Shown here: positions 1 to 35,858 of the stretch, one piece after another
Layout of the letters: each line of letters starts with the position of its first letter
Position numbering within the stretch: the stretch's first letter is position 1
Source: Deltaproteobacteria bacterium
GTDB lineage: Bacteria > Myxococcota > Myxococcia > SLRQ01
DNA: 35,858 bases
Direction: 5' to 3'
NCBI GenBank assembly: GCA_029210625.1
Contig: JARGFU010000040.1
Coordinates: 1-35,858, forward strand
Notes under the pieces: model-generated
Database searches by the model: none
What the model saw: only the letters and a program-made list of their open reading frames with translations
What the model was told of the DNA's origin: nothing
Translations under genes and position numbers: made by a program

Positions 1-1
1 C

Positions 2-3000
2 AACGTGATCAACGCCGCCGGCACGATCATCGTCGACCGGGAGGCCCCGGTCGGCTCGATGATCATCGACGGCGGGGCCGCTTACGCGACCGGCGCGTCG
101 GTGGTGCTCACCTTCACCGCGCCGGCCGACACGGCCGACGTGCTCGTCTCCAACAGCCCCATCGCCGACTGCGGCACGGCCACCGGCTACGTCGCCTTCG
201 CGCCCTCCCGGTCGTGGACGCTCACCACCGGCGACGCCACCAAGACCGTCCACGCCTGCCTGCGCGACGCCGCGGGGAACACCTCCCCGGTCCAGGACGA
301 GATCATCCTCGACACCACCGATCCCACCGGCGGCAGCGTGGCCATCGACGGGGGCGCCGCCTACGCCACGAACACCCCGGTGACCCTGACGATCACCGCC
401 GACGCCGACGTGACCCACATGGCCGTGGGCAACGGCGCCCTCGACTGCGCCACCGCCACCTACGAGCCCTTCGCCAGCGTGCGCTCCTGGGTCCTGACCG
501 CCGGCGACGCCACCAAGACCGTCACGGTCTGCTTCCGGGACGCCGCCCGCCGGACGGGCAGCGCGTCGGACACGATCGTCCTGGACACCACCGTCCCCGC
601 CGGCTCGATCACCCTCGACGCCGGCGCGGCGGTCACCGACACCCTCACGGTGGCGGTCGACCTCGGCTACGCCAGCGACACCGCCGGCTACGCCCTGGCC
701 AACGGCGCCCTCGACTGCGGCGTCGCCACCTACACCGCCGCCACCGGCACGAGCCTCTCCACCACCTGGAGCCTCCCCTCGGGTGACGGCGTGAAGACCG
801 TGGTGGCCTGCTTCCGGGACAGCGCGGGCAACACCGCCTCCTACGCCACGACCATCACCCTCGACCAGACCGCCCCCGCCGGCTCCCTGACCATCGACGC
901 GGGCGCCACCTACGCGACGGCCCTCGGCGTGCAGCTCGGCGTCAGCGCGCCCAGCGACACCGCCTCCATGACCTTCTCGAACACGGCGATCGCCGACTGC
1001 GACGCCGCCACCGGCTGGCAGGCCTTCGCCCCGAGCCGGGCCTGGACCCTCGCCGCCGGCGACGGCACCAAGACCGTCCACGGCTGCCTGCGCGACGCGG
1101 CCGGCAACACCTTCGCCGTCCAGGACGAGATCGTCCTCGACACCACGAACCCCACCGGCGGCAGCGTCAGCATCGACGGCGGCGCCACCTACACCACCTC
1201 CACCCCGGTGACCCTCTCCATCGTGGGCGACGCCGACGTGACCTTCATGGCCGTGGGCAACGGCGCCCTCGACTGCGCCACCGCCACCTACGAGCCCTTC
1301 GCCAGCGTGCGCTCCTGGGTCCTGACCGCCGGCGACGCCACCAAGACCGTCACGGTCTGCTTCCGGGACGCCGCCCGCCGGACGGGCAGCGCGTCGGACA
1401 CGATCGTCCTGGACACCACCGTCCCCGCCGGCTCGATCACCCTCGACGCCGGCGCGGCGGTCACCGACACCCTCACGGTGGCGGTCGACCTCGGCTACGC
1501 CAGCGACACCGCCGGCTACGCCCTGGCCAACGGCGCCCTCGACTGCGGCGTCGCCACCTACACCGCCACCACCGGCACCAGCACCTCGACCACCTGGAGC
1601 CTGCCGGCCGGCGACGGCGTGAAGACCGTGGTCGTCTGCTTCGAGGACCAGGCCGGCAACGCCGCCTCCTACGCGACCACCATCACCCTCGACCAGACCG
1701 CGCCCGCCGGCGCCCTCTCCATCGACGACGGCGCGGCCTACACCGACGGCGTGGCCGTGCAGCTCGGCGTGACCGCCCCGGGCGACACGGCCCGGATGAC
1801 CTTCTCGAACACGGCGATCGCCGACTGCGACGCCGCCACCGGCTGGCAGGCCTTCGCCCCGAGCCGGGCCTGGACCCTCACCACCGGCGACGGCACCAAG
1901 ATCGTCTACGGCTGCCTCGAGGACGCCGCCGGGAACACCGCCGCGATCCTCGACCAGATCGTGCTCGACACCGCGGCGCCCGCCGGCACCGTCACCCTCC
2001 AGGGGGACCACGCCGGCTACACCCTCGCCGGCAGCGGCGCCGGCTACTCCTTCTCCACCGCGATCCAGGCCCTGCTCTCGGCGCCCACCGACACCCTGGA
2101 GGTCGCCCTGGGCGACGGTCCCACGCTCGACTGCAACACCGCCACCTATCAGGCCTACGCCGGGGTGATCCCCCGGACCCTGCCCGCCGGTGACGGCTCG
2201 AAGGACATCAGCGTCTGCTTCAAGGACGCCGCCGGGAACACGGCGAGCACCAGCGCCGCCATCAAGCTCGACACCGTGCCGCCGACGGCCGGCCTCAGCC
2301 TCGCGAGCGGCGCGTCCTACACCACCTCCCCCACCGTCTCGGTCGCGCTCACCTTCCTCGACGACACCAGCGGCTACGCCCTGGCCGAGTCGTCCCTCGA
2401 CTGCGCCGGCGCCACCTACACCCCGGTGAGCGTCGGGCTCACCTCCGCCTCGACGAGCTTCACCTTCTCCGCGGGGGACGGCACCAAGACCGTCGTCGCC
2501 TGCGTCCGCGAGGCCGCCGGGCGGGTCGCCTCCACCTCGAGCACCATCGTCCTCGACACCGTCCTGCCCACCGGCACGGTCACCATCGACGACGGCGCGA
2601 CCTACGCCACGAGCACCACGGCCTCCCTGCGCTTCGTCGTCCCGGCCGACACCCTGCGGATGTCGATCGCCAACGCCGCGACCCTCGACTGCGCGACGGC
2701 CACCTACGTGGGCTTCTCCTCCCCCTTCACCTGGTCCCTCTCCGCGGGCGACGGCCTGAAGACCGTCACGGTCTGCTTCGAGGACGCCGCCGGGAACCGG
2801 GACAGCGCCAGCGACACGATCACCCTGGACACCGCGAACCCCACCGGCTCGATGACCATCAACGCGGGCGCGACCCACACCCAGACCACCTCCGTGGTCC
2901 TCGACTTCACCGCCGCCGCCGACGTGACCGGCCTGGCGGTGCGGGAGGCCGCCACCCTCGACTGCGCCACCGCGGCCTACCAGCCCTACACCCCCTCGAT

Positions 3001-6000
3001 GGCCTTCACCCTCTCGGCCTCCGCCGGGAGCAAGAACCTGGTGGCCTGCTTCCAGGACGCCGCCGGCCGCACCGGCACCACCTCGGCGAGCATCATCCTC
3101 GACGCCTCGAGCCCCTCGGGCACCATCACCCTGGCCGGCGGCGCCGCCTACACCACCGGCACCACGGTGGCCGTGGCCCTGACCTTCCCCAACGACACCA
3201 CGGGCTACGCCCTGGGCGACGGCGTCATCGACTGTGACGCCGCCACCTACACCCCGGTCACGGTCGGCAACACCTCGGCCAGCACGACCCACTCCCTGCC
3301 GGGCGGCGACGGCACCAAGACGGTCTCGGCCTGCTTCACCGACGCGGCCACCAACACCGCCTGGAGCGCCGACACCATCATCCTCGACACGGCGCCGCCC
3401 TCCGGGACGGTCGCCATCGATCTCGGCGCCACCTACAACACCACCGGGACCTCGAGCCTCACCTTCTCGGCCCCCTCCGACACCACCGAGATGGCCGTGG
3501 TGAACGGCGCGACCATCAACTGCGGCACGGCGACCTACCAGGGCTTCGCCTCCCCCCTGGCCTGGCCCCTGCCCGGCGGTGACGGCACCAAGACCGTCAG
3601 CGTCTGCTTCAAGGACGCCGCCGGCCTCACCGCCAGCGCCCAGGACGCCATCGTGCTCGACACGACGGATCCCGCCGGCTCCCTGGCGATCCAGGGCGAC
3701 ACCAGCGGCTACACCCTGGTGGCCCCGGCCGCCGGCTACACCTTCTCGCCCAGCGTGAGCCTGGCGCTCTCCGCCCCGCCGGACACCACGAGCCTGGCCA
3801 TCGCCAACGGCGCGACCATCAACTGCGGCGCCGCCGCCTACCAGCCCTTCGCCAGCCTCGTCGCCCACACCCTCCCGGGCGCCGACGGCAGCAAGAGCGT
3901 CAGCGTCTGCTTCAAGGACGCGGCCGGCCGCACCAGCAGCACCACCGACTCCATCACCCTCGACACCGCTCCTCCGACCGGCTCGGTGAGCCTCGACGCG
4001 GGCGGCACCTACACCGCCGACCTCTCGGTCGCGGTGGGCCTCTCCTTCCTCGCCGACACCAACGGCTACGCCCTGGCCGAGAACTCGATCGACTGCGCCA
4101 GCGCCACCTACACCGCGGTCACCGTGGGGAACACCTCCGCCTCGACCTCCTTCACGATCTCGGGCGGTGACGGGATGAAGACCGTCGTCGCCTGCATCCG
4201 CGAGGCCGGCGGCCGGGCCGCCATGGCCCAGGACACCATCCTCCTCGACGCCAGCGCGCCGGCGGGAAGCCTCAGCATCGACAACGGCGCGATCTACGAC
4301 ATCGACGGCAGCGTCACCCTCACCTTCATCGCCCCGGCGGACACCGCCGACCTGGCGGTGGTCGACGGCACCGCCATCAACTGCGGCACCGCGACCTACC
4401 AGGCCTTCGTCTCCTCCCTGCCCTGGACCCTGCCGGGCGGCGACGGCACGAAGACCGTGAGCGTCTGCTACCGCGACGGGGCCGGCAACGCCGCCTCGAC
4501 CTCGGACTCGATCATCCTCGACACCTCCAGCCCGACCACGGGGACGGTGAGCATCGCCGCGGGCGCCACCTACACCACCGGCGCGGTGGTCAGCCTCGAC
4601 CTCACCGCTCCGGCGGACGTCGCCGAGGTCGCCATCGCCAACGGCAGCCTCGACTGCGGCACGGCCAGCTACGGCGCCTTCACCACGCCGCGCACCTGGG
4701 TGCTCTCCGCCGGCGACGGCGGCAAGACCGTCACCGCCTGCTTCCGGGACGCCGCCGGCCGCACCGGCTCTGCCTCGGACACCATCACCCTCGACACCCT
4801 GGCCCCGAGCGGCATCGTCACCCTGGCCGGCGGCAACACCTACGCCACCGGGACCCCGCTGGCCGTCTCGCTCTCCTTCCCCAACGACACCGCGGGCTAC
4901 GCCCTGGCCGAGGGCTCCCTCGACTGCGCCGCCGCCACCTACACCAGCGTCACCCTCGGTGACACCGCCGCCAGCACCACCTTCCCGCCCTCCATCGGCG
5001 ACGGGGTGAAGACGGTCGTCGCCTGCTTCCTGGACGCCGCGGGCAACCGCAGCTCGGCCGTGGACACGGTCACCCTCGACACCTCGCCGCCGGCGGGCGC
5101 CGTCGCCATCGACGCGGGCGCCACCTTCGCCACCTCCACCGGCGTCACCCTGAACCTGGCGGCCCCCTCCGACACCACCCTGATGGCGGTGCGGGAGACC
5201 GCCACCATCGACTGCAGCGACGGCACCCTGGTCTGGGAGGCCTTCGCCACCACCAAGGGCCTGACCCTGGGCGGCCAGGGTACCCGCACGGTCAGCGTCT
5301 GCTTCGAGGACGCCGCGGGCCTCCGGGCGAGCGCGATGGACAGCATCGTCGTCGACTCGGTGGCGCCGACCGGCTCGGTGCTCATCAACAACGGGGCCTC
5401 CCACACCCAGGCGACCTCGGTCACCCTCGACATCACCGCGGCGGCGGACGTGATCGCCCTCGCCGTGGCCGACGGCGGCTCGATCCTCTGCAGCAGCGCG
5501 ACCTACGAGCCCTTCTCGGCGGCCCGGGCCTGGACCCTGCCCGCGGGCGAGGGCAGCAAGACCGTCAGCGTCTGCCTCAAGGACGCCGCCGGGAACACCG
5601 CCTCGGTGAGCGACGCCATCACCCTCGACTCCACCGCGCCGACCACGGCGAGCCTCACGATCGACGCCGGCGCCGCCTACACCACCGCCTCGAACGCGCA
5701 GGTCACCCTCACCTTCTCCACCCCCGAGACCGTCACCGTCGCCTACGGCAACGAGTCGATCGACTGCGCCGGCGCCACCTACGGCGCCTTCGCCAGCCCG
5801 GTGAACAACCACCCCCTCCAGGACCAGGACGGCGTGCGCACGGTGGTGGCCTGCTTCAAGGACGCCGCGGGCTGGATCGTCTCCAAGAGTGACAGCATCA
5901 TCCTCGACCGCACGCCTCCGGCGGGCACGGTCGCCATCAACGGGGGCACCACCTACGCCACCTCGACCGGCGTGACCCTGAACCTCAGCGCGCCGGGCGA

Positions 6001-9000
6001 CGCCAATCAGATGGCGGTGCGCGAGACGACCAGCATCGACTGCGCCGACGGCACCCTGGTCTGGGAGGCCTTCGCCACCACCAAGGGCATCACCCTCGGC
6101 GGCCAGGGTACTCGCACCGTCAGCGTCTGCTTCAAGGACGCCGCCGGCCTGACCGCCAGCACCTCCGACGCCATCATCGTCGACTCGGTGGCCCCGACCG
6201 GCTCGGTGGCGATCGACAACGGCGCCTCGCACACCCAGACCGCCGCGGTGGTCCTCGACATCACCGCCGACGGGGACGTCACGGCCATCGCGGTGGCCGA
6301 CGGCGGCTCGCTCGTCTGCACCAGCGCGACCTACGAGCCCTTCTCCGCGGCGCGGGCCTGGACCCTGCCCGTCGGTGAGGGCAGCAAGACCGTCAGCGTC
6401 TGCCTGAAGGACGCCGCTGGCAACTCGGTTCGGGTCACCGACTCGATCACCGTCGACACGGTCCCGCCCTCGACGGCCACCCTCCAGATCGACGGCGGCG
6501 CGGCCTACACGACGCTGACCACGGCCCAGGTGACCCTCACCCTCACCACCCCCGAGACCGTGACCGTGGCCATCGGCAACGAGTCCATCGACTGCGCCAG
6601 CGCCACCTACGGCGCCTTCGCCGGCACGGTGAACAACTGGCCCCTCCAGGATCAGGACGGCGTGCGGACCGTGGTCGCCTGCTTCAAGGACGCCGCCGGC
6701 TGGATCGTCTCCAAGAGCGACGACATCATCCTCGACCGCGCCGCGCCGACCGTGGGCCTGACCATCGATGGTGGCGCCCTCTACACGACCGACGACCTGG
6801 TCGACCTGGCCATCACCGCCTCGGGCGACGTGTCCCAGATGTCGGTGAAGCTGGGCCTCCCGATCATCGACTGCGGCACGGCCTCCTACGTGCCCTTCAC
6901 CCCCTCGGTGGCCTCCTTCGACCTGGACCCGACGGACTCGAATCCGGACGGCTGGAAGTACGTCTCGGTCTGCGTCGAGGACGGCTCGGGCCAGCAGACG
7001 AAGGCCTACCGCAGCATCTACCTGGATCGTACCAACCCCACCGGCACCCTCGTGCTGGCCAACGGGGCCTCCCACACCAACGAGCGCAACGTGAGCGCGC
7101 AGATCCCCGCTTACTCCACGGATGTCACCCAGATGGCGGTGGCCGAGGGGTCCATCGACTGCGCCAGCGCGAGCTACTCGAGCTTCAACAACAACTTCCA
7201 GTTCATCCTCTCCGACAGCGACACCCTGCACACGGTGCTCGTCTGCCTGAAGGATCGCTCGGGAAGAACGGCCCAGATCTCGGACACGATCACCCTCGAT
7301 CGGAGCGCCCCCGGCGGCGCCCTCTCCATCAACGCCGGCGCCACCTGGAGCACCGTCCTCTCGGTCACCGCGACCATCACCAGCGCCGACGCCGCCTTCT
7401 ACGCCTATGCGGCCGAGACCATCGACTGCACCGCCGCGACCTACCAGGCCTTCTCGAGCCCCGAGACCCCGACCCTCGACCTGGTCGACAGCGACGGCAC
7501 CCGCAGCGTGGTGGCCTGCCTGAAGGACACGGCCGGGAACATCGCCACGGTCAGCGACACCATCAACCTCGACACGACGCCGCCGGTGATCATCAGCTTC
7601 ACGCGGGACGAGCTCTACTCCCAGGATGACAGCAACGACTTCACCCTGACGGCCTCGGACAACCTGTCCCTGAGCCAGATGCGCTACGCCCAGTACTCCA
7701 GCGGCGCCGGCGGCGTCTGGGAGGCCTTCGCCACCGACAAGACCTGGGACGTCAACGGCGCCTCCGCCAACACCTCGGGCATCTACTACACCTACGCCTG
7801 GGTCCGGGATGCCGCCGGGAACGTGAGCACCTCCCGCTACGCCTACACCTACACGGACTACCACGACCCCTCGATCACCAGCTTCACCGTGACCGACAGC
7901 GCCGGGACGACCCTGAGCGGCGGCACCGCCGACGACACGCTGGTCGTCATCAAGACCACCGTGCTCGAGCAGTACTTCGGGTGCAACTCCTACTGTCAGA
8001 TGCGCATCGGCGAGAACCCGACCCTCGCCGGGGTCGCCTGGCAGTCCTACGACTCCAACGCGAACTACATCCTCTCGGCGGCGAACGGCCCCAAGACCAT
8101 CTACGTCCAGGTGCAGGACCGCAGCGGCCGGGTGAGCACCATCGAATCCCAGACCCTGGACCTCGACACCCAGGCCCCGACCGTCGTGTCGCTCGAGGCA
8201 ACGAACCCGGTCGACATCTACACCAACAGCACCTCGGTCACGGTGGACATCACGGCCGACGACAACCTCTCGGTCGGCACCGATCTGGTCGCGGCCGTCG
8301 GCATCTACGGAACCGGGTTCACCTGCTCGAACGGCACCTACAGCTACCCCTTCCCGGGGAGCTGCACGGCCCCCCCCTGCACCCTCAGTCACACGACGAC
8401 CATCCCGCCGACCCTCGGTGGAAAGTACGTCCTCGCCTGCGTCGAAGACGCCGCCGGGAACAGGTCCGCCTCGTATCGCTACGCGTACGTCTACTACGAC
8501 AACGTCGTTCCCTCTCAGGTCACGGGCCTCTACCTCTCTCCGGGTAGCCGACAGATGACCGTCTCCTGGGCCACCGCGACCGACGCCAACTCCGGGGTGG
8601 ACCACTACCAGGTCCAGTACTCGACCAGCTCGGCCTTCGCCGGCGCGACCACCATCAACGTCGAGACCCCCACCGCCCTCATCGAGGGCCTCGACAACCT
8701 GGTCCCCTACTACGTGCACGTCCGGGCCGTGGACAAGGCGGGCAACTACGGCGCCTGGTCGGGCGACGAGTCGACCGTCCTGGGCATCGGTGTGAGCGCC
8801 GTCGGCCCCGAAGAGTACGATCGGGCCGGCGAGCGACCGACCCTCCTCTATGACGAGGGGATCCTCTGGGTCTTCGCCAAGACGCGCTACTACCCCACCA
8901 CGAACGCGGACGATCGGCAGGCCTTCCGCATCGGCCGCTGTGAGGCCGCCACGCTCGACTGCAAGAAGCCGGCGAACTGGACCTGGTTCACCGAGTACCC

Positions 9001-11428
9001 CGGCTACCGCTACATCTCCTCCGAGCGGCCCTCGGTGGTGGCCACCCAGGACGCGATCCTCGTGGCCAGCACGCAGGAGGACATCACCTCCGGCAACGTC
9101 GGTCAGTACATCATGTACTGCCGGAAGACCTCGGACTGCGCCTCCACGAGCGGCTGGGGCACCATGCAGCTCGCCGCCCCGGACGCCCTGAACCGGGATG
9201 GCTCCCTGAGCCTGGCGATGACGACCACCCACGTCGTCGCCGCCGCGCTCGTGGACGACGCCACGGACGTGCTGCGGATCTGGAGCTGCGAGCTCGGCTC
9301 CACTGACTGCACGACCGCCACGGACTGGTCCGCCACCCCCATCGACATCACCAACCCGATCGCCGGCCCGGTGAGCCTGGCCCCCGCCATGGTCGCGGAC
9401 GAGCGCTACGTCTGGATCATCCATCCCCAGGCGACGCTCACGGGCTGTCCGCTCTCGTGCCTCGCGAACGCCACGCTACGGGTGACCCGCTGTGACACCC
9501 GCACCGCCTCCGCGACGAGCGCCTGCGCGACGAGGACGACCAACAACATCGCGACCGCGAGCGCCTACTTCATGGACATGGATGCGACCATCGCCGATGG
9601 CACCATCTACGTGACCTACCGGACGCTGGAGGCGAGGAAGGCCGGCGTGAACGATCAGGAGATGCGCCGCTGCGCCCTCTCCTCGACCGGGGGATGCAGC
9701 GCCGGCGCGGACTGGTCCTCGGCGGGCATCTGGGCCAGCAACGTGAGGTACCCGGGGGGCGAGACCGGCACCCTCGACCTCGAGGGGGCCCCCGGGCAGC
9801 TCCACCTCACCCTCTGGGACCCCGACACCCAGTCCATCGAGTACCAGGTCTGCGAGAACCCGAGCAGCACGAACTGCACGATCCCGGGGAACTGGAGCGC
9901 CTTCCCCGTCCAGAACTACCAGACGACCTACTCGGCCCCGAGCCTGGAGGTCTACGGCACCAACATCGGCCTCACCTGGCTGAACCCCGATGACCACTTC
10001 ACCGTGGCGCTCCCCCGGGTCCCCTCGCCCCACGAGGACGCGTCCGTCGGCGGAGGGCTCGCGGAGCTCCGCGCCGGCTGGACCCCGAACCTGGAGGTCG
10101 CGGGGAACACGGTCGTCTACGCTCCGGGCGCCACCACGAACTGGCAGAGCCAGATCAACATCACCGATCCCTACCAGAGCATGACCTCCGTTCCCCTGAC
10201 CGCCGGGTCGAGTTACACCGCGGCGCTGCGCTCCTACTCCGCCCTCGGTGAGCCGTCGTCCGACTCGCGTCCCTTCCTCTTCAGGCCGCTGGCGGATCAG
10301 GGACCCGACCAGACGCTCCCCGACTCCGCCGCCTACGTCACCCGCTGGAGCAGCTACGGCGGTGGCCGGATCGTCCAGGCCTACACGGAGAACTACAACG
10401 TCGTCGTCGAGTGGTGTGCACCCTCCACCAGCAACTGCGCCATCTCGACCAACTGGACGAGGACCGTCGCCATCGGAACGGTCACCAACGTCACGCGCTT
10501 TGACGTGGAGACGGACGGCACCTACATCTTCGTCGTCGGATCCGACTTCGGTGACGGCTGGGTCAGCCGCTGCTCCTGGAGCTCCGCGTGCAACGCGGAC
10601 AGCGACTGGACCACCGAGTACCACTTCAGCACGAACCTCACCTACCCCCGGATCTCGATGGGCGCCGGGAAGCTCTGGGTCTTCTACATGAACCTCGCCG
10701 CCGTGGGCGGGCAGACCGCCTATGACCTATCGCTCGCCTTCTGCGACTACGCCACCTGCAACTCGACCTGGTACAACGTGCCCGTCACCACCGGCATCAG
10801 CGGCTTGGTCTACGGGTTCGACGTCGACGCGAGCGACCCCCGGATCGGCCTGGTCTACGAGGACAGCAACGACAACATCTATTACGACTACTGCCTCGCG
10901 GGTGCGGGGACCTGCGCCTTCTACGGGGCCACTCTCATCGCAACGGCACCCGCCATGGTCAGGCACTCGCTCAGGCTCGAGGTCGACGACGACGCCAACC
11001 ACCTCAATCGATCGGCGGTGACCGCGGCCTGGGGCGGAGAGCTCCACCTCCTGACCTGCCCCTTCGAGCCCTTCCAGTGCAACGACGGAACCAGCCGCTG
11101 GAATCACCTGACCCTGGGCCGGGCGGCCACGAAGGAACAGGAGAACAACTCGGAGGTCACCTTCGGGCCCGGCGAGTCCTACTTCGTCTTCAACACGGTG
11201 CGGGATCAGATCGTCCTCAACCGCTGCGACGACGACTGCTTCCTCATGAGCAACTGGAGCTCGCAGGCCGTCTACGACGCGGCCGGGCTGCAGGAGCCCT
11301 TCGAGAACTACTCGAACTCGGCCGTCGACCCGGCCACCGGCAGGTTCTACATCGGCAACACCACCCCCTCGGGGACCACGGACTTCGTCCTCCGCCTCCT
11401 GGGCGACGGTCTCTACGAGCCGCAGTAG
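2..11428 (+). CDS. Giant Ig-like repeat surface protein with FN3 and propeller-like C-terminus (5' partial)
   Basis: The frame is open from the window edge, so the N-terminus and signal peptide are outside; about 3,808 residues are visible. Residues 1 to about 2830 are some 30 modules of about 92 residues, each opening with a D-x-x-x-P-x-G type junction and running through 'GA-x-YTT', a 'DC-x-x-ATY' strand, 'GDG-x-KTV' and 'V-CF-x-DAAGN'. Two Cys per module at fixed sites suggest one disulfide each in modules 1-27. A fibronectin III module starts near residue 2835. The rest has twelve C-x(n)-C-x(n)-W motifs in two sets of six, separated by an FN3-like linker. Bacterial Ig-like tandem arrays are known in adhesins and cell-surface fibres; a secreted or surface role is inferred. 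No catalytic motif was recognised. The frame is uninterrupted over 11.4 kb. Confidence 0.9.
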   Translation, partial: NVINAAGTIIVDREAPVGSMIIDGGAAYATGASVVLTFTAPADTADVLVSNSPIADCGTATGYVAFAPSRSWTLTTGDATKTVHACLRDAAGNTSPVQDEIILDTTDPTGGSVAIDGGAAYATNTPVTLTITADADVTHMAVGNGALDCATATYEPFASVRSWVLTAGDATKTVTVCFRDAARRTGSASDTIVLDTTVPAGSITLDAGAAVTDTLTVAVDLGYASDTAGYALANGALDCGVATYTAATGTSLSTTWSLPSGDGVKTVVACFRDSAGNTASYATTITLDQTAPAGSLTIDAGATYATALGVQLGVSAPSDTASMTFSNTAIADCDAATGWQAFAPSRAWTLAAGDGTKTVHGCLRDAAGNTFAVQDEIVLDTTNPTGGSVSIDGGATYTTSTPVTLSIVGDADVTFMAVGNGALDCATATYEPFASVRSWVLTAGDATKTVTVCFRDAARRTGSASDTIVLDTTVPAGSITLDAGAAVTDTLTVAVDLGYASDTAGYALANGALDCGVATYTATTGTSTSTTWSLPAGDGVKTVVVCFEDQAGNAASYATTITLDQTAPAGALSIDDGAAYTDGVAVQLGVTAPGDTARMTFSNTAIADCDAATGWQAFAPSRAWTLTTGDGTKIVYGCLEDAAGNTAAILDQIVLDTAAPAGTVTLQGDHAGYTLAGSGAGYSFSTAIQALLSAPTDTLEVALGDGPTLDCNTATYQAYAGVIPRTLPAGDGSKDISVCFKDAAGNTASTSAAIKLDTVPPTAGLSLASGASYTTSPTVSVALTFLDDTSGYALAESSLDCAGATYTPVSVGLTSASTSFTFSAGDGTKTVVACVREAAGRVASTSSTIVLDTVLPTGTVTIDDGATYATSTTASLRFVVPADTLRMSIANAATLDCATATYVGFSSPFTWSLSAGDGLKTVTVCFEDAAGNRDSASDTITLDTANPTGSMTINAGATHTQTTSVVLDFTAAADVTGLAVREAATLDCATAAYQPYTPSMAFTLSASAGSKNLVACFQDAAGRTGTTSASIILDASSPSGTITLAGGAAYTTGTTVAVALTFPNDTTGYALGDGVIDCDAATYTPVTVGNTSASTTHSLPGGDGTKTVSACFTDAATNTAWSADTIILDTAPPSGTVAIDLGATYNTTGTSSLTFSAPSDTTEMAVVNGATINCGTATYQGFASPLAWPLPGGDGTKTVSVCFKDAAGLTASAQDAIVLDTTDPAGSLAIQGDTSGYTLVAPAAGYTFSPSVSLALSAPPDTTSLAIANGATINCGAAAYQPFASLVAHTLPGADGSKSVSVCFKDAAGRTSSTTDSITLDTAPPTGSVSLDAGGTYTADLSVAVGLSFLADTNGYALAENSIDCASATYTAVTVGNTSASTSFTISGGDGMKTVVACIREAGGRAAMAQDTILLDASAPAGSLSIDNGAIYDIDGSVTLTFIAPADTADLAVVDGTAINCGTATYQAFVSSLPWTLPGGDGTKTVSVCYRDGAGNAASTSDSIILDTSSPTTGTVSIAAGATYTTGAVVSLDLTAPADVAEVAIANGSLDCGTASYGAFTTPRTWVLSAGDGGKTVTACFRDAAGRTGSASDTITLDTLAPSGIVTLAGGNTYATGTPLAVSLSFPNDTAGYALAEGSLDCAAATYTSVTLGDTAASTTFPPSIGDGVKTVVACFLDAAGNRSSAVDTVTLDTSPPAGAVAIDAGATFATSTGVTLNLAAPSDTTLMAVRETATIDCSDGTLVWEAFATTKGLTLGGQGTRTVSVCFEDAAGLRASAMDSIVVDSVAPTGSVLINNGASHTQATSVTLDITAAADVIALAVADGGSILCSSATYEPFSAARAWTLPAGEGSKTVSVCLKDAAGNTASVSDAITLDSTAPTTASLTIDAGAAYTTASNAQVTLTFSTPETVTVAYGNESIDCAGATYGAFASPVNNHPLQDQDGVRTVVACFKDAAGWIVSKSDSIILDRTPPAGTVAINGGTTYATSTGVTLNLSAPGDANQMAVRETTSIDCADGTLVWEAFATTKGITLGGQGTRTVSVCFKDAAGLTASTSDAIIVDSVAPTGSVAIDNGASHTQTAAVVLDITADGDVTAIAVADGGSLVCTSATYEPFSAARAWTLPVGEGSKTVSVCLKDAAGNSVRVTDSITVDTVPPSTATLQIDGGAAYTTLTTAQVTLTLTTPETVTVAIGNESIDCASATYGAFAGTVNNWPLQDQDGVRTVVACFKDAAGWIVSKSDDIILDRAAPTVGLTIDGGALYTTDDLVDLAITASGDVSQMSVKLGLPIIDCGTASYVPFTPSVASFDLDPTDSNPDGWKYVSVCVEDGSGQQTKAYRSIYLDRTNPTGTLVLANGASHTNERNVSAQIPAYSTDVTQMAVAEGSIDCASASYSSFNNNFQFILSDSDTLHTVLVCLKDRSGRTAQISDTITLDRSAPGGALSINAGATWSTVLSVTATITSADAAFYAYAAETIDCTAATYQAFSSPETPTLDLVDSDGTRSVVACLKDTAGNIATVSDTINLDTTPPVIISFTRDELYSQDDSNDFTLTASDNLSLSQMRYAQYSSGAGGVWEAFATDKTWDVNGASANTSGIYYTYAWVRDAAGNVSTSRYAYTYTDYHDPSITSFTVTDSAGTTLSGGTADDTLVVIKTTVLEQYFGCNSYCQMRIGENPTLAGVAWQSYDSNANYILSAANGPKTIYVQVQDRSGRVSTIESQTLDLDTQAPTVVSLEATNPVDIYTNSTSVTVDITADDNLSVGTDLVAAVGIYGTGFTCSNGTYSYPFPGSCTAPPCTLSHTTTIPPTLGGKYVLACVEDAAGNRSASYRYAYVYYDNVVPSQVTGLYLSPGSRQMTVSWATATDANSGVDHYQVQYSTSSAFAGATTINVETPTALIEGLDNLVPYYVHVRAVDKAGNYGAWSGDESTVLGIGVSAVGPEEYDRAGERPTLLYDEGILWVFAKTRYYPTTNADDRQAFRIGRCEAATLDCKKPANWTWFTEYPGYRYISSERPSVVATQDAILVASTQEDITSGNVGQYIMYCRKTSDCASTSGWGTMQLAAPDALNRDGSLSLAMTTTHVVAAALVDDATDVLRIWSCELGSTDCTTATDWSATPIDITNPIAGPVSLAPAMVADERYVWIIHPQATLTGCPLSCLANATLRVTRCDTRTASATSACATRTTNNIATASAYFMDMDATIADGTIYVTYRTLEARKAGVNDQEMRRCALSSTGGCSAGADWSSAGIWASNVRYPGGETGTLDLEGAPGQLHLTLWDPDTQSIEYQVCENPSSTNCTIPGNWSAFPVQNYQTTYSAPSLEVYGTNIGLTWLNPDDHFTVALPRVPSPHEDASVGGGLAELRAGWTPNLEVAGNTVVYAPGATTNWQSQINITDPYQSMTSVPLTAGSSYTAALRSYSALGEPSSDSRPFLFRPLADQGPDQTLPDSAAYVTRWSSYGGGRIVQAYTENYNVVVEWCAPSTSNCAISTNWTRTVAIGTVTNVTRFDVETDGTYIFVVGSDFGDGWVSRCSWSSACNADSDWTTEYHFSTNLTYPRISMGAGKLWVFYMNLAAVGGQTAYDLSLAFCDYATCNSTWYNVPVTTGISGLVYGFDVDASDPRIGLVYEDSNDNIYYDYCLAGAGTCAFYGATLIATAPAMVRHSLRLEVDDDANHLNRSAVTAAWGGELHLLTCPFEPFQCNDGTSRWNHLTLGRAATKEQENNSEVTFGPGESYFVFNTVRDQIVLNRCDDDCFLMSNWSSQAVYDAAGLQEPFENYSNSAVDPATGRFYIGNTTPSGTTDFVLRLLGDGLYEPQ
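418..739 (+). repeat. 322-bp perfect direct repeat, copy 1
   Basis: Identical to 1246-1567 at an offset of 828 bp, covering most of modules 2 and 3. Identity ends with mismatches at 416-417 and at 740. A second exact block, 968-1051 against 1796-1879 (84 bp), has the same 828-bp offset. Confidence 0.9.
1246..1567 (+). repeat. 322-bp perfect direct repeat, copy 2
   Basis: Second copy of the block at 418-739. Even synonymous sites are identical, so the copy is recent or kept alike by gene conversion. It is also a likely site of short-read assembly collapse. Confidence 0.9.
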
Positions 11429-11444
11429 GCGCCCCCCGGCAGCC

Positions 11445-11477
11445 ATGGGCGGCGGTCTGGTCTAGACTGCCGCCCAT
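11445..11477 (+). repeat. Inverted repeat covering a start codon
   Basis: Arms 11445-11457 and 11465-11477 are 13 bp with one G/T wobble and a 7-base loop. The right arm includes the first two bases of the ATG of the M20 peptidase gene. There is no T-run after it, so it is not a standard intrinsic terminator of the giant gene. Confidence 0.6.
11463..11468 (+). promoter_or_regulatory. Possible -10 (TAGACT) for M20 peptidase gene
   Basis: TAGACT ends 7 bases before the ATG at 11476, so transcription would start at or next to the start codon. No good -35 is visible. It lies inside the inverted repeat 11445-11477. Confidence 0.4.
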
Positions 11478-13008
11478 GAAGCTGCGCGTCTTCCTGGTCG
11501 CCATCTTCGGGCTGACCGCCCTCACCCTCACCCTGGTCGTGCGGGCGGCGACGATGCCGCTGCCCCCGCCGCCCGCCGCGGTGGCGGTGCCAGAGGCCCT
11601 CGCCTCCCTCGACGAGGCGGACCTGCAGGCGGCGGCCGAGCGCCTGGCCGGCGCCCTGCGCTTCCCGACGACCTCCCAGGGGGGCTTCCTCCGGCCCGCC
11701 ACCCCGGCGCCGGAGGACGACGCCGACGCGGGCGAGGGGGAGCCGCGAGAGCGTCCGGCGAACGCCTTCGAGGGGCTGCTGCGCTACCTGGCGGAGAGCT
11801 TCCCCCAGGTCCACGCGAAGCTCGCCCCGGAGCGCGTCGGCGAGCTCGGCCTCCTCTTCTCCTGGCGGCCCGAGCTCCCGGCCGAGGCCCTCCTCCTGGT
11901 CTGCCACCTCGACGTGGTGCCGGCGGGCAACCCCGAGGCCTGGAAGCAGCCGCCCTTCTCCGGGGCGATCGTGGAGGGCGAGATCTGGGGGCGGGGTGCC
12001 CTCGACGACAAGGGCTCCTGCCTGGCGGTCCTGGAGGCGACCGAGCGGCTCCTCGGCGCCGGCTTCGAGCCGAAGCGCCCGGTCCTCCTCGCCATGGGCA
12101 TGGACGAGGAGATCGGCGGCCGGGGCGCGCAGGAGATCGCCGCTCACCTGGCGGCGAAGGGCGTGCGGGCCCACCTGGTGCTGGACGAGGGGCTCGCCGT
12201 CACCGAGGGCGTGGTCAAGGGCCTCGAGCGCCCGGCGGCCCTCATCGGCCTGGCCGAGAAGCGCTACTTCACCGTGGAGCTGAAGGCCCGGGCGAAGGGC
12301 GGTCACAGCTCGATGCCGCCGGCCCGCACCGCCATCGGCCGGCTGGGCGAGGCCCTCGCCCGCCTCGAGCAGCACCAGCTGCCCGCCTCCCTCGACGGGC
12401 CGGCCGGCTCCCTCCTCGACGGCATCGCGCCGGAGCTGCCCTTCGGCCAGCGCCTGGGCATCGCCAACCGCTGGCTCCTGGCGCCGGTGCTGGCGGGCAA
12501 GCTCGCGGCCCAGCCGGCCACCAACGCCCTGATCCGCACCACCACCGCGCCGACCCTCTTCTCGGCCGGGGTGAAGGAGAACGTGCTGGCCACCGAGGCC
12601 AACGCCACGGTGAACTTCCGGATCCGCCCGGGCGAGACCGGCCTCGACGTGATGGAGCACGTGCGACAGGTGGTGCAGGGCCTCGAGATCGAGGTCAGCG
12701 CCCCGGGGGAGCCGCCGGTGGAGGAGTCGCCGGTCTCACCGGCCGAAGGGGCGGCCTACGAGCAGCTGCGCTCGGCCATCGCCGCGGCCTTCCCCGACGC
12801 CCTGATCGCCCCCAGCCTGGTCCTCGGCGCCACCGACGCCCGCCACTACACGGGTCTCTCGAGGAGCGTGTACCGCTTCGGCCCCTGGCGGTTGGACCCC
12901 GAGGCCCTGGAGACCATCCACGGCCACGACGAGCGGGTCCCGCTCGCCCACTACGGAGAGGCCATCCGCTTCTACGGCACCCTCGTCCAAGCCGCCGCCG
13001 GAGGGTGA
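11476..13008 (+). CDS. M20 family metallopeptidase (carboxypeptidase PM20D1/CPS1-like)
   Basis: 510 residues. It starts with a hydrophobic N-terminal segment (about residues 3-20, MKLRVFLVAIFGLTALTLT), likely an uncleaved anchor or signal peptide, so the enzyme should face the periplasm. The di-zinc M20 ligands can be seen in order: the His and Asp of CHLDVV, the bridging Asp of GALDDKGS, the catalytic Glu pair in MDEEIGG, the Asp/Glu of VLDEG and the late His of IHGHDER. A dimerisation-type insert (KGGHSSMPP) sits between the halves. This order fits the PM20D1/yeast CPS branch, which cleaves or condenses N-acyl or C-terminal amino acids; the actual substrate is unknown. The open frame continues upstream through the giant gene's 3' end, but this ATG is chosen for its hydrophobic start and short spacing. 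It lies 47 bases after the giant gene. Confidence 0.88.
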   Translation: MKLRVFLVAIFGLTALTLTLVVRAATMPLPPPPAAVAVPEALASLDEADLQAAAERLAGALRFPTTSQGGFLRPATPAPEDDADAGEGEPRERPANAFEGLLRYLAESFPQVHAKLAPERVGELGLLFSWRPELPAEALLLVCHLDVVPAGNPEAWKQPPFSGAIVEGEIWGRGALDDKGSCLAVLEATERLLGAGFEPKRPVLLAMGMDEEIGGRGAQEIAAHLAAKGVRAHLVLDEGLAVTEGVVKGLERPAALIGLAEKRYFTVELKARAKGGHSSMPPARTAIGRLGEALARLEQHQLPASLDGPAGSLLDGIAPELPFGQRLGIANRWLLAPVLAGKLAAQPATNALIRTTTAPTLFSAGVKENVLATEANATVNFRIRPGETGLDVMEHVRQVVQGLEIEVSAPGEPPVEESPVSPAEGAAYEQLRSAIAAAFPDALIAPSLVLGATDARHYTGLSRSVYRFGPWRLDPEALETIHGHDERVPLAHYGEAIRFYGTLVQAAAGG

Positions 13009-13014
13009 TAGGCT
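13009..13014 (+). promoter_or_regulatory. Possible -10 (TAGGCT) for kinase gene
   Basis: TAGGCT starts immediately after the M20 peptidase stop and ends 10 bases before the kinase ATG at 13025. The predicted leader is about 3-4 bases. The -35 region is poor. Confidence 0.35.
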
Positions 13015-13024
13015 GGGAGCCTCG

Positions 13025-14749
13025 ATGGGCTCGACCTCACTCGGCCAGTACGAGCTGCTCTCACGCATCGCTCACGGGGGGATGGCGGAGATCTTCCTCG
13101 CCAAGCGGCGAGGACCGGGCGGCTTCGACAAGCGGGTGGTGATCAAGCGGGTGCTGCCCCACCTCACGGAGAACGAGAACTTCGTGAGGATGTTCCTGGA
13201 CGAGGCGCGCCTGGTCTCTCGCCTCTCCCACCCGAACATCATCCAGATCTTCGACTTCGGGGTCATCGACGGGATCTACTTCCTCTGCATGGAGCACCTC
13301 GACGGCGAGGACCTCGCCACGGTGCTGCGGGTCCTGCGGGATCGGGGCGAGCTCATGCCGCCCCAGGTGGCGGCCTCCATCCTCTCGGCGGCCTGCGACG
13401 GGATGCACTACGCCCACACCCTGGTGGACGAGGAGGGGCAGCCCCTGCGGATCGTCCACCGGGACCTCTCCCCCTCGAACCTCTTCCTCACCCTCCAGGG
13501 GGCGGTGAAGGTCCTCGACTTCGGGGTCGCCCAGATGGAGGGGAAGCTGGTCGAGACCCAGAGCGGGGTGGTGAAGGGGAAGTTCGCCTACCTCTCCCCC
13601 GAGCAGGCGCTGGGCAACGAGCTGGATCTCCGCAGCGACGTCTTCGCCCTGGGCCTGATCCTCCACGAGGCCCTCACCGGCCAGAAGGTCTTCAAGCGCG
13701 CGACCGAGGCCGCCACCCTGCGGGCGGTCCTGGAGGAGCCCATCGAGCACCCCCGCAAGCTGCGCGAGGACCTGCCCGAGGAGCTGAACCGCATCGTCAT
13801 GAAGGCGCTGGCTCGCTCGCCCCTCGATCGCTGGCAGAGCGCCCAGGAGATGCGCACCGCCCTCGACGAGTTCCTCTCCTCCCGGGGCTCGGTCCCGGCG
13901 GCCGCGCAGCTCCAGGCCTTCATGCAGTCCATCGTCGGCGAGGCCCGCGCCAGCGCCTCGGCGCTCACCCCGGCGGGCAGCGGCCTGGGGGCGGTGCTGC
14001 CCCCCGCGACCGCGGCCGAGGCCCGCCTCTCGGAGATCACCCGGGAGGACGCCCCAGGCCTGGGCGCCACCTCGGTGGAGCGCACGCCCTCCCTCGGCAC
14101 CTCCGGCGCCCGGCGGCCCGCGCCGGCCCCGCTGCACGTGGCGGTGACCGAGGACTACCAGCCCCAGCCCGCGCGGCACCGGCGCTCGATCTCGGTCTTC
14201 CTCGCGGTGATCCTCTGCGCCACCGTCATCGCCGGGGGGTGGTGGCTGGGGCAGGGCGCCCGGGAGGCCGAGGAGATCGGCGCCGAGCCCGCCGCGCCCG
14301 AGGCCGTGCCCGAGACCGGGCCCACGGAAGAGACGGCGGCGGCGGCCCCCGCCGAGCCCGCCGCCCCTCCCTCCGCCGGGGAGAGCGCCGCCCTCGCCGT
14401 GGCGGGCCGCACGGCCGCCGGGCTCACGGTCGGCCAGGCCGTCTCCCGCAAGGGGCGCCCGGGCGGGAAGGCGAGGGGCAAGGGCAAGGCCCCCGGCAAG
14501 GCGAAGACCGCCGCCCCGGCCGAGCCCCCGCCGGCCCCGGCCACCGGCCGGCTCGACGTCAACTGCAAGCCCTTCTGCCGGATCCACATCGACGGCGAGG
14601 ACACCGGGAAGATCTCTCCGGCCCTGGGGCTGGTGCTGCCCGAGGGGGATCACCTCCTGAAGCTGGTCAACCCCCCGACCCAGCTGACCCGGGAGAAGAA
14701 GGTCCGGATCGAGGCCGGCAAGACGGCCCGGGTGACCATCACCTTCTGA
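13025..14749 (+). CDS. Ser/Thr protein kinase with TM segment and C-terminal PEGA domain
   Basis: 574 residues. A Hanks-type kinase domain fills about residues 8-285: glycine loop (IAHGGMAEIFLAK), catalytic Lys in VVIKRV, HRDLSPSN catalytic loop, DFG, and an SPEQ in place of APE. The Lys of HRDxKPxN is Ser here, a variant I associate with myxobacterial kinases. A linker rich in Ala, Pro and Glu follows. One transmembrane helix lies near 388-410 (VFLAVILCATVIAGGWW), then a basic Lys/Gly/Ala stretch and a PEGA domain at about 508-574 that should be extracytoplasmic. The layout is a membrane receptor kinase whose PEGA part could contact envelope proteins. It starts 16 bases after the peptidase gene and heads a co-oriented run with another PEGA protein, which suggests a shared envelope task. 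Confidence 0.93.
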   Translation: MGSTSLGQYELLSRIAHGGMAEIFLAKRRGPGGFDKRVVIKRVLPHLTENENFVRMFLDEARLVSRLSHPNIIQIFDFGVIDGIYFLCMEHLDGEDLATVLRVLRDRGELMPPQVAASILSAACDGMHYAHTLVDEEGQPLRIVHRDLSPSNLFLTLQGAVKVLDFGVAQMEGKLVETQSGVVKGKFAYLSPEQALGNELDLRSDVFALGLILHEALTGQKVFKRATEAATLRAVLEEPIEHPRKLREDLPEELNRIVMKALARSPLDRWQSAQEMRTALDEFLSSRGSVPAAAQLQAFMQSIVGEARASASALTPAGSGLGAVLPPATAAEARLSEITREDAPGLGATSVERTPSLGTSGARRPAPAPLHVAVTEDYQPQPARHRRSISVFLAVILCATVIAGGWWLGQGAREAEEIGAEPAAPEAVPETGPTEETAAAAPAEPAAPPSAGESAALAVAGRTAAGLTVGQAVSRKGRPGGKARGKGKAPGKAKTAAPAEPPPAPATGRLDVNCKPFCRIHIDGEDTGKISPALGLVLPEGDHLLKLVNPPTQLTREKKVRIEAGKTARVTITF

Positions 14750-14783
14750 CCCGCCATCTCTTCGTTCCGGCGACGCCTCGGGC

Positions 14784-14789
14784 TAAGGT
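14784..14789 (+). promoter_or_regulatory. Possible -10 (TAAGGT) for PEGA/TPR gene
   Basis: TAAGGT ends 8 bases before the ATG at 14798; TTCGTT lies 17 bases upstream (14761-14766) as a weak -35. A near-leaderless start is predicted. Confidence 0.4.
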
Positions 14790-14797
14790 GTCGCGCC

Positions 14798-15835
14798 ATG
14801 GTCGGGTCGAAGTGCAGCCTCCGGGGCGCCTCTTTGGCGCTGCTCGCCGCCGGGCTCCTCTGCGCGCTCCCCCACGCCGCCGCCGGGGAGAGCGGCCTGC
14901 GCGAGACCGCCGCCGGCGACGCGAAGCGGAGGCTGGTGAAAGGCCGCGACGCCCTCGACGGGATGCGCTACGCGGAGGCGATCTCCCTCCTCGGCGAGGC
15001 CCTGGAGTTCTTCCGGGAGGCGGACCTCACGCTCCACCGGGCCGCGCTCGCCGAGACCCAGGGGCTGCTGGCGGCCGCCCACCTCTTCGCCGACGACGAG
15101 GCCGAGGCCCGCAACACCCTGCGGGCCCTCTTCACCGTGGATCCCACCTGGGACCTGCCCGTCGAGCGGCGCTCACCGAAGCTCGGCGCCCTGATCGACA
15201 CCGTCCGCGCCGAGCTCTCCGCCCTGCAGCGCGCGCCCCTCGAGGTGCGCTCGAGCCCCGAGGGGGCCCGGGTGATCCTCGACGGCCTCGAGCTGGGCCT
15301 CACCCCCCTGACGACCGCCCCCCTCCTCCCGGGGCGCCACGTCCTCGCCCTCGAGCGCGAGGGCGCCCTGCCCCGGCAGGAGGTGATCTTCGTCGGCCCG
15401 GACACGAAGCTCGACTGGGTCCTCGAGGCACAGCCCGAGCCCGAGCCCGAGGCGCCCGGGCCGCAGGCGCCGGTGGCCGCCGCCCCCGTGACGGCGCCGC
15501 GGCGCCCGGGCTTCCTGCGGCGGCACCGCGCCGAGCTGCTCCTGGGCACCGCCGGCGTGAGCGTGGCCTCGTCGGTGCTCCTCCTCTGGCAGGCCCAGAC
15601 CCTCGCCGACGACGCGGCCTTCATCCCCCAGCCCGACACGGCGGACTACGATCGCCAGATCGGCCGCGCCCGGAACCTCAACCGGAGCGGCAACGCCCTC
15701 ATCTACGTCTCGGCCGCGGCCGGCCTCCTGGGCGCCTACTACCTCTTCTCGGATGGGGCCGACGAGCCGGGCCTGAGGGCCGCCGCCCTCCCCCTCCCCG
15801 GCGGCGGCGCCCTCACCTTCGGAGGCACCTTCTGA
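14798..15835 (+). CDS. Exported PEGA-domain protein with TPR-like N-terminal region
   Basis: 345 residues. A signal peptide (about 1-30, ending HAAAGE) is followed by a helical region (45-140) that resembles the TPR-type repeats of myxobacterial periplasmic proteins. A PEGA domain covers about 150-205 (LEVRSSPEGARVILDG, GLTPL, PGRHVL). A Pro/Glu-rich linker then leads to two hydrophobic segments at about 245-266 and 300-318, so the protein is probably membrane-associated. Its stop codon overlaps the start of the next gene (TGATG). PEGA domains are beta-rich modules linked to S-layer or cell-wall proteins; the function here is inferred only from the neighbouring PEGA kinase. Confidence 0.85.
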   Translation: MVGSKCSLRGASLALLAAGLLCALPHAAAGESGLRETAAGDAKRRLVKGRDALDGMRYAEAISLLGEALEFFREADLTLHRAALAETQGLLAAAHLFADDEAEARNTLRALFTVDPTWDLPVERRSPKLGALIDTVRAELSALQRAPLEVRSSPEGARVILDGLELGLTPLTTAPLLPGRHVLALEREGALPRQEVIFVGPDTKLDWVLEAQPEPEPEAPGPQAPVAAAPVTAPRRPGFLRRHRAELLLGTAGVSVASSVLLLWQAQTLADDAAFIPQPDTADYDRQIGRARNLNRSGNALIYVSAAAGLLGAYYLFSDGADEPGLRAAALPLPGGGALTFGGTF

Positions 15836-16794
15836 TGCGTCGCCTCCTCCCCCTCGCGCTCGTCCTCGCCCTGGCGACCAGCGCCTGCCTCGTCGGCCTG
15901 AAGCTGCCCGGCGAGGAGGGGCGCCCCTGCGGCGCCGGGGAGAGCTGCCTGCCCGGCTTCGAGTGCCGGGCCGGGGTCTGCGAGCAGAGCCTCATCGGCC
16001 GCCCCTGCGACTTCGTCTTCGACGACTGCGAGCGGGGCTTCTGCTACTTCAGCGCCGCGGCCGACGCCTTCTGCACGATCGCCTGCAGCGCCAGCAGCCA
16101 GTGCCCGGCCGGCTTCCGCTGCGCCGACCGGAGCGAGGACGGCGCCTTCGTCTGCCTGCCGCCGAGCCTGGCCGGCGGCAGCGTGGGCAGCGCCGCCCTC
16201 GGGGATCCCTGCCTCCTGGACGACGACTGCCAGTCGGGCTTCTGCGAGAGCGAGGTCTGCGCCGACACCTGCCAGCGGCAGGACGACTGCGGCGGCGACG
16301 GCAGCTACGAGTGCCAGGTCGTGAGCCGCGGGGGGAGGAGCGGCGCCTTCTGCGGCCCGACCGCCGCCAGCGGAGGCCTGCAGGGCGAGGTCTGCGCCGA
16401 CTCCGCGGAGTGCGCCCGCGGCGTCTGCGCCGACAACTCCCCGGATCCCTCCACCTGCAGCGATCCCTGCTGCTCGAGCGCTGACTGCCCGCCCGGACAC
16501 ATCTGCTGGCTCGTGACCTGGGCCGACTGGCAGCGCGGCGACGGCCTGCCCCGCACCTGCGTGGAGTTCCAGTCCCCCGGCTCCACCCCCATCGGGGACC
16601 CCTGCGTCGACGACTACGACTGCGCCCGCGGGAGCTGCGTCATCGATCCGCAGACCGAGCGCGCCGCCTGCTCGGACGTCTGCTGCACGGACGCCGACTG
16701 CGGCGCCGGCTACCGCTGCGAGCCGATTCCCTACGACGTGGATGACGATGGGACCGACGACAGCTATCTTCCCTTCTGCGTGACCCGCCCATGA
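15835..16794 (+). CDS. Cys-rich putative lipoprotein
   Basis: 319 residues with 39 Cys. The start ATG overlaps the upstream stop (TGATG), which fixes the start and implies coupled translation. The N-terminus is a signal peptide ending in LALATSAC; the Cys at residue 18 fits a lipobox, although Thr at position -3 is unusual. The mature part repeats C-x(4-6)-C-x(3-4)-C patterns with Asp before Cys (DDDC, CCTDADC, CCSSADC), a style common in secreted Cys-rich proteins of myxobacteria. Multiple disulfides are expected and an extracytoplasmic location follows. No enzyme motif was seen. It sits between a PEGA protein and a carboxypeptidase-regulatory-like protein, overlapping the latter by four bases. 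Confidence 0.87.
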   Translation: MRRLLPLALVLALATSACLVGLKLPGEEGRPCGAGESCLPGFECRAGVCEQSLIGRPCDFVFDDCERGFCYFSAAADAFCTIACSASSQCPAGFRCADRSEDGAFVCLPPSLAGGSVGSAALGDPCLLDDDCQSGFCESEVCADTCQRQDDCGGDGSYECQVVSRGGRSGAFCGPTAASGGLQGEVCADSAECARGVCADNSPDPSTCSDPCCSSADCPPGHICWLVTWADWQRGDGLPRTCVEFQSPGSTPIGDPCVDDYDCARGSCVIDPQTERAACSDVCCTDADCGAGYRCEPIPYDVDDDGTDDSYLPFCVTRP

Positions 16795-18407
16795 GACTCC
16801 TCCTCGCCACGCTGATCGTCGCCCTGACGCCCCTCTCCCTGCAGGCCTTCGAGGTCAAGCGGAAGGCGCCCCCCCCGACCTGGGAGGGGAAGGTCCGGAA
16901 GATCCCCACCAAGGGGAAGAAGGACGAGGACGAGGCCCCCGCGCGGAAGCCCAAGAAGACGGCCGGCCCGGGCGAGACCCTGATCTGGGGTCAGGTGGTC
17001 GACCACGAGGGCAAGGCGCGCACCGGGGGCGTGGTGAACGTGGTGGTGGACCCCGTCTCCAGCCTGGAGCGCTCCTACCCCGGCTTCGGCGAGGGCCAGG
17101 TCGAGGGGATGGAGAAGCTCGACGAGGAGGGCTGGTTCGAGATCGTGCGGAAGGTGCCCGACGGCCGCCACCTGGTGAAGGCGCTGGTGGACGAAGGCGA
17201 CAACCTCCGGGTCGCCACCGCCGAGGTGGTCGTCGCCGATCGCTGGGCCGAGCCCGTGACCCTGCGGCTGGGCACCCCGGTGCAGCTCCAGGGCATCGTC
17301 ACCGACACCGCCAAGAAGCCCCTGGCGAGGGTCCCGCTGGCCATCGTGCCGGTGCCGCCCCCCTCCCTCGGCGGAGAGACCGGCCTGCGCCGGCCCTCCC
17401 CCGGCAGCCTCACCCACGTGGAGAGCGCCGCCGACGGGACCTTCACCTTCGACCCCGTGGACCCGGGCCGCTACGCGGTCTTCCCCGTCGGGGCGACCTA
17501 CCACACCGGCGGCACCCTCATCGTCCACGCCGGAGACAAGGCCACGCTGATCGTCAGCAAGAAGCCGATCCTCTCGGCGAAGGTGGTCGATCAGGAGGGT
17601 CACCCGATCCCGGTCTTCCAGGCGAAGCTCGACGGCGAGCCCGCCGGCTTCTTCCGCAACGGCGTGCTCGAGCTCGCCCTCGCCCGCCGCGATGCCGGCG
17701 CCGGGGTGCTCGAGCTGCTGGCCCCCGAGCACCCCGCCTACACCGTGCCCCAGTCCATCCCCCTCCAGGGCACCGACGACCTCGACCTCGGCGAGCTGAA
17801 GCTCCCCGAGGGCCGCAAGCTGCTCCTGCAGATCCGCGGCCTGGTGAAGGGGCCGAACGTCTCCGGCGGCGAGGAGGACGGGCAGGACTCCGATCACCTC
17901 GAGGTGCGGGTCTTCCGCCAGGTCGGCAGCGAGCAGGTCGAGGAGCCGGCGCTGGTCCTCCCCGAGCCCGTCAGCGAGAAGGGCGGCCTCTCCTACGAGC
18001 TCAAGGGCCTCTCCGAGGAGCCCCTCCAGTTCCTCCTCGAGGCCCCCGGCCGGGCCCCCTTCTTCCTGGAGGTGCCCAGGGGCGCCAAGAAGGTGCGGGG
18101 CCTCTTCAAGCGGGGCTCGCAGCTGGAGCTGACCGTGCTCAACCCGGGCAACCTCCCGGTGCCCGAGGCCGTGGTGCACCTGCGCCAGGAGCTGCGCGGC
18201 GTCTCCTTCCTCCACAAGGGCGTGGCGGGCCAGTACGGGCGGGTGGAGTTCTCCGGGCTCATCGGCGGGGACGCCGTCGTGCAGATCACCGCGACCGGGA
18301 TGGAGCCCACCGAGCGGACCCTCGAGGTGCCCGAGCGGGGCCGCCACACCGAGCGGCTGACCCTCAAGAAGGAGAAGCCGAAGGTCGCGCCGCCGCAGGG
18401 CGGATGA
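16791..18407 (+). CDS. Exported protein with carboxypeptidase-regulatory-like domains
   Basis: 538 residues; the ATG overlaps the previous stop (ATGA). A signal peptide (MRLLLATLIVALTPLSLQA) precedes a basic, Lys-rich segment (residues 23-60). Then come several beta-sandwich units that look like the carboxypeptidase regulatory-like / DUF4198 type: GQVVDHEG (about 67), GIVTDTAKKPLARVPL (about 166), SAKVVDQEGHPIPV (about 263) and LNPGNLPVPEAVVHL (near 450). These domains are non-catalytic and common in envelope and surface proteins. It is the last gene of the 13025-18407 run. I see no protease active site. Confidence 0.85.
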   Translation: MRLLLATLIVALTPLSLQAFEVKRKAPPPTWEGKVRKIPTKGKKDEDEAPARKPKKTAGPGETLIWGQVVDHEGKARTGGVVNVVVDPVSSLERSYPGFGEGQVEGMEKLDEEGWFEIVRKVPDGRHLVKALVDEGDNLRVATAEVVVADRWAEPVTLRLGTPVQLQGIVTDTAKKPLARVPLAIVPVPPPSLGGETGLRRPSPGSLTHVESAADGTFTFDPVDPGRYAVFPVGATYHTGGTLIVHAGDKATLIVSKKPILSAKVVDQEGHPIPVFQAKLDGEPAGFFRNGVLELALARRDAGAGVLELLAPEHPAYTVPQSIPLQGTDDLDLGELKLPEGRKLLLQIRGLVKGPNVSGGEEDGQDSDHLEVRVFRQVGSEQVEEPALVLPEPVSEKGGLSYELKGLSEEPLQFLLEAPGRAPFFLEVPRGAKKVRGLFKRGSQLELTVLNPGNLPVPEAVVHLRQELRGVSFLHKGVAGQYGRVEFSGLIGGDAVVQITATGMEPTERTLEVPERGRHTERLTLKKEKPKVAPPQGG

Positions 18408-18421
18408 GCCTCTCCGGTATC

Positions 18422-18450
18422 TTGACCGGGGCGGGGGAGGGATCTAGAGT
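18422..18450 (+). promoter_or_regulatory. Promoter of tRNA-Phe
   Basis: TTGACC at 18422-18427, a 17-base spacer, and TAGAGT at 18445-18450. The predicted start is near 18457, about 13 bases before the mature tRNA 5' end. Confidence 0.6.
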
Positions 18451-18469
18451 CCGCCTCCCTTCACGGGAT

Positions 18470-18542
18470 GCCTAGGTAGCTCAGTTGGTAGAGCAGGGGA
18501 TTGAAAATCCCCGTGTCGGTGGTTCGATTCCGCCCCTGGGCA
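18470..18542 (+). tRNA. trnF: tRNA-Phe (GAA anticodon)
   Basis: A complete 73-base cloverleaf. The acceptor stem GCCTAGG pairs with CCTGGGC (18535-18541, one G-T pair) and A18542 is the discriminator. The D arm has GCTC/GAGC; the anticodon stem GGGGA/TCCCC encloses TTGAAAA, giving anticodon GAA. The variable loop is 5 bases and the T arm is GGTGG TTCGATT CCGCC. CCA is not encoded, since CTC follows the discriminator. Confidence 0.97.
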
Positions 18543-18552
18543 CTCGCAAGCC
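18529..18552 (+). repeat. Inverted repeat arm 1 (tRNA 3' end plus 10 bases)
   Basis: A 24-bp segment, the last 14 bases of tRNA-Phe and the next 10, that is the exact reverse complement of 18609-18632. Confidence 0.9.
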
Positions 18553-18578
18553 CCCCTCCCCACCCGGGAGCGGGGCTT
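18548..18578 (+). terminator. Intrinsic terminator after tRNA-Phe
   Basis: Hairpin with outer stem AAGCCCC (18548-18554) / GGGGCTT (18572-18578), one C/C mismatch, then CTCCC/GGGAG with loop CACCC. It is followed by the T-rich sequence TCGATTT. It begins six bases after the tRNA. Confidence 0.65.
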
Positions 18579-18608
18579 TCGATTTCCGTCCCTTGGCGCT
18601 TCTTGATT

Positions 18609-18632
18609 GGCTTGCGAGTGCCCAGGGGCGGA
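18609..18632 (-). repeat. Inverted repeat arm 2: inverted copy of tRNA-Phe 3' end
   Basis: Exact reverse complement of 18529-18552, 56 bases downstream. The remaining 18633-18753 interval has no convincing gene; it holds a GC palindrome and a T-arm-like motif (GGCTCGATTCC at 18682-18692). Confidence 0.9.
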
Positions 18633-18648
18633 CTCGGTCCCGCAGGGA

Positions 18649-18666
18649 GCGCGCGCTGGCGCGCGC
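18649..18666. repeat. Alternating GC palindrome
   Basis: Perfect 8-bp arms of alternating G and C separated by TG. It lies in the gene-free gap between the tRNA and the small membrane protein gene. No T-run adjoins it. Confidence 0.7.
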
Positions 18667-18753
18667 GTCGGCCATACGGCGGGCTCGATTCCTTCAACAG
18701 CGCTTCCCGGGGCCCTGCGCTGGCCTTGAGCCCAGGTTCCGGGTGCCCGGCGG

Positions 18754-18960
18754 CTAGCCCTCGCCGTCCTTGCCGCCGTCCTTCTTGCTGCCGTTGCCGG
18801 CGGCGAAGCCGATCATGGCGCCGAGGGCGCCGCCGATGGCGAAGCCCATGCAACCCAGGAAGAAGACCCCGACGACGGCGCCGACGAGGCCCAGGGTGAG
18901 GGGGTACCTCCCGTCGAACTCATCGACGCCCGGGTCGTCGTGCTCCTTCTCCTCGCCCAT
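18754..18960 (-). CDS. Small glycine-zipper membrane protein
   Basis: 68 residues. An acidic N-terminus (MGEEKEHDD) precedes two adjacent hydrophobic segments with small-residue spacing (GLVGAVVGVFFLGCMGFAIG, then GGALGAMIGFAAG), typical of glycine-zipper membrane proteins, and the tail is Lys/Gly/Asp. The ATG at 18960 is preferred over a GTG two codons upstream because GGAG lies 7 bases before the ATG but only 1 before the GTG. It stands alone, divided from the next minus-strand gene by 137 bases. The function is unknown; composition and RBS support a real gene. Confidence 0.65.
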   Translation of the reverse strand: MGEEKEHDDPGVDEFDGRYPLTLGLVGAVVGVFFLGCMGFAIGGALGAMIGFAAGNGSKKDGGKDGEG

Positions 18961-18971
18961 GCTCACACTCC

Positions 18972-18986
18972 AGGGTGAACCACCCT
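18972..18986. promoter_or_regulatory. Palindrome upstream of small membrane gene
   Basis: AGGGTG AAC CACCCT, perfect 6-bp arms. On the minus strand it lies 11 bases upstream of the ATG at 18960, next to a possible -10 (TAGGGT). It could be an operator or a leader hairpin. The rest of 18987-19097 shows only short direct repeats (TGAGCCG twice near 19010). Confidence 0.4.
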
Positions 18987-19097
18987 ACCCGATAGAGACC
19001 CGCTCCGCAGTGAGCCGTGAGCCGTGTCGGTGACCGGAGAGCACCCGAAACCACGCCAGGTATCCGGGAGCACCGCTGACAGCTGACCCCCCGAAGC

Positions 19098-19354
19098 TCA
19101 AGGCTCCCGCAACACCCCCAGCGCCGCCTCGATCAAGGCCTTCCGCCCCTCGGGATCATCCCAGGCCGCGAGGCCCTCTCCCGGTCCCTCGATCGGCTGA
19201 CCCACGAGCCGGTGGTGGCCGTCGACGAGGATCTGGCGGGCGGGGACCCGGCAGACCTCGCCCTCGGCGCGGGCGTAGGGCTCGTCGGCCGGGAGCGGCA
19301 GCCCGCCGCGGCGACGAGGAGGAAGAGGAGGGCAGCGGCCCGGGCTCTCCCCAT
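19098..19354 (-). pseudogene. Small lipoprotein gene with a single-base frameshift at the lipobox
   Basis: From ATG 19354 the frame encodes a clean lipoprotein signal (LLFLLVAAAGC). Directly after the Cys the natural-looking sequence moves to another frame: LPADEPYAR, then EVCRVPARQILVDGHH, GQPIEGPGEG, AAWDDPEGRKALIEAALG, ending at TGA 19098-19100. Adding one base near 19298 (a CC where CCC would restore the frame) would give one protein of about 85 residues. In the signal-peptide frame the reading ends at 19133 with Arg/Pro/Ser-rich nonsense. Either a real lesion or a sequence error. It starts 6 bases below the MarC-family stop and so belongs to that operon. No family was recognised. Confidence 0.7.
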
Positions 19355-19359
19355 CACCC

Positions 19360-19962
19360 TCACTGCATCATCGTCCAGAAGGAGAGGATGCCGGTGCGCA
19401 GCATGGCGACGGCGATGGCGGCGAGGAAGAGGCTCATCACCTTGCCGAAGGCGCGGGTCGCGCTGGGCTTGAGGAAGCGCTCGAGCTGATCCGAGTAGTG
19501 GAGGATGACGAAGATCAGCGCGAGGTTGAGCGCCAGGCCGACGAAGACGGGGATCCGGCCGTGGGTGTCGGCCAGCACGACGGCAGCGGTCATGGTGGCG
19601 GGGCCGACGATGAGGGGGGTCCCCAGGGGGACGACCCCGGCCTCGACGTCGAGGGCCTCGAGCTCACCCCGCTTGCGGCGGTCGCGGGAGAAGACGAGGT
19701 CGTGGGAGGCGATCAGGAAGAGGATCGCCCCGCCGGCCACGCGCAGGTCATCGACGGTGATGCCGAGGAAGCGAAAGAGCTCCTGCCCGGCGAGGACCAC
19801 CACCGTCGCCACGACGGCGCCGGCGAGGACCCCCCGCCGGGCGAACTGCCGCTTCTCCTTCCGGCTCGCTCCCTCGGTGAGGGAGAGGAAGATCGGCAGC
19901 ACGGTCAGCGGCCCCATGGCCACGAAGAGGGGGACGAGGACCTCGGTGAAGACCTTCAGCAC
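19360..19962 (-). CDS. MarC family integral membrane protein
   Basis: 200 residues, GTG start. The N-terminal GPLTVLPIFLSLTEGAS motif, the second hydrophobic block ending FLGITVDDLRVAGGAILF, the PLGTPLIVGPATMTA motif and six hydrophobic segments fit the MarC/UPF0056 (NAAT) family, whose usual length is about 200. Family members are inner-membrane proteins of unsettled transport function; the old link to multiple antibiotic resistance is not supported by later work. It lies 18 bases after the lipoprotein gene 19981-20904 and directly before the frameshifted lipoprotein, so the three are likely cotranscribed. Confidence 0.92.
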   Translation of the reverse strand: MLKVFTEVLVPLFVAMGPLTVLPIFLSLTEGASRKEKRQFARRGVLAGAVVATVVVLAGQELFRFLGITVDDLRVAGGAILFLIASHDLVFSRDRRKRGELEALDVEAGVVPLGTPLIVGPATMTAAVVLADTHGRIPVFVGLALNLALIFVILHYSDQLERFLKPSATRAFGKVMSLFLAAIAVAMLRTGILSFWTMMQ

Positions 19963-19980
19963 GGGTGAGACGGCCTCGCG

Positions 19981-20904
19981 CTACTCGGGGCTCTTCCAGC
20001 CGGCGCCGTCACAGTCCTGGAGGACGACGTGGCCGTCGACCTTCAGGTTGGTCCGGGTCTCGACCTTCTCGAAGGCGTAGGCGTGCTCGGCCTTGCCGGC
20101 CAGCAGCTTCGTCTTCTGGGGGCCGTAGCGGACGACGAGCTCCTCGCCCTCGACCTTCCACCAGCACTTCTCCTCGGGGTAGCTCGCCGCGGCGCCGTCG
20201 TCCTCGATGAGCTTGTCGACGCGCAGGCAGCGGGCCCCCTCGCCGAGGTGGAGGTAGGCGCCCTCGCCCTCGTGGCACCAGACGGTCTTCGGCGCGAAGG
20301 GGCTGCCCTCGGGGGGCGGCGGCGCGGCCTGGAAGGCGGCGGCGAGCTCGGCCTCGGTGGGGCCCGCGGGCTCGGGGGCCTTCGGCTGCCAGCCCGGCAC
20401 GGTGAGCAGCACCTCGACCGGCGAGGTGGCCATCTCCTTCTTCTTGCCCTCGGCGCCCACGAAGAGGTGGGTCACGCCATCCCAGCGCAGGTGCGGGCGT
20501 CCCTCGATGGTGCCGTAGGCCAGCTGGACGATCTCGGTGATCTGGCCGGAGGTGATGGTGACCCGGATCCCCGGAGGGGCGGCCTCCCAGCGGCCGATCT
20601 TGGAGATGGGGAAGGACTGGCCGGGGAGCTTCTGGCTCACCTGGGCCACGCCGCCCTGCACGATGTTCAGGTGGGCCATGGCGTCGCTCGGCGCGGTGGG
20701 CTCCCAGGCCTTGCCGACGAGGGAGGGATCGTCCGCCGGGAAGGGGGCCGCGACGAAGGGGGCCGGCGCGGGCTCGGGCGTCGGCGCGGCGGCGGCCGCC
20801 TCCGGCTCGGTGGCCCCGGCGCTCTCCTTCTTCTTCTCGGGGCAGCCGGCCGCCAGACCGAGGATCGCCAGAGTGAGGGCTCCCATCCAGACACTGCGCT
20901 TCAT
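19981..20904 (-). CDS. Putative lipoprotein, Pro/Ala linker
   Basis: 307 residues from the ATG at 20904, chosen because GGGAGG lies 5 bases upstream and it opens a lipoprotein signal (MKRSVWMGALTLAILGLAAGC). An Ala/Pro/Glu-rich linker (about residues 22-55) leads to a mature domain with KIGRWEAAPPG, an internal EPAGPTEAEL linker and a C-terminal part with three Cys (TVWCHEGEG, GARCLRVDKL, EEKCWWKVEG). The two halves may be separate small beta domains. No family was recognised. It heads the operon with the MarC-family gene and is divergent from 21024. Confidence 0.85.
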   Translation of the reverse strand: MKRSVWMGALTLAILGLAAGCPEKKKESAGATEPEAAAAAPTPEPAPAPFVAAPFPADDPSLVGKAWEPTAPSDAMAHLNIVQGGVAQVSQKLPGQSFPISKIGRWEAAPPGIRVTITSGQITEIVQLAYGTIEGRPHLRWDGVTHLFVGAEGKKKEMATSPVEVLLTVPGWQPKAPEPAGPTEAELAAAFQAAPPPPEGSPFAPKTVWCHEGEGAYLHLGEGARCLRVDKLIEDDGAAASYPEEKCWWKVEGEELVVRYGPQKTKLLAGKAEHAYAFEKVETRTNLKVDGHVVLQDCDGAGWKSPE

Positions 20905-20935
20905 CTCGTCCTCCCGGAACGAAGTTGGAGCCCCT

Positions 20936-20964
20936 CCCCTACCGGGGCCGGGGGACGGGGGCAA
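20936..20964 (-). promoter_or_regulatory. Possible promoter of lipoprotein-marC operon
   Basis: On the minus strand TTGCCC (20959-20964), 17 bases, TAGGGG (20936-20941). The leader to ATG 20904 would be about 25 bases and includes the GGGAGG site. The -10 is a weak match. Confidence 0.35.
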
Positions 20965-20987
20965 GAGCCCACTGGCGCCCCCCTCGA

Positions 20988-21017
20988 TTCACCCCCGGGG
21001 GCGTCTGAGCCTATGGT
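20988..21017 (+). promoter_or_regulatory. Promoter of zinc-ribbon gene, near-leaderless
   Basis: TTCACC (20988-20993), 18 bases, TATGGT (21012-21017), ending 6 bases before the ATG at 21024. No Shine-Dalgarno sequence is visible. Confidence 0.45.
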
Positions 21018-21023
21018 GGCTCG

Positions 21024-22112
21024 ATGCCGGACACCATGCGCATCCACCGCCGCTGCGGGGTGATCGTTCCCAGCACCGAGAAGGAGTGCGCCCGCTGCCG
21101 GGAGAGCTACCGGGAGAGCTGGGCCGCGATCCCCCGGAACGAGGCGCAGCTCTACTGGGCGCGCCTCGAGGGCCGGCTGCGCTGCACCTCCTGCGAGAAC
21201 CCGGTCCCGATCAACGAGCTGGCGACCACCTCCCACACCGCCTGCCCCAGCTGCGGGCGGCCGGTCGACTTCCCGGAGGACTACTGGAAGGACTGGCTGG
21301 AGGCGGCCCGGATGGCCGCCGATCTCTGCGGACCGGAGCGGGACGCCATCGATCCCGAGGTCTGGGCGAGCCTGAAGAAGAGCGACCGCGACCGCCACGA
21401 GGTCTTCGACGCGATCGGCAAGACCGGCGCGGTGGTCGCCTACAGCTCCGTGACCCTCGGAGGGAGCAGCGAGTCCTGGGAGGTCGGCCCGGGCCACCCC
21501 TGCTGCGAGGGCTGCTCCCAGCCCCTGCAGGTGAGCCTGGAGGGAGAGGTCGTCACCCTCGCCTGCGAGGGCTGCGGCACCTCCCACCGCTACGCCCTGC
21601 CCGCCTCGCCCCACCGCATCGCGGGGCTGGTGGGGGTGGTCGCGCCGGCCCACCTGGAGGGCGCGGCCACGGTGAAGGCGGAGCCCGGCGAGGGTGAGGA
21701 GCTGAAGGTCCTGCGCTGCCCCAACTGCTCGGGCGCGCTCAGCGTCCCGGAGGGCGACGCGCCCTACTTCCCCTGCCCCTTCTGCCAGGCGAGCTGCTAC
21801 CTGCCCACGCGCCTGCGCGAGGGCAGCGCCGCCGCCGTGCTCACCGAGCCCTGGTGGGCCCTCTTCCAGGGCCCCTCGCCCGAGCAGGAGAGCCTGCACG
21901 AGAAGGCGCGGGCCCACGCCGCCCGCCGGGCCGAGAAGGAGAAGAAGCGCCTGGCGCGAGAGGCCCAGCAGAAGGCCGAGTCGAAGGAGCGCAAGCGGCA
22001 GAAGCACGAGGCCGAGGCCGCGGCGGCGGCGAAGACTCGCCTGGGCCTGGTGGCGTTGGGGGTGGCGGTCGCCCTCATCGTCGGGACAACGCTCCTCTTC
22101 CTGGTGGGGTAG
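21024..22112 (+). CDS. Tail-anchored zinc-ribbon protein
   Basis: 362 residues with four Cys-pair sets that look like zinc ribbons or knuckles: C-x(10)-CARC near residues 11-25, CTSC with CPSC (about 54-77), CEGC with CEGC (about 157-183) and CPNC with CPFC (about 232-253). A highly charged Lys/Glu/Ala helix, probably coiled coil (about 285-335), precedes a single C-terminal transmembrane helix (GLVALGVAVALIVGTTLLFLV). The topology suggests a cytoplasmic zinc-binding part held at the membrane. A second ATG lies four codons in. The HD-domain gene follows after 3 bases, so the two are cotranscribed. No function can be assigned beyond metal binding. Confidence 0.85.
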   Translation: MPDTMRIHRRCGVIVPSTEKECARCRESYRESWAAIPRNEAQLYWARLEGRLRCTSCENPVPINELATTSHTACPSCGRPVDFPEDYWKDWLEAARMAADLCGPERDAIDPEVWASLKKSDRDRHEVFDAIGKTGAVVAYSSVTLGGSSESWEVGPGHPCCEGCSQPLQVSLEGEVVTLACEGCGTSHRYALPASPHRIAGLVGVVAPAHLEGAATVKAEPGEGEELKVLRCPNCSGALSVPEGDAPYFPCPFCQASCYLPTRLREGSAAAVLTEPWWALFQGPSPEQESLHEKARAHAARRAEKEKKRLAREAQQKAESKERKRQKHEAEAAAAAKTRLGLVALGVAVALIVGTTLLFLVG

Positions 22113-22115
22113 ACG

Positions 22116-22682
22116 ATGAGCATCGATCGAGAGGCAGCCTGGGCCAGGCTCTGCGAGTGGACGGAAGGGGCGCCCCTGCGCGGGCACGCCCGGGCGGTCG
22201 AGCTCTCGATGCGCGCCGCGGCGCTGCGCTTCGGCGAGGGGGAGCAGGACGTCGAGCGCTGGGGCATCGCCGGCCTCCTCCACGACGCCGACTACGAGAG
22301 GTGGCCCGAGGAGCACCCGCAGCGGATCGTCGCCTGGCTGCGCGAGCAGGGCGAGGAGGCGATCGCCCACGCCGTCTCGGCCCACTACACGAGGTGGGGC
22401 GTCCCCCACGAGAGCCCGCTCGACCGCGCCCTCCTCGCCTGCGACGAGCTGACGGGCTTCGTGGTGGCCTCCTGCCTGGTGCGCCCCGAGGGGGTGACCA
22501 CCCTGACGCCCAAGAGCGTGAAGAAGAAGCTCAAGGACCGGCGCTTCGCCGCCGGCGTGGATCGGGACGAGGTGAACGCCGGCGCCGCGCTGCTCGGGGT
22601 CGAGCTCGGTGAGCTGATCCAGCTGATCATCGATGCCCTGAAGCCCCACGCCGAGGAGCTGGGGATCGGGCCGCGGACCTAG
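22116..22682 (+). CDS. HD-domain hydrolase-like protein
   Basis: 188 residues. GHARAVELSMRAAA supplies the first His, LLHDADYERW is the HD pair, and AHAVSAHYTRWG and LLACDELTGF supply the later His and Asp, the metal-ligand order of the HD/HDIG family of phosphohydrolases. The C-terminal TPKSVKKKLKDRRFAAGVDRDEV section occurs in small bacterial HDIG proteins of about this length. The substrate is unknown. It lies 3 bases after the zinc-ribbon gene and 22 bases before the second kinase, so the three may share an mRNA. Confidence 0.88.
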   Translation: MSIDREAAWARLCEWTEGAPLRGHARAVELSMRAAALRFGEGEQDVERWGIAGLLHDADYERWPEEHPQRIVAWLREQGEEAIAHAVSAHYTRWGVPHESPLDRALLACDELTGFVVASCLVRPEGVTTLTPKSVKKKLKDRRFAAGVDRDEVNAGAALLGVELGELIQLIIDALKPHAEELGIGPRT

Positions 22683-22704
22683 AGGAGAGGGCGCCGGGGG
22701 GACG

Positions 22705-24486
22705 ATGGCATCCGACGAGACGAAGCCCGAGGGCGAGACCGCCGCCGAGGTGCCGGAGGCGAAGGAGGCCGCGGCCGAGACGGCGGCCCCCGACGAGACC
22801 CGCGACGAGCGCCGCCCGGCGGAGGGCTCGCCCGGCGCCCGCGAGGAGCGCGCCACCGAGGCAAGCGAGAGCGTGCCGGACCGGGAGGCGGGCCGCGAGC
22901 GCGGCTTCACGGCGATGACCACCAAGCGCCGCTACGCCTTCCTGCGCGAGCACGCCCGGGGCGGGCTGGGCGAGGTCTCGGTCGCCCTCGATCTGGAGCT
23001 CGACCGGGAGGTGGCCCTCAAGGAGCTCTCGGACCGCCACGCCCGCAACCCGCAGCTGCGCGACCGCTTCCTCCTGGAGGCCAAGATCACCGGCGGCCTG
23101 GAGCACCCGGGGATCGTGCCCATCTACGGCCTGGGCACCTACCGGGACGGCCGGCCCTACTACGCCATGCGCCTGGTCCGGGGTGACTCCCTCCAGGAGG
23201 CGATCGAGGCCCTGCACGAGCAGGAGCCGCCCCTCTCCTTCGACGAGAAGAGCGCCATGCGGCGTCGCCTGATCCGCCGCTTCATCTCGGTCTGCGAGGC
23301 CATCGCCTACGCCCACTCCCGCGGCGTCCTCCACCGGGACATCAAGCCGGCCAACATCATGCTCGGCCCCTACGGCGAGACGCTGGTGGTGGACTGGGGC
23401 CTGGCGAAGATCGCCGACGGTGTCGACAACCTCGAGAGGCACCTCGATCCGGAGCAGCCCGATCCGATGGCGATGCTCGACGAGGCCCACCCCACCGACA
23501 CCCTGCAGGGCGTCACCCTGGGCACCCCGGCCTTCATGAGCCCGGAGCAGGCCCTCGGCCTCCACGATCAGCTGGGCCCGGCCAGCGACGTCTTCGGCCT
23601 GGGCGCCACCCTCTACACCCTGCTCACCGGCCGGCTCCCCTACGACGACTCCGACGCCCCCGGGCCGGGCGCGCCTGCCGACCCCGACGATCTCACCGCC
23701 GTCACCGAGGCCGGCGCCCTGGCGCGAGCCCGCAAGGCGGACTTCGCCCGCCCCCGCACCCTCGACCGCAGCATCCCCCCGGCCCTGGAGTCGATCTGCC
23801 TGAAGGCGATGGCCGAGCGGATCCCGGATCGCTACGCCTCGGCGCGGGGGCTGGCCGACGATCTCGAGCGCTGGCTCTCCGGCGAGCCGGTGCTCGCCCA
23901 CCACGAGAACCTCCTCGAGCGCGTGCGCCGGGTCCTGCGCCGGCGGCGGACCCTGGCCCTGGTCGCCCTGGCCACCTTCGTCGGCAGCATGGCGGTGGCG
24001 CTGGTGGCCCAGCAGGAGATCCGGCGGATCACGAACCCGCCCCTCGAGGCTCGCCTGGTCGACGCCGGCCTGGTCCTGCTGGAGCGTGACGCCGACGACG
24101 ACGCCGAGCCCCTCTTCCGCGAGGCGCGCGACTGGCAGCGGCAACGCGCCGCCGCCGACCCCACGGATCCGCTGGGTGCCACCGTGGGCCTGGCGCTGGC
24201 GCTGCACCGCCTCGGCCGGAGCGACGAGGGCGTCGCCCTCCTGCGGGAGCTGGTGCAGGCGCGGCGGCAGCACCTGGGCCCGGGCGCCTTCCTCACCGCC
24301 AGCGCCGAGAGCGCCCTGGGCGAGCTGCTCCTCTCCACCGGCGAGGTGGAGGAGGCCCGCCAGCTCATCGAGCGCAGCCACGTGATCCTCGAGCGCGGCC
24401 GCGCGGACGCGCCCCACATCCACCGCTGGTCGATGGAGCGGATGCGGCTGCTGCGGGCCGCCGCCGGAGAGCCCGACGCGAGGTAG
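22705..24486 (+). CDS. Ser/Thr protein kinase with DWG motif, TM helix and TPR-like C-terminus
   Basis: 593 residues. An acidic Ala/Glu-rich disordered N-terminus (1-70) precedes a kinase domain (about 75-395): glycine loop HARGGLGEVSVALD, catalytic Lys in VALKEL, HRDIKPANIML and GTPAFMSPEQ. The metal-binding DFG is DWG (VVDWGLAK), a variant shared by a known branch of bacterial kinases, and the other catalytic residues are intact. A long Asp/Glu-rich insert follows the DWG. A transmembrane helix lies at about 415-436, then a helical region to the end with TPR-like repeats (GATVGLALALHRLG, SALGELLLSTGEVEEARQLI). An internal ATG (MTTKRRYAF) just before the kinase domain is an alternative start. 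GGGGGGACG precedes the chosen ATG. Confidence 0.92.
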   Translation: MASDETKPEGETAAEVPEAKEAAAETAAPDETRDERRPAEGSPGAREERATEASESVPDREAGRERGFTAMTTKRRYAFLREHARGGLGEVSVALDLELDREVALKELSDRHARNPQLRDRFLLEAKITGGLEHPGIVPIYGLGTYRDGRPYYAMRLVRGDSLQEAIEALHEQEPPLSFDEKSAMRRRLIRRFISVCEAIAYAHSRGVLHRDIKPANIMLGPYGETLVVDWGLAKIADGVDNLERHLDPEQPDPMAMLDEAHPTDTLQGVTLGTPAFMSPEQALGLHDQLGPASDVFGLGATLYTLLTGRLPYDDSDAPGPGAPADPDDLTAVTEAGALARARKADFARPRTLDRSIPPALESICLKAMAERIPDRYASARGLADDLERWLSGEPVLAHHENLLERVRRVLRRRRTLALVALATFVGSMAVALVAQQEIRRITNPPLEARLVDAGLVLLERDADDDAEPLFREARDWQRQRAAADPTDPLGATVGLALALHRLGRSDEGVALLRELVQARRQHLGPGAFLTASAESALGELLLSTGEVEEARQLIERSHVILERGRADAPHIHRWSMERMRLLRAAAGEPDAR

Positions 24487-24492
24487 TGGGCG

Positions 24493-24522
24493 TTGGAGCG
24501 TCGGGCGGAGGCGCTCTATGCT
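24493..24522 (+). promoter_or_regulatory. Promoter of 24529 gene, near-leaderless
   Basis: TTGGAG (24493-24498), 18 bases, TATGCT (24517-24522), ending 6 bases before ATG 24529. Confidence 0.45.
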
Positions 24523-24528
24523 GGGTGG

Positions 24529-25773
24529 ATGATTCGTTTCGGGAGGACGATGCTCTTGCTGCTCGCCTGCCTGCTGCCGCTCGCGGCGGCGGGCGCCGAG
24601 CCCACGAAGATCGCGGTGCTCGACATCCGGGCCAAGGGCGCGGTCGACCCCAGCCAGGTGGAGGGGCTCTCCTCGCTCCTGGCCTCGGAGGTCGCCGACC
24701 TCGGGCGCTTCACGGTGATCACCAGCGACGACATGCAGGAGATGCTCGGCTTCGAGGCCAAGCAGCAGCTGCTGGGCTGCACCGAGGGCACCAGCTGCCT
24801 GGCCGAGATCGGCGGCGCCCTGGGCGTGGACTACCTCCTCTCCACCGAGGTCTCCCAGGTGGGCCCGACCTGGCTGCTCACCCTGGTGCTCCTCGACGTG
24901 AGCGAGGCCAAGGCCGCCGCCCGTGACACCCGCAAGACGAGCGAGGCGGAGCTGGTCGACGCCTCGACGAAGATGGTCCGGAAGATCCTGGCCGACGTGG
25001 GCCACGCCGCCCCCGCGGGCGAGGGCGAGGGCGAGGTCGCCTCCGATCCCGCGGCCGGCGAGGAGCCCGCGGAGGAGCCCGCGGAGGAGCCCGCGGAGGA
25101 GCCCGCGAGCACGGCGGTCGCCGCCGGCGCCCCGGGCGCCTGGCACCTCGACGCGGAGCTGGGCACCCGCCTCCCCTTCGACGCGGGCCTCGGGGTGCAG
25201 CTCGAGCTGCCCCTGCGCTTCCAGGTCCGCCTCGGCTTCGGCCTCGTGCCGGGCCCCTACACCCGCTTCATCGCCAAGTTCTCCCTCGACGGTGACCCGC
25301 CCGAGCGCTACGAGGTGATGGAGACCACCCTCCAGGGTCAGTACCTCTTCCACGTCTCGGCGGGCTGGCGGCCGCTCGACTCGAAGGGCCTCGAGGTGAT
25401 GGTGGGCTGGAGCTACCTCTCCGGTCCGGACCGCTCGCTCCCTCTCTCCCAGCTGCTGCGCGCCTACCCGAGCCTGGGCCCCTCCCTGCCCGCCCAGCTG
25501 GCCGGCGCGCAGGTGAACGTCGAGGTGCAGGCCGAGAGCGGTCACCTGCTCACCCTCCAGGCGGGCTGGCGCATCGCCCTCGGTGACTTCTTCCTGCGGC
25601 CGACCCTGGGCTTCACCAGGCTGCTCGCCGGCCGGCCGGATCTCGATCACCCCGGCGACGATCTCGAGCTCACCTGGCAGTGGCGCCACGACGCCGAGAG
25701 CCTGATGGACGACGACTACGATCGGATCCGGGTCTTCCATCTGGGCCTGGGCCTCGGCTACCGCGCCTTCTAG
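24529..25773 (+). CDS. Exported protein: CsgG/TolB-N-like domain plus predicted outer-membrane barrel
   Basis: 414 residues from ATG 24529; an ATG at 24550 with GGGAGG just upstream is an alternative that would still leave a signal peptide. After the signal (LLLLACLLPLAAAGAE) comes a domain of the type found in TolB-N/CsgG-like myxobacterial proteins: KIAVLDIRAKG, LASEVADLGRFTVIT and LAEIGGALGVDYLLS. A Glu/Pro/Ala linker with four exact 12-bp repeats follows. The rest (about 205-414) alternates polar and hydrophobic residues and ends GLGLGYRAF with a terminal Phe, typical of outer-membrane barrels. The role is unknown. It lies 42 bases after the kinase gene and may have its own promoter. Confidence 0.85.
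   Translation: MIRFGRTMLLLLACLLPLAAAGAEPTKIAVLDIRAKGAVDPSQVEGLSSLLASEVADLGRFTVITSDDMQEMLGFEAKQQLLGCTEGTSCLAEIGGALGVDYLLSTEVSQVGPTWLLTLVLLDVSEAKAAARDTRKTSEAELVDASTKMVRKILADVGHAAPAGEGEGEVASDPAAGEEPAEEPAEEPAEEPASTAVAAGAPGAWHLDAELGTRLPFDAGLGVQLELPLRFQVRLGFGLVPGPYTRFIAKFSLDGDPPERYEVMETTLQGQYLFHVSAGWRPLDSKGLEVMVGWSYLSGPDRSLPLSQLLRAYPSLGPSLPAQLAGAQVNVEVQAESGHLLTLQAGWRIALGDFFLRPTLGFTRLLAGRPDLDHPGDDLELTWQWRHDAESLMDDDYDRIRVFHLGLGLGYRAF
25060..25107 (+). repeat. Four tandem 12-bp repeats (EEPA linker)
   Basis: GAGGAGCCCGCG four times without mismatch, encoding the Glu/Pro/Ala linker of the 24529 protein. The unit is a multiple of three, so changes in copy number keep the frame. Confidence 0.9.
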
Positions 25774-25785
25774 GCGGTGGACCGC
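25774..25785. repeat. Short palindrome between convergent genes
   Basis: GCGGT GG ACCGC immediately after the stop of the 24529 gene, in a 19-base gap to the convergent methyltransferase. It lacks a T-run, so it is only a possible bidirectional end signal. Confidence 0.3.
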
Positions 25786-25792
25786 GCCCTGC

Positions 25793-26407
25793 TCAGCGCT
25801 CGAAGAGCAGCGTGACCCAGGTGGTGTGGTCCCGGCCCAGCGCGTCCCGGGAGTGCTCCCGGCGCAGCTCGCGCAGGCCCCTCGGCGCGAGCAGCGCGGC
25901 CAGCGCGTCGGCGCGCAGGCCCGAGAAGAGACGATCGAAGCGATCGCGGCGCTGATCGTCGACCGGGCGATCGACGGGCAGGGAGATCAGCAGCCGCCCC
26001 TCGGGGGCCAGCAGGCGGGCGAGGGTCTTCGCCGCGGCCGGCAGATCCTCCAGGGGCAGGTGCTGCAGCACCGCCGAGCAGAGCAGGCCCTCGAAGGGCT
26101 CCTCCAGCAGCTCGTCCGGGAGGTCCTCCGGGAGGCTGCCGGCGAAGAGGCGCCCCTCCAGCCGGGGGTGTCGCTCGAGGGCGCAGCGGCGCAGCTCCTC
26201 CGAGGGCTCGAGGCCGAAGGCGTCCCAGCCTCCCTCGAGGAGCAGGGCGAGGTCGCGGCCCGAGCCGGTGCCCAGATCGAAGACCCGCGCGAAGGGGGGG
26301 AAGGCCTCGGCGAAGAAGGCCTCCGAGGGGCTCTCGATGGAGTGGTGCTGCTCGGCGACGCTCTTCGCGTTGGCGGCGTAGAAGGCCTGGGTGCGCTCAT
26401 CGACCAT
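25793..26407 (-). CDS. Class I SAM-dependent methyltransferase
   Basis: 204 residues. The SAM-binding motif I is VFDLGTGSGRD (residues 42-52), followed by GLEPS (acidic residue of motif II, about 65-69), LCSAVLQHLP and LLAPEGRLLISLPVDRP, all in the order of the Methyltransf_11/25 type. The substrate cannot be told. The start is clear: AGGAGG lies 7 bases before ATG 26407. It sits 13 bases below the end of the frameshifted lipoprotein gene, so it is probably the second gene of that transcript. It converges with the 24529 gene. Confidence 0.9.
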   Translation of the reverse strand: MVDERTQAFYAANAKSVAEQHHSIESPSEAFFAEAFPPFARVFDLGTGSGRDLALLLEGGWDAFGLEPSEELRRCALERHPRLEGRLFAGSLPEDLPDELLEEPFEGLLCSAVLQHLPLEDLPAAAKTLARLLAPEGRLLISLPVDRPVDDQRRDRFDRLFSGLRADALAALLAPRGLRELRREHSRDALGRDHTTWVTLLFER

Positions 26408-26420
26408 CGTGAGCCCTCCT

Positions 26421-26733
26421 TCAGGGTGCCAGGGTCGAGCCGACCAGCACCCCGTCGGCGAAGTAGGCGCCGGTGGGTCCAGCCGGCAGCAGGTCCCAGG
26501 TCGCCTCGCCCTCGAAGGCGGCCTCTCGCAGCTCGACGATCCGCGCGCCGTCGAGCACCTCGCCGGCGACCAGCCCGCCGAGCAGACGGAAGTCCGCCGT
26601 CGGGTGCCCCGGCGAGGCCCTCGGGCACCACCGCCGCCTCGACCCCCGCCGCCGGCGTGGGCGCCTCCTCGGTCGCCGGACACCCGGCCAGCGAGAGGAT
26701 CCCGAGCAGCAGGAGAGGAAGCCCCCGACTCAC
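26421..26733 (-). pseudogene. Small lipoprotein gene with a single-base frameshift
   Basis: From GTG 26733 the reading gives a lipoprotein signal (LPLLLLGILSLAGC) and a Glu/Ala/Pro stretch up to VVPEGLAG. It then turns into Arg-rich nonsense, while another frame continues naturally: ADFRLLGGLVAGEVLDGARI, VELREAAFEGEATWD, GPTGAYFADGVLVGSTLAP, TGA at 26421-26423. Removing one C from the CCCC at 26607-26610 would join both parts into about 103 residues (GLAGHPTADF). The continuation ends 13 bases before the methyltransferase ATG, as expected of a real upstream gene. Either a sequence error or a genuine lesion. No known family. Confidence 0.7.
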
Positions 26734-26739
26734 CCCCCG

Positions 26740-26745
26740 ATGGTA
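26740..26745 (-). promoter_or_regulatory. Possible -10 (TACCAT) for GTG-start lipoprotein gene
   Basis: TACCAT on the minus strand ends 6 bases before the GTG at 26733, which predicts a leaderless mRNA. No good -35 is seen. Confidence 0.35.
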
Positions 26746-26760
26746 GCACCCCGGGAACTT

Positions 26761-27171
26761 CTAGACCCCCTCGCCCCCCAGCTTCACCCGCAGGGACCCT
26801 GTCAGCTCCGGAGGCAGGGTCGCCGCGACCTTCCGGGCCAGGCTCCGCAGCGAGAGCCGGTTGGGGCAGCGCTGCTCGGCCTGATGATCCACGCAGGAGC
26901 AGAGCGCCTCGACCTCGGCCGGCGTCAGCTGGAGGGAGAGCCCCCGGGTGAGCCCGCTGAAGTTCAGGTTCATCACCCGCCAGCGGACGTTCCGGCCCTC
27001 GCGTTCCTGCACCAGGGGGACGCCCGCGCGATCGAGGACCTCGAGGTCCCGGTAGACGGTCCTCACCGAGACGCCGAGCAACTCGGCCAGGTCCTGGACG
27101 GTCTGGCCGCTCTTCTTCTCGAGCAGGGTCAGCAGGATCTTCCACTGTCTCGTGAACTGATCGCCTCGCAT
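26761..27171 (-). CDS. Truncated HTH (DeoR/WYL-type) regulator without WYL domain
   Basis: 136 residues. Residues 1-68 match closely the N-terminus of the neighbouring WYL regulator (both start MRGDQ-x-TRQWK and share VSVRTVYRDLEVL), so this is an HTH DNA-binding domain of the HTH_11/DeoR type. The linker domain continues to about residue 135 (LTPAEVEAL, LARKVAATLPPEL), but the WYL ligand/effector domain is absent and the gene ends at TAG 26761. The linker has a Cys/His group absent from the paralogue: C91, C93, H96 and C102. Whether this binds metal is speculation. GGAGAG precedes the ATG and an 11-base G tract lies 7 bases upstream. Confidence 0.83.
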   Translation of the reverse strand: MRGDQFTRQWKILLTLLEKKSGQTVQDLAELLGVSVRTVYRDLEVLDRAGVPLVQEREGRNVRWRVMNLNFSGLTRGLSLQLTPAEVEALCSCVDHQAEQRCPNRLSLRSLARKVAATLPPELTGSLRVKLGGEGV

Positions 27172-27178
27172 CGTCTCT

Positions 27179-27189
27179 CCCCCCCCCCC
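27179..27189 (-). repeat. G11 homopolymer in leader of truncated regulator
   Basis: Eleven C on the plus strand (G11 on the coding strand), ending 7 bases before the ATG at 27171 and directly upstream of the GAGAG that serves as ribosome site. Upstream on the minus strand TAGGTT (27205-27210) could be the -10. Confidence 0.8.
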
Positions 27190-27233
27190 GGCGCGATGGA
27201 TGCAAACCTAGACGACTCCCGTGTCAGAAGCGG

Positions 27234-28295
27234 TCAGTCCTCGCGAACCTCCTTGCTCTTTCGGGTGCGGCTGCGGGCGGCCATCTCCCGCCTCCCCCGG
27301 ACGCGCCGCTCCCGGGGCGGGGGCGCGTAGCGGCGCAGCAGCTCGCGGGCCTCCTCGGCGAAGGCCTTCACCAGGGCGGCGGGCTTCACCACGGTGAGGG
27401 CGGGGCCGAAGCCGCGCAGCCAGGCCCGCAGCTCGGGGGTGTCCACCACGTCGAGGTGCAGCTCGACGCCCCCCTCGTGCTGGCGCAGCTCCTGGGAGGG
27501 GTGCCAGCGCCGCTCTCGCGCCAGGTGGGCGATGCCCTCGTCGAGCATGGCGACGAGGTGGATGCGATGACCGCCTCGATAGATCGCGAAGGCGTCCGCG
27601 AAGTAGGCGTCGAGATCGAAGCCCCCCTTGGGCTCGAAGCGCTCCTCGAGGATCTCGACCTTCTGGATCCGATCCACCAGGAAGGTGCGCACCTCTCCGC
27701 GCTTCGCGTCGTCGGCGATGAGGTAGAGCCCGCCGTCGTGGAGGTGCAGCCGCAGGGGCTCGACCAGCCGCGGGCCGGGCTTCTTCTTCCCGGGGGTGGC
27801 GTAGATCATCATCAGCCGCCGCCGCTCGCAGAGGGCGCGCCCCACCGTGGCCACGACGCCGGGCCGGGTCGCCGAGCCGCTGCGGCCACGCTCGGAGGCG
27901 CTGACCACCTCGAGGTGCTCGCGCAGCCGCTCGAGGAGCTTGCCGGGCACCGCGGCCCGCACCTTCTCCAGGGCCGCGCGCAGCCCCTCGGACCAGGGGT
28001 CGCTGCCCCGGGCGTCGAGGAAGTCCCCGGCCACGTGGAGCGCCACCACCTCGTCGAGGGTCAGCGGGACGCCCTTGCTCCAGGGGCAGTCCCCGGCGAG
28101 CCGCCAGGAGACCTCGGCGCCGTCGCGCTCGGCGACCATCGGCACGCCCACGTCCTGGAGCACCTCGAGGTCCCGGTAGACCGTCCGCACCGAGACCTTC
28201 AGCTCGGCGGAGAGCTCCCCCACCGTCGCGCCGGTGCGCCGCTTCTCGAGCATGGCCAGGAGCTTCCACTGCCGGGTGAGCTGATCGCCACGCAT
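27234..28295 (-). CDS. WYL-domain transcriptional regulator
   Basis: 353 residues. HTH at about 1-68 (VSVRTVYRDLEVLQD), a linker domain, then the WYL region (about 150-235) with CERRRLMMIYATPGKKK, PLRLHLHDGGLYLIADDAKRGEVRTFLVDRI and the downstream Phe/Asp-rich DLDAYFADAFAIY; the C-terminal WCX-type domain follows, with a basic tail. The usual family length is about 320-350, so the protein is complete. WYL proteins are repressors or activators sensing nucleic acid or small ligands. The ATG lies 4 bases beyond the stop of the predicted outer-membrane protein gene, so both should be made from the same mRNA. A truncated paralogue lies downstream. Confidence 0.92.
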   Translation of the reverse strand: MRGDQLTRQWKLLAMLEKRRTGATVGELSAELKVSVRTVYRDLEVLQDVGVPMVAERDGAEVSWRLAGDCPWSKGVPLTLDEVVALHVAGDFLDARGSDPWSEGLRAALEKVRAAVPGKLLERLREHLEVVSASERGRSGSATRPGVVATVGRALCERRRLMMIYATPGKKKPGPRLVEPLRLHLHDGGLYLIADDAKRGEVRTFLVDRIQKVEILEERFEPKGGFDLDAYFADAFAIYRGGHRIHLVAMLDEGIAHLARERRWHPSQELRQHEGGVELHLDVVDTPELRAWLRGFGPALTVVKPAALVKAFAEEARELLRRYAPPPRERRVRGRREMAARSRTRKSKEVRED

Positions 28296-28299
28296 CGCC

Positions 28300-29874
28300 T
28301 CACGCTCCCTTCCGCTGCCGGCCCGCCGTGTCCGCCGCGAAGCGGAAGCGCAGGGCCAGGTTCACGCCGACCGAGAAGGGGTCGCTGAAGACGGCGATCG
28401 TCTCGCCGGCCGCGCTCTCCTCGAAGGTGGTCCGGTTGCCGTTCTGCCGCACGAAGACCTGGGCGCCGAGGACCAGGGCCTCGTCGATGAACCAGAGGGT
28501 CTCGACCCGGGCGTCGAGCTGGGGCACCGCGTCCTCTCCCAGGGGCAGGATCGTCAGCTCACCGGGTCCCCGGACGATCACCCGCCGCTGCCCGGTGAGG
28601 ACGGGAGAGGGGTTCGGCCCACTCGAGACGGCGTCGACCCGCACCTGGGCCGGGCGCCACACCCCGGCGGCGAGGCCGAGGTGGAGGCGCCCGCCGGCGA
28701 GAGAGCGGCCGAGCGCCAGGTGGCCCCGCTGCCCCGCCCGCGGATGCATCGAGGCATCGAGGGCCACGAAGGGCAGGAGGCTCGGCACCGTCTCGGTGAT
28801 GAAGGGAACGCTGCGGCCGAGGTAGCCCAGCTCCAGGCTCCAGCCGGCGAGCCCACCCCGGGCCACCGCGGCGAGCGCCCAGCCGGCCTGCCAGCGCGTC
28901 GCGCCGTAGTCACTCGTGTCCTCCAGATACTGCTGCAGCCACGAGCCCTCGAGGCGAAGATCCCACCAGCCGACGCCGTCGAGAGGCGGCCGGTCGAAGA
29001 AGCCATCGGTCAGCGCCGGCTCGGCGACCAGCGGCAGCCGCTCGCCCCGCGGCGACGCGAGGCCCAGGGAGCTCCACTGCAGACCCAGGCTGAAGCCGCG
29101 CACCGCGGTGCCCTGACCTCGCACCGCCTCGCGGACCAGGGTCGGAGGAGCGAGGCTGTGGCCGGCCCCCACGTGGACTCGCAGCTGCTCGGTGGGCCGC
29201 AGCGCACCGCCGAGGAAGAGCTGGTAGGAGCCCCGCTTCTCGACGCTCGACTCAGTCGCCGTCTCGATCGTCTTGTCGATGACCGCGCCCCGCAAGGAGG
29301 TGAAGACCTCGTACCAGCGGCCGTGGTGGGAGAGCTCGAGCAGGGGCGCGTCGCCCCAACCCCGGAAGGAGTGGCCCAGCCAGGTGGTGGCCAGCCCCTC
29401 GGCCGGACCCTCGCGGGGGGAGCCGAAGGGCAGGAGCTCCAGCGCGAGGCGGCCCTGCCAGAGCGGCCAGCCCAGGCGCAGGCGCGAGCCGCGGTCGCGC
29501 GCCTGCACGACGCCGCCCTGCCAGCTCGTGTCGAGGCTCAGGCCCACCACGAGCTCGAGCCGCCCCTGACCCGGCAGCCCGGTCTCCAGCCCGCCCGCCA
29601 GCTGGATCCCCCGGGACCAGGCGAGATCGCCGGCGAGGAGATCGTCCATCACGAGCCGCTCGGGCGGCGCGAAGAGCAGCCCGCCCACCGGCGCCGCGCT
29701 GGGCAGGACCGGCGCGCTCTCACTCCGGGTGGGATCGTCCGGGTGCTCGAGATCCGGCACCGACGCCGAGAGAGAGCCGCGGGCGTCCACCCACGCATCG
29801 AGGTCGAGCGCCGCGCGCGCACCGCCGGGCTGCAGCGCCGTCAGCGCCGCCACCATCCATCCGAGCTTTCTCAT
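28300..29874 (-). CDS. Predicted outer-membrane beta-barrel protein
   Basis: 524 residues from ATG 29874, chosen because it opens a signal peptide (GWMVAALTALQPGGARA) and GGAGG lies about 10 bases upstream. The body alternates hydrophobic and polar residues with short Gly/Asp turns, many Trp, Tyr and Leu pairs (GQGRLELVVGLSLDTSW, LALELLPFG, GFSLGLQWSSLGLA, GVWRPAQVRVDAV). It ends with VGVNLALRFRFA, consistent with barrel strands. No named porin family was recognised. The TGA is 4 bases from the WYL regulator start, which suggests control or sensing linked to this protein. Confidence 0.82.
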   Translation of the reverse strand: MRKLGWMVAALTALQPGGARAALDLDAWVDARGSLSASVPDLEHPDDPTRSESAPVLPSAAPVGGLLFAPPERLVMDDLLAGDLAWSRGIQLAGGLETGLPGQGRLELVVGLSLDTSWQGGVVQARDRGSRLRLGWPLWQGRLALELLPFGSPREGPAEGLATTWLGHSFRGWGDAPLLELSHHGRWYEVFTSLRGAVIDKTIETATESSVEKRGSYQLFLGGALRPTEQLRVHVGAGHSLAPPTLVREAVRGQGTAVRGFSLGLQWSSLGLASPRGERLPLVAEPALTDGFFDRPPLDGVGWWDLRLEGSWLQQYLEDTSDYGATRWQAGWALAAVARGGLAGWSLELGYLGRSVPFITETVPSLLPFVALDASMHPRAGQRGHLALGRSLAGGRLHLGLAAGVWRPAQVRVDAVSSGPNPSPVLTGQRRVIVRGPGELTILPLGEDAVPQLDARVETLWFIDEALVLGAQVFVRQNGNRTTFEESAAGETIAVFSDPFSVGVNLALRFRFAADTAGRQRKGA

Positions 29875-29927
29875 CCCCCCAGATCCTCCATCGGTCGGCG
29901 CCGCGTGGGTGCCGTGGGTCCGGGAGG

Positions 29928-29933
29928 AATATA
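29928..29933 (-). promoter_or_regulatory. Possible -10 (TATATT) for outer-membrane gene
   Basis: TATATT on the minus strand, about 53 bases upstream of ATG 29874, is the only AT-rich hexamer in this gap. No convincing -35 is seen. Confidence 0.35.
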
Positions 29934-29971
29934 TCAGGGTTTTCCCCCATCGAGGTCCCCGGGATGTCGAT

Positions 29972-30541
29972 TCAGAGGCAGAGGCCGGGCATCCCCATCC
30001 GGGCCCAGCGCAGCTGACACTCCTGCCAGGCGGGGCAGGAGGGCTCCTCGGGGTCGCACATCTGCGCGCAGATGCGCCGGCCCACCTCACAGGTGCTGCC
30101 CTTGGTGCAGTCGGGCGAGGTTAGGCAGCGCTGGCCGTTGGCGGTGGTGCCGGCGGGCAGGCAGTGGGGATAGCCCAGGCCGTCTCCCGGCGGGTAGCAG
30201 CCATCCCCGGGATCCGGGCAGTCCTGCCGGATCATATCGCACTCGCCCCAGCGGCAGAGGCCCGTGGCGGGATCGCGGAAGTACTCGTAGGCCGTGCAGT
30301 AGCAGAGCCCATCGCTGCCGCAGCGGCCGACCTCCGGCTCCCAGTCGTGGGTGGAGCAGGTGAGATCGTCACCGAAGGTGCAGCCGACGAGGCCGCCGTC
30401 CTCGCCGCCATCGAGCCCCGCGTCCAGCTCGCCGCCGTCCTCGCCGCCGTCCTCTCCCCGGGGCGGCAGCTCGGTCACCGAGCAGCCGACGAAGAGGGTG
30501 AAGAGCGCGAGCAGCACCGGGAGGCGAGCGGGAGAGTTCAT
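29972..30541 (-). CDS. Cys-rich lipoprotein with Asp/Gly linker
   Basis: 189 residues. The signal peptide ends in LFTLFVGC, a standard lipobox (Cys20). It is followed by an acidic spacer of GEDGG-type units (about residues 28-50) and a domain with about 20 Cys (CTFGDDLTC, CGSDGLCYC, CDMIRQDCPDPGDGC, CLTSPDCTKGSTC). A disulfide-rich, outer-membrane-anchored or surface protein is inferred. Asp/Gly spacers after the lipidated Cys also occur in the next gene. A TAnnnT hexamer lies 9 bases upstream of the ATG. No family was recognised. Confidence 0.85.
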   Translation of the reverse strand: MNSPARLPVLLALFTLFVGCSVTELPPRGEDGGEDGGELDAGLDGGEDGGLVGCTFGDDLTCSTHDWEPEVGRCGSDGLCYCTAYEYFRDPATGLCRWGECDMIRQDCPDPGDGCYPPGDGLGYPHCLPAGTTANGQRCLTSPDCTKGSTCEVGRRICAQMCDPEEPSCPAWQECQLRWARMGMPGLCL

Positions 30542-30550
30542 TGCTCCGGA

Positions 30551-30556
30551 AATCTA
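30551..30556 (-). promoter_or_regulatory. Possible -10 (TAGATT) for Cys-rich lipoprotein gene
   Basis: TAGATT on the minus strand ends 9 bases before the ATG at 30541. The leader would be about 2-3 bases. The rest of the 126-base gap to 30668 holds only short stems (AGGGC/GCCCT near 30594-30610), not a confident terminator. Confidence 0.4.
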
Positions 30557-30667
30557 GCCGCCGGCCGGCTGGCCGCCCAGACCCGAAGTAAAGGGCAGAG
30601 TGAGCCCTCGCCGCGGCCGGAGCGCAGGGGGCGGCCGACCCCCTCGCCTTCCCGACGAGGCAGTGAG

Positions 30668-31714
30668 CTAGGGCGCGAGCTTCCCGCTCTCGGAGAGCGC
30701 GGCCTCGATCCTCGGATCTCCCCGGGGATCGAGGGCGGGGTCCATCCCCGGCTCCAGGTAGAAGGCGTCCCCGCCGAGGTTCTCCATGCGGATCACCGGC
30801 CCCCGGAAGACGAGGGAGGAGAGGTCGGTCCAGAAGGCGCCCAGGTAGATCCGCTCACCGTCGGCGATCCCCACGAAGGGCAGGCCACCCACCCCCACCA
30901 CCGGGAGCCTCCGGGCGAACTCGGAGGGATCATCCCAACCATGGGGGAAGATCGCGTGATCGCTCCAGTCGTACCACTCCATGGTGCCGATGGAGATGAT
31001 GGGGTTCTCCTGGAGCTCGAGTTGCTCGAGGGGGAGGCCCTGCACCTCCACCGCGCCGAGGTCGAGATCCCGCAGCAGGTGGAGCGCGAAGCGCCGCTCC
31101 CAGCTCCAGGGAGCGACCACCGCCTCGTCGATCCACAGGCTGGCCGGCTCACCCCAGAGCTCGAACTTCCCGCAGAGGCTGACGTGGGCCGGCGAGTCCC
31201 ACTCCCTGGGCTGCTCCCGCCGCACGGAGAGCACCCCCGAGACCGGCGCGTTGATCTGGCCGTTGTCGAGCAGGACGGTGACCTCGTAGGTCTGCTGGGC
31301 GGTCTCCAGATCGAAGGTGCCCTCGGTGAAGCCGCCCCAGCCGCGCACCATCAGGGTGAGCACCCGCCCCAGGGCGTCGGTGGTGTGGAGGATCAACCAG
31401 GCGCCGTCGCAGCAGCCCATGGCCAGCGGCGAGGAGGTCACCGGCAGGGGCCGCACCCGGGTCTGACCGAGGCGCAGGCTGCTCGGACCCGTGCAGGTCT
31501 CCGGTCCGCCGCCGTCGGGCGCGCCGCCGTCACGACCGGCGTCCGGGACGCCCGCGTCGAAGCCCGCGTCGAGGCCGCCGTCGTCTCGCTCTCCACCATC
31601 CTCCGGCGCTCCCGAGTCGAGGAGCTCGGCTCCGTGGGGCAGCGCGCGGGAGCAGCCGGCGGCGCCGGAGAGGAGCGCGCAGGCGAGGAGGAGCGAGAAC
31701 TGCGGGCGGCACAT
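30668..31714 (-). CDS. Lipoprotein with Asp/Gly/Ala linker
   Basis: 348 residues from ATG 31714, chosen because it opens a lipoprotein signal (LLLACALLSGAAGC); an ATG nine codons upstream adds residues before the signal. The spacer (about residues 30-70) is rich in DGG, DAG and EDGG units. The remainder has TFDLETAQQTYEVTVLLDNG, CCDGAWLILHTTDALGRVL, EWYDWSDHAIFPHGWDD and SLVFRGPVIRMENLGGDAFY, a globular, probably beta-rich domain of unknown family. It is divergent from the methyltransferase at 31753, with only 38 bases between the chosen starts. Confidence 0.85.
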   Translation of the reverse strand: MCRPQFSLLLACALLSGAAGCSRALPHGAELLDSGAPEDGGERDDGGLDAGFDAGVPDAGRDGGAPDGGGPETCTGPSSLRLGQTRVRPLPVTSSPLAMGCCDGAWLILHTTDALGRVLTLMVRGWGGFTEGTFDLETAQQTYEVTVLLDNGQINAPVSGVLSVRREQPREWDSPAHVSLCGKFELWGEPASLWIDEAVVAPWSWERRFALHLLRDLDLGAVEVQGLPLEQLELQENPIISIGTMEWYDWSDHAIFPHGWDDPSEFARRLPVVGVGGLPFVGIADGERIYLGAFWTDLSSLVFRGPVIRMENLGGDAFYLEPGMDPALDPRGDPRIEAALSESGKLAP

Positions 31715-31724
31715 GGTTCCCCGG

Positions 31725-31730
31725 AGGATA
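31725..31730 (-). promoter_or_regulatory. Possible -10 (TATCCT) for lipoprotein gene
   Basis: TATCCT on the minus strand ends 10 bases before ATG 31714; it lies within the narrow divergent gap. Confidence 0.3.
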
Positions 31731-31752
31731 GCGAGCCCCACCCGGAGCGACT

Positions 31753-32547
31753 ATGGGTGCGGGCATGATCGATGTCCTGCACCACAACAAGAGGGCCTGG
31801 AACGCCGAGGTCGAGAAGGGCAACGAGTGGACCCGGCCGGTCACCCCCGAGGTGATCGCCGCCGCGCGGGCGGGGGAGTGGTCCATCGTGCTCACCCCGA
31901 CGAAGGCGGTGCCGCGCGACTGGTTCCCCGGGACGCTGGAGGGCTGCGAGCTCCTCGGCCTCGCCTCGGGCGGCGGGCAGCAGTGTCCCGTCCTCGCCGC
32001 CGCCGGCGCGCGGGTGACGGTGATCGACAACTCCCCCGCTCAGCTCCAGCGCGACCGGGAGGTCGCAAAGCGAGAGGGCCTCTCGATCCGCTGCGAGGAG
32101 GGCGACATGGCCGACCTCTCCCGCTTCGCCGACGAGAGCTTCGACCTCATCGTCCACCCGATCTCCAACTGCTTCGTCCCCGACGTGCTCCCGGTCTGGC
32201 GGGAGGCCTTCCGGGTGCTGAAGCCCGGGGGCGCCCTCCTCGCCGGCTTCAACAACCCGGTGATCTACCTCTTCGATCTCGAGGCCTACGAGCGGGGCGA
32301 GCTCATCGTGCGTCACCGGCTGCCCTACTCGGACCTCGACCTGCCGCCGGAGGAGCAGCGCCGCTTCACGGAAGGGGCCGAGCCCCTCGAGTTCGGGCAC
32401 ACCCTCGAGGATCAGCTCGGCGGTCAGCTCGCCGCGGGCTTCCAGCTCACCGCCCTCTACGAGGATCGCTGGGCGCTCGGCCGCGAGGATCCCCTCGACG
32501 CCCACCTCCCTCTCTTCCTCGCCACCCGGGCCCTGAAGCCCGCTTGA
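31753..32547 (+). CDS. Class I SAM-dependent methyltransferase
   Basis: 264 residues. Motif I is [20 protein letters not shown] (68-87) with VTVIDNS supplying the acidic residue; later [19 protein letters not shown] and [12 protein letters not shown] are in the expected order. The N-terminus [17 protein letters not shown] is characteristic of a small methyltransferase family with unknown substrate. GGAG lies 5 bases before ATG 31753; an ATG four codons in (31765) is an alternative start. Its TGA overlaps the -35 of the tetR promoter, so transcription may read into tetR as well. Confidence 0.9.
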
Positions 32548-32572
32548 CGCCGCCGGCGAGACCTCCTATATT
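32544..32572 (+). promoter_or_regulatory. tetR promoter (TTGACG-17-TATATT)
   Basis: -35 TTGACG at 32544-32549 overlaps the methyltransferase stop, the spacer is exactly 17 bases and TATATT is at 32567-32572. This is the best housekeeping-type promoter in the window. The operator at 32571-32589 covers the end of the -10 and the expected start site near 32579. Confidence 0.75.
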
Positions 32573-32589
32573 CCGAACGGTGTTCGGAA
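32571..32589. promoter_or_regulatory. TetR operator 1
   Basis: TTCCGAACGGTGTTCGGAA: perfect 8-base arms around GGT. It overlaps the tetR -10 and start site, which fits autorepression. Confidence 0.85.
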
Positions 32590-32602
32590 AGAAGATGAGA
32601 GC

Positions 32603-33199
32603 TTGAGCCCCCGCCGCAAGAAGCCCGACCCCGAGAAGGTCCGCGAGGAGATCCTCGCCGCGGCGCGGGCGCAGGTCTCCGAGGGGGGCCCCGAGGGCCT
32701 CTCGCTGCGCGGGGTGGCCCGGGCGGTGGGCTACAGCCCGGCGGGCCTCTACGAGTACTTCGACTCGCGGGACGCCATCCTCGAGGCCCTCGCCCGGCGC
32801 GCCTCGGCCTCCCTGACCCGGGCCTTCATCGAGGGGCGGGGCAAGGCCCCCGACGAACCCCCGCTGGTGGCCCTCGGGCTCGCCTACCTGCGCTTCTCCC
32901 GGGAGAACCGGGAGGACTTCGCCCTCCTCTTCCAGCGCCTGCGCTCCACCCGCCGGGGTCTCGAGGCGCCGGTGGGCACCGACTCCTCCTACGCCCTGCT
33001 GCGCGCGGCGGTGGAGGAGGCCCGGGAGGCGGGCACCCTCGACGGGGCCGCCGATCCCGACGCCGTCGCCTACGCCTTCTGGTCCCTGGCCCACGGCATG
33101 GCCACCCTCCAGGCCGGCCACCTGCAGGGCTTCGACGCCGACTTCGAGGCGGCCGACCGGGCCGCCCTGCGCGCCCTGCTGGCCGGCTTCTCCGCCTGA
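32603..33199 (+). CDS. TetR/AcrR family regulator
   Basis: 198 residues with a basic N-terminus and a TetR HTH (about 17-62): EEILAAARAQVSE, GLSLRGVARAVGYSPAGLYEYFDSRDAIL. The C-terminal helices would hold an effector. TTG 32603 is the likely start; no ATG or GTG occurs earlier in frame within the leader. A three-codon ATG frame at 32595 ends with a TGA sharing TTGA with it. The HTH recognises presumably the palindromes at 32571-32589 and 33217-33235, so the gene is predicted to repress itself and the downstream lnt-like gene. The signal is unknown. Confidence 0.92.
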   Translation: MSPRRKKPDPEKVREEILAAARAQVSEGGPEGLSLRGVARAVGYSPAGLYEYFDSRDAILEALARRASASLTRAFIEGRGKAPDEPPLVALGLAYLRFSRENREDFALLFQRLRSTRRGLEAPVGTDSSYALLRAAVEEAREAGTLDGAADPDAVAYAFWSLAHGMATLQAGHLQGFDADFEAADRAALRALLAGFSA

Positions 33200-33210
33200 T
33201 CCTTTTTTTG

Positions 33211-33235
33211 TTCTAACCCCGAACGGTGTTCGGAA
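33211..33235 (+). promoter_or_regulatory. TetR operator 2 with -10 of lnt-like gene
   Basis: The operator at 33217-33235 (CCCCGAACGGTGTTCGGAA) has 17 of 19 bases identical to operator 1. TTCTAA at 33211-33216 can serve as -10 directly before it, the same arrangement as upstream of tetR. GGGAG lies 8 bases before the ATG at 33255. A T7 run at 33203-33209 after the tetR stop has no GC stem. Confidence 0.75.
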
Positions 33236-33254
33236 AAAACACGGGAGCAAGACC

Positions 33255-33880
33255 ATGAGACGAGAGCACCTCCTCCTTCCCCTGGGCATCACCCTCCTGG
33301 CCGCCGCCCACCTGCGCTGGGGCGTCGATCTGATCGCCTGGCTCGCGCCGGTGCCCCTCGGCCTCCTCCACGCGCCGGCCTACCTGCTGGTGGAGCCGGC
33401 GCGGCGGGCTACACCCAGCTCCACTCCCCGGTCCTGCTGCAGAGCGTCTCCCTCTTCGGGATCGCGGGCCTCTCCTTCCTCGTCTCCTGGGGGGCCTCGA
33501 TCCTCGCGGCGAGCCTGGCCCGGCGCCGCCTCGCCCGCCGCCCCGCGCTCACCTTCGCCGGGGTGCTCGCTGCGGCGCTCCTCTTCGGCGCCCTGCGTCT
33601 GGCCGCCGCGGGCGAGGGCGGCTACGCCCTCCTGCGCCCCACCCGCTTCGGCCTCTCCGCGGGCGTCGACGCCCACGGCCGGGTGCGCGGGCAGGCCAGC
33701 GCCTTCGACGCACCGGAGACGGTGCTGATCGTCGACCTGCCGAGGCGCGGCGTCACCACGCTCTACGCGCGGGCGCCCTTCCTCTTCCCCCTGGCCTGCG
33801 CCCTGCTCGTCCTCTCCGCGCTCCTGCGCGAGGCCTGGCGCGCCCTCCGCCGCCGGCGCGCGCTGCCCGCGGTGGCCTAG
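33255..33880 (+). pseudogene. lnt: Collapsed apolipoprotein N-acyltransferase (Lnt-like) gene
   Basis: The frame from ATG 33255 starts like an Lnt N-terminus (LGITLLAAAHLRWGVDLIAW, LAPVPLGLL). Near 33395-33407 it moves to another frame that continues GYTQLHSPVLLQSVSLFGIAG, LSFLVSWGASIL, similar to the Lnt segment around its sixth helix. It then passes through another hydrophobic stretch straight to LRPTRFGLSAGVDAHGRV and LIVDLPRRGVTTLYAR, which resemble the end of the Lnt nitrilase domain (RxTNTGxSAxxDxxG and TxYxRxGD). The total of about 208 codons compares with about 510 in Lnt, and the part that normally carries the catalytic Glu/Lys/Cys is missing. I infer two internal deletions plus a frameshift; an assembly deletion is possible. 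It is under TetR operator 2 and ends on the SRAP gene. Confidence 0.7.
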
Positions 33881-34560
33881 GAGAGCGCGCCCTGGAGGGG
33901 CTGGATCAGCTTCTCGTCGTCCTCGGCCACCCGGCCGACGCGGGCATCGACCGGGTAGGCCTCGAGCCCCTCGCGGGGCCCGAGGAGCGCGCCGGCCTCG
34001 TCCCGGCTGCGCTGCGGGTCGAGCCAGGCGCCGGCCTCGGACCAGGGCAGGAGGGCCGGCATCCGATCGTGGATCTCGGCGATGTCGGCGCCGGGCGCGG
34101 TGGTGAGGATCACGGCCACCGCGCCGAGCTCCTCCTCCCCATCCCAGGGGCGCCAGAGGCCCGCCATGGCGAGCGGGATCCCGTCCGGATCATGCAGGGC
34201 CATGGGCTGCTTCTTCTTCTGGCCCGGCACCTTCTTCCACTCGTAGTAGCCCCAGGCCGGGAGGATGCAGCGCTGCCAGCCGCTCTTCCAGTAGGAGCGC
34301 CCGCCCCCCAGCCACTTCTCGGCCTGGGCGTTGATCAGGAGCGAGCGGGCCCAGTCCGGCTGCACCCCCCAGCGCAGCTCGGCGAGGTGCACCTCGTCCG
34401 CGGCGCCGCCGGTGGCGCTCCCCGGGCGCAGGACCGGCACCGGGGTGGCCGGCGCCACGTTGAAGCGCGCCCGCGGCTCGACCTCGAGGTGCAGGGGCAT
34501 CGAGAGGAGGTCGTGGATCTCCGCCCAGGAGAGCTCACCGGTGATGTAGCGGCCGCACAT
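33877..34560 (-). CDS. yedK: SRAP domain protein (YedK/HMCES-like)
   Basis: 227 residues. Catalytic Cys2 in MCGRY, Asn34 in FNVAP, NAQAE (about 77), Glu107 in GYYEW and His164 in HDRMP are all present, the signature of SOS-response-associated peptidases that form a DNA-protein crosslink at abasic sites through Cys2. The length is as expected. The stretch after NAQAE (KWLGGGRSYWKSGWQRC) fills the usual phosphate-binding loop. Its stop overlaps the stop of the convergent lnt remnant: the palindrome CTAG at 33877-33880 gives TAG on both strands. The -10 TAGATT lies 9 bases upstream of its ATG. Confidence 0.95.
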   Translation of the reverse strand: MCGRYITGELSWAEIHDLLSMPLHLEVEPRARFNVAPATPVPVLRPGSATGGAADEVHLAELRWGVQPDWARSLLINAQAEKWLGGGRSYWKSGWQRCILPAWGYYEWKKVPGQKKKQPMALHDPDGIPLAMAGLWRPWDGEEELGAVAVILTTAPGADIAEIHDRMPALLPWSEAGAWLDPQRSRDEAGALLGPREGLEAYPVDARVGRVAEDDEKLIQPLQGALS

Positions 34561-34569
34561 CGCCCGGCC

Positions 34570-34575
34570 AATCTA
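34570..34575 (-). promoter_or_regulatory. Possible -10 (TAGATT) for SRAP gene
   Basis: TAGATT on the minus strand ends 9 bases before the ATG at 34560. It lies in the 35-base gap to the carbonic anhydrase gene and predicts a leader of about 3 bases. Confidence 0.4.
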
Positions 34576-34595
34576 TCCACCGCGGCGGGCGGGCG

Positions 34596-35225
34596 CTAAT
34601 CGAGGCGAAAGACCTGCCCGCTGTCCAGCTCGAGGTGGGCCGGGACGATCCCCAGCCGCCCGGCGGCCTGGGCCTCGGCCAGCAGGCTCGAGGCGTGGCT
34701 CAGCCGGGCGGCCACCGCCCGGGCGTTGTGCACCTCGGAGGCGTGCAGGTCGGTGGGCTCCCCCTCGAGGTCCGCGGCGGCGACGCTCACCTGGTCCACC
34801 AGGGCCGAGAGGCTCGCCAGCTCGCGCACGGCCCGGTCGGAGAGGTCCTCGCGGGCGCGGGCGACGGCCGCGGCCACCGCCCCGCAGCGCGCGTGACCCA
34901 GCACCATCACCAGCGGCACCCCGAGGCTGGCCACCGCGAACTCCACGCTGCCGATCACCTCGGGTGAGACGACCGGCCCGGCGACCCGCACCACGAAGAC
35001 GCGGCCGGGGTCGAGGTTGAAGAGGTGCGCGGGCTCGACCCGGGCGTCGGCGCAGGTCAGGACCACCGCGACGGGGGCCTGGGTCTCCACCGCCCGGCGC
35101 CAGGCGGCGCCCCCCGGCAGGGGCCGGGGGCGCTGCTCACCCCCGAGGAAGCGCGCGTGGCCCTCGAGGAGGGCGCGCAGGGCCTCCTCGGCCGGGGCGG
35201 GGAGCGCTCGGGAGTCCGGGCTCAT
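34596..35225 (-). CDS. Beta-class carbonic anhydrase
   Basis: 209 residues. The zinc ligands and catalytic dyad of the beta class are seen: Cys58, Asp60 and Arg62 in CADARVEP, and His111 with Cys114 in GHARCGAV. It converts CO2 to bicarbonate; without a signal peptide it should be cytoplasmic. The usual CSDSR and HTxCG motifs are slightly changed (CADAR, HARCG), but every ligand is kept. The ATG overlaps the TGA of the upstream RelE-like gene by 4 bases (35222-35225), so the two are translationally coupled. No SD is visible. Confidence 0.93.
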   Translation of the reverse strand: MSPDSRALPAPAEEALRALLEGHARFLGGEQRPRPLPGGAAWRRAVETQAPVAVVLTCADARVEPAHLFNLDPGRVFVVRVAGPVVSPEVIGSVEFAVASLGVPLVMVLGHARCGAVAAAVARAREDLSDRAVRELASLSALVDQVSVAAADLEGEPTDLHASEVHNARAVAARLSHASSLLAEAQAAGRLGIVPAHLELDSGQVFRLD

Positions 35226-35858
35226 GGCGGGGGGACGAAGTCTCCGGCGGGCTCGCTCGCGGGCGGGCCCGGCGGGGCTGCGGGGGGAGGCGTGGGCGCC
35301 CCGGCGCTGCCGGGGTCGGCGATGCCGAAGGCGGCGCCCGGCAAGATGGCCTCGATGACCACGTGCTGCGCGGTCACCTGGTAGACGAGGACCCGGCCGG
35401 TGCCTCCCACCGGCAGCCCGTGGCGGCCCTCGTAGGGGGCGCGCAGCACCACGGTCTCGAGGGGATAGGGGTTGCCCGAGAGCCCGCGGGCCGCGGCGCG
35501 CAGGCGGCGGCGCTCGTCGGCGTCGAGGCGCGAGAGCTCGTCGAGGGCGCTGTCGTGGAAGCTCACCTCGCGCGGGACGTTCCCGGCGGCCGAGGAGGGG
35601 GGCGCCGCGGGCGGGGCGGGCAGCGGCGCGGCGGTGGCCGGGGGCGCCATGCCGCTGGTGGAGGCCGGCAGCTCGGGCGCGGTGGCCGTGACCGGCGCCG
35701 AGGGATCGGCCGGCACGTTCAAAGGGACGGTGGCGCCGACGGTGCCCGGAGCGCCCTGCGGCTCGGGCGGGGCGGGGGGCGGCGGCGCGGCGACGATCTC
35801 CCGTGCCCCGAGGCGAGGCCGAGGTCCATCAGCGTGATGCTGAGGAACCCCTGGCTGC
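35222..35858 (-). CDS. Pro/Ala-rich protein with RelE/ParE-like domain (5' partial)
   Basis: The frame is open to the window edge. The visible part has an Ala/Pro-rich region, then a domain of about 85 residues that reads like a RelE/ParE-fold unit: VSFHDSALDELSRL, DADERRRLRAAARGLSG, NPYPLET, GRHGLPVGG, GRVLVYQVTAQHVVIEAILPG. It ends with a Pro/Ala tail (GDFVPPP). RelE toxins are usually about 90 residues and free-standing, so if the assignment holds this is a domain in a long linker protein, not a canonical toxin. Beyond about 35803 a different frame reads GFLSITLMDLGLASG before the edge, so a one-base deletion may exist at the CCCC at 35806-35809. It overlaps the carbonic anhydrase gene. 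Confidence 0.6.
   Translation of the reverse strand, partial: QPGVPQHHADGPRPRLGAREIVAAPPPPAPPEPQGAPGTVGATVPLNVPADPSAPVTATAPELPASTSGMAPPATAAPLPAPPAAPPSSAAGNVPREVSFHDSALDELSRLDADERRRLRAAARGLSGNPYPLETVVLRAPYEGRHGLPVGGTGRVLVYQVTAQHVVIEAILPGAAFGIADPGSAGAPTPPPAAPPGPPASEPAGDFVPPP

Follow-up and report, generated by a model that had tools for sequence, protein, structure and literature searches.

A predicted pair of beta-propellers with C..C..W staples at the head of a candidate giant surface lipoprotein from a deltaproteobacterium

The last ~880 residues of a giant open reading frame in the window, our term for the whole 35,858-nucleotide stretch of DNA analysed here (Deltaproteobacteria bacterium, contig JARGFU010000040.1), would form two seven-bladed beta-propellers in tandem. 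A disulfide would pin the loop between strands C and D in six of the blades of either propeller, and the Trp that opens strand D would pack beside it; the seventh blade would be assembled from three C-terminal strands and the N-terminal strand and, being without a covalent C-D hairpin, would carry no motif. We consider it fairly likely that these stapled propellers make up the head of a giant lipoprotein on the cell surface, with a stalk of ~30 Ig-like domains, and that the protein is most likely an adhesin whose head binds surface carbohydrates.

The reading frame and its cysteine motifs

The frame holds an array of bacterial Ig-like domains, estimated from its length at ~30 repeats, followed by an FN3 domain that joins this stalk to the head, which is the last 884 residues (2925-3808). 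The preliminary description of this DNA had reported twelve C..C..W motifs in two groups of six, and our census agrees with it in both counts and positions. All 26 Cys of the head lie in short C-x(n)-C pairs, of which 12 are motif pairs. The motifs fall into one set of six at nt 8939-9895 and another at nt 10415-11257, spaced 50-68 residues from motif to motif within the sets and 188 between them. The full C..C..W is kept in 10 of the 12; the Trp is missing from blades 4 and 10 (first Cys 3164 and 3631), where the Cys pair is still present. This is far above chance, as 20,000 shuffles of the 884 residues averaged 0.49 motifs and never exceeded 5; the 2924 residues upstream of the head contain 60 Cys and no motif. 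The features of the frame, with each motif given from its first Cys, are as follows.

2-11428, plus strand: open reading frame, at least 3808 aa; 5' end lost at the contig start, no start codon in view
2-8497, plus strand: stalk, bacterial Ig-like (Big_13) array, ~93 aa per repeat (Pfam)
8537-8761, plus strand: FN3 domain joining stalk to head (PF00041, E 3.6e-08)
8939-8980, plus strand: motif 1 (C2980-W2993), C-D hairpin of blade 1 (sequence and model)
9119-9157, plus strand: motif 2 (C3040-W3052), blade 2 (sequence and model)
9287-9328, plus strand: motif 3 (C3096-W3109), blade 3 (sequence and model)
9491-9526, plus strand: motif 4 (C3164-C3175), blade 4, without Trp (sequence)
9671-9715, plus strand: motif 5 (C3224-W3238), blade 5 (sequence and model)
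9851-9895, plus strand: motif 6 (C3284-W3298), blade 6 (sequence and model)
10415-10456, plus strand: motif 7 (C3472-W3485) (sequence)
10571-10609, plus strand: motif 8 (C3524-W3536) (sequence)
10742-10771, plus strand: motif 9 (C3581-W3590) (sequence)
10892-10915, plus strand: motif 10 (C3631-C3638), without Trp (sequence)
11057-11101, plus strand: motif 11 (C3686-W3700) (sequence)
11225-11257, plus strand: motif 12 (C3742-W3752) (sequence)

The one pair outside the motifs, C3149/C3153 (window 9446-9460), lies just upstream of motif 4, within an insertion in the Trp-less blade 4. Within the Ig-like array (window ~400-1650), two protein stretches that start from ~residues 136 and 412, each >100 residues long, look near-identical by eye, which suggests a recent duplication or conversion. 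Antisense to the array runs an open frame of 3141 aa (window 2-9424, minus strand), probably a by-product of GC-rich repeated codons. The downstream genes (window 11497-24483) encode an M20 peptidase, two Ser/Thr protein kinases (one with TPR), and PEGA, carboxypeptidase-regulatory-like and HD-domain proteins, and they have no evident connection to the head.

Predicted fold and blade number

Folding used alignments of three sequences, namely the window head, L026 and L027 (the last two from the same loci as L022 and L023 below); a six-row alignment that mixed both propellers (A6) had blade 1 mis-registered and was left out. With AlphaFold2, propeller 1 alone gave seven four-stranded A-B-C-D sheets closed by the N-terminal strand (mean pLDDT 68.3, pTM 0.79), and as a prediction it thus belongs to the seven-bladed propeller fold class. 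The first Cys falls within the last three residues of strand C in 6/6 cases and the Trp at most one residue from the start of strand D in 5/5, and there is a short turn after the second Cys in most of blades 1-6. Blade 7 consists of strands 390-394, 397-403 and 409-414 together with the N-terminal strand 5-9 (~nt 8786-8800), and contains no Cys.

8786-10015, plus strand: propeller 1, seven blades (model residues 5-414; model and structural matches)
9896-10015, plus strand: blade 6 strand D and blade 7 strands A-B-C, no Cys (model)
10022-10276, plus strand: linker between the propellers, FN3-like by eye only (Pfam and PDB profile searches)
10346-11401, plus strand: propeller 2 (twin-model residues 525-876), low confidence (twin model)

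When propeller 1 was compared with known structures by VIA-align, rows 1-12 were all PLL/PHL lectins and BP39L (Z 27.6-28.4; rmsd 2.8-3.0 A over 308-317 residues), in a list from which the absence of a family carries no evidential weight. Foldseek, ranked on E-value, returned a mixture of sialidases, GH43 and prolyl oligopeptidases at modest TM (best TMt 0.60). The propellers of prolyl oligopeptidase, BT3686, CylK and integrin are seven-bladed, and those of sialidases six-bladed. Because its ranking mixes propeller types, Foldseek by itself does not settle the blade number.

The even split of the motifs had originally been read as twin six-bladed rings with one motif per blade. Six evenly spaced motifs per half fit that reading, as do the six-bladed sialidases among the Foldseek rows, but we regard it as very improbable: the propeller 1 model has seven sheets, the structural ranking is led by seven-bladed lectins, and each sixth motif is followed by ~40-55 residues with three strands. 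Blades in the model therefore outnumber motifs, a mismatch of the kind that the preliminary description had itself held against its proposal, and they do so for a reason that explains the number six. If the last blade takes its strand D from the N-terminus, a continuous C-D hairpin exists in n-1 blades, and a motif in the C-D loop is thus possible n-1 times; six motifs would then mean seven blades, as the N-terminal strand closes blade 7 and leaves no C-D hairpin for a motif. Going by the model, propeller 1 is most likely seven-bladed rather than six-bladed. The companion idea of one disulfide per blade holds for every motif-bearing blade, each with one Cys pair, and fails for the modelled seventh.

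In the twin model of the whole head the mean pLDDT was 54.1, and linker residues 414-526 were under 50. At this low confidence, propeller 2 has the same strand order as propeller 1, its first Cys ends a strand in 6/6 motifs, and three strands (848-852, 857-863 and 869-876) come after motif 12. The twin model is weak and was built from a three-sequence alignment. What speaks for propeller 2 is accordingly its strand order and its homology, and as modelled it is likely seven-bladed. The earlier proposal of two propellers in tandem is thus supported by the propeller 1 model, the strand order of propeller 2 and homology, and we consider the fold and the staples well supported. The linker had been likened to FN3, which is plausible; a contactin-6 chain was its one match, and the sole match overall, in the PDB profile search (E 0.037), and Pfam support is absent, with no match in 6/6 linkers.

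Relatives within the phylum

The genome that contains the window encodes two paralogues of the head, on contigs C8 and C16. The C8 paralogue, an open frame of 3384 aa, has a lipobox-like N-terminus (by eye) and three carboxypeptidase-regulatory-like stretches, and continues through Ig-like domains, FN3 and both propellers to a C-terminal CBM35/CBM6 (E 1.7e-10 and 7.5e-10); it aligns with the window copy, which is without a CBM, across FN3 and head at 24% identity. A blade HMM made from one paralogue detects the other merely as a sum of weak domains. The same genome also encodes a Cys-poor, lipoprotein-like relative of 504 aa (C2:210737-211552), which scored 40.1 bits, whereas the top score among 200 shuffles was 1.0.

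Genome searches were confined to the phylum of the window (up to 195 genomes), where a two-sequence profile had matches in 5 of 195 genomes, a four-sequence profile in 7 of 96 and an eight-sequence profile in 25 of 195. We examined 16 of these 25 matching genomes, leaving out G069, G082, G092, G106, G122, G126, G153, G157 and G188. In eight of the 16, under seven family labels, long proteins carry the twin head (G000, G068, G070, G159, G165, G166, G167 and G171), in seven, short proteins carry a single propeller (G022, G108, G110, G118, G150, G151 and G154), and in G129 the long form is degenerate. Relatives at ~22% identity again show the 6+6 design. In a strict count, requiring five residues between the second Cys and W or F, the twin heads have 12 motifs in C8, L022 and L023, 11 in L044 and 8 in the window (10 with looser spacing); heads poorer in motifs have 8 (C16), 7 (L045), 5 (L025) and 3 (L024), and those ending at contig or ORF ends have 8 (L078), 7 (L046) and 7 (L042). 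Single propellers have six motifs in 6 of 7 cases and four in L082. From these counts, six per propeller is the common design, with losses in the window copy and in other heads; the heavier losses, in L024, L025, L045 and C16, weigh against the reading.

The single-propeller proteins are 477-586 aa long where the frame is complete and mostly have a lipobox-like start and a Gly-rich stretch before the propeller. In hhalign comparisons these lipoproteins match propeller 1 (97.3%) and propeller 2 (95.8%) blade by blade. A pattern scan of genome contigs gave 55 pattern matches, which came down to two loci that were both already known (G166 and G167); the patterns were strict, so the scan says little on other phyla. 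By eye, L044, L046 and L078 have a big insertion after the second motif of the second propeller, and in L025 an unrelated-looking, lamin-tail-like domain is inserted in the Ig-like array at residues ~1740-1910.

Bacterial databases contain many blade repeats of a similar kind. Nothing exceeded the Pfam or NCBIfam cut-offs in the propellers of the window head or its relatives, in keeping with the initial remark that no named family was known to have this pattern, and a PDB sequence search with the head (phmmer, E up to 1) gave no match. Phage and plasmid collections, queried with the window head and the cleaner L026 head, likewise gave no match, and viral contigs no relative. In searches of the open-access literature, outside which most subscription papers lie, no title or abstract listed describes a twin-propeller C..C..W family. 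The fold is a known one, the propeller, and the family is unnamed in the libraries searched; the matches define an unannotated family of surface heads in the phylum of the window. To our knowledge, receptors for prey or partner contact in that phylum are poorly known.

Possible role and comparison with known systems

The ligand and role of the head are what we infer. By analogy with its paralogues, the window copy would carry a lipid anchor. The Cys pairs would be oxidised, and the staple, at the place of an Asp-box, probably stiffens the outer rim outside the cell, an oxidising place. Carbohydrate binding is suggested by the CBM on the C8 paralogue and by the lectin-like fold. We believe it improbable that the propellers act instead as enzymes, either glycoside hydrolases or polysaccharide lyases, on polysaccharides of the surface or of prey. 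The VIA-align list does place BT3686-type glycoside hydrolases and a rhamnose-glucuronate lyase nearby (Z 25.4-26.4), and a BNR_4 match in the Cys-poor relative is weak and below threshold (E 0.0025), but no polar catalytic set is common to the eight twin heads, and conserved active sites are not what two degenerating copies per protein would suggest. Across those heads 21 columns are invariant, namely Cys, Trp, Gly and Pro plus one Asp beside a motif Cys, and because these are structural they argue for a scaffold that binds and not for a conserved enzyme.

Such a scaffold might hold protein ligands. The same fold could serve as a protein-protein receptor or a structural cap, in cell-cell contact, matrix or surface layer, and not as a carbohydrate binder; integrin alpha and LGI1 propellers are in the VIA-align list (Z ~22-23.6), and no sugar site was recognised, nor any sugar-binding residue identified, in the head. 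However, the CBM35/CBM6 of C8 and the top-ranked lectins both point to glycans, neither decisively, and we judge the receptor or cap less likely. Returning to the carbohydrate-binding adhesin, a fuller version is possible, and we offer it tentatively: in an unnamed family of one phylum, a C-D-loop disulfide would have replaced an Asp-box-like staple in all blades with a C-D hairpin, giving a paired, glycan-reading head on long Ig-like lipoprotein stalks, its two propellers reading different ligands. We also suggest a simple rule: a secreted bacterial protein with n repeats of C-x(3-7)-C-x5-W is predicted to form a propeller of n+1 blades, since the blade that closes the ring is without a C-D hairpin.

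The PLL/PHL lectins agree with propeller 1 in predicted fold and in their seven blades (model, pLDDT 68), and they and BP39L lie at Z ~27-28.4 from it, with CV39L at 24.9; identity between PLL/PHL and propeller 1 is 8-14%, and the PDB sequence search detected no homology. As far as the excerpts available describe them, PLLs are small lectins with W-motifs in all seven blades (PMC12203525, PMC5584973), and PLL/PHL sugar sites lie between blades and comprise paired Trp and polar residues (PMC12203525). Binding of fucosylated or O-methylated sugars is a feature of PLL/PHL. Those excerpts of the PLL descriptions (PMC12203525, PMC5584973) show neither a C..C..W staple within the blade, as proposed here, nor a tandem arrangement of propellers nor a stalk of Ig type.

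A parallel to the staple itself is the Asp-box of BNR propellers, among them sialidases and sortilin. The excerpt available describes it as a short motif, ending in Trp, that lies in the loop of strands 3-4 and stabilises the outer rim, with an aromatic residue starting strand 4 (PMC2716378). The motif of the head lies in the same place but has a Cys pair where the Asp-box has its Ser/Asp/Gly pattern. The Asp that an Asp-box has five residues ahead of its Trp occurs in 25 of 100 motifs from twin heads and in 3 of 40 from single propellers. The window has no BNR family match (Pfam, E up to 1), and the Asp-box consensus repeats are not found there. By this analogy, the Cys motif would work like an Asp-box and is not a member of the Asp-box family.

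For the closing blade there is a precedent in a solved structure, CyRPA of Plasmodium falciparum, which according to the excerpt available has six blades and five disulfides, with none in the blade closed by the N- and C-terminal strands (PMC5349852); as proposed for the head, every blade save that one bears a disulfide. CyRPA is six-bladed, eukaryotic and without a shown sequence relation to the head, so that it is a precedent for the logic only. In the Cys-poor relative from the same genome, inspection by eye shows seven A-B hairpins and a Trp in six C-D loops, the same blade pattern but in blades without Cys pairs, and these are the numbers that the closing-blade logic predicts.

Follow-up and report, generated by a model that had tools for sequence, protein, structure and literature searches.

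A probable recent pseudogene in a Myxococcota genome: remnants of a second Lnt-like membrane nitrilase linked to a regulator gene

The window analysed here, the whole 35,858-nucleotide stretch of contig JARGFU010000040.1 from a Deltaproteobacteria bacterium (phylum Myxococcota), carries at positions 33255-33880 the start, a TM6-TM7 part and the end of an Lnt-like gene in the right order, with the middle absent and one frame change near 33405. We consider the locus to be probably (at a probability of about 0.65) a pseudogene, recently inactivated, that derives from a second Lnt-like membrane nitrilase of a regulator-linked kind, as it has lost both its reading frame and its functional residues when compared with intact relatives. 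The remnants, which like the sites described below are on the + strand, are flanked on one side by an intact tetR-family regulator gene (32603-33199; Pfam TetR_N 1.6e-12, TetR_C_33 1.1e-10) and on the other by a SRAP gene on the opposite strand (33877-34560).

Remnants of the Lnt-like gene

From the ATG at 33255, frame 0 encodes MRREHLLLPLGITLLAAAHLRWGVDLIAWLAPVPLG..., which matches the N-terminus of Lnt-like relatives. This first remnant covers the TM1-TM2 region up to APVPLG (33255-33362), reaching an E-value of 8.4e-6 when a profile of the more similar relatives was run against all six frames of the window, and about 41-56% identity over 27-35 aa in pairwise comparison with seven relatives. 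When trained on the remaining genes of the window, codon statistics favour frame 0 as far as about 33404 and frame +2 beyond it, placing the switch at about 33393-33407 with no stop codon between, and homology resumes at GYTQ. Compared with the intact relatives, some 90 codons are absent between the N-terminal piece and GYTQ, together with the frame change. The short piece LLHAPAYLLVEPARR (33363-33404), for which codon usage likewise favours frame 0, finds its best ungapped match in the same helix of three relatives (compare PLALTGLVVYLTWDWLRR; p = 0.026, 0.066 and 0.20). This is no more than suggestive of an origin in a later helix. If so, a further in-frame deletion would lie at about 33348-33362, and what we treat as one join within 33348-33407 may thus be two. 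The profile match itself aligns GLPAGGAGAAGYTQ in frame +2 as a homologous run-up to this segment, a reading that conflicts with the codon usage, which points to frame 0 as far as about 33404, and was rejected on that ground.

In frame +2 the coding sequence picks up at about 33407 with GYTQLHSPVLLQSVSLFGIAGLSFLVSWGASIL...GALRLAAAG, which corresponds to the stretch directly preceding the nitrilase domain. It is followed without a gap by EGGYALLRPTRFGLSAGVDAHGRV...TTLYA, corresponding to the nitrilase domain's end and TM8. The TM6-TM7 remnant (33407-33618, up to RLAAAG) is matched by TIGR00546 (1.6e-6), by LNT_N (0.00088) and by the profile of relatives (46.8 bits), while the final portion of the nitrilase domain together with TM8 (33619-33880, with the stop codon at 33878-33880) gives profile scores of 47.4 and 57.6 bits. 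Against all six frames of the window, a profile built from relatives only matched the frame +2 piece with an E-value of 3.8e-26 and nothing else below 1, and the profile of the more similar relatives gave a total E-value of 8.4e-28. The two profiles are covered at positions 151-235 and then 445-526 of 533, and at 165-243 and then 432-511 of 516, respectively. The match of the window pieces to Lnt-like relatives is not due to chance.

The jump in the relatives-only profile from position 235 to 445 falls at an in-frame junction (33612-33621). By arithmetic on the match coordinates, the spacing between the two frame +2 segments is 645 bases longer in five Myxococcaceae genomes than in the window, and 654 bases longer in one further genome (G004), where the match extended further. 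The window gene therefore lacks, in frame, about 210 codons that would encode almost the entire nitrilase domain. Together with the approximately 90 codons lost with the frame shift before TM6, the total loss comes to about 900 bases or 300 codons, the size given in the preliminary description of the locus. The catalytic triad of Escherichia coli Lnt is E267, K335 and C387 in the nitrilase domain (PMC8048626), and the Glu, Lys and Cys catalytic motifs of the intact relatives all fall in the stretch missing from the window. The eight-helix membrane domain of Lnt is also incomplete, with the TM2-to-TM6 stretch largely absent, as judged from helices assigned by alignment and reading. What is left has kept conserved family residues, and its third-position GC content (GC3) is 0.97-0.99 in the frame +2 remnant and at least 0.89 in the respective frames of all remnants. 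The preliminary description, made from the sequence letters, had proposed Lnt-like segments of the start, sixth helix and end in succession, a missing middle with the catalytic residues, and a single frame change, and each of these proposals is borne out by the profile matches, the collinearity with relatives and the codon-frame switch.

The tetR gene and its operator-like sites

An exact 18-mer near-palindrome, CCGAACGGTGTTCGGAAA, occurs upstream of both tetR (32573-32590) and the broken gene (33219-33236). These two matches in the window compare with none in 100 shuffles, and the 13-bp near-palindromic core of the site has no further exact occurrence in the 6.1-Mb genome. A sigma-70-like promoter of tetR (TTGACG-17-TATATT) ends directly before the first site, which follows immediately on the -10-like hexamer TATATT. 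We infer from this arrangement that the TetR protein would repress both its own gene and the Lnt-like gene. The preliminary description had credited the broken gene with a regulated promoter and a Shine-Dalgarno sequence. This stands in part: the operator-like site is present, and a ribosome-binding-like GGGAG can be read from the sequence at 33243-33247, 7 bases before the ATG, but the promoter search called no sigma-70-like promoter at the second site. The layout resembles that of a TetR-family local repressor acting on a neighbouring gene, with an intact tetR and the same operator-like site before itself and the next gene, although here the neighbour is broken and the regulation is putative.

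Decay, assembly loss or a surviving product

Of the three options raised in the preliminary description (recent decay, a surviving membrane-only product, or pieces lost in assembly), recent decay fits best and the membrane-only product is the weakest. In the proposed sequence of events, the ancestor would have been a gene of about 500 codons, comprising the membrane part and the nitrilase domain, placed behind tetR with the same operator-like site before both. Subsequent losses would have removed about 90 codons between TM2 and TM6, shifting the frame, as well as about 210 codons that made up almost the entire nitrilase domain. Deletion between short GC-rich repeats is the probable mechanism; a search of the remnant for direct repeats revealed no clear scar of this kind. 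The present product, if any, would be a peptide of 157 residues, in which one or two helices are followed by a tail read out of frame. Since the remnants keep both a coding-type GC3 composition and conserved family residues, the inactivation is probably recent. Two points count against a pseudogene. Two or three deletions with almost no other visible damage are unusual for slow neutral decay, and the one other genome of the family that was searched gave no close relative of the locus against which the timing or the ancestral sequence could be compared.

The same coincidence of several neutral deletions in otherwise undamaged remnants speaks for the strongest alternative, namely that the real gene is intact and that two or three stretches were left out in assembly where strong GC hairpins or repeats occur. 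At both joins the folding of the DNA is stronger than that of shuffled sequence (z about -2.4 and -2.3), as this alternative would have it, though such folding fits genuine hot spots of deletion just as it fits loss during sequencing or assembly. Against it, codon-frame analysis found no second clear frame break inside any gene of the 35.9-kb window, an analysis that is blind to in-frame losses; as this is the only such break, a generally bad assembly is not the cause, and the damage looks recent and local. The assembly statistics are also good (64 contigs, 98% complete, 0.07% contamination), and chimeric reads would be required for about 630 contiguous bases to drop out in frame. Nor was the missing nitrilase domain recognised elsewhere in the genome, where CN_hydrolase has six matches: the canonical lnt (contig 30) and five further genes with open frames of 305-669 aa, which the family profile matches only weakly. 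We therefore regard assembly loss as a possible but clearly less probable explanation, and infer that the deletions are real.

A functional membrane-only product, either a membrane peptide of some use or an inhibitor acting on Lnt-like enzymes, would account for the retention of tetR, the operator-like site and the ribosome-binding-like site, and for the removal of the nitrilase domain in frame such that TM6, TM7 and TM8 share one open frame. The reading frames argue against it. The frame opened by the ATG at 33255 leaves homology after about 51 codons and stops at 33728, while the TM6-TM8 frame has no ATG, GTG or TTG before the GTG at 33563 and no visible ribosome-binding site, and inspection of the join revealed no recognisable slippery site. 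The shortened form was also not seen among relatives of the frame +2 piece in 195 genomes of the phylum, where the open frames are at least 518 aa except at contig ends. Such a product is accordingly improbable, and a more elaborate version, in which a TetR-controlled, catalysis-free membrane protein is maintained, with expression by frameshifting or internal initiation at GTG 33563, and inhibits Lnt-like enzymes or serves as a decoy for them, appears even more so.

A second Lnt-like group distinct from housekeeping lnt

The search for an intact lnt elsewhere in the genome, suggested in the preliminary description, was successful. The canonical lnt lies on contig 30 in an open frame of 581 aa and scores 278 bits against TIGR00546, compared with an equivalog cut-off of 132.9, whereas the window remnant scores 27.6 bits (1.6e-6). 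Two intact relatives of the window gene, scored as whole proteins, reach 103.8 and 124.5 bits, also below the cut-off, and in five genomes the canonical lnt and a member of the second Lnt-like group are both present. The lnt-like identity first proposed for the locus thus holds as Lnt-like homology, while the gene, as far as its homology tells, derives from a second Lnt-like paralogue of the regulator-linked kind and not from the housekeeping lnt. It shares with Lnt a recognisable TM6-TM7 region but differs in falling far under the equivalog cut-off, in lacking the catalytic domain and in having the true lnt elsewhere in the genome. The matches of the window pieces to LNT_N and TIGR00546 are what a remnant of the housekeeping lnt itself would also give; with that gene intact on contig 30 and the pieces matching a group whose intact members score below the cut-off, this origin is very unlikely. 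Because the canonical lnt is intact, lipoprotein N-acylation should not depend on the broken gene. A chance resemblance of some other membrane family, conceivable for short hydrophobic segments, can be dismissed almost outright given the total E-value, the collinear order and the additional match of the non-membrane segment EGG..LLR...S...D..GRVRG.

Intact relatives of about 500-540 aa were found in Myxococcaceae, in Anaeromyxobacter and in metagenome-assembled genomes (record titles Neomarinimicrobiota, Sericytochromatia, Deltaproteobacteria and Myxococcaceae). They carry LNT_N and CN_hydrolase (CN_hydrolase 1.9e-21 and 3.3e-11) and have Lnt-like Glu, Lys and Cys motifs. A search of genome contigs with the alignment as query gave 13 relatives, compared with no match when the fused fragment was the query. 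In one other genome of the same family (85% complete), the locus was not found with the C-terminal part, the TetR or the DNA as queries, an absence that proves little; the same genome gave no TIGR00546 match above the cut-off, which may reflect incompleteness alone.

The kept parts of the window gene are collinear with this second paralogue (LNT_N plus CN_hydrolase, as at loci L022, L031, L075 and L081), with the same segments, order and end region, and differ from it in the absence of about 300 codons including the catalytic residues and in the frame shift. The adjoining regulator is a further likeness: the window gene has tetR upstream, and the relatives have TetR upstream at L073, L075, L078 and L081, PadR at L022 and L072 (in Myxococcaceae), and a divergent MarR gene at L080. 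The group thus repeatedly adjoins transcription regulators of varying family and scores below the Lnt equivalog cut-off. Searched with tblastn at 1e-3, the window TetR had no match in the loci of the relatives, and therefore the pairing of an Lnt-like gene with a regulator seems to recur with different regulators. Judged by titles, the literature searches turned up no description of such a second Lnt group and nothing relevant on lnt pseudogenes.

A broken accessory gene matters little by itself and is an ordinary find. The locus nevertheless draws attention to a second kind of Lnt-like enzyme, linked to regulators and present in Myxococcota and some other phyla, that can be mistaken for housekeeping lnt in automatic annotation, and this intact group is a more interesting lead than the broken gene.

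Other observations in the window

Two adjacent genes on the - strand (26761-27171 and 27234-28295) have like starts (MRGDQ[FL]TRQWK..., HTH_11). The second encodes a full WYL/WCX regulator, and the first, of 136 aa and without a WYL or WCX domain, is possibly a truncated tandem duplicate of it. At the other end of the window, a giant open frame of 3807 aa (5-11428, + strand), which begins at or before the contig end, contains many similar repeats (DAAGNT...DTTxPTGS...) and is likely to encode a repetitive surface protein.
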